A stretch of DNA of 59,304 nucleotides, taken from IMG/VR virus record IMGVR_UViG_3300037264_003947, positions 1 to 59,304 of that record. The stretch is one strand, 5' to 3'. Numbering within the stretch: position 1 is the stretch's first letter; each line of letters opens with the position of its first letter. This stretch comes from a virus. This document shows, piece after piece, positions 1-59,304 of the stretch. The position numbers and the translations under genes are program-made. The notes below the pieces were generated by a model. That model had not been told where the DNA came from, made no database searches, and worked only from the letters and a program-made list of their open reading frames with translations.

Positions 1-238
1 CCTTAACCAATTCAACTGGTTCAAAATTTTCTACTTTGAGAGTTAGTTTCTTTGGATCGAAACTATAATCTGCAGCGTAGAACTGTCCAGTGTTATGGTC
101 AAGAAGTATCAAGCTATCCTCAAACATATTAATAAGTACCGCATTGGATGACTTATTAACGATTGAAGAAATTACCTTCTCTAGGTTTTTGTTTGAGAAC
201 AAATTCATGCTCTCAAAATCTCTTAGCTTAACTTCCAT
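1..238 (-). CDS. Unknown protein, C-terminus outside the window
   Basis: The frame opens with ATG at 238 and runs off the left edge without a stop, so only the first 79 residues are visible. The start MEVKLRDFESMN has the basic-hydrophobic-acidic pattern seen at the N-terminus of several other proteins here. No domain is recognisable in the rest (a mixed alpha/beta stretch with LINMFEDSLILLDHNTG). It lies downstream of the portal in the head operon, where T4-type phages keep prohead core and protease genes, so a prohead or internal head protein is possible but only inferred from position. Confidence 0.6.
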   Translation of the reverse strand, partial: MEVKLRDFESMNLFSNKNLEKVISSIVNKSSNAVLINMFEDSLILLDHNTGQFYAADYSFDPKKLTLKVENFEPVELVK

Positions 239-270
239 TATATACTCCTCCTAATTGTTTGACACAAAAA

Positions 271-711
271 TTACTTTAGATACTTGTTGATTTTTCGTCT
301 GAAAAGTCTAACAGTTCCATTTGCCAGTTCGTCTATTCCTAAAGTAATTCTATCTTCTTTGTAATACTTTTTTGCTATATCTTCTTTTAACGAAAGATTG
401 ATACATTTTGCTTTTTCACCCTCAAGCTCCACCACTTTCAAAAAATCGCCCCTCGTTAAATTCTTGAAAAAACCGAGCATTTTACTGTCCTCTTTCATTA
501 GCATAGATTTGTCCTTTCTGCTTAATGCTAAAGGCTTAGTAAATGTCGCATCTTCAAGTTGTATGTTCTTCTTTTCCTTCGGAGTTTCGCTATCTGGGTA
601 GATAGACTTCAACGTTTCAAAGATCTGACCTTTTTCAATTTTAGGTAATTTTTCTTTTAACTCTTCCAGAAGAGATCTGAGGGTGTAAGCGGATCTTTTT
701 TCATTATTCAT
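271..711 (-). CDS. Unknown 146-residue protein of the head operon
   Basis: This is a charged, mostly helical protein with a lysine-rich C-terminus (RLFRRKINKYLK). It follows the portal gene by about 40 bases on the same strand. Its ending NGTVRLF resembles EEGTVRLYE near the portal C-terminus, which may mark a shared short beta element. A motif GGAAAGATAAA sits 13 bases ahead of the start. No known family is recognised; a prohead core or head-completion role is only a guess from location. Confidence 0.6.
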   Translation of the reverse strand: MNNEKRSAYTLRSLLEELKEKLPKIEKGQIFETLKSIYPDSETPKEKKNIQLEDATFTKPLALSRKDKSMLMKEDSKMLGFFKNLTRGDFLKVVELEGEKAKCINLSLKEDIAKKYYKEDRITLGIDELANGTVRLFRRKINKYLK

Positions 712-723
712 TAACTAGTCTCA

Positions 724-734
724 TTTATCTTTCC
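724..734 (-). promoter_or_regulatory. Candidate late-gene motif GGAAAGATAAA
   Basis: This copy of the G[TG]AAAG[AT]TAA motif lies in the 42-base gap between the portal gene and the next gene of the head operon. Its function is inferred from repeated occurrence upstream of genes. Confidence 0.35.
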
Positions 735-753
735 AATATGGTAAAAAGGTTAT

Positions 754-2721
754 TTAATCCCTCAAGAACTTACCTTTACCCCTATCTACTGTCACCTCTT
801 CGAATATCATATTTTTCATAGCACTCTTTACAGATAATTTCTCTAATGGTTTCTTTCCCTTTACTTTAGATTCGTAAAGACGAACGGTTCCCTCTTCAAG
901 AGCAAGGCCACCAAATTCGTTAGTAATTATTTGTCTAGTGACGTTCTTAGAGCGCATGTAAGGCTTCTTTCTTTCACCAGGCATAAATATCTCTCTTAGC
1001 TCTCTAGCAATATTTGTCTTTGATCCCTTAGAAGGTTTATCATAATCTTCAAGCATCTTAACCATCTTAAAGAAGTCCTTTGAATTCTCTGCCAAGAACT
1101 CTTTGCCAAATACATTAATAAGTGTTCCAGCAGTAAGAGGCATACCAGCCTCTGCACCCGCTTCTGGAGGAGCGCCCGCCTCTGCGCCCGCGCCCGCGAC
1201 AAATGGAGCTTCTCCACCAGGAGCCGCACCCGCTTCAGGTGCTGGACCCGCTCCACCACCGCCGCCACCAGCTCCAGCTTCTGCGCCTTGAGGATTTTCT
1301 CCCTGCTCTAATTTCTTATAAAGCATAACGTCTGCAATTTCTTTTTCTGAGAAACGCATAATGTTCTTAAGCATCCATTCAGTGCTGAAAATATTGAGTT
1401 GTTGAATAGTTTGTAATAGTCCCATCTTCTGGTTTATTAAGTCAATTTCAGTAATTTCTTTAATGTTTGAAGGTGGTGTCATTTCAAGTTCGAAAGAAGA
1501 AAGGTCTGCTTTCTTTGCGCCCTGGAAGAATAACTCTAGAGCAGCAATTTTATTAAGCCCCTTTATTACCTGCGATTGTATTCTTTCAATGAAACGAGAG
1601 AACTTAATATCCAACTGGGCCAATGAACCTCTAGATCTATCAGCTTCATCACCCATATAGGCAGCTGGAATATTCATAGTGCGAAGTATCTTATCTCTAA
1701 AATACTTCATATCGTCAATAGCTTCAAGTCCCTGACCACCAGCCAAGGTTTCAATTTTAGTTCCCTGTGTTCCCTCACGAATAGGCACGAATATATCACT
1801 AGTTATAGAAAGTATATGCGCCTTCTTATTGATATTTCCACTCTCGTCAATAAATGAAGCGGCACGATATTGGTTCTTAACTCTTTCAAGGAATTGTCTA
1901 GCTTCTATTTTATTGAGATTTCCTACATCAATATAGAATACCCTACGCTCGGGCGCGCGCGAGATACGATAAACCAACATTACATCTTCAAGTAATGAAA
2001 GCTTTCTGTAAGTGCCTACACCAGCATCTAGCAAACTGCATCCATAAGGAAGTTTTTCTTTATCTTCTATTTTGAAGTGGACTATCTGCCAAGGTTGTAG
2101 CTTGTATATTATGTCCTCTTCCCTTTTAAGTGTGGATATTGCTGAAGTAAGCGTTTCCAGTTCAGACGAGTATCGCTTATAAACGAAGTGAGATAATCGT
2201 CCATTTTCTTCGACTCGCTCGACTTTTGTCGGCTCAAGATAACGCAAGTAAACAATTTTCTTAGGGTTTTTGTAATCATCGACTATTACCTCGTAAAAAT
2301 TATCTCCCATTTTACAGGTTTCATAAACTACGGACCATAACTCGTTATTTATGTCTAGTCTTTCAAAAAACAAATCTTCAAGCAATTCTTTTACTTCTTC
2401 ATCGTCTGAGTAGATTTTTAAAGAGTTGCCTTCATTGTTTTTCTGGGAACTATCATCTGATACAATTTCAATAGCACGATGGACGAATTCCATTTTATCC
2501 ATTTCACGATAATAAGCATAACGAACTTTACGATCAGCAGTTTCAGCAGATTCCTTCTCAAACATAGAAAATTGATTATAAGAAAAATCAATATCTTTTT
2601 GTTGTGCTGGAGAAATTTCTGATTTTAGATCTGTTTTTAACGTATCAATTACGTTAATTTTTCTCTGTATATTTTCTGGTTGTCCAGGTCTTATTTCTAT
2701 TTCTTTGCCATTCACGAGCAC
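754..2721 (-). CDS. Portal protein, T4 gp20-like
   Basis: The 655-residue product forms the dodecameric portal ring at the head vertex through which DNA is packaged. The central region (about residues 60-430) has the gp20-type pattern: a charged N-terminal part, DNNEL-like contacts, and the segment around MGDEADRSRGSLAQLD, typical of myovirus portals. Size and position downstream of the terminase fit. An Ala/Gly/Pro-rich low-complexity linker (about residues 478-535), encoded by locally GC-rich DNA, separates the portal core from a basic C-terminal domain of about 110 residues; this linker is not usual for the family. Assignment to a gp20-type portal is confident; the role of the C-terminal domain is unknown. 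Confidence 0.85.
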   Translation of the reverse strand: MLVNGKEIEIRPGQPENIQRKINVIDTLKTDLKSEISPAQQKDIDFSYNQFSMFEKESAETADRKVRYAYYREMDKMEFVHRAIEIVSDDSSQKNNEGNSLKIYSDDEEVKELLEDLFFERLDINNELWSVVYETCKMGDNFYEVIVDDYKNPKKIVYLRYLEPTKVERVEENGRLSHFVYKRYSSELETLTSAISTLKREEDIIYKLQPWQIVHFKIEDKEKLPYGCSLLDAGVGTYRKLSLLEDVMLVYRISRAPERRVFYIDVGNLNKIEARQFLERVKNQYRAASFIDESGNINKKAHILSITSDIFVPIREGTQGTKIETLAGGQGLEAIDDMKYFRDKILRTMNIPAAYMGDEADRSRGSLAQLDIKFSRFIERIQSQVIKGLNKIAALELFFQGAKKADLSSFELEMTPPSNIKEITEIDLINQKMGLLQTIQQLNIFSTEWMLKNIMRFSEKEIADVMLYKKLEQGENPQGAEAGAGGGGGGAGPAPEAGAAPGGEAPFVAGAGAEAGAPPEAGAEAGMPLTAGTLINVFGKEFLAENSKDFFKMVKMLEDYDKPSKGSKTNIARELREIFMPGERKKPYMRSKNVTRQIITNEFGGLALEEGTVRLYESKVKGKKPLEKLSVKSAMKNMIFEEVTVDRGKGKFLRD

Positions 2722-2722
2722 T

Positions 2723-3280
2723 TTATTTGCCTCCTGGTAGAAGGTCTTTTATGTTGTACTCTTCCACTAATTTCATATTTAATTTGTTCCATTTTATTTG
2801 ATTATCTTTTCTTTCTAATGGACGAAGATTTCTTAAATCACAACATTTTTTAAATTCTTTTTCATTGTTTAAATCATACAAAGAAATTGGAATAATGTGA
2901 TCTATAGTCCAAAATTTACCGCAATTGTTCCAACTCATTTTTTCATCAAATTGTTTTTCTAAACATAGTTTGAGATTTTCAAGAGAAAAATTCATGATGC
3001 TACTATTATATCCATTTTTTATCTTTATTCTAGCTCTCATTAATTTTTTTAATTTAAAATTTATGTCTTCTCTATATTGTTTTCTTTCACGTTCTCTTAT
3101 TTTTTCTCTATTGTTTTTATTCCATTTTTTATTTTTTTCATTTTCGTATATTCTATGTTTTTCTTTATTCTTTAATAACCATTTTTTCATGTTTAGTTTA
3201 CATCTATCACAAACTTTTGCTTCAACAGGACTAAAGTCAGACCTTTTATTTTTACAAGTGAAACAGATTTTTACTAACAT
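2723..3280 (-). CDS. HNH homing endonuclease
   Basis: The 185-residue protein starts with a zinc ribbon (CFTCKNK...CDRCK, residues 6-28), has a lysine-rich middle, and ends with an HNH core: WTIDHIIPISLYD followed by LRNLRPLERKDNQIKWNK. The DH pair and the Asn are the metal-binding and catalytic residues of the family. It is wedged between the portal and a damaged zinc-ribbon gene with one-base spacing, as expected of a freestanding mobile endonuclease invading the structural operon. Codon use is even more AT-rich than that of its neighbours. Confidence 0.85.
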   Translation of the reverse strand: MLVKICFTCKNKRSDFSPVEAKVCDRCKLNMKKWLLKNKEKHRIYENEKNKKWNKNNREKIRERERKQYREDINFKLKKLMRARIKIKNGYNSSIMNFSLENLKLCLEKQFDEKMSWNNCGKFWTIDHIIPISLYDLNNEKEFKKCCDLRNLRPLERKDNQIKWNKLNMKLVEEYNIKDLLPGGK

Positions 3281-3555
3281 TATAAGATACCTCTAGCTTT
3301 TGCCTTATTTTTATGCATAAGCAACATTTCAACTCTATCGTGAGCCTTATTTATAACATCATATTTTTTAGCAACATTTCTTCGTGCTACATTTCCAACC
3401 ATTTTCTTGTGGCTTCTCTCAAGTTCACCGCCACGAGAAAGTCCAGCCAGATGCCTAGCTAAATTTTTTTCCTGTTTTTGAGTAGGATCAGCTTTGTCAG
3501 CCAACCTTCTCATTCTTTTTATTATTTTTGCGTTGTGCTTGTTACAATACACCAT
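3280..3555 (-). CDS. Basic helical protein, probably the 3' part of a frameshifted zinc-ribbon gene
   Basis: The 91-residue frame begins MVYCNKHNAKIIKRMRR and is strongly basic and helical, suggesting nucleic-acid binding. Its first codons overlap, in another frame, the end of a short upstream reading frame (3522-3632) that carries CVSC and WC. Joining the two would give a continuous zinc ribbon followed by the basic helices, so one gene broken by an indel or a programmed frameshift near 3545 is likely. There is no clear ribosome site of its own, which also supports this. Confidence 0.5.
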   Translation of the reverse strand: MVYCNKHNAKIIKRMRRLADKADPTQKQEKNLARHLAGLSRGGELERSHKKMVGNVARRNVAKKYDVINKAHDRVEMLLMHKNKAKARGIL

Positions 3556-3632
3556 TGCTTTTTACCTGTTTTATCTTTTCCAAAAAATTTTGTGTCCTTT
3601 TCTATATTACAACTAACGCAAATTTTAACCAT
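3522..3632 (-). CDS. Short zinc-ribbon reading frame, 5' part of a frameshifted gene
   Basis: This 36-residue frame (start at 3632) reads MVKICVSCNIEKDTKFFGKD and continues to QWC before running into a stop. The layout CxxC-x(n)-F-x(n)-WC matches the N-terminal zinc ribbons of the HNH proteins in this window, whose second pair is WCxxC. Here the second pair (YCNKH) lies in the overlapping downstream frame. The gene is therefore either disrupted or translated by frameshifting. Confidence 0.45.
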   Translation of the reverse strand: MVKICVSCNIEKDTKFFGKDKTGKKQWCIVTSTTQK

Positions 3633-3633
3633 T

Positions 3634-4110
3634 TTATTCTCTATCAACGTCTGTCTTATGGAAATCTAAAATTTCTTTAAAGTAAGGATGCTTTTCATAA
3701 TTTGCGGATTTTCCTTTTCTCATTTCGCCTTCAGTATATTTAGCAATTCTCATATGTTCTTTCACTAACTCGTAAATAAACTCTTTATTCTCAAAAGGAA
3801 ATAAATGAAGATATTTGTCTAAATACTTCATTGATTCTTTATCGTGTCCATAATGATGAACGCCAGTTTCATTTTCTGATTCTGTATCAAGTTTTCCTAA
3901 GTCGTGAAATATTGCTGCTATGGCCCAGTCTTTTCCTCTACTTTTTATTTTATCAAACACTATTTTAAGATGGTTATAAACAGAACCTTCTGGGTGCCAT
4001 TTAGGATTTTGTTTAGATCTTCTCAACTTCTCCACTATTTCTTTAGGAAGTTTGCTTATGTATTCTTCGAAGTTTAAAGTTTGTGCTTCTATCAATTCAG
4101 TTATTTTCAT
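3634..4110 (-). CDS. HD-domain phosphohydrolase with capsid-targeting-like N-terminus
   Basis: The 158-residue protein carries an HD-superfamily core: H at VYNHLKIV, the pair HD in IFHDLGKLD, then HH and H at GVHHYGHDKES, and further down KEHMRIAKY. Such proteins hydrolyse phosphate esters of nucleotides using one or two metal ions; the substrate cannot be read from the sequence. The N-terminus MKITELIEAQ looks like a T4 capsid-targeting propeptide with a possible prohead-protease site after LIE. Its stop overlaps the neighbouring gene start by four bases, so the two are co-translated. Confidence 0.7.
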   Translation of the reverse strand: MKITELIEAQTLNFEEYISKLPKEIVEKLRRSKQNPKWHPEGSVYNHLKIVFDKIKSRGKDWAIAAIFHDLGKLDTESENETGVHHYGHDKESMKYLDKYLHLFPFENKEFIYELVKEHMRIAKYTEGEMRKGKSANYEKHPYFKEILDFHKTDVDRE

Positions 4111-4607
4111 TTCTTATTCACTAGTTTATTATACATAGGTGTTGTTAAAATATATCTATCTAGCCAAGACCAATCGTGGGAAGCGTAATCCTTCTTCCTG
4201 TCTTCTTCCTTACTTCTCATTACATATTCTACATTATGCGCTTCTACCATAGTCCATTTTCCATTTACTTTTTTTGCAATGCCGTGGATAAAAATAGCCT
4301 CAGTTTGTTTTACTCCAAGTTTTTTATCTAAATCTTCGTGCATAATCCAAGGACTAAAAACATAAACTTTTTTATTTGCAGTTGCCGTAAATCTTATATA
4401 CTTTTCTTTTTTGGACTTCTGATACTTCATCCAAGCGCCGCCTGGATCGTTTGCTCCACCACCTTCATGTGGCTCAACAATTTCTGCAACTTCATCCATT
4501 TCTGATTCAGTGGGATTGACATAAATTTCTTTATAGTCCCTTCCCATATGTTTTATTCCATCCAGAAATTCTTCGAAGAGTTTATCTATCTTTTTCCTAT
4601 TAGCCAT
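4107..4607 (-). CDS. Unknown protein, paralogue of the 22996-23655 gene
   Basis: The 166-residue protein contains VNPTESEMDEVAEI, KKVYVFSPWIMH and DWSWLDRYI. The same three landmarks occur in order in the protein at 22996-23655 (ENPTKEQMDEIAG, KKVVVFPFGVPY, DWMWLDKYI). The two are therefore paralogues within one phage. The fold looks alpha/beta with many aromatic residues. It overlaps the terminase gene by 22 bases and the HD gene by four. No function is recognised. Confidence 0.65.
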   Translation of the reverse strand: MANRKKIDKLFEEFLDGIKHMGRDYKEIYVNPTESEMDEVAEIVEPHEGGGANDPGGAWMKYQKSKKEKYIRFTATANKKVYVFSPWIMHEDLDKKLGVKQTEAIFIHGIAKKVNGKWTMVEAHNVEYVMRSKEEDRKKDYASHDWSWLDRYILTTPMYNKLVNKK

Positions 4608-6484
4608 AAATATTCTTCCCTACCAATTCCATATTTTCCCTTGAAAAATAGATCTTCAGAATTTCCTTCTTTTTCATCAGATGAAACAAATTCAAACTTA
4701 TTTTTCTGATCTTCTTCGTTTACAACTTTATCTTTACTCTCTGAGTACTCTATAAATTCACCTTTTTCGTTAATCATAAAGCTTTCACCAGAGTTACTAG
4801 CCTTATGTCTCAAATAGAGTGCAAGTGCAAACGCCATTATAGCATCATCGGTCGAACCAGAGTCGTGAACAGGTTTAGTTCCATCCCAAATCCACGTAGC
4901 CATTTCCATATAGACCCGTTTTGAGTACATTTTGAGTTCCGAAAAGAGTCCATCTACGGTAAACCAGTCAATGAATTCATTTGTCAACAATTTTCTAGTC
5001 TTTGTATCAGTAATCCATCCAGTCATTCGTGTAATATTATTTTTTGTCTTTGCTTGTTTAAATACATTTTGATATGGCTCTGTATCGTGATAATAAACTT
5101 CGTTAAATACAGCTTCACCAATACCATTACATTCTATTACTATGAACGCTTGATTATAATAATTGGCTACTGCTTTCACCATCACACCAAAATTTTTAGT
5201 AGCCATCATTCCTTTATATTCGCAAACTTGTTCATAAGTTTCTACATCTAAAACCTGGAACGAAGAAGTTTCTGCTCCTGTTCCAGAAGCAATATCTACT
5301 CCCATTATATAGCGATGTCCACGCAAAGGATTTCCCCATACCCAAACATTATCCATTCTAACGCTACCAATTCTTCCTTGTGTAATGGGGTCTTTAATTC
5401 TACCTTCAACTTTCTTCAATGTGTCTTCGTTGAATACAGCGTTTCCACCTACTATAAAGTTGTGTAATACTTCTTGTTTATAAAGAATTTCACCTAAGTC
5501 ATCGTGTTGCTTTTTGAGCCAAGGATTTTCTCTCCAGTTATTTTCGCCAATTGGATCAAAAAATTTCTTTGCTTCTCTTTTTACTTCTGGATTATAATAA
5601 TAATCTTTCTCAACGAAACGCTCTAGTATTTGACTATAGCCTTTTTTAGGTCCATCTATTTCTACAGCATCGGGCACTTCCCACCAGTCAACAGAAACTA
5701 ATCTAGTATTATTTTCTGACTCCATTTTTGCTTGCTGGACCTGTTCATAATAATAAGCGCCAGGTCCAGATGTTTTATTTGGAGTTGAGAGAATAATGAA
5801 TTGTCCATTTGTTCTAGAAAGTGTAGGTTGAGCGGCGGCAACAATTCCGCGAACCATTTTTTCTGATTTGTAGTGTGCTGCCTCATCAAGCACTAACAAT
5901 GAAAGAGTATCAGAACGGCCAGCATTTTCTGATTGGCTCTCTGATATGATTTTGCTTCCATTTTCAAACTGAAGCACTTGTTCGTTGTCTTTAACTATTC
6001 TTGTTCTTAAGAAAGGTGGTAAATATTTTATAGTAGAATCCATTTTTGCTACAAAGGCTTGTGCCTTAAGTTGCTTCAATGAAACTACATCTATATCTTC
6101 AGCTTCCCTGAAGTTTAGTTTCCACAAACAATACATAGAAAATAGTGTTGATAGTCCGCACTGACGAACTTTTTCGCATACCATTTTTTGGAATTCTAAT
6201 AAATCTCTTAAAATACTTCTTTGGAAATAATATAGATTAAATGGTATAATGCCTACATTTGGTAAACTTATCCAGGCATAACGATGGATGAAATAATAAG
6301 GAGACATTTTACATAAAAATCTCTCTATTCCAGTATCTATTAGTTCTGTTGTTCCATCACTATATTGTGTTTCAGTAAACACATCATTAGCAGTTTCTAT
6401 TGCGTCATCAAAAGTAGTTTTTATTCTGTAAAATTTTATCTTTTTTTCAATTGACTCTACAAACTTTTTTTCTTCTTGGTTCAT
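4586..6484 (-). CDS. terL: Terminase large subunit
   Basis: The 632-residue motor ATPase and nuclease packages DNA through the portal. The ATPase half has an adenine/Walker A region KVRQCGLSTLFSMY (about residues 103-116; Ser replaces the usual Lys/Thr context, a deviant P-loop also found in some phages) and Walker B LLVLDEAAHY followed by ILSTPNK as coupling motif. The nuclease half shows the three acidic clusters MGVDIASG, VIECNGIGE and STDDAIMAFALAL of the RNase H-like fold. Length and order match T4 gp17-type terminases. Confidence 0.95.
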   Translation of the reverse strand: MNQEEKKFVESIEKKIKFYRIKTTFDDAIETANDVFTETQYSDGTTELIDTGIERFLCKMSPYYFIHRYAWISLPNVGIIPFNLYYFQRSILRDLLEFQKMVCEKVRQCGLSTLFSMYCLWKLNFREAEDIDVVSLKQLKAQAFVAKMDSTIKYLPPFLRTRIVKDNEQVLQFENGSKIISESQSENAGRSDTLSLLVLDEAAHYKSEKMVRGIVAAAQPTLSRTNGQFIILSTPNKTSGPGAYYYEQVQQAKMESENNTRLVSVDWWEVPDAVEIDGPKKGYSQILERFVEKDYYYNPEVKREAKKFFDPIGENNWRENPWLKKQHDDLGEILYKQEVLHNFIVGGNAVFNEDTLKKVEGRIKDPITQGRIGSVRMDNVWVWGNPLRGHRYIMGVDIASGTGAETSSFQVLDVETYEQVCEYKGMMATKNFGVMVKAVANYYNQAFIVIECNGIGEAVFNEVYYHDTEPYQNVFKQAKTKNNITRMTGWITDTKTRKLLTNEFIDWFTVDGLFSELKMYSKRVYMEMATWIWDGTKPVHDSGSTDDAIMAFALALYLRHKASNSGESFMINEKGEFIEYSESKDKVVNEEDQKNKFEFVSSDEKEGNSEDLFFKGKYGIGREEYLWLIGKR

Positions 6485-6505
6485 AATATTCCTTATATAT
6501 TATAT

Positions 6506-6778
6506 ATGGATGATATAAATAAAAGATGGGAAGATGCTATAGCAAAAGCTAAAATATTATTGGTTCAATATAATGAGCTTGATAAGACGCACGAAAAATA
6601 TACTTTTCGCTCTGTTATAGACGCTCTAGAAGCTTACCTTTACTTAGCAGATGTTTATAAAAGAGAAAGCATTGCCGTATTACATAGACTAGAAGCTATG
6701 ACTTTAGATATAGAGGCGTGGAGAGATAGAATACCTATAGGACCAGGCAGAAGAAAAATGGGACACGATTTTATCTAG
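6506..6778 (+). CDS. Small helical protein, lone plus-strand gene in the head operon
   Basis: The ATG at 6506 gives a 90-residue helical protein (MDDINKRWEDAIAKAK...) ending in PGRRKMGHDFI. An in-frame ATG 30 bases upstream lies in AT-rich sequence overlapping the terminase start, so the inner start is preferred. It is the only plus-strand gene between 1 and 23.6 kb and overlaps the minus-strand 6771-7199 gene by eight bases at their 3' ends. Amino-acid composition is protein-like. No family is recognised. Confidence 0.5.
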   Translation: MDDINKRWEDAIAKAKILLVQYNELDKTHEKYTFRSVIDALEAYLYLADVYKRESIAVLHRLEAMTLDIEAWRDRIPIGPGRRKMGHDFI

Positions 6779-7199
6779 TCTTTTTTTCTTTTCTTATTGC
6801 GCTTAAATCTATTCCAGCTTTTTTACCTGGCATTGAGTTAAACATAATACCGATATTTGTCTTCATTTCATCGGCCTTAGTTCTTATCTTCAAAAGCTCT
6901 ATCAAGTTTTTACTTGCTTCAATTTTAAGCTCTAGCGCGCGCGTGATAGCTTCTTTTGAAGCTTCAGTTCTGTCTTTATCTAAACCTAGATTGGTGAAGA
7001 AAAGTTCAAAAATTTTATCAGCTTTCTTTCTATCGTCTTGTGTCATTTTAACTAGACCTTCTGCGATAGAATTAATGTCTTCTACATCAAGCTCCAAATC
7101 TTTTCTTTTTTTAGCTAATTCTTTATCATCAATGACGACTGGCATTTTTTCTTTCTCATCCATTTCGTCTAACATTTCGTCTATTAAATCTTTACCCAT
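6771..7199 (-). CDS. Coiled-coil protein upstream of terL, candidate small terminase
   Basis: The 142-residue acidic/basic helical protein has long heptad-like stretches (KKRKDLELDVEDINSIAEGL, LKIEASKNLIELLK). Small terminase subunits of T4-type phages are short, helical and sit just ahead of terL, which fits position and shape. No helix-turn-helix can be pointed to, so the assignment is inference from context only. Confidence 0.5.
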   Translation of the reverse strand: MGKDLIDEMLDEMDEKEKMPVVIDDKELAKKRKDLELDVEDINSIAEGLVKMTQDDRKKADKIFELFFTNLGLDKDRTEASKEAITRALELKIEASKNLIELLKIRTKADEMKTNIGIMFNSMPGKKAGIDLSAIRKEKKTR

Positions 7200-7819
7200 T
7201 ATTTCATACCTTCATTTATTTTTCTCAAAACATCTATATCACTTCCATCTTTAGGTCTAGCTCTATTACATTTTCTACATATATATCTTATATTAGATTT
7301 TATGTGAGAGCCACCAATGTTTATTGGAATAATATGGTCTAGATTATATTGGTTTGGTCCTAAAGTTTCTACTAAATTAACCCCACAAATTTTACAATAT
7401 AATGTTGTTTTTTTAAGTTCTCTTAAAAATTTTTTATCAACATCTGTATTAGAATTTTCTATTATTTCTCTTCTTTTATGAGCATTATTAGTATATCTAT
7501 CTATATGTTTTTTATAATCTTGTTTATTTTTTAATTTATATCTTTCTGGAAATTTTTCTCTCCAAGCATTTCTACTTAATTTAATTTTTTCTGGAAATCT
7601 TTTAGCATATTCTTTTTTATATTCTTGCCTTTGCTTATTATATACTTCTTTATGTTTTTCATTACATCTTCGACTAGCTTCTTTCACAGAATTTTTATTT
7701 TTATTTTTCCAAATTATAATGCATAACTTGCACCAATAATGCAAGCCATCTTTATTATATTTATTCTTATAGAAATCTGTCTCATTTTTTTCTTTTTTAC
7801 ACTTAGAACAAATTTTCAT
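7199..7819 (-). CDS. HNH homing endonuclease with zinc ribbon
   Basis: From the ATG at 7819 the protein starts MKICSKCKKEKNETDFYKNK, a zinc ribbon completed by WCKLC. A basic linker follows, then an HNH core with CKICG, LDHIIPINIGG, NIRYICRKCNRARP and a terminal GSD. The in-frame codons upstream of 7819 overlap the sigma factor start and are not needed. The layout is nearly the same as that of the plus-strand HNH gene at 23732-24289, so the two are recent relatives. It sits between the sigma factor and small-terminase candidate. Confidence 0.88.
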   Translation of the reverse strand: MKICSKCKKEKNETDFYKNKYNKDGLHYWCKLCIIIWKNKNKNSVKEASRRCNEKHKEVYNKQRQEYKKEYAKRFPEKIKLSRNAWREKFPERYKLKNKQDYKKHIDRYTNNAHKRREIIENSNTDVDKKFLRELKKTTLYCKICGVNLVETLGPNQYNLDHIIPINIGGSHIKSNIRYICRKCNRARPKDGSDIDVLRKINEGMK

Positions 7820-7820
7820 T

Positions 7821-8507
7821 TTAGCGAATACCTTCAAATATATCACTATTGTAGCGACTCAAATCATTTACAAATTCTCTTATTTGATTATTCTTCACGC
7901 CTAGAGATCTACCCCAAGCATAAAGGTCAGATTTGCCTACAAACTTCTTCGTTTTTCTAAGATAATCAAGTATAATACTTGCTATCTTAATATACCTTGT
8001 CCTCTTAGTTCCTATAAAATTTTCGTCTATAACACCAAATAAAGTATTTTCCAGCTCGTCAAAAAACAGATCATAATTCATCGTTTCTTTTGCCTCTAAA
8101 TCTAACTCATCATCTATATTCTTGTGATTTCTATGTTTTTGTTTTCGGTCCGTATAGTTAAGCAAGCTTATTTTTGATATAATGCTGTAGTAGTTAAAAG
8201 CAGTGCCTTTACTAGGGTCGAATTTTAAGAAGTTTGAATAGCAAGCACTTAAAGCATGTTGCTTTAAGTCATCATAATCTTCAAAGATATAATAACGATA
8301 GACTATGATGATAGCATTAACTATTTTTTCTACTTGTTTGACGAGATCGTATTCTAACTTTTCGTCCTTAATAACTACTTTGCCATCACGAAATACTAGG
8401 CTATTTTTATAGTCAAGAAGAGTTTTTCTAAATTTCTCTTCGTCAAAGTATTTCCTAGTTGATTTAAGTAATTCTCCAGACTTTTCTACATTTTCTACTT
8501 TTTCCAT
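7821..8507 (-). CDS. Late sigma factor, T4 gp55-like
   Basis: The 228-residue protein resembles sigma-70 region 2: DYDDLKQHALSACYSNFLKFDPSKG... followed by FNYYSIISKISLLNYTDRK, with aromatic residues where promoter melting takes place. The C-terminal part (KFVGKSDLYAWGRSLGV) is helical. T4 gp55 is the closest type: a short sigma lacking region 4 that directs host RNA polymerase to late promoters with a sliding-clamp co-activator. This gene probably reads promoters of the structural genes in this window. Confidence 0.75.
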   Translation of the reverse strand: MEKVENVEKSGELLKSTRKYFDEEKFRKTLLDYKNSLVFRDGKVVIKDEKLEYDLVKQVEKIVNAIIIVYRYYIFEDYDDLKQHALSACYSNFLKFDPSKGTAFNYYSIISKISLLNYTDRKQKHRNHKNIDDELDLEAKETMNYDLFFDELENTLFGVIDENFIGTKRTRYIKIASIILDYLRKTKKFVGKSDLYAWGRSLGVKNNQIREFVNDLSRYNSDIFEGIR

Positions 8508-8515
8508 TAAATACT

Positions 8516-9178
8516 TTAAGCGCCAAGAACAGAATTTCTGAAGAACACAAGTTGCTTATTAAATTCTTGTAGATTAAAAGTTCCTGGAAAAACTTTATTA
8601 TCTTTCTTCATCACTAGAGATACAGTATGCGAACCAGCACTCTTTAGAACTTTAAATCCAATTGAATTATCCTTGTCTTTGCCATAATCGACATTGATAA
8701 GTATTTTGTCGTCTTTGTTTACAAGATCGCCAATTGACTCGCCGCCACCAGTTGCCACATTCATGACAATTTCTGTTATGGCTTCGTCAATAACTGACGC
8801 TCCCTTTATTTTAACATTTGTAATATAGTCCATCATATCTTCTAGACTTTGTATATTATCAACATCATCTTCTTTAACAACTAATTTTCCAGCACGCTTT
8901 GAAGTAAATGTCTCTTCGTAAATTGTCTCTTCATTTGCTCCAGGTGGAAGAGGAATTTGGTCAGCTGGAACTTCTTGTCCCTGCTCGGCTGGTTGCTCTG
9001 GTTGAGCTGGTTGCTGTGGTTGCGCTTGCTGTTGTTTAGCATTTTTCAACTCTTGCTCCATTTCTGGAGATTCAGTGATGGAGACATCAACCTTATAGAA
9101 GATAATTAAACTCTTTCTTTCTCTTTCATAGAGAACTTGGTCAATCAGATTCCGAACACTCATATTTTGCTCCACCAT
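8516..9178 (-). CDS. Unknown protein with a Gln/Pro-rich linker
   Basis: The 220-residue frame (or from an inner Met at 9163, MSVRNLIDQV) has a helical N-terminus, a linker of repeated Q, P, A and E at about residues 45-75, and a compact alpha/beta C-terminal domain containing ASVIDEAITEIVMNVATGGG. It lies eight bases upstream of the sigma factor and overlaps the next gene by 38 bases. No family is recognised. A structural or DNA-associated role is conceivable but unsupported. Confidence 0.6.
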   Translation of the reverse strand: MVEQNMSVRNLIDQVLYERERKSLIIFYKVDVSITESPEMEQELKNAKQQQAQPQQPAQPEQPAEQGQEVPADQIPLPPGANEETIYEETFTSKRAGKLVVKEDDVDNIQSLEDMMDYITNVKIKGASVIDEAITEIVMNVATGGGESIGDLVNKDDKILINVDYGKDKDNSIGFKVLKSAGSHTVSLVMKKDNKVFPGTFNLQEFNKQLVFFRNSVLGA

Positions 9179-9380
9179 CTTTTTCCATCACATGTTCTGC
9201 AACATCAGTAAGCATGTTTATGAAAATGATGAATTTCTTAACATTAGCAAAAATAAACCCTGTATTCCCAGGATTCTTGGTTTCATATACTTCGACTTGG
9301 TCGTCATCAGAAAAAAACACTTCAAATTCTGTTCCGCGCACCGTAAATGCAAAAGTATTGCTATTTTTTTTCTCTAACAT
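9141..9380 (-). CDS. Unknown 79-residue protein
   Basis: A small beta-rich N-terminus (FAFTVRGTEFEVFFSDDDQ) is followed by an amphipathic helix (FIIFINMLTDVAEHVM). It overlaps the 8516-9178 gene by 38 bases, suggesting translational coupling, and is the first gene after the terminator at 9397-9448. No function is recognised. Confidence 0.55.
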   Translation of the reverse strand: MLEKKNSNTFAFTVRGTEFEVFFSDDDQVEVYETKNPGNTGFIFANVKKFIIFINMLTDVAEHVMEKDGGAKYECSESD

Positions 9381-9396
9381 ATTGCCCTTTCGTAAA

Positions 9397-9448
9397 TAAA
9401 AAAACCCACTCTTCTACCTTTACTTTATATAAGGGGTAGAAAAGTGGG
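9397..9448 (-). terminator. Rho-independent terminator
   Basis: On the minus strand an inverted repeat, CCCACTTTTCTACC against GGTAGAAGAGTGGG, is followed directly by a run of seven T. It separates the operon ending with the 9479-9766 gene from the sigma/terminase operon. Confidence 0.8.
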
Positions 9449-9478
9449 CTAATGAAAAAAAATAGAAAAACTTATTTT

Positions 9479-9766
9479 CTAGTCAAGCAAATCCTTAAAG
9501 TCATCCCATCCTTTAGCGGCACACAAAAGAAGCAAATAACCAATTTGATCTGCTACATCATTCTTCTTTAATTCATCTGCATTTTTTATACGCATCAACT
9601 TGTCATCAAGGCGTTCTAGAATTCCATCTATTGCCCTATTACCACTTTTATGTTTAGTGAAAATAACCAGTGATTCTAGAGCAGAATTTCCATAACGCTT
9701 ATTTTTCTCTAATAGAAAATACTTTATTGCATCAACTACTTTTTGTAATACTTCTTGGTTTGCCAT
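9479..9766 (-). CDS. DUF1599-like protein
   Basis: The 95-residue helical protein contains NKRYGNSALESL, RLDDKLMRIKNADELKKND and VADQIGYLLLLC. This is the order of landmarks in the DUF1599 family of small phage proteins, which has been linked to nucleotide modification. The family assignment is from memory of the pattern and the biochemical role is not established. It lies just upstream of the terminator at 9397-9448 and has a good SD-like stretch ahead of its start. Confidence 0.65.
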   Translation of the reverse strand: MANQEVLQKVVDAIKYFLLEKNKRYGNSALESLVIFTKHKSGNRAIDGILERLDDKLMRIKNADELKKNDVADQIGYLLLLCAAKGWDDFKDLLD

Positions 9767-9776
9767 TTATCAATCC

Positions 9777-9962
9777 TCATTTTATTGGTTCAAAACCATC
9801 TCGGCAATATTCAATTGAATAAAAAGAAAAATCACATTCATATAAAAGACGACACATAGAACACAAAAGATATGAATTTTGCTGACCTTTACCTTTGTAT
9901 TGTTTTATGTAAAGGGGAACAAATTTTATTACTCTTGTTAATATCTCAATTTTTGTCTTCAT
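9777..9962 (-). CDS. Unknown small Cys-containing protein
   Basis: The ATG at 9962 overlaps the stop of the preceding frame in an ATGA, which decides this start. The 61-residue product is basic at first, then has LLCSMCRLLYEC and a late Cys, perhaps a metal-binding cluster. No family is recognised. Confidence 0.45.
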   Translation of the reverse strand: MKTKIEILTRVIKFVPLYIKQYKGKGQQNSYLLCSMCRLLYECDFSFYSIEYCRDGFEPIK

Positions 9963-10162
9963 TTTGACATCAAGCAATCGCCATAAGTATTATACAAATC
10001 GAAACTACAACCACAACCCCATTTTGAATCACAATGAAAACAAGTAATTCTATTGAAGTGGACGCTTCCCACCATTTTTTGCTTGATTAAATACTTTGGA
10101 ACATGAACTAGTATATCAATCTTTTCCAAAGAGGCTGGCAAGTAATTTTTCAATGTTTCCAT
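9959..10162 (-). CDS. Unknown small Cys-rich protein
   Basis: The frame from ATG 10162 encodes 67 residues ending CFHCDSKWGCGC...GDC, a likely zinc site. It overlaps the 3' end of the 10116-10631 gene by 47 bases and ends in the ATGA shared with the next start. A longer open frame extends to 10336 but overlaps the upstream gene in a second frame and is probably not translated. Confidence 0.45.
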   Translation of the reverse strand: METLKNYLPASLEKIDILVHVPKYLIKQKMVGSVHFNRITCFHCDSKWGCGCSFDLYNTYGDCLMSK

Positions 10163-10631
10163 AGGTCCCACTGCTAAACGCCAACTTTTCTTTATTTGCT
10201 TCAAACCATTCAAGAGCATTATGCTTGGACTTTTGTGCTTTGCCAGCGCCAATCCAATCACATACCATTTCTTTAATATAAACTTCAGGTATATCAAATA
10301 TTTTTTGGTGTTGCTCACTCTTGTCATCCTTATCAAATGGAAGAACCCAATACTGCCAATGATGTTTATTCTTTCTTGTATGGTTTAACCATGCATATTC
10401 AAACTCTTCATTGCCAGTGTCATATGGTTTGTAATAACCTGTTTCGTCTCTTATGGATTTAATATCCCCATAAAACATTCTAGCATAGGGAAAAAATTCT
10501 TTTGGAGAAAGCTTGCTCAGATCGTGAACTAGCCCTCTCCAAATAATTCCCATTTTGGCACATTCTAAAAAGACATACCATTTATGAGCAAGAACATATT
10601 TCAAGCAGTTTAAATAATTTTTGCACTTCAT
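10116..10631 (-). CDS. DUF5662-like phage protein
   Basis: The 171-residue protein has the landmarks WRGLVHDLSKLSPKEFFPY, YAWLNHTRKNKHHWQYW and DWIGAGKAQ, typical of a DUF5662-type family common in large phages. The paired histidine/aspartate residues (HDLSK, NHTRKNKHHW) suggest an HD-like metal site and possibly hydrolase activity, which is inference. It is coupled to the receiver-like gene by a four-base overlap. Confidence 0.7.
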   Translation of the reverse strand: MKCKNYLNCLKYVLAHKWYVFLECAKMGIIWRGLVHDLSKLSPKEFFPYARMFYGDIKSIRDETGYYKPYDTGNEEFEYAWLNHTRKNKHHWQYWVLPFDKDDKSEQHQKIFDIPEVYIKEMVCDWIGAGKAQKSKHNALEWFEANKEKLAFSSGTYGNIEKLLASLFGKD

Positions 10632-11011
10632 CCAATTGTTATATCTCTTTTGATAAGACCATTGGCAAGAGTATTGAAAGGAAGAAGCATTGAACCTTCA
10701 AGTAAAGCATTCATGTTTTTAGCACCATCAGGATTGATGGAGTGAATAATAATCTTTGCCTTGCCCAAATCTTTGGTTGATAAAAACTTAGCAAACTTAT
10801 GTCCAGTATTCGCATCTTCGGAACTCATATAGAACTCGCCATCTAGATCGTGGTCTAGTAGAAATAAACTAAATGGCTTGTTTTTCTCAAACATGACTTT
10901 TGCTTCTTCTACATTTTTTGTAACAAAAAGTTCAAAATCACGATTGGAGAAATACCACTTGAAGAACTTGATTCTGTCTGGATTATCTTCTAGTATAAAA
11001 ATCTTTCTCAT
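10628..11011 (-). CDS. Response-regulator receiver-like protein (cyclic-phosphate processing receiver type)
   Basis: The 127-residue protein starts MRKIFILEDNPDRIKFFKWY, with the acidic pair of receiver domains, continues with LFLLDHDLDG where the phospho-acceptor Asp would sit, and ends with a strand IIIHSINPDGAKNM. The LDHDL variant is the one seen in stand-alone phage and bacterial receiver-like proteins proposed to act on cyclic phosphates. There is no output domain. The family call is good; the biochemical activity is uncertain. Confidence 0.7.
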   Translation of the reverse strand: MRKIFILEDNPDRIKFFKWYFSNRDFELFVTKNVEEAKVMFEKNKPFSLFLLDHDLDGEFYMSSEDANTGHKFAKFLSTKDLGKAKIIIHSINPDGAKNMNALLEGSMLLPFNTLANGLIKRDITIG

Positions 11012-11260
11012 TTAATTCTTGCTATAAAGAACGGCGTCTACTATCGCCATTATTATCCTTCCATTTTTATCTATTTCTACAATATCTAAATTTGTTCTTC
11101 CAGTAAAAGCTGGCACCATAGTAAGAACGGTGTTTAGGCTGGAAGACTGATCGTCAAAACCTTTTTCGAGAAAGGTATTTTTCATCTTGCAATACATTGC
11201 AGTTAAAAAATAGGGGTCTTTCATAAACCTACTCAAAATTTTCTTTTTCATTTTTATCAC
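11012..11260 (-). CDS. Unknown small protein
   Basis: The frame can start at GTG 11260, overlapping the preceding stop in GTGA, or at ATG 11251 (MKKKILSRFM). The product of 79-82 residues has a basic N-terminus and a beta-rich C-terminus (NLDIVEIDKNGRIIMAIVDAV). It is one base from the receiver-like gene. No function is recognised. Confidence 0.5.
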   Translation of the reverse strand: MIKMKKKILSRFMKDPYFLTAMYCKMKNTFLEKGFDDQSSSLNTVLTMVPAFTGRTNLDIVEIDKNGRIIMAIVDAVLYSKN

Positions 11261-11400
11261 CTTGGCTTTATAGCATATATTCGATATTGACCATTGATTA
11301 AAAGCCGTCTCAATGGATATTTTGCAATGTTTCTGGCATCGCTAAAAAACTCTGCCAAGAAACGAAACCTAAGTCCATAATCACAAAAATTTTCATTCAT
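11257..11400 (-). CDS. Unknown 47-residue basic protein
   Basis: The ATG at 11400 overlaps the stop of the HNH gene in ATGA, and the stop overlaps the next start in GTGA, so it sits in a tightly coupled series. The product (MNENFCDYGLRFRFLAEFF...) is basic and aromatic. No homology is apparent. Confidence 0.45.
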   Translation of the reverse strand: MNENFCDYGLRFRFLAEFFSDARNIAKYPLRRLLINGQYRIYAIKPR

Positions 11401-11729
11401 CCGTATAGCTCTTCCCAATGCTTAATTCTATGACAATTAGAACAAAAAATATCACATTTTTCTATTTCTTCCGCAATCTTTTTGATGCTAACATTGGAAG
11501 AACTCATTTCTCCTATACCATTATCTTTTTTAGTTCCATCTCTATGATGAAAATCTAAGCACTGGAATCTATCCTCCCCACAAATAACGCACTTAGATTT
11601 TTTTTTAATTTCAAGAACAAAGTCTCTATTTTTATTTCTTTTTTCTTTTTGTCTTTCTAAATACTTTTCTTTATTTCGTAAATAACTTTCATGTTGTTTT
11701 ATTTTTTGTTTTTCTTTATTTCTAGGCAT
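11397..11729 (-). CDS. HNH endonuclease
   Basis: Starting at ATG 11729 the 110-residue protein has a Lys/Glu-rich helical N-terminus (MPRNKEKQKIKQHESYL) and an HNH core: CVICGEDRFQCLDFHHRDGTKK, then CDIFCSNCHRIKHW. The HH pair and the two Cys pairs fit the zinc-stabilised HNH fold. The longer frame to 11801 would run into tRNA-Arg, so the inner start is preferred. It sits next to the tRNA cluster. Confidence 0.82.
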   Translation of the reverse strand: MPRNKEKQKIKQHESYLRNKEKYLERQKEKRNKNRDFVLEIKKKSKCVICGEDRFQCLDFHHRDGTKKDNGIGEMSSSNVSIKKIAEEIEKCDIFCSNCHRIKHWEELYG

Positions 11730-11770
11730 ATAGAACTCCTTGTGTTCTATATGCCATATATGATTCGAAC

Positions 11771-11843
11771 TAGGGGTAGAGGGAATCGAACCCCCAATCA
11801 ACAGATTAGAAATCTGATGCCTTATCCGTTAGGCCATACCCCC
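11771..11843 (-). tRNA. tRNA-Arg (anticodon UCU)
   Basis: The acceptor GGGGGTA pairs with TACCCCT. The T-arm is GGGTTCGATTCCC-like, and the anticodon loop TTTCTAA sits on a CAGA/TCTG stem and reads AGA, a codon heavily used in this AT-rich genome. No CCA is encoded. Confidence 0.88.
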
Positions 11844-11849
11844 AAATTG

Positions 11850-12059
11850 TTATTCCTTCATTTGAAGGATTAATGCCTCATAAACCATGCGTGGAGTTAG
11901 AACAAAAGCATCAATTCCTTCTGGATGATTTGGCCCTACGGTACAATCCCTTTTAAATGGACCATAATAAACAGTGGCATTTTTTCCCTGCTTATTTAGT
12001 TCATTAACCTTATCATAGATTTCTGTAAGGGTTCCAATAAAAGTAAATCGCTTTTCCAT
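11850..12059 (-). CDS. Unknown 69-residue protein
   Basis: The start at ATG 12059 (MEKRFTFIGTLTEIYDKVNE) has AAGGAAG six bases upstream; the longer frame would overlap tRNA-Gln. The alpha/beta protein contains NATVYYGPFKRDCTV and a helical end. It lies between two tRNA genes. No family is recognised. Confidence 0.6.
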   Translation of the reverse strand: MEKRFTFIGTLTEIYDKVNELNKQGKNATVYYGPFKRDCTVGPNHPEGIDAFVLTPRMVYEALILQMKE

Positions 12060-12071
12060 ATTAACTTCCTT

Positions 12072-12143
12072 TTGGGGCAGATGGATTCGAACCACCGCGT
12101 GCAAGCTTCAGAGACTCGCGCCTTACCACTTGGCCATGCCCCA
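12072..12143 (-). tRNA. tRNA-Gln (anticodon CUG)
   Basis: The acceptor TGGGGCA pairs with TGCCCCA, and the D-arm GCCAAGTGGTAAGGC and T-loop GTTCGAATC are canonical. The anticodon loop CTCTGAA reads CAG. The U1-A72 pair is typical of glutamine tRNAs. Confidence 0.85.
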
Positions 12144-12149
12144 TAGCAT

Positions 12150-12220
12150 TGTCCCGGAACGGTTCGAACGTTCGACCTTGAGCTTCAAAGACTCCAACTC
12201 TACCAGCTGAGCTACGGGAC
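12150..12220 (-). tRNA. tRNA with anticodon UUG (Gln)
   Basis: The acceptor GTCCCGT pairs with CCGGGAC apart from the last pair. The D-arm GCTCAGCTGGTAGAG is canonical and the T-arm carries GTTCGAAC. The loop CTTTGAA gives anticodon UUG. The first anticodon-stem pair is mismatched, so the identity is less sure than the existence of the tRNA. Confidence 0.78.
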
Positions 12221-12267
12221 ACAATTATATCTTCACAAATATATTATAACGGATTTATTATTTTTCG

Positions 12268-12450
12268 TCAATCGCTTGCAAGATCTTTTGGTTTTCTTGC
12301 TGTAGCGTGACAGGAATCACACTCTGCCTGTGGAGTTAGCTTACCATGAGCAAATCTGGAGACAACTTTTACGATTCCACCACAACGACAAAGATTAGTC
12401 TTTGTCTTTACGTTATGGCCTACTTTTGCCTGACCCTTTGGGACGTTCAT
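12268..12450 (-). CDS. Small zinc-ribbon protein
   Basis: The 60-residue basic protein has CRCGG at about residue 21 and CDSCH at about residue 44, forming one zinc ribbon with a basic tail (ATARKPKDLASD). It could bind nucleic acid. It overlaps the 12413-12589 membrane-protein gene by 38 bases. No specific family is recognised. Confidence 0.6.
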   Translation of the reverse strand: MNVPKGQAKVGHNVKTKTNLCRCGGIVKVVSRFAHGKLTPQAECDSCHATARKPKDLASD

Positions 12451-12589
12451 TTACAATCACTTCCTTCCTAACTGGTTTCTTTACTAAACGATACTTAATC
12501 AAAATATACATTAATCCAAGTGTCTCAATGATAGAAATAATACACAGCGCTATAAAAGCAACTGTAAAAATACCATCTAAATTTTGCAT
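12413..12589 (-). CDS. Small single-span membrane protein
   Basis: The 58-residue product starts MQNLDGIFTVAFIALCIISI, with one transmembrane helix at about residues 7-31 and a basic tail. Its ATG overlaps the stop of the 12589-12759 gene in TAATG, so the two are translationally coupled. The function is unknown; holin- or anchor-like roles cannot be told apart. Confidence 0.55.
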   Translation of the reverse strand: MQNLDGIFTVAFIALCIISIIETLGLMYILIKYRLVKKPVRKEVIVNERPKGSGKSRP

Positions 12590-12759
12590 TACTTTTTACT
12601 AGGAAGACAGGCCACTACGATTAGGCCAATAATGCCCAAGAAAAATCCCCAGCAAAAACCACCACCTGGACTTCTTCCCTTCTCCTTACTAATATATCTA
12701 GTAATAAGACCAAGACCAACCCAAACCGCTAGCGAAATAACCCAAACCAATGGCTCCAT
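12589..12759 (-). CDS. Small two-span membrane protein
   Basis: The 56-residue product has hydrophobic segments VWVISLAVWVGLGLI and FFLGIIGLIVVACL separated by a charged, Gly-rich turn (SKEKGRSPGGG). That hairpin layout suggests both ends on the same side of the inner membrane. It is encoded in the tRNA cluster and coupled to the next gene. No family is recognised. Confidence 0.55.
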   Translation of the reverse strand: MEPLVWVISLAVWVGLGLITRYISKEKGRSPGGGFCWGFFLGIIGLIVVACLPSKK

Positions 12760-12768
12760 TTTAAACTC

Positions 12769-12882
12769 CTATCTCTTTGGCTTTTCGTAAGCTTTTGAAT
12801 TTACTTTTGGACGCCTTAGAACAGCTCCAACGCCAATTATAATAATTACCAATGCAATTGAAAAACCTATTAAACCATTCAT
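12769..12882 (-). CDS. Very small single-span membrane protein
   Basis: The 37-residue product (MNGLIGFSIALVIIIIGVGA...) is one hydrophobic helix with a basic tail. It is the first of three consecutive tiny membrane proteins read in the same direction. The preceding sequence has an SD-like GAGGTAAG. Confidence 0.5.
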   Translation of the reverse strand: MNGLIGFSIALVIIIIGVGAVLRRPKVNSKAYEKPKR

Positions 12883-12894
12883 TTTACTTACCTC

Positions 12895-12966
12895 TGAGGC
12901 CACCAGGGTTCGAACCTGGGCATGGAAGATTAAAAGTCTCCTGGCTTACCACTTGCCTATGACCCC
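12895..12966 (-). tRNA. tRNA-Lys (anticodon UUU)
   Basis: The acceptor GGGGTCA pairs with TGGCCTC and the T-arm CCAGGTTCGAACCTGG is perfect. The loop CTTTTAA on a GGAGA/TCTTC stem reads AAA, the commonest lysine codon here. Confidence 0.88.
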
Positions 12967-13079
12967 AATTTCATGACGACCCGTAAAGAACGACACTTAG
13001 GACAAAAGTATTCTATCCATTTCAAGCCTTCGCTCTTTTTGATCATTTCACGATTGCACTTGTCATTAGGGCAATTCAT
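12957..13079 (-). CDS. Tiny zinc-ribbon protein
   Basis: The 40-residue product MNCPNDKCNREMIKK... has CPNDKC and CPKC, one zinc ribbon. A strong ribosome site AAGGAGGAGC lies six bases before the ATG at 13079, which supports the gene despite its size. Its last ten bases overlap the tRNA-Lys gene. Confidence 0.65.
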   Translation of the reverse strand: MNCPNDKCNREMIKKSEGLKWIEYFCPKCRSLRVVMKLGS

Positions 13080-13103
13080 AAGCTCCTCCTTTTTAAAAGA
13101 ATT

Positions 13104-13430
13104 TTAACCTCTATGAGAATCTATATCTACCGTAAAGCGCATGTTAGGATCAGCACTCTCGCCAGTTAGAATAGCAATTACGTCAACGTCTCTAATGAGA
13201 ACGTATTCCTTCTTGCCTTCCTTACGGCGAATCATTGCTCCATAAGCATTAACAGCAACCTTCATTCCAGACTTTAGGTCTCTATCTTTTACATAGGGAC
13301 CAACAGAAACTATAGTTCCCTCAAACTGCTTTTCAGGCATAATCTTTGGGGGGATAATAATTCCATTAATCATCTTCTCTTCGTTTCCCTCTTGCTCTAT
13401 CACCAAATAATTCTGTAACGGAATAATCAT
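13104..13430 (-). CDS. GroES-like co-chaperonin
   Basis: The 108-residue protein follows the Cpn10 pattern: PLQNYLVIEQEG, a mobile-loop region with GIIIPP, then GTIVSVGPYV, LKSGMKVAVNAYG and YVLIRDVDVIAIL. It caps GroEL during folding, as T4 gp31 does for the major capsid protein. The mobile-loop part (KMINGIIIPPKIMPEKQ) keeps the hydrophobic anchor. It stands alone between tRNA genes. The extra C-terminal residues (about 15) are unusual but mild. Confidence 0.85.
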   Translation of the reverse strand: MIIPLQNYLVIEQEGNEEKMINGIIIPPKIMPEKQFEGTIVSVGPYVKDRDLKSGMKVAVNAYGAMIRRKEGKKEYVLIRDVDVIAILTGESADPNMRFTVDIDSHRG

Positions 13431-13451
13431 AAATGCTCCTTTTAAATTATA

Positions 13452-13523
13452 TACGGGATGTAAGATTTGAACTTACGACTTTTACGGTGTAAACGTAACA
13501 CTCTACCGCTGAGTTAATCCCGC
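13452..13523 (-). tRNA. tRNA-Val (anticodon UAC)
   Basis: The acceptor GCGGGAT pairs with ATCCCGT and the D-arm ACTCAGCGGTAGAGT is canonical. The anticodon arm TTACG-TTTACAC-CGTAA reads GTA, and the T-arm GTAAGTTCAAATCTTAC is perfect. Confidence 0.88.
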
Positions 13524-13524
13524 A

Positions 13525-13716
13525 TTAAACAACTATCGTATTCAAAAAATCTTCTAATGTCCAAGCATAACGATGTATGTATGTATAATGATTCTTGTAT
13601 TCTGTTGGTTTCTGTTTTGTTTCGAGCCCTATTCTTAATTCTCCTGCTATTTTTTTACCGTAAGTAAAAAATCTTTTAGTAAATAGACCGTGTATAAGCA
13701 ATACTTTGTTTGTCAT
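13525..13716 (-). CDS. Possible small protein between tRNA genes
   Basis: From ATG 13716 a 63-residue frame (MTNKVLLIHGLFTKRFFTYG...) fills the gap between tRNA-Val and the next tRNA. Extension upstream would overlap that tRNA. No ribosome site is evident, so this may be an unused frame. Confidence 0.35.
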   Translation of the reverse strand: MTNKVLLIHGLFTKRFFTYGKKIAGELRIGLETKQKPTEYKNHYTYIHRYAWTLEDFLNTIVV

Positions 13717-13724
13717 AAAAATAT

Positions 13725-13797
13725 TGGGAGTATCTGGATTTGATCCAGTTTTCATGGTTTATAAGACCAATGAGAACACCGTCCTCAACCTACTCCC
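13725..13797 (-). tRNA. tRNA, divergent, probable anticodon UAU (Ile)
   Basis: The acceptor GGGAGTA pairs perfectly with TACTCCC. The T-arm (CTGG-ATCAAAT-CCAG) is recognisable although position 54 is A. The loop CTTATAA gives UAU, which would read AUA. The D-arm is weak and the first anticodon-stem pair is a mismatch. The 3' end overlaps the HNH gene end by 13 bases. Confidence 0.6.
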
Positions 13798-14210
13798 TTG
13801 TTTGTTCTACCCCTAAATCTATAATTCTTATCAATTGCCGAATGACAATTTGGGCAAACAATTAAAAGATTTTCTCTTTTATTATTTTTATTGTCATCAT
13901 CTATATGATGAATTTCTAACCAAATTTGTTTTCCCAACCATTCATTGTTCTTACAAACTTCACAAGAATTTTTAGCTTCTTCAAGTAAAACCTTTCTCCT
14001 AAATTTAGGACTTAGTTTCTCATATAATCCTAGTTCTAAATAACTTTCATTGTTTACCCTGTGTCTCTCTACAGTTTTTTCCGTAGATTTTTTTCTATCT
14101 TCTTCTGTGAAGACATGTCCTCCACGATAAACGTGAGTTCTTCCCTTTAAGGATTCTCTTATCTTATTTTTAGTCTCTTCTGTATGTTTAAAACCAATTT
14201 CTCTAGACAT
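13785..14210 (-). CDS. HNH homing endonuclease with NUMOD3-like motif
   Basis: The start at ATG 14210 gives MSREIGFKHTEETKNKIRES, which resembles the NUMOD3 DNA-binding module of homing enzymes. The second half has CEVCKNNEWLGKQIWLEIHHIDDDNKNN and LLIVCPNCHSAID, a zinc-stabilised HNH core with the HH pair. It is placed between tRNA genes, a usual landing site for such elements. Confidence 0.85.
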   Translation of the reverse strand: MSREIGFKHTEETKNKIRESLKGRTHVYRGGHVFTEEDRKKSTEKTVERHRVNNESYLELGLYEKLSPKFRRKVLLEEAKNSCEVCKNNEWLGKQIWLEIHHIDDDNKNNKRENLLIVCPNCHSAIDKNYRFRGRTNKGVG

Positions 14211-14264
14211 TAACCTTATATTACATTTTACAATATATATCAATTTCTGTCAATTTATTTTACG

Positions 14265-14339
14265 CCAGAGTAGCGGGGTTCGAACCCACAAGTCGTCGCG
14301 TTCGTAGCGCGAAATTTTATCCATTTAAACTATACTCTG
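14265..14339 (-). tRNA. tRNA-Arg (anticodon ACG)
   Basis: The acceptor CAGAGTA pairs with TACTCTG, the anticodon arm TCGCG-CTACGAA-CGCGA is perfect, and the T-arm GGGTTCGAACCC is canonical. It reads CGU. The discriminator base is G. Confidence 0.85.
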
Positions 14340-14447
14340 ATAAAGCTCTTCTTTATACCACTAGATATAAGACACGCTTTAAAAATAGAACTTCTTCCAG
14401 ATTGAATAAGTGCTATTAAATAAAGCACTTTAATATTTACTAGTTTA

Positions 14448-14729
14448 TCATACATTATCTTTAATAAAAAACCTTCCATTTTCGCAAAGAACTGTTATAA
14501 TTTTTCCATCCAACAATCTCACTAGAAATTTTTTATACTTATACTCTTCGAAGATTTCAGAGCAAGTAAATGTTTTGCCAGAATCTGGTTCCTCAAATTC
14601 CGCAACTAATCCTTCGAAGGCATCGGGCGACCCAGCTATTTGCTTGGGTGCCCGCTTAAACGCCAATTTCAAATGATCTAAATTACTAAATCTAGTAAAA
14701 CTCGGTTGCACAAAAAGTTTTAGAGTCAT
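14448..14729 (-). CDS. Unknown 93-residue protein
   Basis: This is a beta-rich small protein (MTLKLFVQPSFTRFSNLDHLK...) with GSPDAFEGLVAEFEEPDSG in the middle. An inverted repeat AAGTGCT/AGCACTT (14408-14434) just downstream could end its transcript, although no T-run follows on this strand. No function is recognised. Confidence 0.6.
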   Translation of the reverse strand: MTLKLFVQPSFTRFSNLDHLKLAFKRAPKQIAGSPDAFEGLVAEFEEPDSGKTFTCSEIFEEYKYKKFLVRLLDGKIITVLCENGRFFIKDNV

Positions 14730-14764
14730 AAATTTTTCCTGAATTTTATTTTATCTTATCAAGT

Positions 14765-15610
14765 TCATTTGCTAGCAGTAGCAATAATTTCCCAGTTCTT
14801 GAAAGCATAATAATATTCAAGAATACTCTTTAAATCACCAGACTTATAGTTAGCTTCTGGAATTTCACCTTTACCATCTTCCCAATACTTAGCTATTATT
14901 TGATTTTCGTCATGGTTGAGAAGAGCAAAAATAACCCAGTCTTCACGGTTATTAAAAGTTCTCATTAAATCATCCATACGAGCAACAAGCAATCTTAAGC
15001 TTTCGGTTGGATTTTGTAAAGTTTCTCTTCCTTTATACGCCACTCTTAATGCCTGATTTTCTTTTACTATAGGTAAGTTAGCAATTTGCTGTCCCTCTAC
15101 CGTAAAGAAACCAGAAATACCAGTTTGATAATTATCGCTAAAACTTGGATTATAATTTGTCTTAACTCTCATATACGCGAGAGGCAAGAAAAAGTTTACA
15201 GAATTAACTGTATAAATTGCGTCATGATAAGTATTGAAAGCTAGTAAAAGTTGTTCATCGCTCATTTTTTGGCTTAGTGGAGAAGCCACTGTATAATATT
15301 TTATAATTTCATAGAACCTACTTCTCAACTTCTCTTTTCTCTCATTGATTGAAAGTCGTTCCCAACTATTTGCTGTTTCAATCTGTGAGCGAGAATCAAT
15401 TATCTCTCTCGTATTTTCTATATAATTTTTATAAAGTGCGTCTGCTGTTCTCTTATTAAAATAAACACCTAAACCCATAGCGGTAACAAACACTATTATT
15501 AATGCCACCATTATACCAACTAAACGTTGTGGTAATGTTTCTGGTTTAAGCTTACTTATAAAGTTATTCACTGCATTACCCTCTACTACATGTGTAATTT
15601 TTTTCTTCAT
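14765..15610 (-). CDS. Membrane-anchored protein with periplasmic helical domain
   Basis: The 281-residue protein has a cytoplasmic basic N-terminus, one transmembrane helix (about residues 30-51, LVGIMVALIIVFVTAMGLGVYF minus its ends), then a helical soluble part with SFSDNYQTGISGFFTVEGQQI. That part is slightly reminiscent of lytic transglycosylase-like helices but lacks a clear catalytic signature. The next gene upstream on this strand (15615) is a DNA methyltransferase five bases away. An envelope role is inferred from topology only. Confidence 0.55.
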   Translation of the reverse strand: MKKKITHVVEGNAVNNFISKLKPETLPQRLVGIMVALIIVFVTAMGLGVYFNKRTADALYKNYIENTREIIDSRSQIETANSWERLSINERKEKLRSRFYEIIKYYTVASPLSQKMSDEQLLLAFNTYHDAIYTVNSVNFFLPLAYMRVKTNYNPSFSDNYQTGISGFFTVEGQQIANLPIVKENQALRVAYKGRETLQNPTESLRLLVARMDDLMRTFNNREDWVIFALLNHDENQIIAKYWEDGKGEIPEANYKSGDLKSILEYYYAFKNWEIIATASK

Positions 15611-15614
15611 ACTT

Positions 15615-16364
15615 TTATCCTCTTAATCTATCTGTCGCAATCTGTATATATTTATCGTCTATATCAAAACCGATAAATTGTCTGTCTAAATCTTTTGCTA
15701 CTTTAAGTGTAGTGCCACAACCAGCAAATGGATCTAGAACTACATCGCCTTTATAGCTAAACATTTTAATCAATCTTCTAGGTAATTCTTCTGGAAACAT
15801 TGCTGGGTGTCCAAATTTTTTCATTTTTGTTTCTGGAGGAAAACTCCAAAGAGCAAGAGAGTTAGTTATAAACTCTTCTCTCGTTAAATCGCTCTCTCCT
15901 TTATGTATGAGTTTGCGACTGTTCTTATAGAAAACAAGTATGTATTCGAAAGGAGTAGGAAAAGAAGGACTTGATGGCGAAAGCCAACTACCCCAGCTAG
16001 TCCTATTGCTTACTTGAGATTTATTCCAAATTATTGTAGTGAAAGGTTTGTAACCAATGTCTATTAGAAACGAGGAAATGAAAACACTTGTTGGTATTGA
16101 ACCATTTTGCTGATCGCCAATATTTATACAAACACGGCCATCATCGGTGAGCTTATCCCATAGAGCAGTAAAAATACTTCTCAGCCAAGCAATATATTCT
16201 AGAAAATCTTTATCATCTTTATATGTATTATAGATGATTTTCTTTTTCTTCGCAGTATTGCCTAAATTATAAGGTGGGGAAGTTACACACAAATGAATAG
16301 AACTGTTTGGAAGGGAAGAAATCCCTTCCAAACAGTCCATCTTGTAAATGGAGTTTGGCTCCAT
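15615..16364 (-). CDS. DNA methyltransferase, SPPY type
   Basis: The 249-residue enzyme carries motif IV as CVTSPPYNLGNT (about residue 27) and, at the C-terminal end, motif I as DVVLDPFAGCGTTLKVAKD. This is the circularly arranged (beta-class) order. SPPY is usual for N4-cytosine enzymes but also occurs in N6-adenine ones, so the target base is uncertain. No target recognition domain beyond the core is obvious and there is no restriction partner nearby, so it is probably an orphan methylase protecting phage DNA. Its start overlaps the stop of the 16364-16798 gene. Confidence 0.88.
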   Translation of the reverse strand: MEPNSIYKMDCLEGISSLPNSSIHLCVTSPPYNLGNTAKKKKIIYNTYKDDKDFLEYIAWLRSIFTALWDKLTDDGRVCINIGDQQNGSIPTSVFISSFLIDIGYKPFTTIIWNKSQVSNRTSWGSWLSPSSPSFPTPFEYILVFYKNSRKLIHKGESDLTREEFITNSLALWSFPPETKMKKFGHPAMFPEELPRRLIKMFSYKGDVVLDPFAGCGTTLKVAKDLDRQFIGFDIDDKYIQIATDRLRG

Positions 16365-16798
16365 TACTTATCCTTGAAATATCTGAATGCTCTGTCCTGC
16401 ATTTCTCTCAAGCCGTCTAGCACCGCCGCTAACTTTGGCAGTCCACTAGTTGCGACATTGCCAATATGCTCGGATTCACCGAAATACTTGTTCTCAATAG
16501 TGTAATCCAAGAACTTAGCAATCCAGTAGTCTACTCCACGCATTGCTCTGCCAGCCGCTCGCTTTATGGCTTCCTCTCTGTCCCATGTGTCAATGTTATG
16601 GCACAAGCTCCAGCCGATACGATCCCTACCCAAAGCTACTATAACGCCAAACGGTCTGCCTTTCTGCTTTCCGTCAGTTGGAGTGGTTGGATCTGTCTTT
16701 GGGGCGTTTCTCCGCAAGTAGTTAACAAGTATTGGATACTTCTTACCACTGATAGTCACTGCGGAGCAATTGTCCATTTCCACTTTAAAATTAGGCAT
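16364..16798 (-). CDS. Unknown 144-residue protein
   Basis: The protein has a beta-rich first half (YPILVNYLRR, GVIVALGRDRIGWSLC) and a helical second half with EEAIKRAAGRAMRG and LDYTIENKYFG. Its DNA is clearly richer in G and C than its neighbours, as is the Ro60 gene upstream, so the pair may share a history. It touches the methyltransferase gene. No family is recognised. Confidence 0.6.
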   Translation of the reverse strand: MPNFKVEMDNCSAVTISGKKYPILVNYLRRNAPKTDPTTPTDGKQKGRPFGVIVALGRDRIGWSLCHNIDTWDREEAIKRAAGRAMRGVDYWIAKFLDYTIENKYFGESEHIGNVATSGLPKLAAVLDGLREMQDRAFRYFKDK

Positions 16799-16847
16799 AT
16801 TGCCTCCTATAAAAATTTATAGGGGGTTTAGAACCCCCTATTAAAAA

Positions 16848-18440
16848 CTAGAGATTTCCATTTGCGATCATCTGGATAAATCGTGGAGTCTCAGAGGAGA
16901 AACCAGCGATATCGTAGGACTTGTTATCCTTTGGATCGCTCAAAGAACTTCTATCGGAATAAGGAGTAAGAACAACGTAGATGATTTTCGCATCAGCGTT
17001 AATCGTGTCCCTATACTTCTTCATCAAGGTAACAGGTTGCTTGCCCTGCCAGTTCTGTCCATCAGTCCAAATCACAAGGTTATCAGCCTTGAGCTTGTTG
17101 TCGATGGCAAACTGAATTGCACTTTCAACGTCAGTTCCAGCAGGAGTCATTGGCATGAAGCCACGGCTCAAAGCTTCCTTGAAAGAGGTCGTCTTTCGAA
17201 GCTTTGGAAAATCGCTCGTTGTGGTCGTAAAGGCAGAAGTAAAGTAATACTTCTCTGCCTTGATCGTAGCAAGAGCCATGATCGTAGCGACCTCGGAAGG
17301 TGTCATCCACATCGTCTCCAAAGGAGCAGTCTGCATAGAGCCAGAAACGTCGATTGAATGATAGAATACCTTGTTGGTTGGCTCAAGAGCAGTGAAAGCC
17401 TCTTCAACCGCCTTCTCAAGAATATCCTCGACAACTGGATGAGCAACCCAAGTCAACTGAGAACGACCAAGAGTTCCACTAGCAGAGTAAATCTTGTAGG
17501 CAGAAACGATGTTGATAGGGTGAACCCTACCCTTCACCAATCTCTCTTTCGTGAACTTCTCTTCAAGAACCTTGAGGTTCTCAATGTTGGTGAAAATACC
17601 CTTGTTAGTCAAATTGGCCAAGTTACGCAAAGTAGCCGTAATAGGCATCTTGGTGAAAAGAGCTTCCCAAATACCCTTGGTTCGTGCTACGTTTGCTGGA
17701 ATCATTTCCTGAGTCAAACCGAAATCAAGGATTGCCTTGATGACATCTGCCTCTTTCATATTTCCAGTCTTGAGAGACTCATAAATCCCGATGAGAGGAA
17801 GAGTCTCAATAGAAGCCTTCTTATCAGCCATCCAAGCAAACAGATTGCTTTCGGATGCATCCCGTGGAACTGGCTTGATCTTCCGAAGAACATCACGACC
17901 AGCCCAATTGTATCTGCTCTGATACTTGAGGAACTGATACTCAAGGCCCTTTACATCATGAGACGTAATCCACTTCTCGACTGCGGAATGAATAAGTCTA
18001 CCAAAGCCACGAAGGCCCTTGGTATACTCAAGGAACTCATAAAGGTGAGAAGCGGTTCTCACAATCTTATTGAAGATCTGTGAGAAATAAACCTTTGCAT
18101 CAATACCTCCCATAGAGAGATAAACAAGAGCAAGCAAAGGCGTGTGGTTATTGATTCCATGATCACTTGCGTAAACGATTTCGTCCGCAACGACCTTTGG
18201 ATCTTTTGCAACCATGCAGGAAAGAATCTTGACGTTTTCAGTCGTCAACTCTTCCTTACCCTGATAGAAAAGGTTATTCTCAGAGCCAGTCAAGAGCCAG
18301 CGTCTAAGAGCCGTGAGGTCATCGGCCACGAAAGCCTTACCCCCAGCCATGTTCTCAGTCATTTCAGCCTCTCGGCCAGGAATAACCTGAGTAGCAAGAA
18401 CATCCTTCTTCTTTGTGTGGAACGTGTAGCCAGACTTCAT
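16848..18440 (-). CDS. rsr: Ro60/Rsr (TROVE) RNA-binding protein
   Basis: The 530-residue protein is a ring-shaped RNA-binding protein of the Ro60 family. The TROVE part (about residues 1-340) consists of helical repeats, with a characteristic start (QVIPGREAEMTENMAGGKAF), an arginine-containing RALLTGSE-like element seen as LRRWLLTGSENNLFYQG, and LRGFGRLIHSAVEKW. The C-terminal von Willebrand A domain has an intact metal site: DVSGSM at about residue 363, then PAGTDVESAI and IWTDGQNW. In bacteria Ro60 partners with Y RNAs, and with exonucleases, in RNA decay and stress. Six Y RNA-like units lie directly upstream on the same strand, so gene and RNAs are likely one system driven by the promoter at 19410-19438. 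Confidence 0.92.
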   Translation of the reverse strand: MKSGYTFHTKKKDVLATQVIPGREAEMTENMAGGKAFVADDLTALRRWLLTGSENNLFYQGKEELTTENVKILSCMVAKDPKVVADEIVYASDHGINNHTPLLALVYLSMGGIDAKVYFSQIFNKIVRTASHLYEFLEYTKGLRGFGRLIHSAVEKWITSHDVKGLEYQFLKYQSRYNWAGRDVLRKIKPVPRDASESNLFAWMADKKASIETLPLIGIYESLKTGNMKEADVIKAILDFGLTQEMIPANVARTKGIWEALFTKMPITATLRNLANLTNKGIFTNIENLKVLEEKFTKERLVKGRVHPINIVSAYKIYSASGTLGRSQLTWVAHPVVEDILEKAVEEAFTALEPTNKVFYHSIDVSGSMQTAPLETMWMTPSEVATIMALATIKAEKYYFTSAFTTTTSDFPKLRKTTSFKEALSRGFMPMTPAGTDVESAIQFAIDNKLKADNLVIWTDGQNWQGKQPVTLMKKYRDTINADAKIIYVVLTPYSDRSSLSDPKDNKSYDIAGFSSETPRFIQMIANGNL

Positions 18441-18514
18441 TTTCAGCTACCTCCTTGATAGAATTTGTGAGATAATTATACTAAATTTTTTGTTTTTTGT
18501 AAAGAGAAAACAGG

Positions 18515-18570
18515 GAACAAGTTTTTATCCAAAGGCTGCTTTTTCATAGTTAACCTTTAGAATTCAGTTC
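18515..18570 (-). ncRNA. Y RNA-like unit 6 (short)
   Basis: The unit starts GAACTGA and ends CTTGTTC, whose outer four bases pair (GAAC/GUUC). An inner helix CTAAAGG/CCTTTGG closes a loop beginning GTTAAC. It is the last unit before the Ro60 start at 18440 and carries no tRNA-like module. Confidence 0.5.
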
Positions 18571-18605
18571 TCTTTATTTAAGCAAAAAAAGTGCGGGAAC
18601 CAGGG

Positions 18606-18755
18606 CAACAAGAAAACGAATAATGATAAGCTTCATGATGATGGATGAATCTTATATCATTGCTGCTTTTTAAACCATGAAAAAGACTAGCGAAAACATA
18701 TCCTTAAATGCATCATTGGCTTCTAATGAATTTGTTAACGTCTTCTAGTCAGTTC
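18606..18755 (-). ncRNA. Y RNA-like unit 5 (long)
   Basis: The unit starts GAACTGA and ends CTTGTTG, a one-base departure from the other 3' elements. An inner helix AGAAGACG/CGTTTTCT closes a loop of about 120 bases starting GTTAAC. The loop contains no clear tRNA arms and no convincing reading frame. Confidence 0.5.
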
Positions 18756-18777
18756 CCGCTAAAGTTTCAAAGAAAAC

Positions 18778-18837
18778 GAACAAGAAATTGTCGATAGGCA
18801 CTAACTTTACAAATGTTAACCTAAAGACGAGCAGTTC
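18778..18837 (-). ncRNA. Y RNA-like unit 4 (short)
   Basis: The unit starts GAACTGC (TGC where the others have TGA) and ends CTTGTTC. An inner helix formed by GTC..TAGG and CCTA..GAC closes a small loop that starts GTTAAC. It follows tRNA-Gly directly. Confidence 0.5.
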
Positions 18838-18841
18838 GTTA

Positions 18842-18912
18842 AGCGACCAACGGGAGTCGGACCCGTTTGTAAACCTTGGCAAGGTTTCATAATACCGTTA
18901 TATCATGGTCGC
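18842..18912 (-). tRNA. tRNA-Gly (anticodon GCC)
   Basis: The acceptor GCGACCA pairs with TGGTCGC. The anticodon arm AAACC-TTGCCAA-GGTTT and the T-arm ACGGGTCCGACTCCCGT are complete. It is the only ordinary linear tRNA inside the Y RNA-like array and probably shares its transcript. Confidence 0.88.
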
Positions 18913-18961
18913 AAAAAAAGGGCAAGACTTGTATTTGGCAAAACAACCACTATAGGGAAAG

Positions 18962-19037
18962 TGGGCGAAGGATTCGAGCCTTCTATAAATTTTGGTTAGA
19001 AAATTTAATTATCCAGGTAACCAAATATCTTCAGCCC
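18962..19037 (-). tRNA. Degenerate tRNA-like element, identity unclear
   Basis: A perfect T-arm GAAGG-CTCGAAT-CCTTC is present, and GGGC at the 5' side can pair with GCCC at the 3' side. The middle instead forms a strong hairpin TTGGTTA/TAACCAA, and the anticodon loop has an even number of bases if its stem is fully paired. It is either a decayed tRNA or another tRNA-mimic RNA. Confidence 0.35.
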
Positions 19038-19056
19038 TATTATTTTCAAAGAAAAA

Positions 19057-19152
19057 GAACAAGGTTTAATAAGAAGTATGCCCCCACTGGGCTTCCCCCA
19101 CGAAGCGGGGGAAAGAAGATTCGAACTTTTGATAACTTCTCATTATCAGTTC
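19057..19152 (-). ncRNA. Y RNA-like unit 3 with permuted tRNA-like domain
   Basis: The unit starts GAACTGA and ends CTTGTTC. Its long stem is formed by TAATGAGAAGT and ACTTCTTATTA (11 pairs). Inside, in order, are a T-arm (AAAAG-TTCGAAT-CTTCT), a closed acceptor-like stem TTCCCCC/GGGGGAA with loop GCTTCGT, and a D-arm GCCC-AGTGG-GGGC. This is a tRNA cloverleaf opened at the anticodon arm instead of the acceptor end, the architecture described for YrlA-type Y RNAs. Function as a Ro60-bound tRNA mimic is inference. Confidence 0.65.
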
Positions 19153-19172
19153 TTTTTTAATTTCAAAATGGT

Positions 19173-19299
19173 GAACAAGTATTTAGAAAAGGATGTTTTA
19201 GTGCTCTATCCACTAAGCTACCAGCCCACGAAATGGGCTGAGTGAGAATCGAACTCACGACCACTCAATTGTATTTGATAACCCTTCTCAAGTCAACTC
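19173..19299 (-). ncRNA. Y RNA-like unit 2 with permuted tRNA-like domain
   Basis: The unit starts GAGTTGA (GAGU still pairs with GUUC through wobble pairs) and ends CTTGTTC. The stem GAGAAGG/CCTTTTC leads to a perfect T-arm GTGAG-TTCGATT-CTCAC. Then comes the 3' acceptor strand TCAGCCC, a linker ATTTCGT, the 5' acceptor strand GGGCTGG, and a canonical D-arm GCTTAGTGGATAGAGC. The 3' tRNA half thus precedes the 5' half. The linker is nearly the same as in unit 3. Confidence 0.65.
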
Positions 19300-19320
19300 A
19301 CCTTAATTATCAAAGAAAAG

Positions 19321-19398
19321 GAACAAGTATTTGAAAGACGATATTGCCCGAAGGCAGTTAATTTGCTGATAATTATGATAACGCCTCTCTGTCAGTTC
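19321..19398 (-). ncRNA. Y RNA-like unit 1
   Basis: This is the first unit after the promoter. It starts GAACTGA and ends CTTGTTC, with an inner helix GAGAGGCG/CGTCTTTC and a terminal hairpin TGCC-TTCG-GGCA. The segment after the first helix begins GTTATC, as in units 2 and 3. No tRNA arms are seen. Confidence 0.55.
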
Positions 19399-19409
19399 CT
19401 TATAAAACT

Positions 19410-19438
19410 ATCTTATCACTTCGATCGAATTCTGTCAA
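19410..19438 (-). promoter_or_regulatory. Sigma-70-type promoter of the RNA array
   Basis: TTGACA (19438-19433), a spacer of exactly 17 bases, then TAAGAT (19415-19410) match the housekeeping consensus closely. The start of transcription would fall near 19403, just ahead of unit 1, and the transcript could run through the array into the Ro60 gene. It implies transcription by the host holoenzyme early in infection. Confidence 0.75.
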
Positions 19439-19440
19439 GT

Positions 19441-20283
19441 CTACAAAGACAAAAACCACATTGGGTCTACCGTCTTTTCTCCAAAGTGAATTTCGTAATG
19501 AAGATGACAACCAGTCACTTCTCCACTAGAGCCCATAAGACCTACCACATCACCTTGCTTTACGACTTGACCTGATTTTGCTTTTATCTCGCTAAGGTGA
19601 GCGTACCAAGTCTCAAATCCTAACTCATGCTTAACTATAACTACCATACCATAAGTAGGATTTTCATATTCTACATAGGCCACAGTTCCATTCGCCGTTG
19701 CCTGTATTTCATCACCGAGCTTACCAACTAAATCAATTCCAGGATGGAACCTTAACTTGTCTTTATCTGCTACGAATAATCCCTCCCTAAATCCATACGC
19801 AGAAGATAATTTAACGGTTCCACTAGTTTTTACAGGATAGATGAAAGGTGACTCTTTAAAGTACCTATTAAAAATAACTACTCTATCCTTCAGTCCATAC
19901 AAAGAATCTAACAATTCTTTGTAAGAGTTGTATGCTTGCGTAGCATACTTAACGGTCATTTCGTCTGACCCATTAATTGCTGGTTCTAAGGAAGTTCCAC
20001 CTACAGGCATATTGGTGAAGAACATCAAATCAGCAATTTGTTTTACTACTGTCCTATAGCTCTCTTGTGTTTTGTAAGTATCGAAAACAATCTTTTTCCA
20101 CTTATCATTTTCTTCTTTTAATTGTGCATTCTCAACTTTTAATACTTCAATTTCGGCATTAACACTTGCTTGTGATACTGTTTTTCTAAACCCGAAAAAG
20201 AGGCCCAAGGCTATAATAGGAATCAACAAAAAAATAGCGAAATTCTTATTCAGCCTAAAGCCACGCTTAGGTTTCTTCTTCAT
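19441..20283 (-). CDS. M23 family metallopeptidase, membrane anchored
   Basis: The 280-residue protein has a basic N-terminus, a transmembrane helix (FAIFLLIPIIALGLFFGF, about residues 15-32), a coiled coil, and a C-terminal LytM domain. Zinc ligands are visible in FHPGIDLVG and CHLHYEIHFG, with HELGFETWYAHL supplying the third catalytic His. Such enzymes cut peptide cross-links in peptidoglycan. The anchor and coiled coil resemble host cell-wall hydrolases, so entry, lysis or envelope control are all possible. The stop lies at the promoter of the RNA array. Confidence 0.85.
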   Translation of the reverse strand: MKKKPKRGFRLNKNFAIFLLIPIIALGLFFGFRKTVSQASVNAEIEVLKVENAQLKEENDKWKKIVFDTYKTQESYRTVVKQIADLMFFTNMPVGGTSLEPAINGSDEMTVKYATQAYNSYKELLDSLYGLKDRVVIFNRYFKESPFIYPVKTSGTVKLSSAYGFREGLFVADKDKLRFHPGIDLVGKLGDEIQATANGTVAYVEYENPTYGMVVIVKHELGFETWYAHLSEIKAKSGQVVKQGDVVGLMGSSGEVTGCHLHYEIHFGEKTVDPMWFLSL

Positions 20284-20329
20284 TCACACTCCTTCCACTA
20301 TTAAAGAGCTAAAGATATATAGTTAAATT

Positions 20330-20522
20330 TGGACCAGACGGGAATTGAACCCGTGTCTCCAGTGTATCCGCTTGGGATCTGGATCGACTTCAAGCACTGG
20401 CCCCATTGCTTGTTAAAAAATGCCGTTTTTTTGATACTACCTAGAATAGAGAGGAACGGCAAAACTCAGTTCTAGGAGCAGACCGCAGTTAAGCGGCGAA
20501 AGCTGTTTTGGCTTCTTGTATT
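20330..20522 (-). ncRNA. tmRNA-like RNA: tag-like frame, pseudoknot and tRNA-like domain
   Basis: Read on the minus strand, the transcript first shows a short frame ending A-K-T-A-F-A-A-stop, like tmRNA tag peptides, with the stop in a CCGC/GCGG hairpin. Next is an H-type pseudoknot (CCTAGAA/TTCTAGG interleaved with TGCCGTT/AACGGCA). Last is a tRNA-like domain with acceptor GGGCCAG/CTGGTCC, a D-region lacking a stem (GAAGTCGA), a TCCAG/CTGGA helix, a GAC linker and the T-arm ACGGG-TTCAATT-CCCGT. All pieces resemble tmRNA, but the tag part lies before the tRNA-like part rather than inside it. A plain odd tRNA with an unrelated leader is the alternative. Confidence 0.5.
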
Positions 20523-20524
20523 AT

Positions 20525-20553
20525 ACTTTACCAGAAGCGTTAATTCGTGTCAA
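20525..20553 (-). promoter_or_regulatory. Sigma-70-type promoter of the tmRNA-like RNA
   Basis: TTGACA (20553-20548), 17 bases, then TAAAGT (20530-20525), with TATAAT overlapping it downstream. The spacing and -35 are the same as at 19410-19438. Initiation is expected near 20518, immediately before the tag-like frame. Confidence 0.65.
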
Positions 20554-20559
20554 GTAAAA

Positions 20560-21303
20560 CTATGCCTTAAGGGCTGGAAGTGCTGCTTTTTTACGCAAAG
20601 CATTAATTTTTTCATTATTTTTATCTGCGTAAGTCTTTAAAGCCACTTCTTCTTCGGAGGACATCTTTCTCTTTCTTACTCTATTCATAAGTTTTTTAGC
20701 CGCTACTACTCCACCAGTTATTAATAGAGCAGGAAGCATTACTTTAGCCCAAGGAGTTTTGCTGAACCAAGCTAGACCTTGCTGTGCTAGTCCCTTTGCC
20801 CAAGCAAAACCTTGCTTTAGGAAAGGAACTATAGGACCAAAGATTGCCCGACCCAATGACTTCAATTTTTCCCAAGCTCCAGTAATTATGTTGCCCATTT
20901 TAAATTGCCCAGCCATTGAAGATCTAGCTGCCATATTAGCTGGAGAATCTGCTTTAGTCCACCATAATCTATCTAGTCCTTTGGTGAACTTTACATCTGG
21001 ATAAGGGAATTTTTCTACAAGAAGATTATTAATTTCTTTTTCTGCATAACCTTCAAAAAGAAGAGGTGATTTAAGCTCGGAAAATTCCTGTAGTGTTTCA
21101 ATATCTTGGTTTACAAGAAATTCATAAAGTTCTTTTCCAGCTTCACCATATACTTCTGTATAACCTTCTACTACGGCCTTGTTTCCAAAAGCTTTTATTT
21201 CATTAGGGAGATTTTTTATAATATTGCTAAGTATATAATTCTCCCAGAACCAGTCGCCCTTATATCTAAAGGCTTCCTTTAGCAATTCTTCTCTGATTTC
21301 CAT
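20560..21303 (-). CDS. Unknown protein with a hydrophobic segment
   Basis: The 247-residue protein has a helical acidic N-terminal half (EEALKEAFRYKGDWFWEN-like composition), a Trp/Gly-rich middle (FAWAKGLAQQGLAWFSKTPW), a membrane-spanning candidate VMLPALLITGGVVAA, and a basic tail. It overlaps the DUF5661-like gene by one base. A virion-internal or membrane-interacting role is possible; no family is recognised. Confidence 0.6.
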   Translation of the reverse strand: MEIREELLKEAFRYKGDWFWENYILSNIIKNLPNEIKAFGNKAVVEGYTEVYGEAGKELYEFLVNQDIETLQEFSELKSPLLFEGYAEKEINNLLVEKFPYPDVKFTKGLDRLWWTKADSPANMAARSSMAGQFKMGNIITGAWEKLKSLGRAIFGPIVPFLKQGFAWAKGLAQQGLAWFSKTPWAKVMLPALLITGGVVAAKKLMNRVRKRKMSSEEEVALKTYADKNNEKINALRKKAALPALKA

Positions 21304-21587
21304 TACTTATCTCCCTTTTGTATAGCTAAACGCTTTTCTGTTGATTTAGATACAATCTTTTTTTCACCCTTAAGTTTCTTTTCCATATTTAACAAACCCT
21401 TTGGACTTGTATAATAATGGGGAAACTCGGATAGATGTGCCTTAGCTATTTGCTTGGCTACATTAGGATCACTTGTGTGTTCCATCTCTATTCGAATTCC
21501 AACTTTTAAATCTCTTGGGTCAAAATTTTCATCTGGCTCTTCGCCATGCTTTAATTTTATTTCTTCAAGTAGTTCACTGAATTTCAT
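21303..21587 (-). CDS. DUF5661-like protein
   Basis: The 94-residue protein has the family landmarks FDPRDLKVGIRIEMEHTSD, AKQIAKAHLSEFPHYYT and a basic tail. DUF5661 proteins are common in large phages and their role is unknown. The N-terminus MKFSELLEEIK belongs to the recurrent capsid-targeting-like set in this window. Confidence 0.75.
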   Translation of the reverse strand: MKFSELLEEIKLKHGEEPDENFDPRDLKVGIRIEMEHTSDPNVAKQIAKAHLSEFPHYYTSPKGLLNMEKKLKGEKKIVSKSTEKRLAIQKGDK

Positions 21588-21588
21588 T

Positions 21589-22374
21589 TTACTTTGCCTC
21601 TAACTGCTTCTGCTTATCTGCTTCCAGAGATTTTTGTGCCTTAGCAGAATCTATCTTCTTATATTTATCGGCCTGAAGTTTAAGTGTCTGATCAGTCGGT
21701 TTTACCATCCCTCCACCAGCTACTCTTTTCTTAAGAGCCACCATGACTTTTTCGCCCTCATCCACTATGGTATGCATTATATCAATAGCCTTCCCTTTAT
21801 CTTCTCCAGTTGTGGAAAACTTTTTAAGGGTAGCTATGAAATTTTTATCTTCGTCTGTAAGTGTGGCAAACTTCATATCTTTGACCATTTCAATAGCCAT
21901 TTTACGAAGTCCAGCTATATCTGTTCCAGCATCAAGCATAGCTCTTTCTGCATCAATTTCTTTCTTCTGCTTGTCTATTGTCTTAAGGACATTTTCTTTC
22001 TTTGCTTCTGGGCTCATTCCCTTAACTACAATTTCTTCGCCCTTACGGGTCATTCCAGTTGTGCCAGTTTTATATTCCTCTGGTCTTGCACTTTTGACAC
22101 CTTTGTCTGCTGCTACTTTTGTAACAGAACTTTTAAAGGTTTCAAAATTATTTGCATCAACAGCAGGGTTTTTCTTTAAAAAAGAATTGACTGTTTTGGC
22201 AACGCCAGAAGACGAAGGATTTCCACCATACTCAATATATTTAGCGGCTGCTTCATCTACATTTCCAGACTTGATTAGCTCTACAACTTTAGCTAGTTCT
22301 GTTGCTGCCATTTCAAATAGGCCCTTCTCTTCGCCACGAGATCTATATAGAATTTCTTCTCTTAAAGATATCAT
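21589..22374 (-). CDS. Unknown 261-residue helical protein
   Basis: This Ala/Lys-rich, wholly helical protein starts MISLREEILYRSRGEEKGLF and ends in a coiled coil (KKIDSAKAQKSLEADKQKQL). It lies in a run of closely spaced genes whose products look packaged. Composition resembles head core or scaffold proteins, but no signature is present. Confidence 0.6.
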   Translation of the reverse strand: MISLREEILYRSRGEEKGLFEMAATELAKVVELIKSGNVDEAAAKYIEYGGNPSSSGVAKTVNSFLKKNPAVDANNFETFKSSVTKVAADKGVKSARPEEYKTGTTGMTRKGEEIVVKGMSPEAKKENVLKTIDKQKKEIDAERAMLDAGTDIAGLRKMAIEMVKDMKFATLTDEDKNFIATLKKFSTTGEDKGKAIDIMHTIVDEGEKVMVALKKRVAGGGMVKPTDQTLKLQADKYKKIDSAKAQKSLEADKQKQLEAK

Positions 22375-22375
22375 T

Positions 22376-22996
22376 TCATTTCTCCATTTTATTAGCTAGT
22401 CTGGGGTATACATTTTTCAATCCCAAATTTTTGACCGCTGTTATATTCTTTGCATCATCGTCGATAAAAACTATTCTATCATAATCTTTAGCTAATTTCT
22501 GTATTACATTAGCTTTCTTTTCAAAGTCAGTTTTGCCTTCGTATTTCTTTTTGTCATCATTTACAGCATGAACTAAATCTCTAACTAGCTTATCTCCTAG
22601 TAAATTTAAATCGCCAGAGGCATCTCTGTGCTTCAACCAATCTTTTATGGAATTATAAACTAAATCTTCCATTCCTCTTGCTGTAAGAATTCCTATTTTC
22701 CATCCTCGCTTAACATATTCATCAAAAATTTTTAGATTAGAAACTATTGGAAGTCCAGTTTGAATTGAATTATAAATTTTCTCTGGGTTTCTAAATTCTC
22801 TATAGTCATAATCCTTTTTAGTTTCAGGTGTTATTTTTTCTCTAGAGTATTCAGCAGGAGTTAATCCTACTTCTCCTTGAGGAGTTTTCTTATAGATTTT
22901 TATATTTTGAGGAACTACTAGAGTGTCATCTATGTCGAGGAGTAATAAACTTTGTCCTTTGTCTTCTAGTAAATCTAGAACTTCAGAAAATTTCAT
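22376..22996 (-). CDS. HAD-like phosphatase with capsid-targeting-like N-terminus
   Basis: The 206-residue protein begins MKFSEVLDLLED and then shows HAD motif I LLLLDIDDTLVV, motif II ILTARG, a lysine region and motif III FIDDDAKNI. The catalytic Asp pair (DIDDT) is intact. Enzymes of this shape remove phosphate from nucleotides or nucleic-acid ends (the C-terminal half of T4 Pnkp is one case). The N-terminus suggests that it may be carried inside the capsid. Confidence 0.78.
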   Translation of the reverse strand: MKFSEVLDLLEDKGQSLLLLDIDDTLVVPQNIKIYKKTPQGEVGLTPAEYSREKITPETKKDYDYREFRNPEKIYNSIQTGLPIVSNLKIFDEYVKRGWKIGILTARGMEDLVYNSIKDWLKHRDASGDLNLLGDKLVRDLVHAVNDDKKKYEGKTDFEKKANVIQKLAKDYDRIVFIDDDAKNITAVKNLGLKNVYPRLANKMEK

Positions 22997-23655
22997 TAAT
23001 TATTCCCGTGCAACTTTCCGTAATCTTTAAGTAGTTTCTTAAGATCCACTTTTTCCATCTTGGTTACATCGCCAGATCTATCATAAATGTTTCTAAATCT
23101 ATCTCTAGCAACATTAGAAGTCTTTCTTATTTCATCTTTTATTTTATCTGTTCTTCGTCTAGAAGCAGCATCTTTCTCTTCTTCTGCGTCTTTTTTGCTT
23201 GCTTTTTTTTCTTTGCCCTTTTCATCTTCTAGGTTTTTTACAACTTCTTCTTCACTCTTATCTTTTGTAGCTCTAAACTTATCTTTGTATTGACTCCAAG
23301 CAAAATTCATTAAGGTTTTAATATCAATATATTTGTCCAGCCACATCCAATCTTCACTTGGCTTAACATAGGCAGAGTTAGCTATCTTTAAGAGCATCCA
23401 TTTGAAACCAGTTTTTTGAGCCGTTCCAAATAAAGCCTTATCCTTATATTGAGAGATACTCTTACCAGTTCCCTCTAGAAAATCGGCATAGGGAACTCCG
23501 AATGGAAAAACAACTACCTTCTTTTCTGGAAATGCTACAAAGTGAACCTTGCCATCTTTTCCAGCTATTTCATCCATCTGTTCTTTTGTTGGATTTTCGT
23601 GCCAAACGAAATCTGGTTCAGCAGTAGTAGAATCAAATAAATTCTTAAATTTCAT
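22996..23655 (-). CDS. Unknown protein, paralogue of the 4107-4607 gene
   Basis: The 219-residue protein starts MKFKNLFDST, then has ENPTKEQMDEIAG, KKVVVFPFGVPY and DWMWLDKYI, matching the 4107-4607 protein in order. It has an additional Lys/Glu-rich C-terminal tail of about 80 residues. The tail could bind DNA. The first gene of its operon, it faces the plus-strand HNH gene across a 76-base divergent gap with inverted TATCTTTAC/GTAAAGATA arms. Confidence 0.65.
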   Translation of the reverse strand: MKFKNLFDSTTAEPDFVWHENPTKEQMDEIAGKDGKVHFVAFPEKKVVVFPFGVPYADFLEGTGKSISQYKDKALFGTAQKTGFKWMLLKIANSAYVKPSEDWMWLDKYIDIKTLMNFAWSQYKDKFRATKDKSEEEVVKNLEDEKGKEKKASKKDAEEEKDAASRRRTDKIKDEIRKTSNVARDRFRNIYDRSGDVTKMEKVDLKKLLKDYGKLHGNN

Positions 23656-23674
23656 TTCTAAATTCCTTTCTTAT

Positions 23675-23708
23675 ATCTTTACCCAACGACACGGGCGAGT
23701 AAAGATAA
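23675..23708. promoter_or_regulatory. Divergent pair of GTAAAGAT motifs
   Basis: An inverted repeat, TATCTTTACYC to GAGTAAAGATA, sits in the only divergent intergenic gap of the left half. Each arm points at one of the flanking operons. It could be back-to-back late promoters or an operator. Confidence 0.45.
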
Positions 23709-23731
23709 GTTTGTATTAGGAGCAATTAATA

Positions 23732-24289
23732 ATGCGAAAGTGTTCTAAGTGCAAGACAATGAAAGATGACTCAAATTTCTATAAAAATAAAGCTATGAAA
23801 GAAGGGCTTTCTCATTATTGTAAAGAGTGTGATAATGAGAGAGGAAAAAAATATATAAATAAAGAAGCTCAAAAAAAGAGATCAAAAAGATGGTATGAAA
23901 ATAATAGAAGTCTAACAATAGAGAGAGCAATTAAGTGGGAAAAAGAAAATAAGGAGAAACATTACTTATTTACTAAAAATTATAAAAGAAAAAATCCAGA
24001 AATTTATACCTTAAACAAAAATAAAAGAAGAGCCAAGCAAAAAGAAACTGATATAACTATGGCTTATTTAAAACAATTAAAAGAAGAAACTGAAAATTGC
24101 CCTCTTTGTGGAGCAAAATTAAATAATATAAATTATCACCCAAATCAATATCACCTTGACCATATCATTCCTATAGGTATAAATGGTAAACATATGAAAA
24201 ACAATGTTAGATATATTTGTGGAAAATGTAATTTGGCTAGGCCAAGAAATGGAAGTGATTTAGTGGAGGCCCAACTTGGACTACTTTGA
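23732..24289 (+). CDS. HNH homing endonuclease with zinc ribbon
   Basis: The 185-residue protein starts MRKCSKCKTMKDDSNFYKNK, has HYCKEC completing the zinc ribbon, then a basic helical linker and an HNH core with CPLCGAKL, LDHIIPIGING and VRYICGKCNLARPRNGSD. It closely parallels the 7199-7819 enzyme. Its 3' end overlaps the TTG start of the next gene by 14 bases and the SD for that gene lies inside it, so the insertion kept the operon expressed. Confidence 0.88.
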   Translation: MRKCSKCKTMKDDSNFYKNKAMKEGLSHYCKECDNERGKKYINKEAQKKRSKRWYENNRSLTIERAIKWEKENKEKHYLFTKNYKRKNPEIYTLNKNKRRAKQKETDITMAYLKQLKEETENCPLCGAKLNNINYHPNQYHLDHIIPIGINGKHMKNNVRYICGKCNLARPRNGSDLVEAQLGLL

Positions 24290-25682
24290 TAGCCACATAG
24301 AAGTTGAATACCTAAATAAACCCTTCTTCGTTCAACTCAAAAGAGTATGGAGAAAGGTTAAGTCCTTTGCTGATCCAGATAAGCCAAAGAAGCTCGGTTT
24401 TTTCTTACAGAGTGTTAGGGGCTTAGAGGGTTCGGCCCAAGTTAATGAGAAAATAGTCAAAGACATCTTTGGAAATTCCCAACAGATGACCCCAAATGAT
24501 TTTATAAAAAAAGTATTCTCCTTTGAAGTTCCACAAGGCAAGAAAACTTATGTAAAGCACGAAACTGCTTATCAACAAACTCAAAGACTAGTAACTAGTA
24601 GAGATAGTGATACTGGTGCTACTAGAGATAGAGAGATTACACACCAAGCTCACGGATCGCAAGCTCCTAGAAAATTTGGTGTTAGTGGTGGTAAAAAACT
24701 ACCCCCAGAACCATTAAATAAAACCATCCAAGTATCTATCTTTGGTGATGTTTATGAAGATATACTAAAGAAGTATAAAGACCATCCACAAGGCGATAAT
24801 ATCATTAGGGCTATAAATAGAAACCTAGACGGACATTTCACTAATGCCGCAGCTTTCGTTAGATGGACTCAAATGACGCCTTCATGGATACATATTGACG
24901 CATTCCAAACTGACTTCTTCAACAAAGTAAAAGCAATGAAATTTACCGCTGATAAAAAAGGTGACGAACTTTCAGCACAAGTGTCAGATGATTTTAGAAA
25001 ATACGAAGATGAATTTTTTAAAGCAGCACTTTCGTATATTACCCGCTCGCACCCAGGCGTGAAGATGTATACTGCCAACACAGAGGACCTGGTAAAAGCA
25101 GTAGAGCGTGTAAGAGGAGATGTCAAGCTTAAGGAATACTATTATAAACTACCAAAAATGCTAGGCTTTAGAATGGTGAATCTTTCTGATATAGAAAAGA
25201 AATTTCATCTAGGCCCAGAAAAAGCAGCATTAGAAAAGCACTTCAAACCAGCTTTAAGTGGTATGTCTACAAAAGTTTCTGATACTGATATTAATAATGC
25301 CGTTGATACATTCAAGGAAAATTTAATCGTTCTTAAAAGAGAAAAAGAAAATAAAGAAATTACCAAAGAATTAATAGATGAACTAATGGCAAATACAGAT
25401 ATGCCAGACCAAGTTTCTTCAGCATTACACCAAATACTAGATGAACTTACTGATGTGGTAAATGGAAAAGTTAAGAAACCTAATGCTAGCGGAAAAGAAA
25501 TAAAAGTAAGTATCATGTCCTATTTAAATAGTAAGAAAGCTCACATAAAAGAAATTATTTCTAAAGCCAGTGGACCTGGAACTAAAATTTGGTGGGCTGA
25601 TAAAAGGATGCTCTTTGAAAATACCATTCGTCATAACAACAGGATTATTCTAGAAGACATTAGAAGAATGGCAGGATTATAA
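24276..25682 (+). CDS. Unknown 468-residue structural or packaged protein
   Basis: The start is TTG at 24276, chosen because GTGGAGG lies six bases upstream. The protein begins MDYFDSHIEVEYLNKPFFVQ and is mostly helical after a beta-rich N-terminus. It contains AAAFVRWTQMTPSWIHIDAF and ends with an Arg-rich helix (RIILEDIRRMAGL). It overlaps the next ATG by one base. Position at the head of the plus-strand structural operon suggests a virion role; no family is recognised. Confidence 0.6.
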   Translation: MDYFDSHIEVEYLNKPFFVQLKRVWRKVKSFADPDKPKKLGFFLQSVRGLEGSAQVNEKIVKDIFGNSQQMTPNDFIKKVFSFEVPQGKKTYVKHETAYQQTQRLVTSRDSDTGATRDREITHQAHGSQAPRKFGVSGGKKLPPEPLNKTIQVSIFGDVYEDILKKYKDHPQGDNIIRAINRNLDGHFTNAAAFVRWTQMTPSWIHIDAFQTDFFNKVKAMKFTADKKGDELSAQVSDDFRKYEDEFFKAALSYITRSHPGVKMYTANTEDLVKAVERVRGDVKLKEYYYKLPKMLGFRMVNLSDIEKKFHLGPEKAALEKHFKPALSGMSTKVSDTDINNAVDTFKENLIVLKREKENKEITKELIDELMANTDMPDQVSSALHQILDELTDVVNGKVKKPNASGKEIKVSIMSYLNSKKAHIKEIISKASGPGTKIWWADKRMLFENTIRHNNRIILEDIRRMAGL

Positions 25683-26425
25683 TGGACTTAGTAGCAGGAG
25701 AAGGGCTCTTAATAGCCATTTTCAATAAACTTGGCGTTGCTGGTAGCATGATCACATTATTATCCATAATGTTTGGACCATACATTTTTCAATTAGTAAA
25801 ATTTCTCGTAGGTAAGAAACTAGATTGGAAGAAGAAGTCAGAAGTAGAAAAATGCATAGAAGACTTAATAAAGGCGGTAGATTATAGAATTCTACAGATA
25901 GTAGATAACCAAGAAATCATAATGAATACTTTAAATGCTTCAGTGCATTTGGCACAAGCAATAGAATATAAACTAAAAAACATAATCTCAGAAACTGACA
26001 GCATTAACATGCTTAGATTGTTTTTTAATGGAAGCCTTTATTCAAACCTAATTGAAAAGAGTATGGCACTAGCTTTAAAAGTAGACCAATCAACTACTTG
26101 CAAAGATGGATTGAAACAAGTTTTAATTGATCAGTTTAGATTAGAAATGACTAATATTTGGAACGAATTTCTTACAACGCTAGATGATTTTGACACTCCC
26201 ATAAAAATGGGTCTTTTTGTAAAAGAACATTATAGCGAATCTTTTTTTAAAGAGAATACTGGTTTATTAAATAAAATAATTACACTTATAGTAGATACTA
26301 CAAAAGATCAATTATTAAGACGGGATCAAGTAAAAGCAATGTTTAACCAATTTGCCTCTGAGGTATTGGCTTCTTTGACAGAAAGTTTTAAAAAATACGA
26401 AACGATAAGAAAGTCGATGGAGTAA
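25682..26425 (+). CDS. Membrane-anchored helical protein
   Basis: The 247-residue protein has a hydrophobic N-terminal segment (MITLLSIMFGPYIFQLVKFLV, about residues 20-40) and then long helices with many charged residues. No catalytic signature is visible. It is coupled to the preceding gene by ATG overlap. Confidence 0.6.
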   Translation: MDLVAGEGLLIAIFNKLGVAGSMITLLSIMFGPYIFQLVKFLVGKKLDWKKKSEVEKCIEDLIKAVDYRILQIVDNQEIIMNTLNASVHLAQAIEYKLKNIISETDSINMLRLFFNGSLYSNLIEKSMALALKVDQSTTCKDGLKQVLIDQFRLEMTNIWNEFLTTLDDFDTPIKMGLFVKEHYSESFFKENTGLLNKIITLIVDTTKDQLLRRDQVKAMFNQFASEVLASLTESFKKYETIRKSME

Positions 26426-26429
26426 GGAT

Positions 26430-26594
26430 ATGAACGAGAAGGTAGCAGAAAAATCAATAGAGATTTATAAGTTCATACTTTCCAACTTCTATGGCATTAT
26501 AGATGATGAATTCAGAAAACAAGTTAGTAAGAGCATGAAAAAATCTGAAGAAATCATAAATAGAAGAAAGCTAGAAGAAGCGAAAGTGATGTAA
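26430..26594 (+). CDS. Small helical protein
   Basis: The ATG at 26430 with GGAGTAAGGA upstream gives a 54-residue helical product (MNEKVAEKSIEIYKFILSNF...). It fills the gap between two genes with four-base spacing on either side. No function is recognised. Confidence 0.55.
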   Translation: MNEKVAEKSIEIYKFILSNFYGIIDDEFRKQVSKSMKKSEEIINRRKLEEAKVM

Positions 26595-26597
26595 CTT

Positions 26598-26849
26598 ATG
26601 TATTATGATTATGAATGTCCTCTTTGTGAAACCATCGAAGAAAAAATGCATGGAATGAATGAAACTCCTCTGTTCTTTTGTTCCAAATGTCATAGCTTAA
26701 TGAAAAAAGTTATTTCTGGAGGAGCTGGAATTCATTTTAGAGGAATAGGCTGGGCTTCTAATAATACCGCCACTAATCCCACTGCCAAGAAATACCATGT
26801 AAAAGAATTGGTTGGCCCAAAGTTCTTACAAAAGGCAATAAGAAAATGA
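26598..26849 (+). CDS. FmdB-like zinc-ribbon protein
   Basis: The 83-residue protein starts MYYDYECPLCETIEEK, has FFCSKCHSLMKKVISGG and then FRGIGWA. This is the FmdB-family pattern: a CxxC pair, a second CxxC pair and a Gly-rich end. Such proteins are regarded as small regulators; their target is unknown. It overlaps the next start by four bases. Confidence 0.75.
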   Translation: MYYDYECPLCETIEEKMHGMNETPLFFCSKCHSLMKKVISGGAGIHFRGIGWASNNTATNPTAKKYHVKELVGPKFLQKAIRK

Positions 26850-27109
26850 AGTTAAGAGATTTCTTAACTAAAGCTCCACCTAAATGTGAAAGGTGTGGGA
26901 TTTGCTGTAAGTCATGCACTTGCGAACAAGGTAAAGAAGACAAGAATGGCAAGTGTATCTACCTAAAAAAAAGAGGCGACCTACATTCCTGTGAACTCCA
27001 CGAAAAAGGTTTGCTAGATACAGATAAAGTAGGATTAGGTAGAGGTTGTAATCTAAAGAAATATCCAGATATATATAATAAGTATAAAGAAAAATACGGA
27101 GGAAGATAA
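26846..27109 (+). CDS. Cys-rich metal-cluster protein (YkgJ-like)
   Basis: The 87-residue protein has CERCGICCKSCTCEQG, then CIYLKK, CELHEKG and CNLKKYP, a CxxCxxCCxxC cluster followed by single Cys residues. This resembles YkgJ-type zinc or iron-sulfur proteins. The start MKLRDFLTKAPP fits the recurrent N-terminal pattern of the window. The biochemical role is unknown. Confidence 0.65.
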   Translation: MKLRDFLTKAPPKCERCGICCKSCTCEQGKEDKNGKCIYLKKRGDLHSCELHEKGLLDTDKVGLGRGCNLKKYPDIYNKYKEKYGGR

Positions 27110-27460
27110 ATGGACGCATTAGTAATAGTGGCAATTGTCGCTTTAGCTGGAGCAGCTGGTTGGGTTGTGTATGCTTTAATATCAGGCAAGAAAGGTATGT
27201 TGAACTTTGCTTTGGCTACTCTAGCAGGAGCTGGAATTTTTCTAGCTATTGCCGCAATGAGAAGTTTTGGAACTTTCAAAGCGAAAGCTCTAAAGGATAT
27301 AGAGAAAGCTTTAGCAGATATAGCAAAAGCAAAAGCAGATGCTGCTGCTGTTGCAGAACACGATAAAATAAGAAAAGATGCTGCCCAAAAGGCAGAAGAA
27401 CAGATAGCTGCTAACCAGAAACTTATCGACGCAATAAAGAAGGCACTAGCCAATAACTAG
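27110..27460 (+). CDS. Two-span membrane protein with coiled coil, possible lysis protein
   Basis: The 116-residue product has two hydrophobic stretches (ALVIVAIVALAGAAGWVVYAL and LATLAGAGIFLAIAAM), followed by an Ala/Lys-rich coiled coil that would project from the membrane. Together with the next gene (a secreted protein with coiled coil and outer-membrane-like C-terminus) it could be a holin or inner-membrane spanin. This is inferred from topology. Confidence 0.55.
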   Translation: MDALVIVAIVALAGAAGWVVYALISGKKGMLNFALATLAGAGIFLAIAAMRSFGTFKAKALKDIEKALADIAKAKADAAAVAEHDKIRKDAAQKAEEQIAANQKLIDAIKKALANN

Positions 27461-27469
27461 GAGTTAAAT

Positions 27470-28135
27470 ATGAAAAAGTTATTTTTGATAGTAGGATTTT
27501 TACTAGCTGGTTTATGTCTATTTGCTGCTACACCTACTTACGATGAGCTAAAAACTATGCTGTCTCAAACTACAGCAGCTTTGGTGACGACAACTGACCA
27601 ACTAAAAGCCTCTAGCGATAAAATTTCCACTCTGGAAAAAGAAAATCTGGCACTAGAAGCGGAAAATAAAAAACTGGTCACTAATACAGAGGACTATGAT
27701 AAGGTCATCAAGTTCTTCCAAGACCTAGATCCTTCCATAAAAGATTATTCTGGTATTAAGTTATATTTCTCTAATGTCATACTTCCTACACTAGAAGCCA
27801 ATACACAAATGATTGCCCAGCTTAAAGAAGTAATAACTAAAGTAGATCAGATAGACATTAATTTATTACGGGATGATATTAACAAATTACTAGTTCCAGA
27901 TATACTAATATTAAAGAAAGACCTAGAAGACCTAATTGCTAAATATACTCAAATGAAGTATTTTGCTCTTGGACTTGGTTTAAATTATGATTTCCTTAAT
28001 AAGAAATTCGGTATTAATACTTTATTTACTTTAAGCATTCCTTATCTTCCTTTGAATGTTTATGCTGGAGCTTCTATTCCATTTAACGATCCTCCTAACC
28101 CTTCGTTAATGGTGGGAGTGCAAGTTAGGTTCTAA
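27470..28135 (+). CDS. Secreted coiled-coil protein with beta-rich C-terminus
   Basis: The 221-residue protein has a clear signal peptide (MKKLFLIVGFLLAGLCLFAA, cleavage near ATP). A coiled coil with STLEKENLALEAENKK follows, then a beta-rich last 60 residues ending GVQVRF. The terminal Phe and alternating pattern look like an outer-membrane strand. It could bridge the envelope as a spanin-like lysis protein or alter the host surface. An SD GGAG lies seven bases before the ATG. Confidence 0.6.
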   Translation: MKKLFLIVGFLLAGLCLFAATPTYDELKTMLSQTTAALVTTTDQLKASSDKISTLEKENLALEAENKKLVTNTEDYDKVIKFFQDLDPSIKDYSGIKLYFSNVILPTLEANTQMIAQLKEVITKVDQIDINLLRDDINKLLVPDILILKKDLEDLIAKYTQMKYFALGLGLNYDFLNKKFGINTLFTLSIPYLPLNVYAGASIPFNDPPNPSLMVGVQVRF

Positions 28136-28144
28136 GTAAAGTTA
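28136..28144 (+). promoter_or_regulatory. Candidate motif GTAAAGTTA
   Basis: This copy lies five bases before the ATG of the 28150 gene, which has no Shine-Dalgarno sequence of its own. Confidence 0.3.
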
Positions 28145-28149
28145 TTACT

Positions 28150-29310
28150 ATGAATAACTTTAATCACCTACAAATGCTTATAAAGAAAGCAATTCTTTAT
28201 AAGAGAAGACACTTAAAAGAAGACGGGGAAGTAGTAAAGAAAGAAAGAAAACTTCCCACTTCGAAAAATAAAAAAACAGAACTCAAAAAAATTTATAAAA
28301 AAATACTCACTGGAACTCCTTACGAAGAGAACATCCCTGTCTTTATGCAATTGATAGATGCTTCCCCTGATAGTTATATCAACTATGAGATGGGAATAAA
28401 TCTAGAAAATGCTTTAGAGATGGTTGATGAACTTATTAAAGGAAGTGGTGATTTTACTACTGATGAACTTAAGAACATCGTTAATATTACTAGAGGAGTT
28501 GGTTTTCCTGCCATAGAGCATTATGCTGCTGGTGGTAAGGCAATGCCAAAAGAAACACAAGTGTTCGGCGCTCATCATATGGATCAAAATGTAAATGAAT
28601 TAATGGGAAGTATAAAGCAAAGGAAAGATCCTTCTAGACAACTTCCAGCACCAGAGAAAAAAGAACTAGGCACTACAATGCCAGATACAATTCATAGAGA
28701 AGTATTGGTAAAGAAGTTTGACTCTAGATTAGCTAAAATAATTGGCTTTCCAAATGTAAAAAATACTGAATTCGGTAATATTGCTTCCAAGATGAAATCT
28801 AGTGGTATGAATACCAATAGAATGGCGTCTGCTATAGCAAAAATTATATTAGGTTCTACTAGTTATGAGGAAGCTAAAAAAGAAGCAGAGCAGAAATTAC
28901 ACCTAGATTTTTCTAAAGGTGATGATTTGTTTAGTAGTATGTGGAAAGAGAAAGCCAGACAAGAAGACAAAGTAAAGATAAAGCGTGAGGAGAAGTTTAT
29001 GAAACTAAGAAATTTTTTGAAAGAAATGAGCTTGCCAACAGTAGATAATCAACAGCAAGCAACGAAGCAAATTGAAGCTGCTTATATGGCCGCTACCAAA
29101 GGCCCAATGGACCAAGATGTAATGGGTGGCCTACACGCCGCTGCTACTTGGCTTCAGCAACAGCCAAATGTGGGAACAGATCCTATTATGATAAATCTAG
29201 CTAAGAAGGCAAAGATAGCAAAGCAAAAGTTAGATGCTGATAGATCTAAATTCTCACCTAACCAAGCCAGAAATACGACTGTAAAGAATGTCGAAAGAAC
29301 TTGGGGATAA
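28150..29310 (+). CDS. Unknown 386-residue protein, possibly two fused or nested genes
   Basis: The first part (about 283 residues) is basic and helical with AIEHYAAGGKAMPKETQVFG and LPAPEKKELGTTMPD. At residue 284 an in-frame ATG, preceded at the right distance by GAGGAG, opens MKLRNFLKEMSLPT, a capsid-targeting-like N-terminus. The last 103 residues may therefore also be made separately, or this is a fusion of two once-separate genes. Neither half belongs to a known family. Confidence 0.6.
   Translation: MNNFNHLQMLIKKAILYKRRHLKEDGEVVKKERKLPTSKNKKTELKKIYKKILTGTPYEENIPVFMQLIDASPDSYINYEMGINLENALEMVDELIKGSGDFTTDELKNIVNITRGVGFPAIEHYAAGGKAMPKETQVFGAHHMDQNVNELMGSIKQRKDPSRQLPAPEKKELGTTMPDTIHREVLVKKFDSRLAKIIGFPNVKNTEFGNIASKMKSSGMNTNRMASAIAKIILGSTSYEEAKKEAEQKLHLDFSKGDDLFSSMWKEKARQEDKVKIKREEKFMKLRNFLKEMSLPTVDNQQQATKQIEAAYMAATKGPMDQDVMGGLHAAATWLQQQPNVGTDPIMINLAKKAKIAKQKLDADRSKFSPNQARNTTVKNVERTWG
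28999..29310 (+). CDS. Possible internally started protein within the 28150-29310 frame
   Basis: ATG 28999 has GAGGAG centred seven bases upstream and encodes 103 residues starting MKLRNFLKEMSLPT, a form shared with other genes here. The remainder is helical, Gln/Ala-rich. Use of this start is inference from the ribosome site and the N-terminal motif. Confidence 0.4.
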   Translation: MKLRNFLKEMSLPTVDNQQQATKQIEAAYMAATKGPMDQDVMGGLHAAATWLQQQPNVGTDPIMINLAKKAKIAKQKLDADRSKFSPNQARNTTVKNVERTWG

Positions 29311-29559
29311 ATGGATCTATCTTTTGATTATATCAATATGACAGAAGATACTTTCAAAGTATCTTATGCCCCAAAAAAGATTTGGATTAATTTTTGGGGA
29401 AAGGGAAATTTTCTAAAAGAAGATTATGGTAAAATAATTAAACTCTTTGGTGATTTTCCTCATACTGAAATTATAATGATGAACCTGAATAAAAAAACTA
29501 GAGAAGTTTTAAGTAATTTATTCCAAGATTATTCACGCGTGAAGGTTTTAGCAAAATGA
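29311..29559 (+). CDS. Unknown 82-residue protein
   Basis: The product (MDLSFDYINMTEDTFKVSYA...) is a small alpha/beta protein, with a strand-helix-strand ending DYSRVKVLAK. Its ATG immediately follows the previous stop and its end overlaps the next start by four bases. No function is recognised. Confidence 0.55.
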   Translation: MDLSFDYINMTEDTFKVSYAPKKIWINFWGKGNFLKEDYGKIIKLFGDFPHTEIIMMNLNKKTREVLSNLFQDYSRVKVLAK

Positions 29560-29744
29560 AATTTAAAGAATTAAGAGAAATGACTACCAGTGATGGAACT
29601 GGAACAGACAATTTTGTTTTTCACCGCTTTTTTAATTCAGTTATGAGAAGACCCAACCTTGATAATAACGATACATTTTATACAGACATTAACCTAGAAA
29701 AAAAGAGAAGTAAAAAATGGAGAAAGAAAAAAAATGCCAGATAA
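29556..29744 (+). CDS. Small basic protein with capsid-targeting-like N-terminus
   Basis: The 62-residue product starts MKFKELREMTTSDG and ends in a cluster of Lys and Arg (KKRSKKWRKKKNAR). A basic tail after a targeting-like leader fits a DNA-associated internal head protein. It overlaps the next gene by 11 bases. Confidence 0.55.
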   Translation: MKFKELREMTTSDGTGTDNFVFHRFFNSVMRRPNLDNNDTFYTDINLEKKRSKKWRKKKNAR

Positions 29745-30153
29745 AGAAACAACCAATCCAGAAAATATATCTCCAATCCCAGCTCCAGTTACTCCCACTG
29801 TCGAGCCTACTACCACAACTACATCCACTACATCAGTCACGGCATCTGTCTCGGAGACTTCCACTGTTCCAGTTGTAGAAGAGGTAGAAGAAGATATAGA
29901 CCAAGAAAATATAGAAGAACTTACCAAAGATAAGTCTTTTAAAAACTTACTTGCAGCAGTGCCTAAAAGAATATTGGAACTTATCATTAAAGTGGTAGGT
30001 GGTAAAGGTGCTGTTCTAGCAGTAGGAACTTACCTATTTATATATACCGAAAAAATTCCTTTATGGGCTTGGCTTCTATTGGTAGTAATATTTATCGGTG
30101 GTAGATACGCTGATAAGTTGATTGACAGATTGACACCTAAAGGAACATTTTAA
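29734..30153 (+). CDS. Thr/Pro-rich membrane protein
   Basis: The 139-residue product has an N-terminal half rich in Thr, Ser, Pro and Val (PTVEPTTTTTSTTSVTASVS), an acidic stretch, and two hydrophobic helices (GAVLAVGTYLFIY and LWAWLLLVVIFIGG). A mucin-like exposed region on a membrane anchor is unusual for a phage. It may be a holin-class or cell-surface protein. Confidence 0.55.
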   Translation: MPDKETTNPENISPIPAPVTPTVEPTTTTTSTTSVTASVSETSTVPVVEEVEEDIDQENIEELTKDKSFKNLLAAVPKRILELIIKVVGGKGAVLAVGTYLFIYTEKIPLWAWLLLVVIFIGGRYADKLIDRLTPKGTF

Positions 30154-31395
30154 GTGAGTGATGTTGGCGGACCTTTCAGTAGTTTAGTAACAGATAAACA
30201 CCCCTCTTATAAAAAGGCATTAAGAAACTTTAAAAAAAATGCCCTTATTAAGATGTATTTTGCTAATGAGAAATCCACCAAAAATAAAGATGAACTGGTA
30301 AGAGAAGACGGATCATATAAATTAAACCCTTTCTTAAAAGATGCTTTCAATTGGTTAGAAGCTGGAGCTAAAGAAGGGTTTTCTCCAGATAAATTTCATA
30401 ACTTAATTTACAATGCCTTTCATGCTCGTAGGGAAGATTTAGTTAAAGATGCATATAAAGATTGGCCTAATTTTGATTTTACTAAAGCTGAAAAAGTAAT
30501 TAAAGATTTTTTTCCAGCTTCCCTAGGCAATGATGTCACTTATCGTTATAGAGTTGAGAAATTTAAAGAACTTATTCTTTCTTTATTGCCAAATAATATA
30601 AAACAAAGCAAAGAAGAATTAGATAAAATAAAATCCACTGCTTCTAAACTAGCAACCAAGAAACTCAAAATTACTGAAGCTTCAAACGATAATAGTCTTT
30701 CACAAGAATTTTCAACTTTTTTCAAAAACTTAAGAAAAAAATACGATTCTTTAAATGTAATAAGAAATCGTATAAAATCCTTTATAAAAAATTGGGATAA
30801 TTTAGATATAGATAAAGCTAGAGTCATAGTACAAGAATATTATCAATTTCTAATAAAAAGATCTTCTCCTGCCCGAGAAGAAGCCTTGAAGACAGAGATG
30901 GAATTAGTTTTAGAAGTTTTTCCCTTGGGTATAAAAGAAACTCAAAGAAACATTAACCAGCTAAAAAATAATGCCTCTAAACTAGCAACCAAGAAACTCA
31001 AAATTACAGAAGCTTTACAAACAGTTAAGTTTCGTTATATGAGCGCTAGACACGACCCAGTCCCAGAAGTTAAAGTTCTAGACACAGAATATCCAGGTGC
31101 CGAAGGACAGAAAACCTACGGACAGAGACAGGACATTCTTGGTTGGAACCTTAATTACTTTGAAAACAAAAAAGAAGCTAAAAAAACTATAGATGAAATA
31201 GATGATTTTGCCAAAATTCTAGGTGCTGACAAGAAACAGAAATACGAAAGAATAAAAATGCTCTTCCCAGAGCAAGCTTCTTACTTAAGAAGATATATTA
31301 AGGACAATTGTAAGGGTGTTAAAATAAAGGAAGAAGGTCTATGGAGACCAGCTGACTGGGACGAGATAAAACACCTAAATACCCAATCCTTCTAA
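30154..31395 (+). CDS. Modular protein with duplicated KKLKITEA module
   Basis: The start is GTG at 30154, directly after the previous stop. The 413-residue protein contains two copies of a module of roughly 90 residues, each ending ASKLATKKLKITEA (near residues 175 and 285). A third copy of the module, ending VKLPSKKLKLES, is in the 56387-57001 protein. The last part (KFRYMSARHDPVPEVKVLD...) is a separate domain. The KITEA end resembles the leader of the 3634-4110 protein, so cleavage by the prohead protease between modules is conceivable. Confidence 0.6.
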   Translation: MSDVGGPFSSLVTDKHPSYKKALRNFKKNALIKMYFANEKSTKNKDELVREDGSYKLNPFLKDAFNWLEAGAKEGFSPDKFHNLIYNAFHARREDLVKDAYKDWPNFDFTKAEKVIKDFFPASLGNDVTYRYRVEKFKELILSLLPNNIKQSKEELDKIKSTASKLATKKLKITEASNDNSLSQEFSTFFKNLRKKYDSLNVIRNRIKSFIKNWDNLDIDKARVIVQEYYQFLIKRSSPAREEALKTEMELVLEVFPLGIKETQRNINQLKNNASKLATKKLKITEALQTVKFRYMSARHDPVPEVKVLDTEYPGAEGQKTYGQRQDILGWNLNYFENKKEAKKTIDEIDDFAKILGADKKQKYERIKMLFPEQASYLRRYIKDNCKGVKIKEEGLWRPADWDEIKHLNTQSF

Positions 31396-31413
31396 CCAAA
31401 AGCGGAAACCATA

Positions 31414-31423
31414 GTAAAGATAA
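31414..31423 (+). promoter_or_regulatory. Candidate motif GTAAAGATAA
   Basis: This copy lies in the 48-base gap before the tail fibre gene, 20 bases upstream of its ATG and followed by a separate SD (TTGAGG). Confidence 0.45.
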
Positions 31424-31443
31424 TCTCAAATTGAGGTATTATT

Positions 31444-34125
31444 ATGTTTAGAGTATGGTCCGCTGGCGATGACTTAAAAAATGAAACCTTTTCCTCTGCT
31501 GATACAGCTAGACCTGGATATTATCTAGGTATTGAAGGATTAGAAGTAAGAGATAATGTCAGTAAGGTAGATCTAGGCAGACCCTTAAGAAATATTTGGG
31601 AAAATACACAACACTTAAGCGATTTTGATGATAGAATGTTCTATCATGTCAAGGGTGATAGTTCTGGCGTATTTAATAGATCGTTAGTCAATGGATTTTC
31701 TATCGGTGATACTGATATAGTAACCGTAACGGTAAATCCTGGAACTGGTGATACTATTAGGTTCTATGCTCGTCTAGGACCTGGAATTGCTTATCATAAT
31801 AAACATGTAGTTGTCAATAGACCTCAAACTCAAATAGCAGAAAGACAAATATCTAAAATACTTAAGCTTGATGACTGGAAAGATGAAGGAGTATCAATTA
31901 GATACTTCTTTAATACTGACATGTTTCAAGCGAAAATAACAAAGAGAAATACCAACGCCGTTCCAATAAGTTATTACTTTGTAGATCCTGCCTTCTATGG
32001 TGACAGCACAAAGTGGGGCGATAGTAGAGTTGGTTATTCTTCTTCATTAAAACTATTCGAAGCAATATACAATACCGCAATTTTCACTTCTAGCTGTAGG
32101 ACTTCATTAGGCGATAGCATCGACTTAATACAATGCGAACCAGTAGTAAACTTTAAGAAATCACAAATAGTTTTTGCTGGTGACACAATTTTCTGGGTAG
32201 TTAAGGCAAATGGAAGCGTGGTAGGAACAACTACTTTCCCCGCTACTACAGACCTTTGCCTATGGGCCACAAAAGTAAATATTACGGCACAAGCAGGAAC
32301 TACAGTAAATAAGGGTGACTCTAGAAAATTCATTCCTTTATACCACGATTTCGGTCAGCACCTATTCCTAAATGTTCCTAAAGAATGGGCAGATACAAAT
32401 ACTTTAAGTATGACTAGACCTTGGAGTGATACAAGAAATCACCCCTATACTTTTGTAACTAATAGAAATAGTTTCATTGTATTCTTAAGACAAACTGCTG
32501 GAGTTGGAACTAGTCCAATACTAGGATGGACAGAAGACAATGCCGTAGGAGTCACTCCAGCTAGATCTGGAGTTTTCTATGGAAACAAAGATTTAATCAT
32601 AAGTAGATGGACTAACGCAGGAGATACTCTAGGTAGAGCTTGGGCTTCTGTAATGAGTATGTCTGGTGACTCTTGGACTTTCTATGGCGATAAAGGCTTA
32701 AGAAATGGTAGTTTTTTTCCAATGGCTTCTTCAGGGCAAAATCTTGGAAGACCTTCAAATACTTGGAGAGTTTGGGGAGACTCTGGAATATTTACTAGAA
32801 GTTTAAGTATAGGCGATACTGTTTTTGTAAATACTGTTAAATCTAATAAATTAATAGGTGATACTGTTTTTGTAAATACTGTTAAAGCATTAAAGTTTGT
32901 AGGTGATACTGTTTTTGTAAATACTGTTAAAGCATTAAAGTTTGTAGGTGATACTGTTTTTGTAAATACTGTTAAAGCATTAAAGTTTGTAGGTGATACT
33001 GTTTTTGTAAATACTGTTAAATCTAATAAATTAATAGGTGATACTGTTTTTGTAAATACTGTTAAATCTAATAAATTAATAGGTGATACTGCTTTTGTAA
33101 ATACTGTTGCTGTTAAAAAACATTTAGCAGCAGACACTATCTTTAATTATGGAGGAGTTTATAGTACTTTTGCTGGACATAAATTAATAGGTGACACTGC
33201 TTTTGTAAATACTGTTAAAGCAAAGAAACTTATAAGCGATAGCATATTTACTGGAACATTAAAGACCGCCGGTTCTACAAATATAGGTACCACTTTAAAT
33301 GTAACAGGTCATACTATTTTAAATACTTTGGGGACAACAGGTGCTGCCACTGTTGGAACTACTTTAGGAGTAACAGGAGCTACTATACTTAGCTCTACTT
33401 TAGCTGTAAATGGTGATGAACTCACTAGTACATCAGCTTCATTTAATTTATTGAATTCTCCTACTACTATAACTATTGGATCTACCACTGGAACTACAAC
33501 TATAAGATCTAAAAGAACAGTTGTTGGAACTACTGATGGTGACTCCTTTATAGTAAGAGGTGGAATAGTAAGACTTGGTAGCGGTGACTCTAACGGAATA
33601 TTCATGTTAAGCAGAAGAATATCTGCTGGTGATACTGGAAAGAGAATAACTACTGCTGGTGGTGATACAGGCATTCTATTTAGAGGTTCTATAAACGCTT
33701 ATAAAGTTTATAACGCAGTATGGAATGACTACGCAGAAGCTTTCACCTTTGATCCAAAAGAAAAACATCTAGTAGCTGGATATGTTTATGCACAAGGTCC
33801 AGATGGAGCAGTAAGGGCTAGAAGAAGAGCAGATAAAGCAACACTAGGAGTTTTCTCTGATACTTACGCAATGCTACTTGGTTCTAGAGGTTGTATATCA
33901 GAAGATAAGAATGGAACTAAAATACCTATAGCTCTAGCTGGTAAGGTTCAAATTTATGTTAGAGGAAAATTAGGTATAGGCGATTTGTTAGTTACTGATA
34001 AAAATGGATTTGGTGTAAAGGCCAACTTCTTTGAGCGAATATTTAAATCAGATAGAATACTTGGTAAAGTTCTAGAAAATCATAATGGGAATAATCCTTC
34101 TAGAATATGGATGTTAGTGAGGTAA
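31444..34125 (+). CDS. Tail fibre protein
   Basis: The 893-residue protein is beta-rich throughout. About residues 455-600 hold a run of 15-residue repeats around GDTVFVNTVK, followed by fibre-like stretches (NIGTTLNVTGHTILNTLGTT) and a C-terminal domain with NAVWNDYAEAF, the WNDYAE element found in many phage fibre ends related to Peptidase_G2-type autoproteolytic domains. It contains 23 Gly-Asp-Ser/Thr triplets. It heads the host-recognition cluster. The receptor is unknown. Confidence 0.8.
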   Translation: MFRVWSAGDDLKNETFSSADTARPGYYLGIEGLEVRDNVSKVDLGRPLRNIWENTQHLSDFDDRMFYHVKGDSSGVFNRSLVNGFSIGDTDIVTVTVNPGTGDTIRFYARLGPGIAYHNKHVVVNRPQTQIAERQISKILKLDDWKDEGVSIRYFFNTDMFQAKITKRNTNAVPISYYFVDPAFYGDSTKWGDSRVGYSSSLKLFEAIYNTAIFTSSCRTSLGDSIDLIQCEPVVNFKKSQIVFAGDTIFWVVKANGSVVGTTTFPATTDLCLWATKVNITAQAGTTVNKGDSRKFIPLYHDFGQHLFLNVPKEWADTNTLSMTRPWSDTRNHPYTFVTNRNSFIVFLRQTAGVGTSPILGWTEDNAVGVTPARSGVFYGNKDLIISRWTNAGDTLGRAWASVMSMSGDSWTFYGDKGLRNGSFFPMASSGQNLGRPSNTWRVWGDSGIFTRSLSIGDTVFVNTVKSNKLIGDTVFVNTVKALKFVGDTVFVNTVKALKFVGDTVFVNTVKALKFVGDTVFVNTVKSNKLIGDTVFVNTVKSNKLIGDTAFVNTVAVKKHLAADTIFNYGGVYSTFAGHKLIGDTAFVNTVKAKKLISDSIFTGTLKTAGSTNIGTTLNVTGHTILNTLGTTGAATVGTTLGVTGATILSSTLAVNGDELTSTSASFNLLNSPTTITIGSTTGTTTIRSKRTVVGTTDGDSFIVRGGIVRLGSGDSNGIFMLSRRISAGDTGKRITTAGGDTGILFRGSINAYKVYNAVWNDYAEAFTFDPKEKHLVAGYVYAQGPDGAVRARRRADKATLGVFSDTYAMLLGSRGCISEDKNGTKIPIALAGKVQIYVRGKLGIGDLLVTDKNGFGVKANFFERIFKSDRILGKVLENHNGNNPSRIWMLVR
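32812..33115 (+). repeat. 45-base tandem repeats in the tail fibre gene
   Basis: Seven consecutive 45-base units encode GDTVFVNTVK followed by either SNKLI or ALKFV, in the order SNKLI, ALKFV, ALKFV, ALKFV, SNKLI, SNKLI, then a degenerate unit; one more copy lies at 33190. Near-identical DNA makes copy number changes by recombination likely. Confidence 0.9.
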
Positions 34126-34128
34126 GCA

Positions 34129-34773
34129 ATGGCTAAAGAAAATAGAATTTATTTAAATAGTTATAGAAAACCCTTTTATTTCGACAAAACTGGTGAAACA
34201 AAAAAATTGCCTAGTTGGGAAATACTGGAAGAATTTTTACAGAATATTGTTTTTAAAAAAGAAAGTTCTGGAGACACTGATTTTCTAACAATAAATCATT
34301 TTCTCATTGATTTTATTCCAACTAGTATGCTTACTTGGGGAATGAAATATGTTTCTTCTAGCCCAAAACAATATAAAATAAATTTTGCTTTTTCTATGTA
34401 TAATCTAGATCAAGCAAGTTTAGCAAAAAGTTGGTTTGATTCCTTTAAGCCTTACTTAAAAGATAGAGCTTCATATTTAATTTCTGCTACTGATTTTACT
34501 ACAACTATAAATAATTATCTAGAAAGAAAAAAAGTGACTGGTGATATGGCTATAGCAGATTTTGAAGATATTATTTATGTAGATAATGATGATTCTAAAA
34601 CTTTATATGATAATGTAAAAGTTTTAATGGGAAAGTTTGATGAAATAATAATCATTTCAAACATTAAAACACTTGACTTAAACTTACTATATTCTAGTTC
34701 GGAAGATGATATAATCTCTTTCCCTACCAAGAAATTAAAACTCATAAATAAGTATGATTTGAAAATAATATAA
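34129..34773 (+). CDS. Unknown 214-residue tail-cluster protein
   Basis: The protein (MAKENRIYLNSYRKPFYFDK...) mixes helices and strands and ends FPTKKLKLINKYDLKII, with a KKLKL element like that of the repeated module elsewhere. It lies three bases after the tail fibre and ten before the first octapeptide-repeat protein. A chaperone or fibre-associated role is possible from position; no family is recognised. Confidence 0.55.
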   Translation: MAKENRIYLNSYRKPFYFDKTGETKKLPSWEILEEFLQNIVFKKESSGDTDFLTINHFLIDFIPTSMLTWGMKYVSSSPKQYKINFAFSMYNLDQASLAKSWFDSFKPYLKDRASYLISATDFTTTINNYLERKKVTGDMAIADFEDIIYVDNDDSKTLYDNVKVLMGKFDEIIIISNIKTLDLNLLYSSSEDDIISFPTKKLKLINKYDLKII

Positions 34774-34782
34774 GGCAAAATT

Positions 34783-35151
34783 ATGGCATATACTTGGATA
34801 GGCTCAGTAGTTCGTGGTGCTAAAATAACAAATGAACTCGTATCAGAAATGAGAGTGCATGGGGATACTATTGCCACATGGAACTTAGCAAGAAATCCAT
34901 CTCCTGCTGCTTGTACCTCATATAATAAATGGGTATATCCATTAGCTTCTGGAGCAGATTCATATATAGCTACATTCAGCCAAATATTTGATGAGCTTCA
35001 ATATAACTTAAATCATTGGAGAGTAAATAACTGGTGCAGAGGATATGCTGTAACAGCTCATGTAACTCAACATAGTAGTAAGCAACTATCTTATAACGCT
35101 ACACAATATTCTCCAGCTTGCAGTCAATGTGTAGCACAAGGATCAGGTTAA
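34783..35151 (+). CDS. Octapeptide-repeat protein A, candidate radical SAM substrate
   Basis: The 122-residue protein has a non-repetitive N-terminal part (MAYTWIGSVVRGAKITNELV..., about residues 1-80) ending in a helix FDELQYNLNHW. Then come four eight-residue repeats: AVTAHVTQ, HSSKQLSY, NATQYSPA, CSQCVAQG. The first part looks like a virion-attachment or leader region, the second like a modifiable core. The same two-part plan is found in the next gene. Both lie immediately upstream of two radical SAM genes. Substrate status is inference. Confidence 0.6.
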   Translation: MAYTWIGSVVRGAKITNELVSEMRVHGDTIATWNLARNPSPAACTSYNKWVYPLASGADSYIATFSQIFDELQYNLNHWRVNNWCRGYAVTAHVTQHSSKQLSYNATQYSPACSQCVAQGSG

Positions 35152-35152
35152 T

Positions 35153-35788
35153 ATGGCCAAATTTACTTCAAGTCAGGGAAATTTTGCTTGGACCACAAGT
35201 GGTGCTCCTCCAACTGGAGTTGATAGATCTAGAACAGAATTTAGTGCCTATATAACTGAAGTCAAGGCCAATTTTGACTGGTTACAAGATAATTTAGAAA
35301 GTTGTTGGGCTGAAAAAGTTACTAGATGTGCTACTAGATATGATACTGTATTAACTACTGCTTATGGAGAAAGACATACAACTGCTAATGATACACAATA
35401 TGATGTTCAGCATACTACCAAGTATAGTTCTAATAATAGCACTTATTGCAGTCTTCAAAATGCTTCAATAAACTGGTCAATAAATAGCACAAATCACTCT
35501 GCAATTAATGGAACTGATCGAAATGTAGATAATGTCGTTGTAGATTCTTCAGTCTATTTGACCAACAATGCTCCGCAAAATGGTTCCGTCTACTCCCCTT
35601 ATAATGCCTCACGTTGTACATCTTATAATTCCACAATTCATTCTTCTGTAAGATCTACGCAATACGGTAGCAATTGTTCTACTGTACAAACATCAGATCA
35701 TACTGGAAGAAATGGCTCTAACTATACAGGAAATAATGCCACAAATCACAATAGTGTAAATGCTAATTTAGATTGTCAAGTCGGTTAA
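35153..35788 (+). CDS. Octapeptide-repeat protein B, candidate radical SAM substrate
   Basis: The 211-residue protein has a leader-like region (residues 1-54) ending WLQDNLESCWAE, then nearly nineteen eight-residue repeats to the C-terminus (residues 55-211, with one half-repeat at 175-178). The consensus is N-[ASG]-[ST]-x-[YHCR]-[ST]-x-x. Examples are NSTYCSLQ, NASINWSI, NGSVYSPY, NASRCTSY and NSTIHSSV. Cys, Tyr and His recur at position 5, and N-x-S/T at positions 1-3. The regular register would suit a beta-solenoid or a row of enzyme-made cross-links. No known family is recognised. Confidence 0.65.
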   Translation: MAKFTSSQGNFAWTTSGAPPTGVDRSRTEFSAYITEVKANFDWLQDNLESCWAEKVTRCATRYDTVLTTAYGERHTTANDTQYDVQHTTKYSSNNSTYCSLQNASINWSINSTNHSAINGTDRNVDNVVVDSSVYLTNNAPQNGSVYSPYNASRCTSYNSTIHSSVRSTQYGSNCSTVQTSDHTGRNGSNYTGNNATNHNSVNANLDCQVG

Positions 35789-35798
35789 AAGGAATGTT

Positions 35799-37154
35799 AT
35801 GCATCAATTTATCTCAACAGAAGTGCCGCAAGCGTCGGTTTGTAATTTAGATTGCGTTTATTGTTATATACCCAAAAATAAACAACTAACAAAAATACAT
35901 AAAAAATGGGCAGAAAAAATTAGAGATGGCACTCACAATGAAGTAATGTCAGAATATTTTAATGGCAACTTACAGGCAATTAGTTTCTGGGGTGGCGAAC
36001 CAACCCTAGGCATGAACGATTTACAAAGAATAGATGACTTACTTGATTTCAACAAAAATTTAACTAACCTTTCTACTTCTACAAATTTTGCTAGAATAGA
36101 AAATTTAGAATTTTTAATAAAAAAATTAGATGATTACCAAAAAAGAACTGGGAGAAATCTTCATTTGGGTATACAGGTTTCTTTAGATGGAACCAAAGAA
36201 AACACTGAAAAAAATAGGGGAAAAGGAACTTACGATAAAGTAGTAAGTAATTTGCTAAGACTAAAAGAATTCTCTAAAGAGATAAATTTTTTGAAAGTTA
36301 GAATTCACATAAAGGCTACCAATACAGCAGAAGATTACGAAGGGTTTGCCAAAAATCCTCAAACTTTAAAAGATTTCCTAGATTCATTTAACTATATAAA
36401 TAACCTAATTTTATCCACACCTTTTCCAGAAAACTGGGATGTGTCTTTAAAAACTCTACCTACTTTATCGTTGCCAGGAGATTATACTAAAGAAGATGGA
36501 GAAAATTTTTATAAGTATCATGTAGAGCTTAAAAAATTATTAGATACTGACTATAAGAATTATGTCCAAGAAGATGACTATATATTTAGATTCAGAACAC
36601 TGTGGGCAACTCAATATGAATTGAATAGAAATAATTTCATATTTCAATGCTCGGCAGGAAATTGCCAATTACCCATAGATCCAGAAGCAATGGTTCATAT
36701 GTGTCATGGAAGTTTCTGGTTCAACCAAGAAAATTATTTAGAAGAAACAGAAAATTCGGCAGCTGGATGGTGTGAGGGTGAAAGAATAGTAGATTTTGAT
36801 GCCGATAAATTCTGGAATGTAACTAAATCCACTATGGTAGAATATAGAGATAAGTATAATTTTGCTAGATCCAAATATACACTACGATGTTTTAATGACA
36901 TGATAGATCATTATTTAGCAATTACTTACTCAACCATTTTAATGCTAGCCAAAGCGGGACAGATTAGTGAAATTTACAAAGATGATGATTGGGCTAAAAT
37001 GTTTGCTTATTTTTTGGTATTAAAATCTGGTTGCTGGATGAATGGTTTATTAACAACTGGATCAATTTTTGTAATGCCTTTAAGCATATATAGAATATAT
37101 GGAAATGGGACTTTTGAATTTATAGTTAGAGATTTTGCAAGTAAAATACTATGA
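35799..37154 (+). CDS. Radical SAM enzyme 1
   Basis: The 451-residue enzyme has the cluster motif CNLDCVYC (about residues 16-23), FWGGEPTLG as the SAM-binding GGE element, and GIQVSLDG on a later strand, a classic TIM-barrel radical SAM core. A C-terminal region with CSAGNC and MCHG may bind an auxiliary iron-sulfur cluster. Such enzymes generate a 5'-deoxyadenosyl radical to modify peptides or proteins. Its start lies ten bases after the octapeptide-repeat gene and its end overlaps the next small gene, so substrate, maturases and helper are one unit. Confidence 0.85.
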   Translation: MHQFISTEVPQASVCNLDCVYCYIPKNKQLTKIHKKWAEKIRDGTHNEVMSEYFNGNLQAISFWGGEPTLGMNDLQRIDDLLDFNKNLTNLSTSTNFARIENLEFLIKKLDDYQKRTGRNLHLGIQVSLDGTKENTEKNRGKGTYDKVVSNLLRLKEFSKEINFLKVRIHIKATNTAEDYEGFAKNPQTLKDFLDSFNYINNLILSTPFPENWDVSLKTLPTLSLPGDYTKEDGENFYKYHVELKKLLDTDYKNYVQEDDYIFRFRTLWATQYELNRNNFIFQCSAGNCQLPIDPEAMVHMCHGSFWFNQENYLEETENSAAGWCEGERIVDFDADKFWNVTKSTMVEYRDKYNFARSKYTLRCFNDMIDHYLAITYSTILMLAKAGQISEIYKDDDWAKMFAYFLVLKSGCWMNGLLTTGSIFVMPLSIYRIYGNGTFEFIVRDFASKIL

Positions 37155-37357
37155 ACATAAAAGAAAAATTAATTGAAGACTGTAAAAATCTTATTATATT
37201 AAATAAACATCTAATGAATTTAATAGAGAATGAGTTAAGATTTAAGCCAGAGGTCGTTGATGCTCTTATAGAATTTTCAGATATTAGCAAAGAAGAAATG
37301 CCAAAACATACACTTCATAGCTTCTGGAAAGAAAGAATTACAAAACAAAAGATATGA
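37151..37357 (+). CDS. Small helical protein between the radical SAM genes
   Basis: The 68-residue acidic/basic helical product (MNIKEKLIEDCKNLIILNKH...) overlaps both neighbours by four bases. Small proteins in that position in RiPP loci are often recognition elements or precursors, but no RRE-type beta pattern is seen here. Function is unknown. Confidence 0.55.
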   Translation: MNIKEKLIEDCKNLIILNKHLMNLIENELRFKPEVVDALIEFSDISKEEMPKHTLHSFWKERITKQKI

Positions 37358-38685
37358 AAAAAGAATATATAGATCAAAATAGAGAGTTATTTAAAAACTT
37401 TCTAGAGGCAACTTTTTTTAAAAATTGGAGAGAGTCAAGTAGAGATAAAATTGCAATAGAAAATTATCAATCTGTAGAAATGTCTATAGGTTATAAATGC
37501 GATCTTCACTGCAAGTATTGTTATTATAGCAGATATGGTAAAGAACTCTATCAAAACAAACCAGTCAAGGCAAACGACATATTAAAAAATACTGAAAAGT
37601 TAATGAACTTTTTCGTTAAAAATAATATGTGTGTAAAAATAGAACTTTTTTCTGGAGATCCTTTTAATCTTCCTTATGTTTGGGATTATTTTGATATTAT
37701 TCTAAAGTATTCAGAGATGATGCCAATTGAAAAAAGGCCAGGGTATCTTTCTATACCTACAAATCTTTCTTTTTTACGATCAGAAGATGATACAAAATTA
37801 AATAAGATAAAAGATTATATATTAAAATTTGAGAAAATAGATGTTCCGTTTTATTTATCTGGTTCTGTTGATGGTCCTTTCATGGATAAGTTTAATAGAC
37901 CTTCGATAAAACAATTTAATTATGAAAAAAATTTTTATGATAAAGTATTAAAGTATGGGAAAGAGATTCGTTATGGTTATCATCCAATGATATACTCTAA
38001 CAATATAGAAAACTGGATAGAAAACTTTCTCTGGTTTTATTATTTAACAGAAAACCTATATTTACTAGAAGTAAGAAATGCTGAATGGACCGAAGAACAA
38101 TGTGTTCAAATTTATTATTTAATGAAGTTTATAATTCATTTTCTCTATAATGCAAAAGATAAAGATATTAAAAAAATGAACGAAATTTTGCAAGCAAATA
38201 AAGGATACAATATTTTGATGAGTCCTTTTATGAGAACTGGGAGAGGTTTGGGTTGCTCAATGCAAAGTACTTTAAATTTTCAAATGAATGACCTAACTAT
38301 TGTTCCTTGCCATAGAACTTCTTATAATGAATTCGTCGCTGGTAGCATGATCCTAAATGATGATGGATCTTATGATTTTAATCCAAAAAATGTGGAATAT
38401 TATTTAGCAGAACAATCAACTCAAATAAATAGGACTTATCCATGTGTTTCTTGCTCTGTCAATGAAATGTGTAGTGGTGGATGTTTGGGTTCAAATTATG
38501 AATCAACGGGAGATCCTTTCGTTCATCATCCAAATATGTGCAGAATGGAACATTATAAAATAGCGGGAATAATACATGGGTTTGATGAAATTGGTTTATT
38601 GGACGAATTTATGCGTGGCCAGACTGAAAGAAAAAAATCACAAGTTCAATATGTTTTAAAGACTTTTGGAGAAAAAAATGGATAA
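37354..38685 (+). CDS. Radical SAM/SPASM enzyme 2
   Basis: The 443-residue enzyme has CDLHCKYCYY (about residues 47-56), ELFSGDPFNL in place of GGEP, and YLSGSVDGPF. Its C-terminus carries a SPASM-type set of cysteines: CSMQ, VPCHRT, CVSCSVNEMCSGGC and NMC, enough for two auxiliary clusters. SPASM enzymes typically install thioether, carbon-carbon or epimerised residues in peptides. It differs clearly from the first enzyme, so the two may make different modifications. Confidence 0.85.
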   Translation: MKKEYIDQNRELFKNFLEATFFKNWRESSRDKIAIENYQSVEMSIGYKCDLHCKYCYYSRYGKELYQNKPVKANDILKNTEKLMNFFVKNNMCVKIELFSGDPFNLPYVWDYFDIILKYSEMMPIEKRPGYLSIPTNLSFLRSEDDTKLNKIKDYILKFEKIDVPFYLSGSVDGPFMDKFNRPSIKQFNYEKNFYDKVLKYGKEIRYGYHPMIYSNNIENWIENFLWFYYLTENLYLLEVRNAEWTEEQCVQIYYLMKFIIHFLYNAKDKDIKKMNEILQANKGYNILMSPFMRTGRGLGCSMQSTLNFQMNDLTIVPCHRTSYNEFVAGSMILNDDGSYDFNPKNVEYYLAEQSTQINRTYPCVSCSVNEMCSGGCLGSNYESTGDPFVHHPNMCRMEHYKIAGIIHGFDEIGLLDEFMRGQTERKKSQVQYVLKTFGEKNG

Positions 38686-39223
38686 AGATTTCAATTTAGT
38701 AGAAATAGAATTAAGAAAAGATTTTATTATAGTAGAACCTGATTTAGCATTTTTTACAAATGATAATAGTTTTCCAATGTTCTTAAAAGATTTCATGGAA
38801 AAATTATTTAACAACATTAAGGAAGCTATGGCCGATAAGGAAGTTTCCGAATTTAAAGATGTTAAAAATTGTTTGAAAAGATTTTTTCAATCAATTATTG
38901 ATGCCAGTAGTTTTAAATTGTTGGACTATAGAAGCATTTCCTTCTTAACCAATTTTTTACTTTTAATAAACAATTGGTTGTTAATGATAGAACAGGGAAA
39001 TCTTTTGCCATTTTTTGATTTATCTAAAGAAGAAGTTGATAGTCTCAAAAAAACTAGCGAAGATTTAACGGAAATAATTACTTTAAATTTGGATGTAGAA
39101 AATTTACACAATTTAACAAATAGATTAATGAAAAAAGCAGAACAAATTCTAGCATCAGTTCCATCTAACTTCAAAATAAGCGAACATTTTTTCAACGTCT
39201 TAAAGAAAGAAATAACTAAATGA
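38678..39223 (+). CDS. Unknown helical protein of the radical SAM cluster
   Basis: ATG 38678 with TTTGGAG upstream is preferred over a TTG at 38666. The 181-residue product is entirely helical (KDFMEKLFNNIKEAM, SFLTNFLLLINNWLLMIEQ). It overlaps the radical SAM gene by eight bases and the next gene by four. No family is recognised; a partner protein is plausible. Confidence 0.55.
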   Translation: MDKDFNLVEIELRKDFIIVEPDLAFFTNDNSFPMFLKDFMEKLFNNIKEAMADKEVSEFKDVKNCLKRFFQSIIDASSFKLLDYRSISFLTNFLLLINNWLLMIEQGNLLPFFDLSKEEVDSLKKTSEDLTEIITLNLDVENLHNLTNRLMKKAEQILASVPSNFKISEHFFNVLKKEITK

Positions 39224-40056
39224 CATTTATAAATAAAGAAAAGTTGCCAACAACAAATTTTTTATATTCCCTTAAGCATTTAGCAATTCCTAATAAAGTC
39301 ATTTTGACTAAATTGGAAATTAAAGATGTTGAATCATTAGAGACGCTAATATTTTTTAATCCTAATTACGATGATTTAAAATTAACTGAAGATCTAAACA
39401 AAAAAATAATATTGTTTTTTTCTTATATTGATGAAGAACTACTTCCACTTCTAGGACATCAGAACATATTAAAGATAATAGTTTTTGATGATTTGGATGC
39501 TTTATTTCTTACAAAAAATCATATAAGAAATTTTGAATTGGCCTTTCCTTCTATAGATAAAATAGATACTACAGATGTGTATAACTATTTTTCTATCTTT
39601 AATGATATACAAGATGTTGATGTAAGAAAAATAATTGAAGCCAAAGCATTATGTAATGTAAGTTATTTTGGTTATAAACATATAAACAAGACACTAGACT
39701 TCAATAAGTTAAAAGACATAATGTATGCAGGAATTAAGATAGTTCCTTTTGCAATATTTGACATGCACGAAAAAATAGCTAGATTTCAATATACAATAGA
39801 TTTTTCAAACAAGCATTTCCCAATAGTTTCATTTTACTCTGCTCTTTGCAACAAAATTCCAATCCATTATGGTAATAGATACTTTAAATGGATGGCTTCT
39901 GAAACTCAAAATCCATCTGCAGAAACTCTTGGCAAGATATTAGCAGATGAGAATTTTAGAAAAAACATCATAGAAAAACAACAAGCAAGAATGTCAGATG
40001 TTTTTAATAATAGACGAAAAGTGGAAGAAATTTTAAATGAAATTAAACCAATGTAA
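39220..40056 (+). CDS. Glycosyltransferase-like protein 1
   Basis: The 278-residue alpha/beta protein has a Rossmann-like alternation and a C-terminal part with PIHYGNRYFKWMAS and AETLGKILADENFRKNIIEK, like the final helix of family-4-type glycosyltransferases. The donor-site motif is weak, so this is a tentative call based on shape and the neighbouring gene. It is translationally coupled on both sides. Confidence 0.4.
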   Translation: MTFINKEKLPTTNFLYSLKHLAIPNKVILTKLEIKDVESLETLIFFNPNYDDLKLTEDLNKKIILFFSYIDEELLPLLGHQNILKIIVFDDLDALFLTKNHIRNFELAFPSIDKIDTTDVYNYFSIFNDIQDVDVRKIIEAKALCNVSYFGYKHINKTLDFNKLKDIMYAGIKIVPFAIFDMHEKIARFQYTIDFSNKHFPIVSFYSALCNKIPIHYGNRYFKWMASETQNPSAETLGKILADENFRKNIIEKQQARMSDVFNNRRKVEEILNEIKPM

Positions 40057-40879
40057 CGGACCAGTAAATAAATACTACGAACAATTATTAAATAATGGAA
40101 TCATTAAAGAAAGCGATAATGTTTTAGTAGATCCGCGTAACGAAAAGGAATTTCCTGATATTAACGATTTAGTTATCTTACAACAAGGAGATCTTTCTTG
40201 GAATGTAAAAAATTTTTCAAAAATAAAGTATATATTTACTCCATCTCTTTATCTATATGAAAAATATAGTTATAGTAAAAAAATATTTTTAATACCTTTT
40301 GCAATTGAGCCTGAATATAAAAAAATAAGTAAATGGTCTGATAGAGAAAACGCCCTTTATTATCACGGAAGAATAATTTCTGAAAAATTAGGAATAATTG
40401 GCTTAACGAAATTATGTTCAGAAGGAATAAAAATAGTTCTACGAGGACCAATTTGTAAAGAATACTGGACCGATAAAGATATTGAGCGTCCAGAATTTAT
40501 TTCCTATAAAGAAAAAGTCTCTAAACTCAATATAGAATTTTTACCACCCACAGATGATAAAGAAGTAATAATAAACGATCTTAACAAATACAAATTTTAT
40601 TTCACTCTATCTAATGGGGAATGCTTTAATCTCGCTCTACAAGAAGCAATAGCTTGCGGAACCATACCTTTAGTAAAACCTAATTTTGCGTATTGGTGGG
40701 CAGAACACTTAATACTACAATTTGAAAATACCAATGAACTAATTAAAAAATTCAATGGTCTAAAAGATATGGACATGGACGAATATTCTAGTCTACTTTC
40801 AAAAGAATTGCATAAAAGATTTAATTATGAATCTTTAATTAAATCGTATGAGTATCAGAAAAAAGAATTATTTCCTTAA
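40037..40879 (+). CDS. Glycosyltransferase-like protein 2 (GT-B type)
   Basis: The 280-residue protein resembles the C-terminal half of GT-B enzymes: FLIPFAIEPEYKK, ALYYHGRIISEKLGI at the start of the second Rossmann fold, and NGECFNLALQEAIACGTIPLV with the donor-binding E-x(7)-E-like element. The acceptor half is short. It may add sugar to the repeat proteins or fibre. The gene ends inside the convergent cysteine desulfurase gene (41-base overlap). Confidence 0.65.
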   Translation: MKLNQCNGPVNKYYEQLLNNGIIKESDNVLVDPRNEKEFPDINDLVILQQGDLSWNVKNFSKIKYIFTPSLYLYEKYSYSKKIFLIPFAIEPEYKKISKWSDRENALYYHGRIISEKLGIIGLTKLCSEGIKIVLRGPICKEYWTDKDIERPEFISYKEKVSKLNIEFLPPTDDKEVIINDLNKYKFYFTLSNGECFNLALQEAIACGTIPLVKPNFAYWWAEHLILQFENTNELIKKFNGLKDMDMDEYSSLLSKELHKRFNYESLIKSYEYQKKELFP

Positions 40880-42116
40880 TTAAAATATCTATTTCTTCTA
40901 TCGTATTAAATCTATTTAAAGAAATTCTAACACTTTTAAATGCCTCTTCATCTGTAAGATCTAAAGCCTTTAATACATAAGAAGGTTTCTTTTCGTTAGC
41001 ATTACAGGCAGAACCAGCAGAAATAAAAATGCCTTTATTAGATAAATGTTCTATCAACTTCTCGCCATATATTTCTTTAAATGTTATAGAAGATGTATTT
41101 ACCAAACGAGGAGAGTTCTTACAATTAATTGTTGCTCCAAACTTAACTAATTGATCTTCCATATAGTTTCTTAAAGCTTCTATTTTTGGAAGATCGCTTT
41201 CTACCAAATTATCAATTGCCTCTCCCATTCCTACAATTAAAGGCATATTATAAGTTCCAGCCCTCTTATCCCATTCTTGATGCCCGCCTTGAATAAAAGA
41301 TTTAATTGTATTCATGTCTTTAATATATAAAACTGACACTCCAACAGGACCACCAAATTTATGAGCAGTAAAAGTAGCAAAATCAAGATTTCCTACCTTT
41401 ACATCTTTCATCTTTCCTAAACATTGGCACATATCAGAGTGAACTAGCGCATTAGGATTAGCAAACTTAATCTCATTAACATAATCATGAATAGGAAGTA
41501 TGCTACCAGTTTCATTATTGGCAGTCATTATACTTACTAGGCAAGGTTCTTTTGAAAGTTCTATGACTTTTTCTAGATCTATATAGCCGTTGTTAAATAC
41601 ACCTACTTCAAAAGCATTCATTTTTTTGGAAGAATTAATGATGCAACTATGTTCAATAGAACTTATAATGACCTTATTAAAAGTTCCTTTAATTACCATG
41701 TTATTAGATTCTGATCCAGAAGCGGTAAAAATAAGATTAGATGGTTTACAACCAATCTTATTTGCTATTTTAGCTCTAGCTTGTTCTAGATAAGCTCTAG
41801 TTCTTTCTCCAGCTTCATGTCTAGAAGAAGGGTTGCCAACTACATCATACATTTCTCTTATTTTATTTGCCACTTTAGGCAACACTGGATGCGTAGCATT
41901 GTTGTCTAAATAAATAAATTGATTAAATTTCTTACTAGTTAGCTCGTGCATTCTTTCACTTTTAGGTGATGGACATAAAGGACTATAAGAAGCATAATCA
42001 GAACTACAAGAAGAAAGCATTTCTTTTCTAATTTCTTCTCTTATTTTTTCTCTATCAAAATCTAAAATTGGTAAATCAATTTTTTTTGTTTCTTGTGTTT
42101 GCCATTCATATCTCAT
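40839..42116 (-). CDS. Cysteine desulfurase, NifS/IscS-like
   Basis: The 425-residue PLP enzyme converts cysteine to alanine and enzyme-bound persulfide. Visible are YLDNNATHPV, HEAGERTR, SGSESNN, HSDMCQ, the PLP lysine in TAHKFGGP, and the catalytic Cys in SAGSACNANE. An N-terminal extension of about 65 residues (with SCSSDYASYSPLCPSPKS) is not part of the usual fold. Transcribed toward the radical SAM genes, it may supply sulfur for their clusters or for tRNA thiolation. It is rare in phages. Confidence 0.88.
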   Translation of the reverse strand: MRYEWQTQETKKIDLPILDFDREKIREEIRKEMLSSCSSDYASYSPLCPSPKSERMHELTSKKFNQFIYLDNNATHPVLPKVANKIREMYDVVGNPSSRHEAGERTRAYLEQARAKIANKIGCKPSNLIFTASGSESNNMVIKGTFNKVIISSIEHSCIINSSKKMNAFEVGVFNNGYIDLEKVIELSKEPCLVSIMTANNETGSILPIHDYVNEIKFANPNALVHSDMCQCLGKMKDVKVGNLDFATFTAHKFGGPVGVSVLYIKDMNTIKSFIQGGHQEWDKRAGTYNMPLIVGMGEAIDNLVESDLPKIEALRNYMEDQLVKFGATINCKNSPRLVNTSSITFKEIYGEKLIEHLSNKGIFISAGSACNANEKKPSYVLKALDLTDEEAFKSVRISLNRFNTIEEIDILIKEIILFSDTHTI

Positions 42117-42137
42117 ATTTTTATATATGAGCTAGTC

Positions 42138-42147
42138 GTAAAGATAA
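42138..42147 (+). promoter_or_regulatory. Candidate motif GTAAAGATAA
   Basis: This copy lies four bases before the ATG of the J-domain gene, in a divergent gap of 35 bases; no SD is present. Confidence 0.4.
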
Positions 42148-42151
42148 ATTT

Positions 42152-42604
42152 ATGAATATACGCGAACTCATTGAAGCAACCGCCCAAGAAATGTATCGCC
42201 AGCTAGCCCTAAAGTTCCACCCTGATCGTGGTGGAGACCAAGAGAAAATGGCTAAGTTAAATGCTGCTAAAGACGAAGGCAATTGGGATAAAATAAAAGC
42301 AATGTATCATATGGTCGTCGAACCAGACCCAGATGAAGATGAGCCAGTAGAAAAACCACAGAAAGTATCACAACTTTACAAACTATACAAGCAATGGGCA
42401 GAGCAAATAGAAGAAGAACTCGCACAACGCGGCAGTCATGGAATAAAAATAACTATAGAACTACAAGGAACTAGTGCTAATGCTTGGGTATTTTGGTTAA
42501 TTAATGGCGTAAAAAGAAGTGTCTATATTCCAAAGATAGAACGCTTTAGAAGAAAAAAGGACTTCGCACTGGAAGTCCTTCGTAAATTCCAACAAAATAA
42601 ATAA
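42152..42604 (+). CDS. J-domain protein with capsid-targeting-like N-terminus
   Basis: The 150-residue protein starts MNIRELIEATAQ and then has the J-domain core YRQLALKFHPDRGGDQEKMAKLNAA, with the HPD motif needed to stimulate Hsp70 ATPase. The C-terminal half (KIKAMYHMVVEPDPDEDEP, then VYIPKIERFRRKKDF) is not a known substrate domain. The leader, with a possible cleavage site after LIE, suggests a virion-carried J protein. Confidence 0.75.
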   Translation: MNIRELIEATAQEMYRQLALKFHPDRGGDQEKMAKLNAAKDEGNWDKIKAMYHMVVEPDPDEDEPVEKPQKVSQLYKLYKQWAEQIEEELAQRGSHGIKITIELQGTSANAWVFWLINGVKRSVYIPKIERFRRKKDFALEVLRKFQQNK

Positions 42605-43201
42605 TTACACCTTCGATACTAATTTACACATTTCAATAAAATAATCTTGGCTAAAATCATTTTTCATTATATTAACATTTTTATGAACTAATTGAACATT
42701 GCCCTCAATATATCCTTTTGAACTATCTATTCTATCAAGTGAGGCAGAACACATTAACCATCTAGAATTTTTTTCATTTTTAAAGTCTATTGGCAAATTT
42801 GTCAAGGCACATTTTTTATTCTGTTTATTCCACAAATCATAAATATATTCTTTCGTTATTTTAAATTCTTTTTTTCCTTTTCTTTGAAATTTTCTAATCC
42901 AACTTCCCGGAATTTCTTCTATTCCTTTCCAGTTTGGATTCTTATCACCTTTTTTATTTATGACAGAACACTCATAACAACTTTTCGATTTATTTAAAAG
43001 ATTATAACAATTAACATCAACAATTTTTCCGCATTTACATCTACATTTAACATAAAAAATATTTATTTCATAAGAAATTTTACCTTTATCTTTTTTTGTT
43101 TTAAATTGTTTTTGTTTCTTTTTTGGAAAAGGTATCTCTAAAACTTCCCAGTCTCCATATTTATCTCCTATTTTTATTCTTTCTAGATATGTAGATTTCA
43201 T
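42605..43201 (-). CDS. HNH endonuclease, phage freestanding type
   Basis: From ATG 43201 (with GGGGGGTAG upstream) the 198-residue protein has a beta-rich N-terminus and a zinc site CRCKCGK...CYECS. The C-terminal core is CALTNLPIDF, SASLDRIDSSKGYIEGNVQ, then VHKNVNIMKND. The DRIDSSKGY-x-x-GNVQ signature is typical of phage HNH enzymes that cut neighbouring reductase or polymerase genes. It lies directly downstream of the ribonucleotide reductase gene. Confidence 0.82.
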   Translation of the reverse strand: MKSTYLERIKIGDKYGDWEVLEIPFPKKKQKQFKTKKDKGKISYEINIFYVKCRCKCGKIVDVNCYNLLNKSKSCYECSVINKKGDKNPNWKGIEEIPGSWIRKFQRKGKKEFKITKEYIYDLWNKQNKKCALTNLPIDFKNEKNSRWLMCSASLDRIDSSKGYIEGNVQLVHKNVNIMKNDFSQDYFIEMCKLVSKV

Positions 43202-43218
43202 ACTACCCCCCAATGAAT

Positions 43219-45207
43219 TTATTTTAACTTTACATTAGAAGGTAAAGAACAAACATCTCCATCACAATAAACCTCACCTTCTGGTTTAGTAGCAATGGTA
43301 TAGTTAGGAATTTTTAAGTCTCTAGTTAATTCTATATATTTTTCTTTGCTTATCTCTTCATATGGCATTTGTTCATATTTTCCTGCTTCGAGTGGCAAGA
43401 AAGAAATTGCCTTTAGCGTGTCTTCATAAGCTTCCAAAATGGATGAAATTTGATCTGCCTCACTCTCTTTAAAGGTGACTGTGATGGAAACATTATTATC
43501 GGCCCAGAATCGCTGAAAATCCACAGCATTTTTGACTTGTTCCCATATAGATACATCCTCTTTTCTTCTAATGAAATTTCTTTCCCATACAGGAAAATTG
43601 ACGATAGAAGTTTTACTCTTCTCCTCATCGTCCGTCCCATAAACAGATGTTTCAACATGATAACCAGCCTTAACCATTGGCTCTACCAATGGAGAATTAG
43701 TTGCAATTCTAACTCTTCTAATATAATACTCTGAATGGGGGTAATGAATGCCAGCACTTACTCCAGGAAGCAGTGAGACGCTTCCAGAGGGCTTTACAGA
43801 GGTAATTTTGATGGACTTAGGAATACATAGCCAATTAGAATATATCTCATCTAATTGCTTTAGATAAATATATCCCTCATCTGCCCAACGAAGCATAGCT
43901 CTTCTACCATGTTTTACAAAGGCATCAATAATGCCTGACATAGAAGTTCCTATACGCCTATTCTTCATCATAACAGCGTTGGTTTCTTCCCAGTGCGTAG
44001 GAGTTAGAGTTACTGACTTAGCATAAAGATATGCATATTTTAATGTTTCTTTATACTCTTCAAAATTTTCATGCTTAGATGGAAAGGTTTCTACCAAGCA
44101 GCAAAGTTCATATGATTCAAGTGTTTGTTCACCACATGGGTTAACCCCCGCCGCGAATTTGTCAGCATAATTTTCTGGGTCTTTAGTCCGCCCAAACTTG
44201 CGTATATTTTCAAGCCATATGACCCCTGGCTCTCCGTTTGACGCAATCGACTCAATGAACCGCTTATAGTCAGTCTTGCCAACTTCAGCGAACACAGAAT
44301 TATTGGATGCCCACCTGTGGGTCTTAAGTTCTTCCGCATGGTTCTTTGGGTCCTTCATGGTTGTGTATAATTTATCGTCGTGATTACCTATAGCAATCTC
44401 GGCAGAACGCCTTACATTACCAGCCACAACGCATACACCAATCATATTAAATATATCAACTATATCTACAGAAGAAAGTTGTTCTCCAGCCTTCGCATCA
44501 AACAATTTAACTAGGCTCTGATGAAGCGTCATCAATGGTTCAGGTCCAGATGCCACACCACCAAATCCCTTTATTGGAGCGCCGTAAGGTCTAACTAAAG
44601 AATAATCAATCTTGGGAAGCTTCTTTCCATAGAAATAAGCATCAATAATCATTCCTGTTGCTTCAACCCAACCTTCTCTAGTGTCAGGGATCTTAAATAC
44701 TAGATCATCACCAGCCTTTACTGGTTTTATAGAAATCTTTCCAGCACCCTTAGCATCAAATCCAACGCCAACGCCAAGCATAAGAGCATCCATAGTCCAA
44801 GTAAAAGCAAAAGAACCTCTAGTATCAATGTCTTCTGTAGAAACGAAAGCACAATTATTAAGAGCGGCACTTCCACGCTCCTCAATAAACTTCGTTCCCA
44901 TCATCCATAGACCACGTCCTGGTGGGAGGAATTTGAAGTTGAACATTTTATCATACATGATTTGAGCAGATCGTTGTGCTTTTGTATTTTTCCAAGGCAG
45001 ACGCAATCTAACACAGTGCTCTTTCTGGATTGAGAAACATCCCTCGACAACACGCCTGATCGTTTCGAACCATTGCTCATTTCTGTTCTCTCCCTCAACA
45101 ACCCTTGAGTAAGTTCTTAAATATACGAACTCTCCAAGTGGTCCCCATTCGGGTTTCTTATACCTATATTGATCAATGAATGTATCTGACAATGTGAATT
45201 TCTGCAT
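43219..45207 (-). CDS. nrdJ: Adenosylcobalamin-dependent ribonucleoside-triphosphate reductase (class II)
   Basis: The 662-residue enzyme makes deoxyribonucleotides. The N-terminus (FTLSDTFIDQYRYKKPEWGP, then GRGLWMMGT) is that of monomeric RTPR. Active-site elements are NNCAFVST, NPCGEQTLES and the C-terminal redox pair VYCDGDVC. There is no glycyl-radical or diiron signature, so B12 use is expected and the host must supply adenosylcobalamin. It is about 75 residues shorter than the Lactobacillus enzyme. dUTPase follows upstream, forming a nucleotide-supply pair. Confidence 0.9.
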   Translation of the reverse strand: MQKFTLSDTFIDQYRYKKPEWGPLGEFVYLRTYSRVVEGENRNEQWFETIRRVVEGCFSIQKEHCVRLRLPWKNTKAQRSAQIMYDKMFNFKFLPPGRGLWMMGTKFIEERGSAALNNCAFVSTEDIDTRGSFAFTWTMDALMLGVGVGFDAKGAGKISIKPVKAGDDLVFKIPDTREGWVEATGMIIDAYFYGKKLPKIDYSLVRPYGAPIKGFGGVASGPEPLMTLHQSLVKLFDAKAGEQLSSVDIVDIFNMIGVCVVAGNVRRSAEIAIGNHDDKLYTTMKDPKNHAEELKTHRWASNNSVFAEVGKTDYKRFIESIASNGEPGVIWLENIRKFGRTKDPENYADKFAAGVNPCGEQTLESYELCCLVETFPSKHENFEEYKETLKYAYLYAKSVTLTPTHWEETNAVMMKNRRIGTSMSGIIDAFVKHGRRAMLRWADEGYIYLKQLDEIYSNWLCIPKSIKITSVKPSGSVSLLPGVSAGIHYPHSEYYIRRVRIATNSPLVEPMVKAGYHVETSVYGTDDEEKSKTSIVNFPVWERNFIRRKEDVSIWEQVKNAVDFQRFWADNNVSITVTFKESEADQISSILEAYEDTLKAISFLPLEAGKYEQMPYEEISKEKYIELTRDLKIPNYTIATKPEGEVYCDGDVCSLPSNVKLK
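43224..43233 (-). promoter_or_regulatory. Candidate motif GTAAAGTTAA
   Basis: This copy lies inside the last codons of the reductase gene, 22 bases before the HNH start. Confidence 0.3.
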
Positions 45208-45234
45208 TTCTTCTCCTAAAGCGATCTATATTAT

Positions 45235-45678
45235 TTATGCCTTATTACCAGTAGATCCGAATCCACCAGCGCCTCTAGCTGTTTGCGATATATCATCTAC
45301 TTCTTCTATATCAAACTTTGGAATATAATAAACTACTCCTTGAGCAATTTTATCTCCATTCTTTATAGAAAAGGGATAAATAGTAGAATTGTAGAGTATA
45401 ATCTTAATTTCTCCACGATACTGTTCATCTATAGTTCCACCAAGAACTTCTATGCCATTCTTTAATGCTAGACCGCTTCTTTCTTGGATTTTCATATAAA
45501 TATTCCAGATAGAAGGAAGTTCTCTAGGTTCCCAAATCAAACCAGTCTCTACTATACTTCTAGAATATGGCTCTATTACCAAATCCTCATCAGCATAAAA
45601 ATCTATTCCAGCATCAGTATCAAAACTTCTAGTGGGAAGCATTGCTGTCGTGGTAATTCTTTTGAAACAAACTATCAT
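45235..45678 (-). CDS. dut: dUTPase
   Basis: The 147-residue trimer-type dUTP pyrophosphatase has all five motifs: DAGIDFYAD, QERSGLALKNG, GGTIDEQYRGEI, GDKIAQGVV and the C-terminal RGAGGFGSTG. It removes dUTP and provides dUMP for thymidylate synthesis. It precedes the ribonucleotide reductase by 27 bases in the same operon. Confidence 0.95.
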   Translation of the reverse strand: MIVCFKRITTTAMLPTRSFDTDAGIDFYADEDLVIEPYSRSIVETGLIWEPRELPSIWNIYMKIQERSGLALKNGIEVLGGTIDEQYRGEIKIILYNSTIYPFSIKNGDKIAQGVVYYIPKFDIEEVDDISQTARGAGGFGSTGNKA

Positions 45679-45744
45679 TTTAAAACTCCATCTAAAAAAT
45701 TTATTAGTTCATTTTACATAAAAAATCGTTTTCTGTCAATAAAT

Positions 45745-45765
45745 AAGGCTCCTCATCGGAGCCTT
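45745..45765 (-). terminator. Hairpin, probable terminator
   Basis: AAGGCTCC/GGAGCCTT with a five-base loop stands in the gap between the 45825 gene and dUTPase. On the minus strand TTATTTATT follows, a moderate T-rich tail. Confidence 0.55.
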
Positions 45766-45824
45766 AGCGTTTGACCTATAAAGGTACAACGTTCATTAAG
45801 CATTTCTGCCTATATTTATTTATG

Positions 45825-46964
45825 TTATAAGTAAAGTGTCCAACGAGCTGTAATACTTACGTCATGTGATTTAGTTATGGGAGATATGTATCTCTTAGCT
45901 ATCATTATTCCATAAGGCATCTTTAAATAGTTCTTATACTCTTGTAGAGCTGAATCGTCTGAATGTGCATCATCTGATGGAGTATCGTTTCTCAAAATGA
46001 ATCTTGCATCGCAGAATAGTCCAGCTACCTTCAGTACATTTCCGTTATAGGGATAGAATATTCCAGCATTTGTTCCAGTTTGCTCTGGCATTGTAACGGT
46101 AAATGTTATTTTGTTTTCTACAGACGCATCATAGTCAAGTGCTACTTCTGTACCTGACTGATAGAACCTAGATTCTCTCTTGCTATAAATGAAAGCTGGA
46201 AGTCCTACACCTTGATATGCCTTCTGCAAGAAATAGTTTCCACTAACAGATTCAAGTTTACCAGAGTCACCTTTCAAACTTTCATAAAGACCTGTTTTTA
46301 TTGCTCCAGGAACACCAAAGTCACTATCAACTATAGTAGGTGTAACTAATGTAGTTGAATAAATATCATTCATTGACTTCATCTTATAAAGAGAGTCACC
46401 AGTGGCACCACCAAAAGTATTGCTGTAGTTGTTATCAGCGTTTGCTACACTGGCCCAAGACGCAGACCAAGTACCAGTTGGATAATAAGTTTGGAAATCT
46501 GCTGGCATTGAAGCATAACTTGCGTATTCATAACCAGTGCCGAAAAGAATTTTAGTTGGGAAATAAGGATAAATATAGTTAGTAGCAGAAGGAATGTTTG
46601 AGTCACCCTTAGACCACCAACCTAATGTGCCAGGAAACTTGACAGATGAGAAGAACTGTTCGTTCGACATCAAAGTTCCATCTTTATTGAAAGCGGAGTC
46701 ACCAGCAAATGCTGCTGAATAGTGGTCAGCACTGGACTTGGATCTTTGTTGTCCTACAGCAGAGAATGACTCTCCACTTAATATGTGCATCATTGAATGC
46801 TTGGCCCACATAGTTACAGTATTGGGGCCTTTATCGTGATAGAAAAGTTTTCCACGTTTATGGCCAAATATTTCTACTTCGCCACGCATAGAATACATTT
46901 TATCATGATTTTTTCTTTGATCTACTAAAAAATAAAACCCGTTCCTCAAAATATCTTTTAACAT
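45825..46964 (-). CDS. Virion structural protein (tail)
   Basis: ATG 46964 is chosen because GGAG lies seven bases upstream; a longer frame exists to 46997. The 379-residue protein is beta-rich, with MRGEVEIFGHKRGKLFYHD near the start and IMIAKRYISPITKSH-like strands at the end. It has four Gly-Asp-Ser triplets. It lies at the end of the baseplate operon; a tail spike or baseplate accessory role is likely but not specific. Confidence 0.6.
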   Translation of the reverse strand: MLKDILRNGFYFLVDQRKNHDKMYSMRGEVEIFGHKRGKLFYHDKGPNTVTMWAKHSMMHILSGESFSAVGQQRSKSSADHYSAAFAGDSAFNKDGTLMSNEQFFSSVKFPGTLGWWSKGDSNIPSATNYIYPYFPTKILFGTGYEYASYASMPADFQTYYPTGTWSASWASVANADNNYSNTFGGATGDSLYKMKSMNDIYSTTLVTPTIVDSDFGVPGAIKTGLYESLKGDSGKLESVSGNYFLQKAYQGVGLPAFIYSKRESRFYQSGTEVALDYDASVENKITFTVTMPEQTGTNAGIFYPYNGNVLKVAGLFCDARFILRNDTPSDDAHSDDSALQEYKNYLKMPYGIMIAKRYISPITKSHDVSITARWTLYL

Positions 46965-46977
46965 GTTTATCTCCAAA

Positions 46978-47009
46978 TTTATCTTTCCAACTATCACCCT
47001 TAACTTTAC
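46978..47009 (-). promoter_or_regulatory. Two copies of the G[TG]AAAG[AT]TAA motif
   Basis: GTAAAGTTAAG (47009-46999) and GGAAAGATAAA (46988-46978) lie in tandem just upstream of the 46964 start and downstream of a terminator, the position expected of a promoter for that gene. Confidence 0.5.
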
Positions 47010-47036
47010 AAAAAACCCCGTATTTCTACAGGGTTA
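47009..47036 (-). terminator. Rho-independent terminator
   Basis: On the minus strand AACCCTGTA and TACGGGGTT form a stem followed by five T beyond the stem, four bases after the stop of the 47040 gene. Confidence 0.75.
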
Positions 47037-47039
47037 AGA

Positions 47040-47843
47040 TTACACATCTAGACAATATTGCCCATTGGGGAAAGGTTTTGGCAAGCCATCAACTCTACTT
47101 ACATCTATTCCTCTTCTAATAAGTCCTTCTCTTGTATCGTAGTAAAGTATTAAAGTTGCCTCTAACACTCTTTCACCAAAAGAAGCTTTATGAGTTCTAA
47201 AATCTTTTACCTCTCCAGATCCTGTAGCTAGTTTTGGTTCTGGCAAAGCAACATCCATATAATTCATATTATAAGCAACAGATTTTTCACTACCTACACT
47301 AAAGCAACTAGACATTTTAGTGCCACCACCACTATTACTTACGCCATCATTAATATTTAAACTTAATGGTTCAAAAGTATTAACGTTCCAATTAGGAGAA
47401 GGAATTTCATCCCACTTGCGTAAAACAGTAGGATATATAGTAGTAGCATAAGTATAGGTATAAGCAATTTTTTCTTTAAAAATGGCTGATGCTATTACAC
47501 CAGTATTTGCTGGATTGGCCCCAAGTTTTGACGAATAAGAACTTTCTTGCGGAGTAAAATAAAACTCTCTTATGTTGTCAGCACTTATTTTCCAGCCAGG
47601 AATCTTAATGTTATTATAAGGATGAAGAATATAACCTGGTGCGGTTAGCGAATCTTCGTGCTTTCCATTAACTACATTAAGACCATCTACAGAAACAACA
47701 GATAATATTCTAATATAGCTATTGTTCTTTACTTCGATTACATACTTGGTTCCGTTTCTAGCTTCAATCCAATCGGTGCCTGTTCTATAATCACGATAAA
47801 TTGGGACTGGGCGATCATTAACTAAAATTCTCATTTGATACAT
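47040..47843 (-). CDS. Virion structural protein
   Basis: The 267-residue protein starts at ATG 47843 after AAGGAG. It is beta-rich, with IPIYRDYRTGTDWIEARNG, a core PGWKISADNIREFYFTPQ and a terminal CLDV. Genes of this type in large myoviruses encode small virion decoration or tail proteins. It stands alone between terminators, so it may be made in large amounts. Confidence 0.55.
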   Translation of the reverse strand: MYQMRILVNDRPVPIYRDYRTGTDWIEARNGTKYVIEVKNNSYIRILSVVSVDGLNVVNGKHEDSLTAPGYILHPYNNIKIPGWKISADNIREFYFTPQESSYSSKLGANPANTGVIASAIFKEKIAYTYTYATTIYPTVLRKWDEIPSPNWNVNTFEPLSLNINDGVSNSGGGTKMSSCFSVGSEKSVAYNMNYMDVALPEPKLATGSGEVKDFRTHKASFGERVLEATLILYYDTREGLIRRGIDVSRVDGLPKPFPNGQYCLDV

Positions 47844-47870
47844 AAAATTTCTCCTTGCGCTTTAAGCGAC

Positions 47871-47957
47871 TTATATATCTCGGCCATCTTTTCTAGATTT
47901 ATCCTTATAAAATTCGTTTAGAGATTTATTTTCTTTACAGCAATAACAAATTTTCAT
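47871..47957 (-). pseudogene. Remnant of an HNH zinc-ribbon gene
   Basis: A 28-codon frame reads MKICYCCKENKSLNEFYKDK and stops. It matches the first 28 residues of the zinc ribbons at 7199-7819 and 23732-24289 (MKICSKCKKEKNETDFYKNK). The second Cys pair and the HNH core are missing, so it is a degraded homing endonuclease. Confidence 0.6.
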
Positions 47958-47979
47958 AATTTAGGGACTTTAAATTTTA

Positions 47980-47997
47980 TAGACCTATAAAGGTCTA
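47980..47997 (-). terminator. Hairpin at the end of the large baseplate gene
   Basis: TAGACC/GGTCTA with loop TATAAA spans the stop codon of the 47995 gene. The core GACCTATAAAGGT recurs at 45773-45785. It is terminator-like but with only an AT-rich tail. Confidence 0.4.
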
Positions 47998-50900
47998 ACC
48001 TTTTCTAGTTTCTGTCATTTGGAACTTGTCGAACATGAATTTATACTTTGGTTCATTTAGCGTCCAAGAACCACCATTTAATCTCATTGCTCCTTTATCG
48101 CTGTCTCCATAACCTCCAAGCAAAACTGGACTTAAAATTATGGTTGTCAAACCAGAGTCGCCAGCTATTCTAGCATGTCCTACGGAATCAGCGTAATAAG
48201 TTCCTTCTGTGCTATCACCTGTATTTATGATTTGAAGAGTGTCACCTTTTCTTAATCCAGTGAAAAGTCGTGATCCATCATAAATAACAATTCTAGAGAA
48301 TGTAGGAGCACCAGCATCTGAAGAATAATACTTAATTCTTCTTACTTGCTCGAAGTCCAAGTAACCTTTGAATAAATTGACTTGGTCTATTGCTGATATT
48401 GGTGGCTTTACAGTTATTTCTGTAGTATCTCCATACCAAGTTACAGCATCAACCATTCTGGTTACATTATTTACTTCGTGCTTAGTATCGTATAAAGTCA
48501 CATAATCATCTTTAACTAATCTACTAAACTTTCTAATGCTATCTCCTACTGCAAGAGTATCTCCATTGTTTACAAATCTTCTATGATCTAGAACTCTTAT
48601 CACTCCCTGACCTGAACCATTGTCTGCATCTATGTAGAAAACTTGTCCTGTGTTATATCCCCATGTAGTATCAGCATTTGCAGTTATGTTAAAATCTAAA
48701 TAATACTTTTCTTGTGGTCTTATATCCCAAGATCTTAATGGATGATTAGCTCCCAAAGTTATAAAATTTCCAATAACCTCTTCTACTGGATTATAAACAG
48801 GGACTATCCAAGCTCCATGTCTCCAATAAACTTTGCTATCAGCAATCTTACTATCACCCACTACAGCTATTCCAGAATTTACTGCTGATTTTCTATAATA
48901 AATTACCCAACTATCTCCAGTTGGATAAGTATCTGATCTATTAGTAGGCAAAGAGTAATGTCCAGGAGTTAAATAACGAACTGCATCAACAAAGAGGAAC
49001 ATATCTCTTCTTCTTAAGTTCCAGTTTTGAGCAGACAAACCACTATCGCCAGAAGTTTTTATAAGAACTCTCATGTTCTCATAAATTTGTTCATCGTTCC
49101 AACTTGGATTAACTGCTTTCAACTTAGAAAATACTGAAGTTGAAACCTCTGGTGCGGTGTATGATTCTCGTGTATCTGTGTGGTCTCCAGAAATCCAGTG
49201 TCCTGTTTTTCCTAACCTGGTAGGAACTGTCCAATAACTGCTATCTCCCCAATGGAAGTTATTAGTACTTCTAGTATTATAAAGTAAGGCATCAGTTATT
49301 AAACCCTCAAATACATAGTTCGTTGCGATATAAGGGGTGCTACCTATTGAAAGGAATGAGTTCTTGGCCCAAGTATTAGCAGTTCCAGCGTAAGTAGAAT
49401 CTCCGTGTTGAATAGTTCCATTTACATAAAACTCTGCATAGTTAGCTAACACATTCCAAGTTGCTTTTAAATGAGTCCATTCTCTTAAAGCAGCGTTAGT
49501 AGTATAAGCAGTTGTGCAAGAAACATTTCTATAGTTTGAAGCATCCTTCATTATGGAGAATAACCACTTATCTGTTGCCTGACTATATTTTAAAACTATA
49601 TGAACAGAGTCACCAGTGTAATCAGACATTACAAATTTATCTACTGTTGTATTATAGTTGAAGTAAGGTCTTACCCAGCACTCAAATGTTCCACTATCGC
49701 CAACAGTTAGAGGATATGCTAAAGAATCTCCTCCTCTTAAAGAAGGTTTAGCGAAAGGTCTAGCAAAATCTACACTCTTCTCTATTTGAACATTATAAAC
49801 TTTAAAAGTGTCTCCACTTGTTAAGTTGGAAGAGTTTCCCTTTATCCACCAACCAAAACCATTGTAGGTTGCTTTTGAAGAAACTGTTGGTTCAATGAAA
49901 GTCCAAGTGTTTGCATAAACTATATTGGTATCACCAAATAAAGTATCGCCCGCGCGCGAGAAGAAAGGAGTTACTTTTATATCTCTAGTGGATTTAATCC
50001 ACATAGTAGTATAGTAATGCCCTGTATCTCCAGGAGATTGGTTGGTATCCCCAATTATAGTTCTATAAATATCAGTTCCAGTGCTCCAAGAGAAAACTGA
50101 ATCTCCTATTGTGACATCATAAACTCTTTTATAATTAGTATTCCAAGCTGGCCAAACATTCCATTTAGAAGTATCGGCCAAGTTTTCTGTTGCTATTTTA
50201 TTTATTATAGGATTCCAGAAACCAGTAACACCTTTTCCAGTCCATCGAACTCTTGTATTTGTTACAGCAGTGCCATAGGTAGGTAATTCAAAAATTGGAT
50301 TAGAGTTTCTTGTTGGTATTTTATTATCAGATGTTTTATTCTTAGTATCATCTAATCTTATTAACTCACTTCCACCAGGAATAGTTCTGCTAGCCTCAAA
50401 CAAGTTTCCTTCCCAATATCTTCTATCTGGATAATAACCAGAATAAAGGTGCATCATTCTATCTGGGCCACCTATATAAAGCGTTCCACTTGGACTTGCT
50501 TTGCTGCTTCCGTGCATTCCTACATTCGTGTCACCTTTCAAGTAAATAGTTACTTGCTTTGTAGAAGGGTTATAGGCAGGGGCGACAATATCAGCAGCAA
50601 GATAATAAGTTCCATCATTGGCATCTGCACTAGTTCCAGCAATTGTAATTCTATCTATTACATATTTACCAACTAAACTATCGCCAGTTGGATTTAGAAG
50701 CTCCATTAAAGCAGTTTTTGCAGATCCAGAAGATATGTTATTTACTACTATTTTTCCTCTTGGATAAACCGTATCCCCAGCTCTTGGATAAACCGTATCC
50801 CCAGCTCTAGCATCAATAGATTGAATGGCATAACTTCTATTGTAAAAAGATAGTAAAGGCCCAGTCCTATTCATATAAATAGGATCTGCTCTAGGTTCAT

Positions 50901-52764
50901 CTAATAAAGTCCAGGCATATTTTGCTGTCTCTATGGAAGGTCTGGCGCTGAACAATATGTTTCTTTCTACGAAAATTGGTGACAAGAACTCTGCGTAGAA
51001 TTCTATAGCATCCAAGTCCGCTGCACTTAAGTCAGCTTCCTGTCCAGTTCCAAGTGAAGTAATACTATACTGAATTACATTTGTTTTAAAGTAAGTGTAA
51101 GTATCTCCTAGTGGAGCGAAAAGATGTTTTATCTCATATGCACTTAACTCTCTAGTATATAATCTAGCTTCCTCCATTGAACCAATCCATCCATAACCTT
51201 TTATTGGTGTTGAATAATTTCCCAAATAAATAAATCCAGTGGGAAAAGTAGTTGTAATGGTTGCCGTTTCATTTACAATTATTACAGAATTTTTATAAAA
51301 TACTACTTTTTTTGTATTGCTATTAAAAGTAAATGCATAGAAACGAAGCTTATCATCAAAAGTTCCTACTGGTATATCAATATCTTCGTGACTAGTATTT
51401 GTATTAAGCCTAATTATACCACTTCCATCTGTATTGGCCCAAATACAGAAACCATCTGTATTAGATCTTCCAAATGTAAATGCTACACAAGAATCTCCAG
51501 CTAGTTTAGTTGCCCAGAAAGTAAAAGTTAATTCTTTAATGCCGAATCTATAATCTGGATCAATTATGGATTTGACATATCTAATTACTTGTTTATCAGC
51601 AAAATATATTTGTAAAGTGCTTGAATAACCAGATCTAGTCCACTCTGTATTATAAAGAGTCATTCTATTTCTATTTGTTGATAGATCTAGGATAGTATCG
51701 CCAATTCCCTCATTGAAATTCCAATGTCCTTGTAATCCATAAGAAGAATTTATTGAAACATTTCCAGTTAAATGATAACTAGAGTAACCATTAGAATCTC
51801 CAGTGGTATAAGTAGAAGCCAATCTATCAAAAGCATTTAAATCCATTGGCTCTGTTATAGAATCCTTTGAAACAGAGTAAGTTCTAGACATTCCAGTTGG
51901 AATAGCATCCGTTGGTTTATCTGGTGTTAAATAAAATAAATAAGAATCCTTATTTGTAGATGCGGTATAAAGATTGGCATTTATTGAAGTATCGCCAAAC
52001 CTTCTGTCAAACCAGAACTCTTGTGGTATTATTTCAAAACCAAGTAAGTTAAAGAATAGTTCGAACGAATAGTTTGTTCCTTTTATTCTATATATCTCAA
52101 TAATATTTTTAAGTAACTCTCTAAATGAAGAGTTAGTTAATAATTGATAGTCGTCTCTTTCATAACCTATTATTTGAGCTAGATAATTTAAATATTCCGT
52201 TGGTATTTTATCTAAATCTACTATGTTATAAAGATTATCTATAATCATAGTAAATTTATCAAACTCTCTCATGAAAGCTTCTTGGTACATTTTAGTTTTT
52301 TCTTCAGAGTTAATCATATCATAATCAAACTCTGGCAAGAAATACTTATATTTCTGTCTAAAGAAAGTTTTTACTGCAGAGTATTTAAAGGAATACACCA
52401 TCCAGTGAGCTAGAGCACTATCAGTAAAACCACCACTAGGAACAAAATATCCATAAGGAGTAGAGATTGGATTAATTACAATGGCCCAAATAGCACTACA
52501 TATTGTTGCGTTGCCAGAAAGATAGATGGCAGTGTTAGAAGTAAAAGTATCAACGTTTGCTAAATAATATTCTGCCAAAGCTGAGTAACCAGTTATCGTT
52601 AAATAGTAACTTCCAATATAGGTGTCACCAGTAAATTTTGGAGCTATATCACCAGAAGAATATTGTGGAACTAATGTATAACCCAGATTTTTAAATTCTG
52701 TATTTAAATCAGAGTCATTCTTTAGTATTGATACTATTTGATCTACTTCAAATTTTTCTGCCAT
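47995..52764 (-). CDS. Large baseplate protein: tail protein I-like with LamG domains
   Basis: The 1589-residue protein has a tail protein I-like region at about residues 160-245 (YNIVDLDKIPTEYLNYLAQI, FRELLKNIIEIYRIKGT). Two laminin-G/concanavalin-like domains follow: GLQGHWNFNEGIGDTILDLS with FIYLGNYSTP at about residues 350-550, and GTFECWVRPYFNYN at about residues 990-1130. These could bind surface sugars. It has 31 Gly-Asp-Ser/Thr triplets and an exact 24-base duplication (AGDTVYPR twice). It lies just downstream of the gp6-like gene, the place of a wedge or receptor-facing component. Confidence 0.75.
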   Translation of the reverse strand: MAEKFEVDQIVSILKNDSDLNTEFKNLGYTLVPQYSSGDIAPKFTGDTYIGSYYLTITGYSALAEYYLANVDTFTSNTAIYLSGNATICSAIWAIVINPISTPYGYFVPSGGFTDSALAHWMVYSFKYSAVKTFFRQKYKYFLPEFDYDMINSEEKTKMYQEAFMREFDKFTMIIDNLYNIVDLDKIPTEYLNYLAQIIGYERDDYQLLTNSSFRELLKNIIEIYRIKGTNYSFELFFNLLGFEIIPQEFWFDRRFGDTSINANLYTASTNKDSYLFYLTPDKPTDAIPTGMSRTYSVSKDSITEPMDLNAFDRLASTYTTGDSNGYSSYHLTGNVSINSSYGLQGHWNFNEGIGDTILDLSTNRNRMTLYNTEWTRSGYSSTLQIYFADKQVIRYVKSIIDPDYRFGIKELTFTFWATKLAGDSCVAFTFGRSNTDGFCIWANTDGSGIIRLNTNTSHEDIDIPVGTFDDKLRFYAFTFNSNTKKVVFYKNSVIIVNETATITTTFPTGFIYLGNYSTPIKGYGWIGSMEEARLYTRELSAYEIKHLFAPLGDTYTYFKTNVIQYSITSLGTGQEADLSAADLDAIEFYAEFLSPIFVERNILFSARPSIETAKYAWTLLDEPRADPIYMNRTGPLLSFYNRSYAIQSIDARAGDTVYPRAGDTVYPRGKIVVNNISSGSAKTALMELLNPTGDSLVGKYVIDRITIAGTSADANDGTYYLAADIVAPAYNPSTKQVTIYLKGDTNVGMHGSSKASPSGTLYIGGPDRMMHLYSGYYPDRRYWEGNLFEASRTIPGGSELIRLDDTKNKTSDNKIPTRNSNPIFELPTYGTAVTNTRVRWTGKGVTGFWNPIINKIATENLADTSKWNVWPAWNTNYKRVYDVTIGDSVFSWSTGTDIYRTIIGDTNQSPGDTGHYYTTMWIKSTRDIKVTPFFSRAGDTLFGDTNIVYANTWTFIEPTVSSKATYNGFGWWIKGNSSNLTSGDTFKVYNVQIEKSVDFARPFAKPSLRGGDSLAYPLTVGDSGTFECWVRPYFNYNTTVDKFVMSDYTGDSVHIVLKYSQATDKWLFSIMKDASNYRNVSCTTAYTTNAALREWTHLKATWNVLANYAEFYVNGTIQHGDSTYAGTANTWAKNSFLSIGSTPYIATNYVFEGLITDALLYNTRSTNNFHWGDSSYWTVPTRLGKTGHWISGDHTDTRESYTAPEVSTSVFSKLKAVNPSWNDEQIYENMRVLIKTSGDSGLSAQNWNLRRRDMFLFVDAVRYLTPGHYSLPTNRSDTYPTGDSWVIYYRKSAVNSGIAVVGDSKIADSKVYWRHGAWIVPVYNPVEEVIGNFITLGANHPLRSWDIRPQEKYYLDFNITANADTTWGYNTGQVFYIDADNGSGQGVIRVLDHRRFVNNGDTLAVGDSIRKFSRLVKDDYVTLYDTKHEVNNVTRMVDAVTWYGDTTEITVKPPISAIDQVNLFKGYLDFEQVRRIKYYSSDAGAPTFSRIVIYDGSRLFTGLRKGDTLQIINTGDSTEGTYYADSVGHARIAGDSGLTTIILSPVLLGGYGDSDKGAMRLNGGSWTLNEPKYKFMFDKFQMTETRKG
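50761..50808 (-). repeat. Exact 24-base tandem duplication
   Basis: Two identical 24-base copies (50761-50784 and 50785-50808) encode the repeated octapeptide AGDTVYPR in the baseplate gene, indicating very recent in-frame slippage. Confidence 0.95.
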
Positions 52765-52768
52765 TTAA

Positions 52769-55700
52769 TTATCCATTATAAACCAAGTAAGTTATATTTA
52801 TACCGTGAACTAATGTAGAACCAGAAAGAACATTATCTGATAAAAGAATTATCTCGTCAAAGTTACAAGTAATTTCATTCTCTTCATTTGTTAATGAATT
52901 TGTCAAATCCTTACCAAAATAAGACATAGTTACATATTCTACTCCAGCAACTGAGTGTATCAAACTTTCTACTTTTGATCTAACTACTGATTGAGCATAG
53001 TCTCTCTTTACCACTCCACTTGTTACGAAACTATATTCTTCTGATAAAGCTGTCTCTACAGCGGACTTAACCTCACTTGAAGAATAAGATTTATTATAAT
53101 AAACATTTGCTACAATATCAAAAGTGCTAAAAGTAGTTTGCTTAAAAATAGTGTCAATTCCAACTATTTTTTTATTCTGCATATAATCTTGATATGTAAA
53201 CTCGTCTGTTGTTATATCGTTTCTTCTATCCCAAATAAAGTGATCGTAGAAACTTGCATCTGGAACTTGAGATAACCCATTGTTCGTCTTTATCATTTCC
53301 ATCAAATCTTCTGTTGCTGTATGTCTTTGTCTTAAATAATAATCTCCATTTACTTTATAAACATAGTTAGTATCGCCACTCAAATCAAACAAGTTTCTTG
53401 CAGCAGTAGAAAGTTTATTTCCACGAACACTTATTCTAACCTGGCTATTATTATTGGCAAAAGGACTAGTAATGGTAATTCTCTTATATACAGGATCTAT
53501 TGTTGCGTAAGTGAAATTTCCATAAGAATCTCCAGTGGCCCACGCTCCATATTTTGCTTTTAGTTGGCTATTAATAGTGTCTCCAATTAATGAAAGCCAA
53601 TAGAAAGAATCGCCACCAGAATCTCCTACCCATAATGTTACTAGAGTATCGCCTCTTGTATCTATTCCTAACATAAGCACTGGAACGCAAGGTTTTATAA
53701 TTACTGAGTCTCCAAGTGTTGGACTTACTAACTGAGCTGGTGTAGCATAAGTTAAGTCCCAACTATTATTAATTGCAAATAATGAAGGAGAAGTAGTTGC
53801 AACCTTGGTAAATCTTACTTTATAATCTGACAAATTTGCATCTGGAGTTGTGTCTCCATAAGTATTATAAACTCTATCAGCTATTGGTCTCCACTCATAA
53901 TCAGTTCCTTGAGTGTAGTTATAGTTATGATAAGTTCCTAAAGTTATAGTTGATGTATCTCCAGTCATATAATGAACATAAAAACTTGAAGGATTTGGAG
54001 AAATAGTTGTAGATCCAAGTTCATAAATTATTTTTCCAAAATTTGCTAGTGTATTATTGGCTATTAGAGTAAGCCTTCTATATCCATAACAAACATAAGT
54101 ATCTCCAGCTACAGCAGTTCCCAATACTGCAGAAGTGGCGTCTTGACGAACTACGCTACCTATTTCAATTCCAGGCTGAACCTTCTTTATGTAAATTCTA
54201 GCAGTTGGTGTATCTCCACCCCAAATGTTTCCCTTTCCATATCCTTGAATTTTAACATAGTTAGCAGTTCCAATTTGAACTACACTAGCTCCACCACGAA
54301 TACCAGTAGAGTCAGCATAGTTAATGCCATAAGCTCCAATACTTCCCAATTTTCTATTTATTGATTGTGCTACTTCGTGGGCGTGAACATTATTAATATT
54401 TAAAGCAGCAGAGGCTATATCAATTACTGTATCACCTTTGCTATCTATGTTGAGTTTGATAAATCTTAAGTTTTCTAGATCAAGTCCCTGTACCATATTT
54501 ACCGAAGAGATAAAATATGCTTGAATAGGTTCAACTATTTTATATCTACTGACTAAAATTGAGTCACCAGAAAAAAGTGTGTCTCCTACTAGTTTATTTT
54601 GTATGTCAATAAATTGCTGAGAAGTGTCTATTGCAGAAGTTGCTATTGCTTTGAATTTTGTGTCACTTAAGAAATTATCCTTAAGGTCTTGCGGAGTATC
54701 TAAATATATATAATTAAAGAAAGTATCTGTAGTGTCTCCATTCCAAGCTATAGCAGTTCCAGCTAGCTTAGTCCTACCAGCAACAGCACTACTAGTGCCT
54801 AGAGTAACGGTATTAAATGCTCCAGGCCTGAAGGCATTTATCTCATTAAATCTATTTTCTAGATAAAGACTCATCCAATTAAACTTATTATAGTCAGAAG
54901 TTTCTACACTTTCCCATCCAGTAGCTTTTGGAACTACATAACTCCAAACTTCTGTAGGAGAAATGTTCTCTCCATACCTAGCATATACTCCAGTAGGAGC
55001 ATTTCCAGCTCCATAGCTTACAGCAGTTGTTGAATTTGCATTGGCATTTAAGAGAATATCATAGTCTTCAGCAGTTACTGCTTTCTCTACCGTTCTTATT
55101 GATAGAGGTGCGTAGATTACTGCGTGTTCTGGAGTTTCTGAATCCTGACCACCTGAACCTTCTGATAAATTTTCAAAAGAAATGTGAATATTTCTTATGT
55201 TGGTTGGGTTAGCTATTGGTGAAACTGCTATTAGTTGAGTTGTATTTATAGCGTCACGAACTATATTTCCGTTCGCTCCACCACCAGCTCTATAGAAAAC
55301 TCTTATCTTATCTCCTATTGCTGGTCTTCTTGTTGCTGAAGGAAGCAATGAGGTTGGACCAAATGAAATAGTCACTGTATCATTTTCTCCAACTGATAGA
55401 GTATATGGTATTGGTCTAGCTAAACCAGTAACATCATCCGTTTCTTCCTGTGCTTCTGCATCTAGGAAAGAGTCAACCTTTATAAGTTCTTCCTCTGTAA
55501 ATAGAGTATCATCGGCAAAATAAACTATTGGAGAACCTTGTATTACAGAATTTTTATTTAGCGTAAAAGTGAAAGAGTTATCTGTTGTTACAGTAAAGGT
55601 TTCTATATAGGTTGTGCCCTCATAAAAGGTTACTGTTCCAGCAGTTGTTATGAAAGAAGTATCTATTTTAACTCCTACTTTGTAGCTATACTTTTCATTA

Positions 55701-56191
55701 GTGCTATCATAACTTAATGCTTCGAAATTTCTATTTACTCCAAGTTTGTCTTTTGCTGTCAATGAGTAAGGAGCGAAAGTAACGCCCTGAACATATAGCG
55801 GAGTTAAATAAAACTCGCCAGGCCAGCTATCTCCATAACCAGTTGCTGGAACTGTAGTAGTTACATTCACTTCTGAAGCATACGGAAGGGTGAAGTTATA
55901 ACCAATAATTTTCAATATTCTCATTATGCTGGATTTTTGTGTGGCAGTTGATAACCAGTTTTCATTTGCTACCCAGTCAACTCTAGTTGCTAGGTTGTCT
56001 GTTATGTAAGCAAAGAGTTCTATCAACATTCTTCCAGCATCAGAGGATAGGAAGTCGTCCCATTTTTGATTATAGGTAGGGTTATCAGTTACTAGACTTA
56101 ATATATCGTCTCGTATATTCGCATACTCTAGTCCACTAAATTGAGTTTTTGGTAACGGAGTTAAAGTTCTAGCGATGGCACTACCCTCCAT
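52769..56191 (-). CDS. Baseplate wedge protein, T4 gp6-like
   Basis: The 1140-residue protein has the gp6-type N-terminus: FSGLEYANIRDDILSLVTDN, WDDFLSSDAGRMLIELFAY, then DNLATRVDWVANENWLSTAT. The middle has the Baseplate_J-type pattern (EGSGGQDSETPEHA, TAEDYDILL). gp6 dimers clamp the wedges into the baseplate ring. It is much longer than T4 gp6 (about 660 residues), with extra beta domains that hold most of its 16 Gly-Asp-Ser/Thr triplets. Confidence 0.85.
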   Translation of the reverse strand: MEGSAIARTLTPLPKTQFSGLEYANIRDDILSLVTDNPTYNQKWDDFLSSDAGRMLIELFAYITDNLATRVDWVANENWLSTATQKSSIMRILKIIGYNFTLPYASEVNVTTTVPATGYGDSWPGEFYLTPLYVQGVTFAPYSLTAKDKLGVNRNFEALSYDSTNEKYSYKVGVKIDTSFITTAGTVTFYEGTTYIETFTVTTDNSFTFTLNKNSVIQGSPIVYFADDTLFTEEELIKVDSFLDAEAQEETDDVTGLARPIPYTLSVGENDTVTISFGPTSLLPSATRRPAIGDKIRVFYRAGGGANGNIVRDAINTTQLIAVSPIANPTNIRNIHISFENLSEGSGGQDSETPEHAVIYAPLSIRTVEKAVTAEDYDILLNANANSTTAVSYGAGNAPTGVYARYGENISPTEVWSYVVPKATGWESVETSDYNKFNWMSLYLENRFNEINAFRPGAFNTVTLGTSSAVAGRTKLAGTAIAWNGDTTDTFFNYIYLDTPQDLKDNFLSDTKFKAIATSAIDTSQQFIDIQNKLVGDTLFSGDSILVSRYKIVEPIQAYFISSVNMVQGLDLENLRFIKLNIDSKGDTVIDIASAALNINNVHAHEVAQSINRKLGSIGAYGINYADSTGIRGGASVVQIGTANYVKIQGYGKGNIWGGDTPTARIYIKKVQPGIEIGSVVRQDATSAVLGTAVAGDTYVCYGYRRLTLIANNTLANFGKIIYELGSTTISPNPSSFYVHYMTGDTSTITLGTYHNYNYTQGTDYEWRPIADRVYNTYGDTTPDANLSDYKVRFTKVATTSPSLFAINNSWDLTYATPAQLVSPTLGDSVIIKPCVPVLMLGIDTRGDTLVTLWVGDSGGDSFYWLSLIGDTINSQLKAKYGAWATGDSYGNFTYATIDPVYKRITITSPFANNNSQVRISVRGNKLSTAARNLFDLSGDTNYVYKVNGDYYLRQRHTATEDLMEMIKTNNGLSQVPDASFYDHFIWDRRNDITTDEFTYQDYMQNKKIVGIDTIFKQTTFSTFDIVANVYYNKSYSSSEVKSAVETALSEEYSFVTSGVVKRDYAQSVVRSKVESLIHSVAGVEYVTMSYFGKDLTNSLTNEENEITCNFDEIILLSDNVLSGSTLVHGINITYLVYNG

Positions 56192-56394
56192 TCCTGAATT
56201 CTAACAAATTTAAAATCAGGAAATAGTTCTTTTATTTCTTTCTCTCTTGTAATATCTTTCATTTTCTTTTTTTCTCGTAAGTGATATTTTTCATCCCACT
56301 CTATTATTAATTTTTTCTCAAAATTAATATAATCAACCCATCTTTTTTCTTTTAATCTTTTCATAAATTCTTCTTGAGATAATAACTTAGCCAT
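56161..56394 (-). CDS. Short EDxHD-type endonuclease fragment
   Basis: The 77-residue frame contains KKLIIEWDEKYHLREKKKM, then DITREKEIKELFPDFKFVRI. This is the end of the PD-(D/E)XK-like (Vsr-related, EDxHD) domain found in homing endonucleases. There is no DNA-binding region, and the frame overlaps the gp6-like start by 31 bases and the next gene by eight. It is probably a decayed homing gene. Confidence 0.55.
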   Translation of the reverse strand: MAKLLSQEEFMKRLKEKRWVDYINFEKKLIIEWDEKYHLREKKKMKDITREKEIKELFPDFKFVRIQEWRVVPSLEL

Positions 56395-57001
56395 TTAAGT
56401 CCTCATACACAACATAGTAAAAGTTGTTATCTATTTTCAATTTATAATTATTCACAGTTTTGTATATTAATTCTTTCGCAAAATCATCTTTCACTTCAGA
56501 TACTTTCCCACTTGAAAGGATTCTTCCAGCTGAAAAGTTGTTTATCATTCTCGCATAGTTATTCGCATTTATATCACTTGTCAAAATAACATTATATCCA
56601 TCCACCTTATAGTGTGGAGGGGCAGTAAGTAGTTCTTTAGACACTTCCTCAAACATCGACTCTAATTTTAACTTCTTGGAAGGCAGTTTTACAGAAGAAG
56701 TTTTAATGTCTTCTATCTTTTCTTCAGTTCTTTTTATACCCTTGGGAAGCCCTTCCAAAAAAAATGCTCTAACCGTAGGAGACATTTTCGTTTCTTTTAT
56801 AATTTTCTCCGCGTCATCATAATCAAAGCCCTTCCAATTTTGAGGTGCATTTTTCATCCATATATCAATGAAAAATTTATTAGCTTCAACATATTCTCCA
56901 AGCAAAAATAACATTCCATCAACAAGAGTTTTAAATAGTTCGTGACTATAACCGTTTTTTATTCCTAGTTTATCTAACTTTGAAAGATCTTTCGTAGCCA
57001 T
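56387..57001 (-). CDS. Unknown protein with one KKLKL module
   Basis: The 204-residue protein has a helical module (NWKGFDYDDAEKIIKE..., FFLEGLPKGIKRTEEKIEDI) ending SVKLPSKKLKLESM at about residue 115. It aligns with the two modules in the 30154-31395 protein. A short alpha/beta C-terminal domain follows (HYKVDGYNVILTSDINANNY). It starts immediately after the gp25-like gene. The function is unknown. Confidence 0.6.
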   Translation of the reverse strand: MATKDLSKLDKLGIKNGYSHELFKTLVDGMLFLLGEYVEANKFFIDIWMKNAPQNWKGFDYDDAEKIIKETKMSPTVRAFFLEGLPKGIKRTEEKIEDIKTSSVKLPSKKLKLESMFEEVSKELLTAPPHYKVDGYNVILTSDINANNYARMINNFSAGRILSSGKVSEVKDDFAKELIYKTVNNYKLKIDNNFYYVVYEDLNG

Positions 57002-57345
57002 TATATTCTTACAACCTTTTCAAGCGTAAAAACTTCTAGAGTTTCATTGATAATTACTTCTACTTTAACTGCTAGTGTATTAGCGTCTAAATTAGTAAGC
57101 GTTATTGCTTGAACAGTTACTCTAGGTTCCCACTTACCTATTGCTGTAGCTATCTCGGACATTATCTCTTCTTTCATTATGATTGATTGATCGAATAGAA
57201 ATGCCTTAAACCTACAACCGAAGGTGGGATTACCCACTCTTTCACCTGGCATAGTAAGAAGTATGCGGGTAAGGTTCTCTTCTAATAGAGCTGAGTCTTG
57301 TAATATTGTGGGAGAGTCCACATTGTATATTCCTACACCTTTCAC
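57001..57345 (-). CDS. Baseplate wedge protein, gp25-like
   Basis: The 114-residue protein fits the GPW/gp25 family: EENLTRILLTMPGERVGNPTF and GCRFKAFLFDQ, then a helix and a beta hairpin ending VFTLEKVVRI. gp25 joins the wedge to the inner baseplate and helps start the sheath. The glutamate of GER is conserved. The gene order gp25 then gp6 is usual in myoviruses. Confidence 0.9.
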   Translation of the reverse strand: MKGVGIYNVDSPTILQDSALLEENLTRILLTMPGERVGNPTFGCRFKAFLFDQSIIMKEEIMSEIATAIGKWEPRVTVQAITLTNLDANTLAVKVEVIINETLEVFTLEKVVRI

Positions 57346-57388
57346 GGATTACCTCTTTGAGATTAACTTTACTCAAAAAGTTGTTTAT

Positions 57389-57562
57389 CTATGGTTTATT
57401 TGGTGTAAAGGAATATTCAGCGCAGGGATTTATAAACTTAGGGCTTACTTTCGCCATAAGTGTTTTTAACTTGGGGAGTATTTCTTTTACTTTCTCAATA
57501 CTTACTACTTCATCAAGTAGAGAATAGATAGTGGCTAGTTCAGCGAATTCTTTCTCTGTCAC
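57389..57562 (-). CDS. Small protein with GTG start
   Basis: The GTG at 57562 overlaps the stop of the previous gene in GTGA, giving a 57-residue product (VTEKEFAELATIYSLLDEVV...) that is helical and then ends NPCAEYSFTPNKP. The frame, coupling and composition support it. No function is recognised. Confidence 0.5.
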   Translation of the reverse strand: MTEKEFAELATIYSLLDEVVSIEKVKEILPKLKTLMAKVSPKFINPCAEYSFTPNKP

Positions 57563-57771
57563 GGCCTTACCAGAGTATGCATATGATTGTCTTCACCAGC
57601 GGGGAGAATAGTGAAGTGTTCGATCTTATGTTTATGCTTAGGTCCAGGTCCCATAGTTTTTCTAGTAGAACCATTACCAGTCAAATCTATTTTATAAGTG
57701 TGGGTATGGTTGAAGGTTCCAGAGTTACTGGTTTCGCCTTCTTCTTCTTTTAGAAATTGTTTTAAGTTCAT
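57559..57771 (-). CDS. His-rich virion protein with capsid-targeting-like N-terminus
   Basis: ATG 57771 starts MNLKQFLKEEEGETSNSG; the longer frame to 57825 crosses a terminator. The 70-residue product has paired histidines (FNHTHTYKID, PKHKHKIEHF, DNHMHTL) like metal-stabilised trimers at tail tips of phage needles and fibres. It lies at the head of the baseplate operon, so a tip or baseplate hub protein is possible. Confidence 0.6.
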   Translation of the reverse strand: MNLKQFLKEEEGETSNSGTFNHTHTYKIDLTGNGSTRKTMGPGPKHKHKIEHFTILPAGEDNHMHTLVRP

Positions 57772-57775
57772 ACTT

Positions 57776-57785
57776 TTAACTTTAC
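57776..57785 (-). promoter_or_regulatory. Candidate motif GTAAAGTTAA
   Basis: This copy lies between the terminator at 57788-57814 and the ATG at 57771, where a promoter for the baseplate operon is needed. Confidence 0.5.
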
Positions 57786-57787
57786 AA

Positions 57788-57814
57788 TAAAAAACCCCAG
57801 ATTGCTCTGGGGTT
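57788..57814 (-). terminator. Rho-independent terminator
   Basis: CCCCAGA/TCTGGGG with loop GCAA is followed by six T on the minus strand, at the end of the 57833 gene. Confidence 0.85.
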
Positions 57815-57832
57815 AAAATTGCCAAGGTTTAC

Positions 57833-58435
57833 TTACTTTTTAATTAGGGACTTAATCCAGGCTACTATTTTAGCAATAAGTTCTACTGTTACTTCGTAGA
57901 AGATCTGACCGCCAGCAATTACGAGGGCGAAACCAAGCACCCACATAAAGACCTTATCGGACATAAGAGAAAGAGCGGTAAAGCTCAATGCTCCTAGAAC
58001 TGGAAGGGCTAGCTTCCACACCCAAGAAGGTGCTTTAGTCCATAGTTGCTTAACGTATTGAATAAGACCAACTGTGGAAAAAACTGATAGAGCGGCGATG
58101 GCCGCTGCCAGTTTGCAATCGTCCTTGTGGATCGTGCAGTCTTGCCTACCGCATACCGCGCAGTGACAACATGGGTCGCTATCCTGTAAGCATCCCATGT
58201 CTACTGACTCGCAGAGAACCATCGCCTCCCGTGCCCGCGAGAGCAGCGCCATATACAGCGTCTTCGTGTCCTCCGCTGCCGGCCCCCGGCGCTTGCGCTC
58301 GTCGGCGATGATGCTGCCGAGTGTCCCCGCTACGCTCGCAGCGAATAGTTTGGCACCTGCTGAATGTACCAAGCTATGCTCCATGTCTGTGCATCGCAGT
58401 AGCAGCGCCTCCAACCTCTCCGGCAGCGTGCTCAT
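57833..58435 (-). CDS. Composite membrane protein at the composition break
   Basis: ATG 58435 has GGAGGAG seven bases upstream. The first part, about 105 residues, is encoded by GC-rich DNA and has a zinc-like element CCHCAVCGRQDCTIHKDDC. The rest is encoded by AT-rich DNA and has three hydrophobic helices (WVWKLALPVLGALSF, VFMWVLGFALVIAGG). The base composition changes within the gene near 58100. It is either a true fusion or an artefact joining two genomes. Confidence 0.4.
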   Translation of the reverse strand: MSTLPERLEALLLRCTDMEHSLVHSAGAKLFAASVAGTLGSIIADERKRRGPAAEDTKTLYMALLSRAREAMVLCESVDMGCLQDSDPCCHCAVCGRQDCTIHKDDCKLAAAIAALSVFSTVGLIQYVKQLWTKAPSWVWKLALPVLGALSFTALSLMSDKVFMWVLGFALVIAGGQIFYEVTVELIAKIVAWIKSLIKK

Positions 58436-59304
58436 ACCTTCTCCTCCTCCGCGATGACGGCGCGGGCCACGCGCTCTACGAGGGTGCGCTTCACTTCGGG
58501 CCTCCAAGCTTCGCAAGCACGGCGTCGAGACCGCAGGTGCAGGGCAGGCGTTCCTCAACGTCATCGGCAGCATCGTGATATCTTTCGCATCCCCACCAAT
58601 GCCTCATGTACTTCACCACTTCCTGCGCGAGAGAGTCGGCGGGGAGGGCGAGGGCGGCGCGGGCAACGTGGGCATCTTCCACGCATCCGTTGTGCTCGAT
58701 CTTTTCCAGCGCCGTCCGCAGAGCCGCGTTGGTGAGGGAGGAGGCGGCGAGCTTGGAGGCGATCCGATCCGCCGCGAGCTGCACCGAATTGCAGAGGTCT
58801 CCGTCCACCTCGTTGGTGCCCTTTAGGACGAAGTGCACGTACTCAATCACCTTGCGCTGTACACCCTCGGCAAGCTCGCGTGCGGCGCATTCCTCTCGAA
58901 CCTCGCGCTTCAGGTCGTCGAGCTTGTCCTCGGTCTCCAGCGCCGCGTCGTGGAGCTGCTGCACGTCACGAAGGGCCTCGTCGCGGGCGTGCCGAAGGTC
59001 GGCTACCTCCTGCTGCTCGGCGGGGCGGGTGAGGGCAGCGTCGGAAGCTTTTCGTTCGGCGTCTATCTGATTACACAGGCCATCGTAATCGCCATTAGTC
59101 AGACCGAACTCACGGCGTATTACATTGCGGACCACCATGTCGGTCAGTAGCAGCCCCGTCTCCCGCTGCTCGCTTTCGGCCGTGGAGAGGAGGGCGATCA
59201 CTTTATCGGCCTCCTTCACGCAATCACCCATCTCGGCGTCGGACTTCCACCACGAAAGTTCTACAGCTACCTTCTCGCGCAGCGTCATGGCGTCTCCTCC
59301 TTCA
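58090..59304. other. GC-rich segment with different codon use
   Basis: From about 58.1 kb to the right edge the sequence is roughly 60% GC, against about a third elsewhere. The two genes it touches use GC-ending codons. The change happens over a few tens of bases. Confidence 0.85.
58491..59288 (-). CDS. Coiled-coil protein with Cys-rich C-terminus, GC-rich segment
   Basis: The 265-residue protein (MTLREKVAVELSWWKSDAEM...) is largely coiled coil (HARDEALRDVQQLHDAALET) and ends HWWGCERYHDAADDV...LPCTCGLDAVLAKLGG. The ending with GC..H and CTCGLD is typical of accessory proteins in GC-rich phages. A ribosome site AAGGAGGAGA precedes the start. Nothing else in the window resembles it. Confidence 0.6.
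   Translation of the reverse strand: MTLREKVAVELSWWKSDAEMGDCVKEADKVIALLSTAESEQRETGLLLTDMVVRNVIRREFGLTNGDYDGLCNQIDAERKASDAALTRPAEQQEVADLRHARDEALRDVQQLHDAALETEDKLDDLKREVREECAARELAEGVQRKVIEYVHFVLKGTNEVDGDLCNSVQLAADRIASKLAASSLTNAALRTALEKIEHNGCVEDAHVARAALALPADSLAQEVVKYMRHWWGCERYHDAADDVEERLPCTCGLDAVLAKLGGPK

What the first reader, a model, noticed from the sequence alone, without database searches (positions are those of the whole stretch)
16848..19440. Phage Ro60 gene preceded by a tandem array of six Y RNA-like units
On the minus strand, six segments (19398-19321, 19299-19173, 19152-19057, 18837-18778, 18755-18606, 18570-18515) each start GAACTGA or a close variant. After about nine bases five of the six carry GTTATC or GTTAAC (the sixth has GTTATC slightly further in), and each unit ends CTTGTTC or CTTGTTG. 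The ends pair (GAAC/GUUC), leaving UGA opposite CUU, and then a second helix follows whose sequence differs between units while pairing is kept. From memory of vertebrate Y RNAs, the Ro-binding stem has C-CGA on the 5' strand opposite CUU-G on the 3' strand, the same geometry. A Ro60 gene lies directly downstream and a consensus promoter lies directly upstream. Single Y RNAs beside bacterial Ro60 genes are known; an array of six in a phage would be new as far as I know.
Basis: partly seen in the sequence, partly recalled or inferred. Interest (0 to 1): 0.95.

Follow-up and report, generated by a model that had tools for sequence, protein, structure and literature searches.

The report
Seven Y RNAs before phage Ro60
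A phage carries, right in front of its gene for the RNA-binding ring protein Ro60, a row of seven small RNA genes built like the Y RNAs that bind Ro60 in animals and bacteria; similar rows turn out to be common in other phages and in cyanobacteria.

Summary
A true tRNA-Gly sits inside it, and a Ro60 gene (TROVE + vWA, fold match to D. radiodurans Rsr) follows. Each unit has its own lower-stem sequence and pairs with its own 3' end. The true pairing is the best of 5,040 permutations for both stems, and across 36 phage units all seven lower-stem pairs show compensatory changes (covariation 0.94 against 0.32 shuffled). Unit 2 carries a YrlA-type tRNA mimic. The interpretation (Y RNA-type ligands of the adjacent Ro60) is well supported. 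The claimed uniqueness is not: arrays of 2-6 units accompany Ro60 in most phage loci that I sampled, including unannotated ones in named actinophages (Cece, Trina, Sixama, prophiGD43A-5), and in cyanobacterial chromosomes. Two things look new: a GGUUAYC motif at the 5' end of the loop, where animal Y and sbRNAs carry UUAUC; and, in cyanobacteria, the same Ro60-type hairpin in place of the anticodon arm of a complete tRNA scaffold. RNA expression, Ro60 binding and function are untested.

The parts
19410..19438 (-). Sigma-70-like promoter TTGACA-17-TAAGAT; transcription would start at the lower stem of unit 1
   Evidence: 10 of 12 matches; sequence
19318..19401 (-). Y RNA-like unit 1 (84 nt, no tRNA-like part)
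   Evidence: fold -20.1 kcal/mol, z -2.9
19170..19302 (-). Y RNA-like unit 2 (133 nt) with YrlA-type tRNA mimic: T-arm, acceptor hairpin, D-arm
   Evidence: Rfam YrlA 33.7 bits, E 1e-4, below gathering score 69
19052..19157 (-). Y RNA-like unit 3 (106 nt), T-loop-like sequence and strong inner hairpin
   Evidence: fold z -4.1
18919..19038 (-).
18842..18912 (-). tRNA-Gly(gcc), a normal tRNA inside the array
   Evidence: ARAGORN; Rfam tRNA 53 bits
18775..18840 (-). Y RNA-like unit 5 (66 nt, minimal)
18593..18759 (-). Y RNA-like unit 6 (167 nt); lower stem GCGGGAAC/GTTCCCGC, internal loop UGA opposite CUG
18515..18570 (-). Y RNA-like unit 7 (56 nt, minimal)
18475..18503 (-). Second promoter TTTACA-17-TATAAT, between array and Ro60
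   Evidence: 11 of 12 matches
16848..18440 (-). Ro60 (Rsr) gene, 530 aa: TROVE + vWA_Ro60 domains
   Evidence: Pfam; PDB 2nvo E 1.5e-46; AlphaFold model pLDDT 80.9, Foldseek to 2nvo E 2.8e-24, TM 0.79/0.84
16819..16841 (-). Terminator-like hairpin after Ro60 (10 pairs)

Best explanation
A phage Ro60 ribonucleoprotein locus: one Ro60 ring protein with a tandem set of seven Y RNA-type RNAs. Each unit is a separate RNA (or is cut from a common precursor) closed by its own lower stem, with a UGA/CUU internal loop that Ro60 recognises, then an upper stem and a loop that starts UUA[U/C/A]C. The common stem docks the RNA on the ring. The loops and inserts differ (bare loops in U1, U5 and U7; a tRNA mimic in U2; T-arm-like parts in U3 and U4), so the set would act as interchangeable gates or adapters, U2 in the manner of YrlA-type Y RNAs, which link Ro60 to PNPase. 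The likely use is to steer decay or repair of host and phage RNA, tRNA above all, during infection. Shown here: sequence anatomy, structure conservation, linkage to Ro60. Inferred: expression, Ro60 binding, adapter role, purpose. The confidence given is for the Y RNA/Ro60 part; for the adapter role alone it would be about 0.4.
For: Ro60 identity. Each unit pairs with its own 3' arm better than with its neighbours'. Covariation over 36 phage units: 94.4% paired, 93 cells changed on both sides, score 0.940 against 0.323 +/- 0.030 shuffled and at most 0.25 when slid. Internal loop YGA opposite C[UA]Y in nearly all units. Same architecture next to Ro60 in distantly related phages. GGTTA[TC]C within 1.1 kb upstream of Ro60: 23 in phages where 1.2 are expected (1 antisense); 62 in cyanobacteria where 2.0 are expected (1 antisense). 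YrlA match in U2 and in relatives L004 and L007. Known biology: Rsr binds the lower stem of bacterial Y RNAs and the Y RNA tethers PNPase (PMC4726728, PMC8394870). Phage Ro60 genes lie among tRNA genes here and in Sixama, GMA2 and Trina.
Against: No transcript, processing site or binding was tested. The Rfam YrlA score stays below its gathering score and no vertebrate Y RNA model matches. The U5 upper stem is weak and interrupted. Ro60 has its own promoter, so array and protein may be separately expressed. A PNPase partner and any effect on tRNA are inferred only.
Confidence: 0.83

Rival explanations
1. The array is mainly a leader of the Ro60 mRNA: Ro60 binds these hairpins in its own transcript and shuts off its synthesis (autoregulation), rather than free Y RNAs being the product.
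For: The array is upstream, on the same strand, with no strong terminator before Ro60. A single short Ro60-type hairpin ([U/C]UU-stem-loop-stem-[C/U]G) sits just before the Ro60 ribosome site in several relatives (L001, L006, L134, L142 with 5-7 bp; many cyanobacteria with 4 bp).
Against: Ro60 has its own better promoter downstream of the array (11 of 12). Some phages also place units downstream of Ro60 or far upstream among tRNA genes (Sixama, Cece). The test for the leader hairpin is weak: 5 of 40 with at least 5 bp where 1.4 are expected.
Confidence: 0.15
2. The tRNA-like units are decoys that soak up tRNA-cutting defence nucleases (or tRNA enzymes) of the host, with Ro60 only stabilising them.
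For: U2 and partly U3 and U4 mimic tRNA; a true tRNA is embedded and six more tRNAs lie nearby. PMC7790460 raises the same idea for YrlA as a competitive inhibitor of an anticodon nuclease.
Against: At least three units (U1, U5, U7) have no tRNA-like part, and the mimic lacks an anticodon loop: the Ro60 stem takes its place. PMC7790460 reports that YrlA is not itself cut by that nuclease.
Confidence: 0.12
3. Chance or low-complexity repeats, or degenerate tRNA remnants of the nearby tRNA cluster.
For: AT-rich DNA; tRNA genes all around; U4 and U3 contain T-arm-like sequence.
Against: Permutation and covariation tests, strand-specific motif enrichment and conservation across unrelated phages exclude it.
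Confidence: 0.01

Closest known systems
YrlA / bacterial Y RNAs (Rfam RF02553; Salmonella, D. radiodurans, M. smegmatis; Chen et al. 2013, 2014)
   Same: Next to Ro60/Rsr; closed by a lower stem; U2 has the T-arm, closed acceptor hairpin and D-arm in the same order.
   Different: Seven units in one array; most lack the full tRNA-like domain; GGUUAYC after the upper stem is not in the Rfam YrlA consensus; score below the gathering cut-off.
Phage Y RNAs (reported for mycobacteriophages by Chen et al. 2014 as cited in PMC12282133; here Tonenili, Dandelion, Sixama, Cece, Trina, FuzzBuster, prophiGD43A-5)
   Same: Arrays of 3-6 units with the same lower stem, YGA (or variant)/C[UA]Y internal loop, upper stem and GGUUAYC next to phage Ro60.
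   Different: Internal loop mostly CGA opposite CAU/CAC there, UGA opposite CUU here; the window has one unit more than the largest other array seen (six).
Vertebrate Y RNAs and nematode sbRNAs
   Same: Lower stem with C-[C/U]GA opposite CUU-G, upper stem, and UUAUC at the 5' end of the loop (PMC4726728, PMC4450293; vertebrate Ro site from memory and PMC4726728).
   Different: No conserved UG-CA in the upper stem; no match to the Rfam Y RNA model; no evidence of common descent.
Listeria phage P100/CKA15 Ro60-like locus
   Same: Strong promoter, three small closed-stem units, then a Ro60-like gene. CKA15 transcribes noncoding regions upstream of this gene at very high level and the protein is found in purified particles (PMC12282133).
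   Different: Protein falls in DUF2828/DUF7788, not TROVE; units have a different core (AACAGCAAUUACU), no UGA/CUU or GUUAUC. The paper's coordinates were not mapped onto these units.

Membership tests
Ro60/Rsr protein | TROVE domain plus Ro60 vWA domain | tested here: met
   PF05731 E 8e-23 and PF25045 E 6e-26, both above cut-off
Ro60/Rsr protein | Fold as in Xenopus/human Ro60 and D. radiodurans Rsr | tested here: met
   AlphaFold pLDDT 80.9; Foldseek 2nvo E 2.8e-24, TM 0.79/0.84
Ro60/Rsr protein | MIDAS-type DxSxS in the vWA domain | tested here: met
   DVSGS; D364, S366, S368 invariant in five phage relatives
Bacterial Y RNA | Encoded next to Ro60 | tested here: met
   74 bases between the last unit and the Ro60 start codon; same linkage in relatives
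Bacterial Y RNA | Terminal lower stem with internal loop for Ro60, conserved by covariation | tested here: met
Bacterial Y RNA | At least one unit with a tRNA-like domain (D, T, acceptor) | tested here: met
   U2: T-arm GTGAG/CTCAC, acceptor TCAGCCC/GGGCTGG 7 bp, D-arm
Bacterial Y RNA | Rfam YrlA gathering score (69 bits) | tested here: not met
   33.7 bits; the same sub-threshold level in L004 and L007, no hit at threshold in actinophages either
Bacterial Y RNA | Physical binding to Ro60 and, for YrlA type, to PNPase | not testable with these tools
   needs pull-down or gel shift
Vertebrate Y RNA / nematode sbRNA | UUAUC at the 5' end of the loop | tested here: met
   UUAUC in U1-U3, UUACC in U4, UUAAC in U5-U7; strand-specific enrichment next to Ro60
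Vertebrate Y RNA / nematode sbRNA | Upper stem GUG-CAC / UG-CA motif for DNA replication | tested here: not met
   upper stems vary freely, no such motif
Vertebrate Y RNA / nematode sbRNA | Match to the Rfam Y RNA model | tested here: not met
   not among matches at E <= 10

The most novel reading that the evidence does not exclude
Prokaryotic and animal Y RNAs share one ancient plan, including the UUAUC loop start, and prokaryotic Y RNAs derive from tRNAs whose anticodon arm became the Ro60-binding hairpin. In cyanobacteria the RNA is still a complete tRNA scaffold with this arm (7-bp acceptor stem, D-arm, T-arm, often encoded CCA). In YrlA and in unit 2 of this phage the same parts are circularly permuted: open at the Ro60 arm, closed at the acceptor. 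Tandem arrays give a simple route between the two forms, because a shift of the cut sites by half a unit turns one into the other.
Probability: 0.3. Interest if true: 0.87.

Novelty: new variant of a known kind. Interest (0 to 1): 0.66.

Why it matters
Bacterial Y RNAs are mostly known from one or two per species and by one Rfam model that misses all of these at its threshold. The locus shows that one Ro60 can be paired with many RNAs that keep the docking stem and change the rest, which makes the gate/adapter idea directly testable in cultured relatives (M. smegmatis phages Tonenili and Dandelion, Gordonia phage Sixama, Picosynechococcus sp. PCC 7002 plasmid pAQ7). The GGUUAYC motif in phage and cyanobacterial Y RNAs matches the UUAUC motif of animal Y and sbRNAs in place and sequence, whereas a review calls the two groups non-homologous (PMC4726728). 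In vertebrates and nematodes that motif has a role in DNA replication, so what it does in a phage is an open, answerable question.

Tried and rejected
Scan of genome contigs with a phage Ro60 alignment found nothing; a cyanobacterial Ro60 query worked. Nucleotide search of the array in GenBank phages found no relative of the array: the DNA is too diverged. Reading the units in the shifted register (3' stem of one unit with 5' stem of the next) was tested and rejected for the window and its phage relatives: own-arm pairing averages 6.2 of 7 against 5.1 for neighbours. TTA in the motif was part of the search pattern, so its invariance is not used as evidence; one search is the unbiased test. The loose descriptor is not significant over the whole window (7 hits, 4.8 in shuffles); the strict form and the permutation tests are. 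Key papers (Chen 2014, Sim and Wolin 2018, Sim 2020) are not held, so prior description of arrays or of the motif could not be excluded.
Full report
What is there. On the minus strand, between an M23 peptidase gene (19441-20283) and a 530-aa Ro60 gene (16848-18440), lie about 1,000 bases with no evident protein gene. They hold seven units of one design: lower stem ending in C (once U), UGA (once UGC), a short linker, upper stem, UUA[U/C/A]C at the start of the loop, variable loop, upper stem, short linker, CUU (once CUG), G, lower stem. A normal tRNA-Gly(gcc) lies between units 4 and 5. A promoter TTGACA-17-TAAGAT ends just before unit 1, and a second one, TTTACA-17-TATAAT, lies between unit 7 and Ro60.

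Is it real. Units of the array have different stems: AAGGAAC, GGTGAGT, AAAAAGAAC, AGGGC, AACGAAC, GCGGGAAC, GAAC. Each pairs with its own 3' end. Over all 5,040 ways to match 5' and 3' arms within the window, only the true one reaches 47 of 49 lower-stem pairs; for the upper stem, again only the true one (51 pairs). Over 25 units from seven phage contigs the within-array permutation p is 5e-5, the smallest possible with 20,000 shuffles, for each stem. Over 36 phage units including actinophages, 94.4% of cells pair, all seven pairs show changes on both sides (93 cells), and the covariation score is 0.940 against 0.323 +/- 0.030 shuffled. The choice of some 3' arms used pairing, so the numbers lean upwards a little, but outer pairs showing all four Watson-Crick types across anchored positions are hard to get that way.

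The protein. Pfam TROVE and vWA_Ro60 both pass their cut-offs; D. radiodurans Rsr (2nvo) matches at E 1.5e-46; the AlphaFold model matches Rsr and human and Xenopus Ro60 by Foldseek. The contig is a virus record of 59,304 bases with a T4-like portal, a terminase and a P2-type tail protein. Its nearest Ro60 relatives found are 45-50% identical, in other metagenomic viral contigs.

What it resembles. Unit 2 matches Rfam YrlA (33.7 bits, below the gathering score of 69) with T-arm, 7-bp acceptor hairpin and D-arm. YrlA matches appear at the same place in contigs L004 and L007. The internal loop and its place match the Ro60 site of vertebrate Y RNAs. In addition the loop starts UUAUC or a variant. 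Papers describe UUAUC at the 5' end of the loop as conserved in nematode sbRNAs and present in vertebrate Y RNAs (PMC4450293, PMC4726728), and the review calls bacterial Y RNAs non-homologous to the vertebrate ones. Here GGTTA[TC]C occurs 23 times in the 1.1 kb upstream of phage Ro60 genes where 1.2 are expected, and once on the other strand; for cyanobacteria 62 where 2.0 are expected, and once on the other strand.

How widespread. Same-strand arrays next to Ro60 (units that pass the descriptor, or by inspection): L001 4-5, L004 3, L005 2-3, L006 5, L134 2, L137 4, Tonenili and Dandelion 3 each, Sixama 5, FuzzBuster 3, Cece 5, Trina 4, GMA2 2-3, prophiGD43A-5 6 (44 of 48 lower-stem positions pair, 4 of 720 permutations as good). 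In some sampled phages (Phosso, BearBQ, Xanthomonas phage 10KY502B) no unit passed the descriptor beyond chance. In cyanobacteria most of the Ro60 genes sampled have 2-5 motif copies upstream. So the array is a variant of a wide pattern, at the upper end in number. None of these RNAs is annotated as a Y RNA in the records read; some overlap annotated tRNAs.

A second form. In cyanobacteria and in contig L137 the order is D-half, then the Ro60-type hairpin with its tip closed by a short loop (4 nt in 40 of 58, GNRA in 24 of 58), GGUUAUCG, then T-half; the two acceptor strands pair at all 7 positions in 33 of 40 cases, many followed by ACCA. Rfam's tRNA model spans the insert with up to 51 bits, although ARAGORN does not call them. 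This reads as a tRNA whose anticodon arm is replaced by the Ro60-binding hairpin. The window's unit 2 and YrlA are the circular permutation: acceptor closed by a loop, Ro60 arm open. Units 2 and 3 of L137, which pair poorly as open Y RNAs (4 and 5 of 7), fit this closed form. This part rests on sequence alone.

How it may work. Established: Rsr binds the lower stem of bacterial Y RNAs, and Y RNA tethers PNPase to the ring in D. radiodurans (PMC4726728, PMC8394870). Inferred: the phage makes its own Ro60 and a set of RNAs with a common dock and different heads, to direct RNA decay or repair during infection; the tRNA genes around Ro60 in this and other phages suggest tRNA as a target. In the P100-like Listeria phage CKA15, noncoding RNA upstream of a Ro60-like gene is among the most abundant RNA of infection and the protein is found in purified particles (PMC12282133); the P100 locus has closed-stem units too, with another core, so it is an analogy, not proof.

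Limits. No expression or binding data exist for this phage. The core papers on bacterial Y RNAs were not readable here, so the novelty of arrays, of the motif and of the tRNA-scaffold form is 'not found in what could be searched'.

Noticed in passing
L152 2467-2604, L140 3684-3938, L137 4513-4635 and other cyanobacterial Ro60 loci (L149-L178): Tandem tRNA scaffolds (7-bp acceptor, D-arm, T-arm, often ACCA) whose anticodon arm is a Ro60-type hairpin capped by a GNRA or other short loop and followed by GGUUAUCG; circular permutation of YrlA.
   Followed up: partly
L001 about 5906-5928, and L006, L134, L142, L152 just before the Ro60 start codon: A single short hairpin of the same kind (UUU/CAU-stem-loop-stem-UGA/CGA) abuts the Ro60 ribosome-binding site in several phages and many cyanobacteria: possible autoregulation by Ro60.
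   Followed up: partly
L130 38500-38130 (Listeria phage P100, upstream of gp165): Three closed-stem units with core AACAGCAAUUACU behind a strong promoter, in front of a DUF2828/DUF7788 (Ro60-like) gene: a different Ro60-type RNA family that may explain some abundant RNA in phage CKA15.
   Followed up: partly
L184 2696-2774, L182 3098-3306, L183 2560-2629: Record annotations of tRNA-Thr, tRNA-OTHER (pseudo) and tRNA-Ser overlap Y RNA-like units and are probably misread Y RNAs.
   Followed up: no
window 10628-11011 (-): Gene with a cREC domain (cyclic-phosphate processing receiver, PF20274, E 2e-12) about 6 kb downstream of Ro60, near the tRNA cluster; possibly linked to RNA end repair.
   Followed up: no
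window 11770-14339 (-): Six tRNA genes (Arg, Gln, Gln, Lys, Val, Arg) downstream of Ro60 on the same strand, interleaved with HNH endonuclease-like genes.
   Followed up: no
L141 5749-6160 and L145 5953-6374: tmRNA genes beside Ro60 and Y RNA units in Gordonia phages GMA2 and Sixama; GMA2 also has a Pistol ribozyme match at 6470-6526.
   Followed up: no

What the first reader, a model, noticed from the sequence alone, without database searches (positions are those of the whole stretch)
19057..19299. Circularly permuted tRNA-like domains (3' half before 5' half)
In two neighbouring units the T-arm and 3' acceptor strand come first, then a seven-base loop (ATTTCGT, GCTTCGT), then the matching 5' acceptor strand and D-arm. 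TCAGCCC pairs with GGGCTGG and TTCCCCC with GGGGGAA. The anticodon arm is replaced by a long helix made by the unit ends. This fits YrlA-type tRNA mimicry, in which the Ro60-binding stem takes the place of the anticodon arm. An alternative is true permuted tRNA genes matured through a circle; the lack of a clear anticodon argues for mimicry.
Basis: partly seen in the sequence, partly recalled or inferred. Interest (0 to 1): 0.88.

Follow-up and report, generated by a model that had tools for sequence, protein, structure and literature searches.

The report
Phage tRNA-mimic Y RNA array
A virus of bacteria carries a ring-protein gene (Ro60) next to a row of small RNAs, some of which copy a transfer RNA in scrambled order; its relatives suggest that these RNAs are transfer RNAs with a Ro60-binding stem inserted beside the anticodon, built in two alternative orders.

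Summary
On the minus strand, 19302-19170 (unit B) has T-arm, 3' acceptor strand, seven-base loop, 5' acceptor strand and D-arm in that order; 19157-19052 (unit C) has the same with a shrunken D hairpin. They are two units of an array of five clear, probably seven, Y-RNA-like RNAs directly upstream of a Ro60 gene (18440-16848). Rfam YrlA matches unit B at 33.7 bits, below its cut-off of 69. YrlA mimicry is supported; true permuted tRNA genes are not. Phage YrlA mimics beside Ro60 are known, so the window is a new variant of a known kind: a long array with graded mimicry (full, reduced, T-half only, none). Following it outward gave the surprise. In many relatives the anticodon arm is not replaced: a 3-bp, 7-base anticodon-like hairpin sits in tRNA register beside the Ro60-binding stem (15 of 34 candidates against 0.37 expected). 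In cyanobacteria, plus one phage contig sister to them, the halves come in normal tRNA order (59 of 76, none permuted). Y RNAs with tRNA bodies thus look like tRNAs interrupted in the anticodon stem, in two circular orders. Function (nuclease tether or tRNA decoy) is inferred, not shown.

The parts
16848..18440 (-). Ro60 (TROVE + vWA_Ro60) gene, 530 aa, MIDAS D364-x-S366-x-S368 and D460 invariant in 5 relatives
   Evidence: Pfam vWA_Ro60 5.8e-26 and TROVE 8.3e-23; PHROG 850; PDB profile match to Ro60 1yvp E 2.5e-87 and to Rsr 2nvo E 6.9e-73; alignment A1
19318..19401 (-). Y RNA unit A: 7+8 bp Y stem, motif GTTATC, no tRNA-like module
   Evidence: descriptor score 14
19170..19302 (-). Y RNA unit B: full permuted tRNA mimic; T-arm 19258-19242, acceptor 3' strand 19241-19235, loop 19234-19228, acceptor 5' strand 19227-19221, D-arm 19218-19203; anticodon remnant CAA-ATACAA-TTG
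   Evidence: (Rfam YrlA 33.7 bits)
19052..19157 (-). Y RNA unit C: T-arm 19130-19114, acceptor 3' strand 19113-19107, loop 19106-19100, acceptor 5' strand 19099-19093, reduced D hairpin 19092-19080
   Evidence: z -4.12
18919..19038 (-). Y RNA unit D: T-arm 18983-18967 plus partial acceptor hairpin (CCACT/AGTGG), no D-arm: half-tRNA
   Evidence: its 3' acceptor strand scores slightly better upstream (6.0) than downstream (5.5)
18842..18912 (-). ordinary tRNA-Gly (GCC) inside the array
   Evidence: ARAGORN, Rfam 53 bits
18775..18840 (-). probable Y RNA unit E: 7 bp outer stem, weak inner stem (passes only the relaxed scan)
18593..18759 (-). possible Y RNA unit F: GCGGGAAC/GTTCCCGC ends, motif GTTAAC; not found by either scan
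   Evidence: sequence read by eye
18515..18570 (-). Y RNA unit G: minimal, no tRNA-like module
19410..19438 (-). promoter-like TTGACA-17-TAAGAT just before unit A
   Evidence: 6 promoter-like sites found against 3.0 (sd 1.7) in shuffles, so weak
18475..18503 (-). promoter-like TTTACA-17-TATAAT before the Ro60 start
   Evidence: same caveat

Best explanation
The feature is part of a phage-encoded Ro60 ribonucleoprotein locus: one Ro60 gene and, upstream on the same strand, a tandem array of Y RNAs that share a Ro60-binding stem (outer helix, internal loop TGA/ACTT, inner helix, then GTTATC) and differ in the module at its far end. Unit B carries a YrlA-type tRNA mimic, that is, a tRNA opened at the anticodon stem to receive the Y stem and circularly permuted through the acceptor end; unit C is a reduced form, unit D keeps the T half, the others keep none. 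Shown: anatomy, array, Ro60 gene, covariation in relatives, two circular orders. Inferred: Ro60 binds the stem, and the modules bring Ro60 to tRNA-binding or RNA-degrading host factors (as YrlA tethers Rsr to PNPase), so that during infection one Ro60 ring is aimed at several RNA targets. I put the identity at 0.9 and the tether mechanism at 0.4.
For: Ro60 gene. Array: 5 units against 0.03 in shuffles; over 24 Ro60 loci the generic Y-unit scan finds 43 sense, 3 antisense, shuffle total 10.0, with two or more units also in Gordonia phage Sixama, Vibrio phage BONAISHI and Mycobacterium phage Nappy. Permuted T-acceptor-D called in 11 of 25 sources scanned (two of the calls, L006 8118 and L030 5031, look spurious). 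In 15 permuted domains 99.2% of pair cells are paired, covariation 0.921 against 0.265 in shuffles, every acceptor pair with changes on both sides. Rfam YrlA on unit B. An rsr-rtcBA operon of Xanthomonas sacchari scanned as yardstick gives YrlA matches of 72.1, 61.9, 60.2 and 33.2 bits.
Against: Unit B is below Rfam's gathering score. The 15 domains of A2 were mostly chosen for acceptor pairing (13 of 15 passed that filter; L010 and L015 were added by eye), so the acceptor counts lean towards the claim; one search tests order without a D-arm and without that filter. Unit B alone does not fold to canonical arms by energy. Units E and F are weak. No expression data for this phage; binding to Ro60 and to any nuclease is untested.
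Confidence: 0.8

Rival explanations
1. Decoy: the tRNA bodies, many with an anticodon loop, are held by Ro60 to absorb or sense host anticodon nucleases or tRNA-fragment signals, protecting phage and host tRNAs during infection.
For: An anticodon-like hairpin (3 bp, 7-base loop, U33, purine 37) in tRNA register in 15 of 34 motif-bearing T-halves against 0.37 expected and in 22 of 48 normal-order units against 0.67, with many different anticodons; PMC7790460 (passages read) proposes that YrlA's tRNA-like domain could be a competitive inhibitor of an anticodon nuclease; 361 of 50,697 phage records hold Ro60-like proteins, several of those fetched amid tRNA genes.
Against: No unit of the window keeps a passing anticodon loop. 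In Salmonella no YrlA fragments were seen when tRNAs were cut. The array has units without any tRNA part.
Confidence: 0.25
2. Real permuted tRNA genes that mature through a circular intermediate.
For: Correct order of halves and good acceptor pairing.
Against: No anticodon loop of seven in register in B or C; ends closed by a 16-20 bp helix with a Ro60-type internal loop; ARAGORN silent. Permuted tRNA genes are known to me from archaea and algae only (recalled).
Confidence: 0.03
3. Decayed halves of two separate linear tRNAs in the phage tRNA cluster.
For: Several ordinary tRNAs in the window, one inside the array; Rfam sees a weak tRNA (21.9 bits) spanning the D half of B and the T half of C.
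Against: Acceptors pair inside each unit: for B and C the downstream (within-unit) score is 6.5 and 7.0, the upstream one 4.0 and 4.0. Different sequences keep pairing across phages.
Confidence: 0.03
4. The array is mainly a structured leader that controls Ro60 expression in cis (for example by Ro60 binding its own upstream RNA).
For: Same strand, directly upstream; leader position also in the related loci.
Against: A separate promoter-like site lies between array and gene (weak); in Sixama and GMA2 most Y RNAs lie downstream of the gene.
Confidence: 0.1

Closest known systems
YrlA bacterial Y RNA (Rfam RF02553; structure PDB 6CU1)
   Same: Permuted T-acceptor-D domain, long terminal stem, Ro60/Rsr gene beside it; the circular permutation against tRNA is published (PMC11472068, abstract and passages).
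   Different: Below the Rfam cut-off (33.7 against 69); long array with full, reduced, half and absent tRNA modules; many relatives keep an anticodon-like hairpin that the Rfam consensus lacks, although two Xanthomonas copies have it as an insert.
Mycobacteriophage and other phage Ro-like loci
   Same: Ro60-like protein with YrlA-like RNA close by. Y RNAs of mycobacteriophages were reported by Chen 2014, as cited in PMC12282133 (passages).
   Different: Uncultivated phage of another Ro60 clade; its Ro60 is at most 31% identical to those of the phage records listed; most Y units of the phage loci scanned with one descriptor (5; next 4).
Listeria phage CKA15/P100 putative Y RNAs (PMC12282133, passages)
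   Same: Highly transcribed small RNAs upstream of an Rsr-like protein; the authors propose Y RNAs.
   Different: The P100 protein matches DUF7788/DUF2828, not TROVE, and its RNA repeats have another motif (read by eye).
Permuted tRNA genes and permuted tmRNA
   Same: 3' half before 5' half.
   Different: No anticodon loop or tag frame seen in B or C; no tmRNA_permuted match in 18400-20600.

Membership tests
YrlA-type Y RNA | Ro60/Rsr orthologue encoded beside it | tested here: met
YrlA-type Y RNA | 5' and 3' ends form a long stem with the Ro-type internal loop | tested here: met
   the 3' motif ACTTG resembles AcUuG of the Rfam consensus printed
YrlA-type Y RNA | T-arm, acceptor and D-arm in permuted order | tested here: met
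   unit B fully; unit C with a non-canonical D hairpin; unit D T half only
YrlA-type Y RNA | score at or above Rfam's gathering threshold | tested here: not met
   33.7 against 69. This is a search threshold rather than a biological feature: 3 of 4 YrlA matches in the Xanthomonas rsr-rtcBA operon also fall below it
YrlA-type Y RNA | binding to Ro60, tethering of PNPase, pseudouridine and dihydrouridine | not testable with these tools
   needs the RNA and protein
Ro60/Rsr protein | TROVE HEAT-repeat ring plus vWA with MIDAS residues | tested here: met
   by sequence; the ring itself was not modelled
Permuted tRNA gene | anticodon loop in register and a tRNA call | tested here: not met

The most novel reading that the evidence does not exclude
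Y RNAs with tRNA bodies are complete tRNAs interrupted between positions 28 and 29 of the anticodon stem by a Ro60-binding stem, existing in two circular orders: permuted (YrlA, this window, many phages and bacteria) and normal order (cyanobacterial TROVE loci, including plasmid pAQ7 of Picosynechococcus PCC 7002, and one phage contig). Tandem arrays like this window's are the form in which one order can turn into the other by a change of register. With the anticodon loop kept, they act as Ro60-held tRNA decoys, or are even cut and rejoined (RtcB neighbours such operons in some bacteria).
Probability: 0.35. Interest if true: 0.9.

Novelty: new variant of a known kind. Interest (0 to 1): 0.7.

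Why it matters
It joins an uncultivated phage to the Ro60/Y RNA system and shows that phages carry whole sets of Y RNAs with one ring protein. The relatives change the picture of YrlA: the tRNA mimic often keeps an anticodon loop, and a normal-order counterpart exists in culturable cyanobacteria. That makes two open questions testable: where the permuted tRNA mimic came from, and whether these RNAs act on the tRNA machinery or anticodon nucleases rather than only tethering PNPase.

Tried and rejected
Permuted tRNA genes and two separate tRNAs: rejected, see rivals. Permuted tmRNA for units B and C: no Rfam match. DNA-level relatives of the array in phage records: only a tRNA-Gly match to an Aeromonas phage. 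Pattern scan of viral contigs for the adjacent Y-stem hairpin of L025: only L025's own contig. Cyanobacterial TROVE in viral contigs: nothing. First genome scan with the window-clade Ro60 profile: no relative. The first version of the order test used an upstream window that cut off the expected acceptor position; I replaced it, and both are on record. The first descriptor found nothing in 7 of 8 phage isolates because it demanded CTT on the 3' side; a looser one was used later. Removing the insert from L025 unit 1 gives no canonical tRNA, which speaks against a simple intron in all units. Promoter-like sites are weak evidence. No structure prediction was run because the Ro60 sequence match is decisive.

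Rows dropped: L007 (broken frame) from the protein alignment; L006 8118 and L030 5031 (judged spurious) from the permuted alignment; 14 of the 62 normal-order units from A3; Ro60 of L037 and of part of the cyanobacterial loci from the tree (40 rows used).

Full report
1. Observation. Unit B (19302-19170) has T-arm GTGAG-TTCGATT-CTCAC, acceptor strand TCAGCCC, loop ATTTCGT, acceptor strand GGGCTGG, TA, D-arm GCTT-AGTGGATA-GAGC. Unit C (19157-19052) has T-arm AAAAG-TTCGAAT-CTTCT, TTCCCCC, loop GCTTCGT, GGGGGAA, then a small GC hairpin GCCC-AGTGG-GGGC in place of the D-arm. Both are closed by a long two-part helix. In 1000 dinucleotide shuffles of the 1031-nt region the permuted T-acceptor-D arrangement came up 3 times, T-acceptor alone 23 times. 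The energy fold of B alone keeps outer stem and acceptor but not the canonical T- and D-arms.

2. Surroundings. Directly downstream on the same strand lies a 530-aa Ro60 gene (TROVE and vWA_Ro60; PDB matches to Ro60 E 2.5e-87 and to Rsr E 6.9e-73). A descriptor (outer helix, TG[ACT], inner helix, TTANC, CTT before the outer helix) finds A, B, C, D and G in 18430-19460 against a shuffle mean of 0.03 (maximum 1 in 100 shuffles), and only one further site at a threshold of 12 in the whole window on both strands, 37921-37796, which lies opposite a coding frame. E passes a relaxed scan; F is my reading by eye. An ordinary tRNA-Gly sits between D and E. Rfam YrlA matches B at 33.7 bits against a gathering score of 69.

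3. Relatives. Ro60 relatives in viral contigs have Y-type arrays upstream of the gene. 361 of 50,697 phage records encode a Ro60-like protein. Of 25 sources scanned for order (the window, 14 plus 9 loci, and Listeria phage P100), 11 gave a permuted T-acceptor-D call; two of the calls (L006 8118, L030 5031) look spurious. In 15 such domains 99.2% of 240 cells pair, 14 of 16 pairs change on both sides, covariation 0.921 against 0.265 in column shuffles; 13 of the 15 had been selected for acceptor pairing. A generic scan over 24 Ro60 loci gives 43 Y units in sense, 3 in antisense, 10.0 expected from shuffles; 15 of the 24 loci have at least one, some of them plainly chance hits in coding sequence, and single loci mix units with and without a T-arm, as the window does. 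So graded mimicry in an array recurs, for example in Gordonia phage Sixama.

4. The anticodon hairpin. Between the conserved GTTATC and the T-arm many relatives have a 3-bp hairpin with a 7-base loop carrying U33 and purine 37, placed 9 or 10 bases before the T-stem as in a tRNA. Of 34 T-halves that follow the motif (some of them chance matches), 15 pass; shuffling the same segments gives 0.37. None of the window's three T-halves passes: B has a 6-base loop (CAA-ATACAA-TTG), C has no room, D has TTT-CTAACCA-AAA with C37. By eye, two of the YrlA copies in a Xanthomonas rsr-rtcBA operon and both in Nonomuraea have such hairpins; for Xanthomonas the Rfam alignment shows it as an insert. I found no description of this in the papers that my searches listed; the key papers (Chen 2014, Wang 2018, Sim and Wolin 2018) are not held, so it may be in print.

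5. The other order. Phage contig L025 has one plain Y RNA and then three units in normal tRNA order: 5' acceptor, D-arm, Y stem as a hairpin, T-arm, 3' acceptor. ARAGORN sees none; the Rfam tRNA model finds one as a 123-base tRNA at 49.5 bits. Deleting the insert in a script turns two of three into canonical tRNA-Ile(TAT) and tRNA-Gly(TCC); the third gives no solution. The same order was then found upstream of the TROVE gene on plasmid pAQ7 of Picosynechococcus PCC 7002 and in cyanobacterial TROVE loci (32 loci fetched; 25 with candidates). An order test that does not need a D-arm and compares windows of equal length gives, at a score of 6 or more: cyanobacteria, 76 T-halves in 25 loci, 59 pair upstream (normal), 0 downstream, 17 neither or tied; phages and other bacteria, 30 in 19 loci, 19 downstream, 1 upstream (window unit D, 6.0 against 5.5), 10 neither or tied; L025, 3 of 3 upstream; random background 288 downstream and 244 upstream of 3480. 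In 48 of the 62 normal-order units 96.0% of 1274 cells pair, 23 of 27 pairs change on both sides, covariation 0.625 against 0.252; acceptor pairing was a selection criterion here and the Y-stem columns were read off this alignment, so these counts lean towards the claim. 22 of the 48 keep the anticodon hairpin against 0.67 expected. 13 of 48 have CCA after the discriminator position; 4 of 26 permuted T-halves have NCCA buried in the loop after the acceptor strand.

6. Which came first. In a tree of 40 Ro60 proteins the window's clade of six phages (99/99) is sister to L025 plus cyanobacteria (100/98), and the two orders need one change. L041 sits on a very long branch and the root is only a midpoint. 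Since permuted order lies on both sides, the simplest reading is that normal order arose once, by a change of register in a tandem array; the buried CCA ends point the other way for the deeper past. I leave this open.

7. Mechanism. From passages read: YrlA has a Ro60-binding stem and a tRNA-like domain modified by DusA and TruB, and tethers Rsr to PNPase (PMC8394870); PMC7790460 suggests as an alternative that its tRNA-like domain inhibits an anticodon nuclease. For the window I judge an array of tethers most likely (0.4), tRNA or nuclease decoy next (0.25). Neither was tested here.

8. Verdict. In the window it is a new variant of a known kind. The wider finding (anticodon hairpin, normal-order class) rests on sequence comparison alone and needs RNA data.

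Noticed in passing
window 20560-20330, minus strand: A promoter-like TTGACA-TATAAT (by eye) precedes a region with a short frame GCC AAA ACA GCT TTC GCC GCT TAA (AKTAFAA, like a tmRNA tag) and, downstream, a 74-nt tRNA-like domain with tmRNA-like ends (Rfam tRNA 29.4 bits). ARAGORN calls no tmRNA. It may be a tmRNA with a displaced tag frame.
   Followed up: partly
L018 (Listeria phage P100) 30150-27080, minus strand: Upstream of gp165 (DUF7788/DUF2828): a permuted tRNA-like domain (ACGGTTG-CTTCGG-TGACCGT), a ROOL RNA (86 bits, below its cut-off of 99.1) and three repeats with motif ACAGCAATTACTA (by eye), perhaps the highly transcribed RNAs of CKA15 (PMC12282133).
   Followed up: partly
L001 3340-3560 and L006 4050-4400: By eye, a further long stretch with shared pieces (TATATCT, GGCGAAA, AGACGAA) inside the Y arrays, with no Rfam match; perhaps a large structured RNA.
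   Followed up: no
L046 4660-4772 and L048 4683-4785: Downstream of cyanobacterial TROVE genes: normal-order units with acceptor and T-arm but no D-arm.
   Followed up: no
L013 5470-5526: Pistol ribozyme (56.8 bits) inside the tRNA cluster of Gordonia phage GMA2, next to a tmRNA and a YrlA match.
   Followed up: no
window 22376-22996, minus strand: Protein with a weak polynucleotide kinase match (PHROG 415, 4.6e-8), possibly an RNA end-processing enzyme in a phage that carries Ro60.
   Followed up: no

What the first reader, a model, noticed from the sequence alone, without database searches (positions are those of the whole stretch)
34783..40879. Radical SAM modification locus inside the tail gene cluster
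Two repeat proteins, radical SAM enzyme 1, a small helical protein, a SPASM radical SAM enzyme 2, a helical protein and two glycosyltransferase-like proteins follow each other with overlaps or short gaps directly after the tail fibre gene. The design (leader-like region plus repetitive core, then maturases) is that of a RiPP pathway, but the substrates sit where tail tip or fibre proteins are expected. A phage that hardens or decorates a virion protein by radical chemistry would be a new kind of system.
Basis: partly seen in the sequence, partly recalled or inferred. Interest (0 to 1): 0.93.

Follow-up and report, generated by a model that had tools for sequence, protein, structure and literature searches.

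The report
Phage tail-linked radical SAM modification module
A set of unrelated phages carries, just behind its tail-fibre genes, a conserved cassette of two four-residue-repeat proteins and two radical SAM enzymes that probably rebuild those repeats chemically, which would make a radically modified virus tail part, something I know no precedent for.

Summary
Two small proteins with a four-residue repeat (34783-35151 and 35153-35788), two SPASM/Twitch-type radical SAM enzymes (35799-37154, 37354-38685), a helical protein and two GT-like proteins form one tightly packed gene row behind the tail fibre. It is not a one-off. Starting from this window I found the same cassette in 18 further, mostly unrelated viral contigs (podovirus-like, TMP-bearing, up to 223 kb, some reading TGA as Trp). 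Sixteen were found only through an rSAM2 sequence motif; of the 15 where the place can be judged, 14 carry the repeat-protein pair next to both rSAMs. Repeat consensus: [D/N/Y/H]-x-[S/T/G]-x, after a conserved helical N-terminal domain. Both rSAMs fall far below every NCBIfam cut-off; nearest are PapB (Cys-X3-Asp, same 4-residue register) and cyclophane maturases. No ABC transporter or PqqD-type RRE was found. Most likely a dedicated system that cross-links or otherwise modifies the repeat arms of a tail-associated protein pair. The chemistry and the place in the virion are inferred, not shown.

The parts
31444..34125 (+). Tail-fibre-like protein (893 aa, 15-residue repeats), upstream anchor of the neighbourhood
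   Evidence: phrog_19602 tail fiber, weak E 0.0078; 45-bp tandem repeat
34129..34773 (+). Unknown 214-aa protein between fibre and module; no family match
34783..35151 (+). Repeat protein A1 (122 aa): divergent N-terminal domain, short C-terminal tetrad repeat (HVTQ HSSK QLSY NATQ YSPA CSQC)
   Evidence: unit HMM 3e-10, but its own unit was in the training set
35153..35788 (+). Repeat protein A2 (211 aa): N-terminal domain aa 1-60, about 36 tetrads [N/Y/H/C]-x-[S/T]-x from aa 63
   Evidence: unit HMM 0.0032, not in the training set; AF2 core unstructured
35339..35785 (+). Tetrad core of A2, presumed site of modification
   Evidence: contrast z 11.4
35799..37154 (+). rSAM1: radical SAM enzyme, CxxxCxxC and WG(G)EP, Twitch/SPASM-like C-terminal cysteines (C284, C302-H303, C412)
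37151..37357 (+). 68-aa helical protein, found only in this window
37354..38685 (+). rSAM2: radical SAM/SPASM enzyme, GRGxGCSxQ and CHR...CxxC...C...C...C
38666..39223 (+). Helical protein D (185 aa from TTG; ATG at 38678), conserved small helper of the module
   Evidence: AF2 helical bundle pLDDT 78.5, no PDB fold match
39220..40056 (+). GT-like protein 1 (278 aa), only weakly like a GT-B C-terminal half
40037..40879 (+). GT-like protein 2 (280 aa), GT4/GT-B family, optional companion of the module
   Evidence: phrog_4356 2.3e-4; Glycos_transf_1 in 6 of 7 family members, best 1.8e-8

Best explanation
The cassette is a dedicated phage system that modifies a pair of tail-associated repeat proteins. 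A1 and A2 are encoded with the tail-fibre genes. Their helical N-terminal domains serve as a handle (recognition by the enzymes and/or anchoring to the tail). rSAM1 and rSAM2, probably helped by D, abstract hydrogen from the anchor residue of each tetrad ([D/N/Y/H]-x-[S/T/G]-x) and install one bond or group per tetrad, most likely side-chain cross-links in the i/i+3 or i/i+4 register. An otherwise unstructured arm thereby becomes a stiff rod or adhesin at the tail. Some phages add a glycosyltransferase for further decoration. Shown: gene content, order, repeat, cross-phage conservation and joint inheritance. Inferred: that A1/A2 are the substrates (strong), that they are virion parts (moderate), that the product is a cross-link (weak).
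For: Same set in unrelated phages: A1-A2-rSAM1-rSAM2-D in most, rSAM1-rSAM2-D-A-A-GT in L224/L233, rSAM1-D-A-A-rSAM2-D in L230/L232. Found blind through an rSAM2 motif, 14 of 15 evaluable contigs carry the A pair. rSAM1 and rSAM2 distances co-vary (Mantel r 0.88, p 0.0005), and A2 N-domain with rSAM2 (r 0.70). Period-4 core beyond shuffles in most A proteins; anchor position D 26, Y 17, N 17, H 13%: all four have a C-beta next to an sp2 carbon, E only 3% (inference: suits C-beta radical chemistry). Nearest models PapB (19/19 rSAM2, 15/15 rSAM1) and cyclophane makers YhhB, GrrM, AmcB. PapB links Cys-X3-Asp (PMC9413430), the same 4-residue register. Upstream genes: tail fibre or central fibre J (L127, L231, L235, L232), TMP two to three genes before A1 (L239). 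AF2 leaves the unmodified A2 core unfolded.
Against: No mass data. The core has few Cys, so PapB thioether chemistry cannot be copied directly. Residue pairing in the cores gives no clear i/i+4 donor-acceptor signal. The N-terminal domain finds no PHROG tail family, so virion location rests on gene position. One contig (G030, 37.6 kb fragment) has both rSAMs and D but no A proteins. The AF2 result rests on only 11 sequences.
Confidence: 0.62

Rival explanations
1. A phage-borne RiPP: A1/A2 are precursors, the rSAMs mature the tetrads, and the product is a released peptide (bacteriocin or signal made by infected cells), not a virion part.
For: Precursor-like layout, rSAM/SPASM maturases closest to RiPP enzymes.
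Against: No ABC_tran or PqqD match above cut-off in 18 contigs. Gene position inside tail clusters of very different phages. Cores of 38-193 aa are long and always come as a pair.
Confidence: 0.15
2. The repeats fold and work unmodified as fibre arms, like the common [DN][VL]TG tail-fibre tetrads; the rSAM pair acts on something else (tRNA, cofactor, another protein) and is only a neighbour.
For: Many phage tail proteins have tetrads without rSAMs (no rSAM in 24 such records).
Against: 14 of 15 blind co-occurrence, retained through three gene orders and joint inheritance; rSAMs fall next to peptide maturases.
Confidence: 0.12
3. The rSAMs do epimerisation or another single-residue change (D-amino acids, oxidation) rather than cross-links, giving a D/L-alternating or protease-proof arm.
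For: Regular spacing and no obligatory partner residue; no i/i+4 pairing signal. Two different rSAMs on one substrate allow two different changes.
Against: Nearest family models are cross-linkers, though all below cut-off.
Confidence: 0.25
4. Main purpose is glycosylation of Asn/Ser/Thr in the tetrads by the GT, with the rSAMs making or priming the site.
For: Window core has N-x-S/T tetrads; a GT4-type gene lies in or near the module here and in 6 other contigs.
Against: 12 of 19 contigs show no such GT by the module; anchor is often D, Y or H.
Confidence: 0.08

Closest known systems
PapA/PapB ranthipeptide system (Cys-X3-Asp/Glu thioethers)
   Same: rSAM/SPASM enzyme acting on evenly spaced side chains, 4-residue register; best NCBIfam model for the window's rSAM2 and matched by all rSAM2 members
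   Different: Core has few Cys; window enzymes score 50-56 bits against cut-off 340; two different rSAMs; two long substrates; phage tail setting
His-Xaa-Ser (HxsA-D) system
   Same: Two rSAM enzymes plus a repeat protein with H/N/Y-x-S/T character
   Different: rSAM1 scores 28-31 bits against cut-offs 370 (HxsB) and 268 (HxsC); anchor residues differ; not known as phage tail linked
Cyclophane maturases (YhhB, GrrM/OscB, AmcB)
   Same: rSAM1 members match these models in 14-15 of 15 cases; aromatic and Asn/Asp residues are usual partners (own knowledge)
   Different: All below cut-off; those systems work on 3-residue motifs in short cores
TVG system (TvgA/TvgB)
   Same: Tetrapeptide repeat core and an rSAM enzyme modifying each repeat (PMC9062424)
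   Different: TVGG motif, one rSAM, peptidase/transporters, bacterial chromosome
Phage tail fibres with [DN][VL]TG tetrads
   Same: Tetrad register in tail proteins
   Different: Glycine at position 4, different N-termini; no rSAM in any of 24 other tetrad-bearing records tested
Campylobacter CP220-group phage rSAM clusters
   Same: Cultured phages with several rSAM genes; gp023 is 25% identical to a family rSAM2
   Different: No tetrad protein or A-type domain nearby

Membership tests
RiPP pathway (general) | Precursor with separate recognition part and modified core next to dedicated maturases | tested here: inconclusive
   layout and co-occurrence met; modification itself not testable here
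RiPP pathway (general) | RiPP recognition element (PqqD-like) | tested here: not met
   no PF05402 match above cut-off in 18 contigs; a divergent RRE cannot be excluded
RiPP pathway (general) | Export machinery (ABC transporter) | tested here: not met
   no PF00005 match above cut-off in 18 contigs; contigs may be fragments
RiPP pathway (general) | Leader-removing protease | not tested
   no dedicated protease scan was run
PapB ranthipeptide maturase | NF047865 score at or above curated cut-off (340 bits) | tested here: not met
   window rSAM2 55.6 bits, rSAM1 49.9 bits
[quoted passage not shown]
   anchor position Cys only 3%
His-Xaa-Ser system | HxsB and HxsC models above cut-off | tested here: not met
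   31.0 of 370 and 27.6 of 267.9 bits for rSAM1
CXXX-repeat rSAM system | Cys in every fourth position; TIGR04115 above cut-off | tested here: not met
   35.6 of 350 bits
Radical SAM superfamily with SPASM/Twitch | CxxxCxxC and auxiliary-cluster cysteines | tested here: met
   invariant columns in A5 and A6
Virion (tail) protein | Present in purified virions | not testable with these tools
   only gene position after tail fibre/tip genes
Virion (tail) protein | Match to a known tail protein family | tested here: not met
   no PHROG tail match for the A10 members

The most novel reading that the evidence does not exclude
A previously undescribed viral system, spread over unrelated phages, in which two radical SAM enzymes build a covalently stapled rod out of a pair of virion tail proteins: radical chemistry used as a step of virus assembly.
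Probability: 0.4. Interest if true: 0.95.

Novelty: new variant of a known kind. Interest (0 to 1): 0.87.

Why it matters
rSAM maturases are known from bacterial peptide natural products, where they tailor mostly short peptides. Here they come as a conserved viral cassette with long, repetitive substrates in the tail-gene cluster of phages that otherwise share little. If the products are tail parts, phages use radical chemistry to build or harden the organ that touches the host, and A1/A2 would be a natural scaffold for tandem stapled repeats. Searches of open papers found no description of such a system; subscription papers were not searched.

Tried and rejected
Single-sequence scans with rSAM1, rSAM2 and A2 in viral contigs found nothing; tblastn of window proteins in GenBank phages gave only distant rSAMs or none. 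Tetrad pattern scans mainly hit [DN][VL]TG fibres and simple repeats; those without rSAM were set aside, L012 being the one true relative. Diversity-generating retroelement or simple DNA tandem repeat as source of the tetrads: considered; TRF finds only a 28-bp array inside A2, and no DGR test was run. Campylobacter CP220 phages as cultured carriers: rejected. Residue-pairing statistics to read the cross-link: no clear result. D as a known fold or family: no match. Membership in PapB, HxS and CXXX families: rejected. Idea that the A N-domain is shared with the tail fibre: the unit HMM does not hit the fibres, dropped. Plasmids hold no rSAM2 relative.

Full report
Observation. The record is a 59,304-base IMG/VR viral contig of a T4-related phage: gp20-type portal (1.8e-77), terminase, baseplate wedge. 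The repeat is a tetrad: in A2 about 36 successive units, mostly with N, Y, H or C first and S/T third. A pattern for it matches the window once and none of 100 shuffles; the period-4 contrast stands 11 sd above shuffles. A1 has only a short C-terminal stretch of it.

Search for relatives. Close-relative scans failed. A DNA pattern for the tetrads gave, among simple repeats and [DN][VL]TG fibres, one locus with an rSAM1 homologue: L012, IMGVR_UViG_3300026544_000012. Its 35-kb record holds rSAM2 as well (35%, 1.4e-68), in the order tail fibre, A, A, rSAM1, rSAM2, D. Its portal is phrog_1216, not the T4 type of the window. The rSAM1 pair alignment then found L196/L197, contigs that read TGA as Trp, again with two A proteins, both rSAMs and D.

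Blind test. From three rSAM2 sequences I wrote a motif (GRG[IL]GCSxQ[ST]) and scanned all viral contigs: 21 hits, 19 true family members, of which 16 contigs were new. rSAM2 identity to the window is 31-42%. Regions of up to 20 kb were fetched. All carry rSAM1. Two A-type proteins lie beside the rSAMs in 14 of the 15 new contigs that can be judged; G031 ends inside rSAM1, and G030 lacks A on its 37.6 kb. With the window, L127 and L226/L237 (alike, counted once) this makes 17 of 18 distinct evaluable contigs. Gene order varies between three forms, so what is conserved is the set, not just one stretch of synteny. rSAM1 and rSAM2 distances correlate at r 0.88, A2 N-domain and rSAM2 at 0.70.

Anatomy of the substrates. 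Each A protein starts with one (A2) or mostly two (A1) copies of a short domain W..(6-8)..G..I....E[IVLM]R.N.D, usually closing with Cys just before the core. Window A2, not used to build the profile, matches at 0.0032. The core runs 38-193 residues. Over 30 proteins the first tetrad position is D 26, Y 17, N 17, H 13%, the third T 21, S 20, G 18%. AF2 gives a helix for the N-domain at pLDDT about 72 and nothing confident for the A2 core (11 sequences only).

Enzymes. rSAM1 keeps CxxxCxxC, WG.EP, SxDG and C284/C302-H303/C412; rSAM2 keeps CxxxCxxC and a full SPASM cysteine set. All members match the PapB model, with cyclophane maturases also among the commonest matches, but the window's scores are far below the curated cut-offs. 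PDB profile hits (8vpo, 5wgg, sulfatase maturase, ChlB) are superfamily-level.

Helpers. D is a small helical bundle, weakly conserved with a C-terminal PPAxELSKHYL motif, no known fold. A GT4-type gene lies in or near the module in 7 of 19 contigs. The 68-aa protein is private to the window.

Context. Upstream neighbours are tail fibre (L127, L231, L232), central fibre J (L235), or tail fibre/TMP within a few genes (L225, L239). No ABC transporter or PqqD domain passes its cut-off in any of 18 contigs. Extra rSAM genes are common in these contigs, which would fit anaerobic hosts (inference).

Mechanism. Substrate assignment is strong by association. Position, pairing and the missing export parts argue for a structural product. 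PapB joins Cys to Asp four residues on (PMC9413430), the same register as these tetrads; but Cys is rare here, so another bond is needed. D, N, Y and H share a C-beta-H weakened by a neighbouring carbonyl or ring, which suits attack at C-beta (own inference). Residue-pair statistics do not reveal partners, and epimerisation or another per-tetrad change remains open.

Known or new. None of the named systems passes its defining tests here. Paper searches found no phage tail rSAM system; the library holds open-licence papers only. No GenBank phage isolate carries an rSAM2 relative closer than about 25% or an A protein detectable by tblastn.

Noticed in passing
L199:1765-4571 (IMGVR_UViG_3300047195_000680) and L200: Sister arrangement: a phage protein with three HINDLR-like N-terminal repeats (A-type unit HMM 0.0013) and a Cys-rich C-terminus, followed by two SPASM-type rSAM genes: same plan with another core.
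   Followed up: partly
L196, L197, L205, L209 (IMGVR 3300035537_000062, 3300036941_000100, 3300007537_000402): Contigs that carry the module and read TGA as Trp (in-frame TGA in rSAM genes where relatives have Trp): phages of a recoded host.
   Followed up: partly
L202:1133-3779: Krumholzibacteriota MAG: 379-aa protein with regularly spaced Cys (CxSPEQxxxC-like) directly before a 511-aa rSAM/SPASM gene, a likely uncharacterised bacterial RiPP-like pair.
   Followed up: no
A cores of L127, L225, L230, L231, L234, L236, L238, L240: Recurring element [ND]-[ND]-[DEQ]-H-[GATS]-T-Y inside the tetrad cores of several phages, absent from the window.
   Followed up: partly
window 40839-42116 (-): NifS-type cysteine desulfurase gene converging on the end of the module; could serve the Fe-S needs of the rSAMs; not checked for conservation.
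   Followed up: no
window 16848-18440 (-) and 11770-18912 (-): Phage gene in the phrog_850 RNA-binding family (1.2e-48) beside seven tRNA genes.
   Followed up: no
L143:8808-10346 (-), L151:2902-4708 (+): Two alike viral proteins with a [NYH]-x-A-T tetrad stretch inserted in the middle of a shared frame; no rSAM on those contigs.
   Followed up: no
G026, G029, G035, G036 (contigs of 110-223 kb): Five to seven radical SAM matches per viral contig, well beyond the module's two.
   Followed up: no

Follow-up and report, generated by a model that had tools for sequence, protein, structure and literature searches.

A conserved set of two radical SAM genes and short-period repeat proteins lies between tail and fibre genes in phages

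The window, that is, the whole 59,304 bp IMG/VR record that we analysed, represents a T4-like phage with TerL (phrog_2), portal, gp6 wedge and ribonucleotide reductase genes. Downstream of a tail fibre gene, it encodes two repeat proteins, q and p, followed by two radical SAM (rSAM) enzymes, rSAM1 and rSAM2. In the order q, p, rSAM1, a 68 aa protein, rSAM2 and a 185 aa protein, neighbouring genes are 1-10 bp apart or overlap, and start and stop codons of the genes downstream of p mostly overlap. The features of the region are as follows.

31444-34125 (+), tail fibre; C-terminal domain HMM at 1.5e-18, phrog_19602 tail fiber at 0.0078
34783-35151 (+), repeat protein q, 122 aa; N-terminal domain W..V..G..I...EMR and six tetrads
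35050-35121 (+), tetrads of q by the tetrad model: VTAH VTQH SSKQ LSYN ATQY SPAC
35153-35788 (+), repeat protein p, 211 aa, ATG start; residues 1-55 form a helical N-terminal domain, followed by 39 tetrads
35318-35785 (+), tetrad array of p, residues 56-211, [S/T/A/G]-[S/T]-x-[N/Y/H/C/R/D]
35799-37154 (+), rSAM1, radical SAM enzyme; CxxxCxxC, PF04055 at 1.1e-9
37151-37357 (+), 68 aa helical-looking protein between the rSAM genes, overlapping each of them by ATGA; no family match
37354-38685 (+), rSAM2, radical SAM enzyme with SPASM domain; TIGR04085 at 28.7 bits, cutoff 27
38666-39223 (+), helical protein of 185 aa, the third member conserved across the close group of relatives; HMM built without the window at 3.3e-5
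39220-40056 (+), 278 aa protein, translationally coupled, no family match; possibly glycosyltransferase-like
40037-40879 (+), 280 aa protein, weakly GT4-like glycosyltransferase; PF20706 at 0.0093 and PF00534 at 0.023, both below cutoff

Convergent with this cassette is a gene (40839-42116, -) for a NifS/IscS-type cysteine desulfurase, extended at its N-terminus by 60 residues, which could supply sulfur to Fe-S enzymes.

The open reading frame of p had been singled out in an earlier note on this DNA and is present as described there. That note read it as a strict eight-residue repeat that runs to the C-terminus and slips by half a unit at residues 175-178. A strict short period does extend to the C-terminus, but its basic unit is four residues, not eight. 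Autocorrelation against shuffles gave z = 6.8 at lag 8 and z = 5.6 at lag 16, with lags 4, 12 and 20 likewise raised (z of 3.2, 4.1 and 4.7) and lags 2, 6, 10 and 14 depleted; in the close group of relatives described below, all repeat lags are multiples of four (8, 12, 16 or 20). Read in fours from residue 56 (VTRC ATRY DTVL TTAY GERH TTAN DTQY ... ANLD CQVG), p continues to its end in 39 consecutive tetrads, and since half an octad is one tetrad, the slip disappears in this register. Aromatic, Cys and His residues recur in register as the note had claimed: the fourth position is N/Y/H/C/R/D in 36 of the 39 tetrads (Cys in four of the 39), and the second is Ser/Thr in 27 of the 39. In the equivalent frame [S/T]-x-[NYHCRD]-[AGST], 18 of the 39 tetrads match at every position, whereas 20,000 shuffles averaged 3.1 such tetrads and never gave more than 8. 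When the composition of each tetrad position was held fixed, lag 8 still stood out (z = 2.3, P = 0.014), so an octad super-period exists, albeit a weak one.

At the DNA level, Tandem Repeats Finder reported one 28-base array, nothing comparable to the protein tetrads, and codons within the repeat are mixed. The pattern is thus maintained at the protein level and not by DNA duplication. An AlphaFold model of p contains a helix at residues 26-76 with moderate confidence, followed by a repeat with pLDDT of about 30 and no strands. This speaks against the suggestion that the repeat stacks as a solenoid with its aromatic and Cys residues on one face, although only weakly, given a shallow alignment and a model that covers neither a modified nor a trimeric state. 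An unmodified RiPP-like core should give such a structureless prediction, but so should a shallow alignment.

When the tetrad model was trained only on p, q scored 31, above a background maximum of about 24. A protein of 1589 aa elsewhere in the window (47995-52764, -), which has no PHROG match, contains a short tetrad-like stretch, ASTYTTGDSNGYSSYHLTGNVSINSSY, that scores 24. Proteins q and p also share their N-terminal domain: an HMM of this domain built without the window matches q at 1.2e-6 and p, weakly, at 0.0017, and, of all ORFs in the 15-kb segment of the window that was searched, gives q and p the top ranks. A MAFFT alignment of p to q paired the wrong parts and was discarded. As in RiPP precursors, the two proteins combine a conserved N-terminal region with a core that differs in period, and a maturase-like gene adjoins them.

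Both enzymes have features of the radical SAM superfamily. In rSAM1, the cysteines of the CxxxCxxC motif (C15, C19 and C22) are invariant, as are three further cysteines (284, 302 and 412), and an AF2 model (pLDDT 84) fits radical SAM structures. Foldseek matched this model to viperin, DesII and the epimerase EpeE with TM scores of 0.2-0.4, too low for inferring chemistry. The SPASM domain of rSAM2 is recognised by TIGR04085, and its PF04055 match (7.4e-5) falls below the cutoff; of SPASM-like features, rSAM1 has only the three extra invariant cysteines. Neither enzyme reaches the cutoff of any NCBIfam maturase family. The nearest PHROG is phrog_1802, and the nearest sequences with solved structures are the ChlB rSAM domain, an anaerobic sulfatase-maturating enzyme, 5wgg (which we take to be CteB) and SkfB. 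These nearest enzymes mostly modify peptides or proteins.

We next determined how widely this gene set occurs. Single-sequence searches of IMG/VR and a phage collection retrieved nothing with p, an empty result that carries no information given the low-complexity filter of BLAST, and little with q, rSAM1, rSAM2 or TerL; 80 loci with TerL relatives yielded no cassette. We therefore searched IMG/VR with an rSAM1 alignment in which the motif CNLxCxYC was forced, its extra rows being scrambled copies that only steered the pattern. This recovered six full-length rSAM1 relatives, from which a genuine alignment was then made that brought in others, to at least 16 in phage contigs. In a genome scan, a Roseburia contig held the only full-length relative among the matches listed. 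An HMM of 16 relatives from which the window was left out finds the window rSAM1 at 1.8e-93, and one of five rSAM2 relatives, likewise without the window, finds the window rSAM2 at 3.6e-95.

The two radical SAM genes are always neighbours. In 19 of 19 loci (the window, 17 viral contigs and the Roseburia contig), rSAM2 is the next gene after rSAM1, with matches at E-values of 1e-98 or better even at loci outside model building. The earlier note had proposed checking whether other phages with such repeat proteins carry radical SAM neighbours, and its hunch that these matter is supported: a short-period polar repeat protein lies near 15 of 16 full-length rSAM1 relatives among the matches listed, compared with 15 of 74 partial rSAM matches (Fisher P = 4e-8, on loci that are not independent and with a polarity score devised here whose threshold is arbitrary). 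The sixteenth relative, L176, has an F/C-rich small-repeat protein instead. In L162, the top-scoring segment in this test was a collagen-like fibre, and tetrad proteins are present there too.

These loci include a close group and a second clade. In the close group (L114, L162-L168 and L171), most loci encode two tandem repeat proteins, which are fused into one ORF in L168 and degenerate in L167. The repeat proteins of these close relatives carry the same N-terminal domain as p and q. The 185 aa helical protein has orthologues after rSAM2 in eight other loci, that is, in the whole close group except L114, where the contig ends. The second clade (L115-L119, L172 and the Roseburia contig, L205) largely consists of gut-type phages, judging from its Roseburia member and our own reading. 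Two of its members, L116 and L118, encode YcaO. In both, this cyclodehydratase is directly 5' of the repeat protein and rSAM pair (L118:3114-4919; L116, about 3000-4600). Some cassette phages recode stop codons as sense, with in-frame TAG in L115, L116 and L172 and in-frame TGA in L164 and L165 inside cassette genes.

The repeats themselves differ between the groups. Pooled tetrads of the close group read [T/S/G]-[Y/H/V/D]-[D/Y/N/H/K/R]-[S/G/A/T], and the second clade has triads, pentads, nonads or Cys tetrads. Repeat residues also vary strongly, being D-rich in L114, N-rich in the window and NSx triads in gut phages, so that a single chemistry for all is uncertain. In an rSAM1 tree, a moderately supported branch (63/79) separates the nine tetrad rows from the others, as would fit a repeat type that follows the rSAM1 enzyme; the window rSAM1 itself sits on a long branch without firm placement.

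The cassette is found between tail and fibre genes, in numerous unrelated phages whose tail gene sets differ. The C-terminus of the window fibre is homologous to that of fibres directly 5' of the cassette in L114, L164 and L171; the HMM for this domain was built from these fibres and that of L203. Tail genes adjoin the cassette in L114 and L168, and in the Roseburia contig the repeat protein is followed by an endolysin-like gene and probable tail genes. A conserved fibre C-terminus and cassette amid differing tail genes suggest that the cassette is a mobile tail-associated module. The window fibre also contains an internal run of near-identical GDTVFVNTVKALKFV units, and L162 encodes a collagen-like (GYSGVSGYS) fibre a short distance 5' of the cassette (L162:3699-4484).

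Taken together, p and q are probably substrates of a two-rSAM, RiPP-like maturation cassette that acts on tail-associated rods, a reading in which we have fair confidence. The arguments for their being substrates are the operon, the constancy of the rSAM pair, its association with repeat proteins, the shared N-terminal domain, the tail context and the precedent of the CXXX-repeat system. What we infer about the modification, its location in the virion and its function would then run as follows. In each protein, the helical domain at the N-terminus would serve recognition and/or attachment, and the tetrads would form a C-terminal rod. Guided by the shared domain, rSAM1 and rSAM2 would work along the rod, probably assisted by the small helical protein, altering every tetrad in its side chains or its backbone. 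Both cross-linking and epimerisation at the Tyr/His/Asn/Asp/Cys column are possible; Cys-dependent thioethers would not be general, as most tetrads lack Cys. The product would be a stiff, protease-resistant rod on the tail beside the fibre, where it may aid adsorption or protect the fibre.

The same tail context, together with the lag-8 signal in p, would also suit a tail needle or fibre of the ordinary kind, unmodified and folded as a trimeric beta-helix in which each strand has eight residues, with the rSAM genes as unrelated neighbours. The earlier note could name no common repeat family with this period, but octad repeats are known from such structures, as VxGxxxxx in the needle protein gp5 of T4 (PMC4576200). 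The gp5 motif is absent from p. With that motif missing and a unit of four, we rejected p as a gp5-type triple beta-helix. The absence of predicted strands, the relatives with 3-, 5- and 9-residue repeats beside the same enzymes and the association with rSAM genes (P = 4e-8) further make an unmodified needle quite improbable. Alternatively, the repeats could mainly be a glycosylation scaffold whose Ser/Thr or Asn residues receive sugars from the GT-like proteins (39220-40879), while the rSAM enzymes act on these sugars or play a minor part. Ser/Thr occurs in most tetrads, and glycosyltransferases likewise follow the cassette in L162 and L171, with an apparent GT2-like ORF in L119. Yet ORF listings of L163, L166, L167 and L168 include no obvious glycosyltransferase, while rSAM1 and rSAM2 are present throughout. 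The N-x-S/T triplets, which had been likened to an N-glycosylation sequon, number 15 in p and 0-6 in most relatives; they are not conserved and are better seen as a by-product of the tetrad. A glycosylation scaffold is therefore unlikely, if slightly less so than the needle.

The leader-plus-core look of p and q, the similarity to RiPP rSAM enzymes and the YcaO genes of L116 and L118 could also mean that p and q are precursors cleaved to give a released RiPP, either a bacteriocin or a signal, which the phage carries as cargo. Against this, Pfam and NCBIfam find no transporter or peptidase in the window cassette, the genes are positioned between tail and fibre genes, and the cores span 60-300 residues without a clear cleavage motif, so that we give this the lowest probability of the three.

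Maturation of tail-associated p and q by the rSAM pair, our preferred reading, may extend beyond this phage. More tentatively, we lean towards a widespread class of tailed-phage virion rods with polar repeats of 3 to 9 residues, matured by dedicated rSAM pairs and sometimes YcaO. Secreted peptides and certain enzymes are known to undergo radical SAM maturation. In the literature we covered, which included few subscription papers or preprints, we found no paper on rSAM-modified phage tail proteins, and the chemical finishing of virus parts by such a gene set is apparently undescribed. If our reading is correct, tail proteins would be a new natural class of substrates for rSAM chemistry, and host recognition or virion toughness in phages would depend partly on exotic chemistry that is invisible to structure prediction. 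Were the wider class real, phage tails would display polymeric modified peptide rods beyond modelling from genomic sequence alone. There would also be a testable explanation for the unusually large number of rSAM genes that certain phages carry, among them Campylobacter phage CP220.

Like the window, CP220 is T4-like, and it carries many rSAM genes of phrog_1802, the family nearest to rSAM1 and rSAM2; unlike in the window, no tetrad proteins lie near them. Apart from CP220, a search of 38 viral records found genes of the phrog_1802 type in only two, and none of these genes has tetrads nearby. The authors of the CP220 study treat the enzymes as metabolic and report CDCNYCT as the only genic repeat (PMC2853527). 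These heptads are encoded about 2 kb 5' of an rSAM gene. CNCNYCT or CDCNYCT heptad or octad proteins also occur near rSAM genes in L181:7896-9002, L189 (about 9248) and L148 (about 4963), the CP220 instance being L161:2933-4537. In L193 (about 3984), a His/Ser/Asp-rich repeat protein (HSDIEHSDSYSD...) lies near another phage radical SAM gene.

Among characterised RiPP systems, PapB-type ranthipeptide maturases are among the best-scoring families for rSAM1 and rSAM2, at scores far below their cutoffs; PapB and CteB/SCIFF maturases need Cys donors, whereas most window tetrads lack Cys. The TVG/TvgB system has a four-residue repeat as in p, and its rSAM enzyme has been shown to install cyclopropylglycine in a precursor with TVGG repeats, giving a poly-cyclopropylglycine RiPP (PMC9062424). 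However, it uses one rSAM and a Val repeat residue, and its cluster is bacterial, with peptidase and transporters (PMC9062424). The His-Xaa-Ser system (HxsB/HxsC, TIGR03978/TIGR03977) likewise has two radical SAM enzymes and a protein made of short polar repeats. The window enzymes score 31.0 of 370 and 27.6 of 267.9 bits against it, and have tetrads and a phage tail location in place of HxS repeats.

Of the known kinds, the CXXX-repeat system (TIGR04115) comes closest: there too, a radical SAM maturase adjoins a protein in which one residue recurs at every fourth position. It has one enzyme and Cys at each fourth position, whereas the window has two enzymes and N/Y/H/C/R/D; rSAM1 scores 35.6 bits and rSAM2 19.9 bits where the cutoff is 350, so the window set does not belong to this system, but may by analogy work similarly. 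The system itself occurs in phage-like contigs, where the maturase and a Cys-every-four protein are encoded at these positions.

L135:3756-7182, CXXX-repeat maturase and Cys-every-four protein
L188:5839-8246, CXXX-repeat maturase and Cys-every-four protein
L203:3561-6591, CXXX-repeat maturase, just under the cutoff, and Cys-every-four protein

The maturases of L135 and L188 exceed the cutoff (433-434 bits compared with 350). In L203, the fibre that shares its C-terminal domain with the window fibre stands directly 5' of the Cys-tetrad set. Phage tail modules thus seem to be a natural setting of the NCBIfam CXXX-repeat system.
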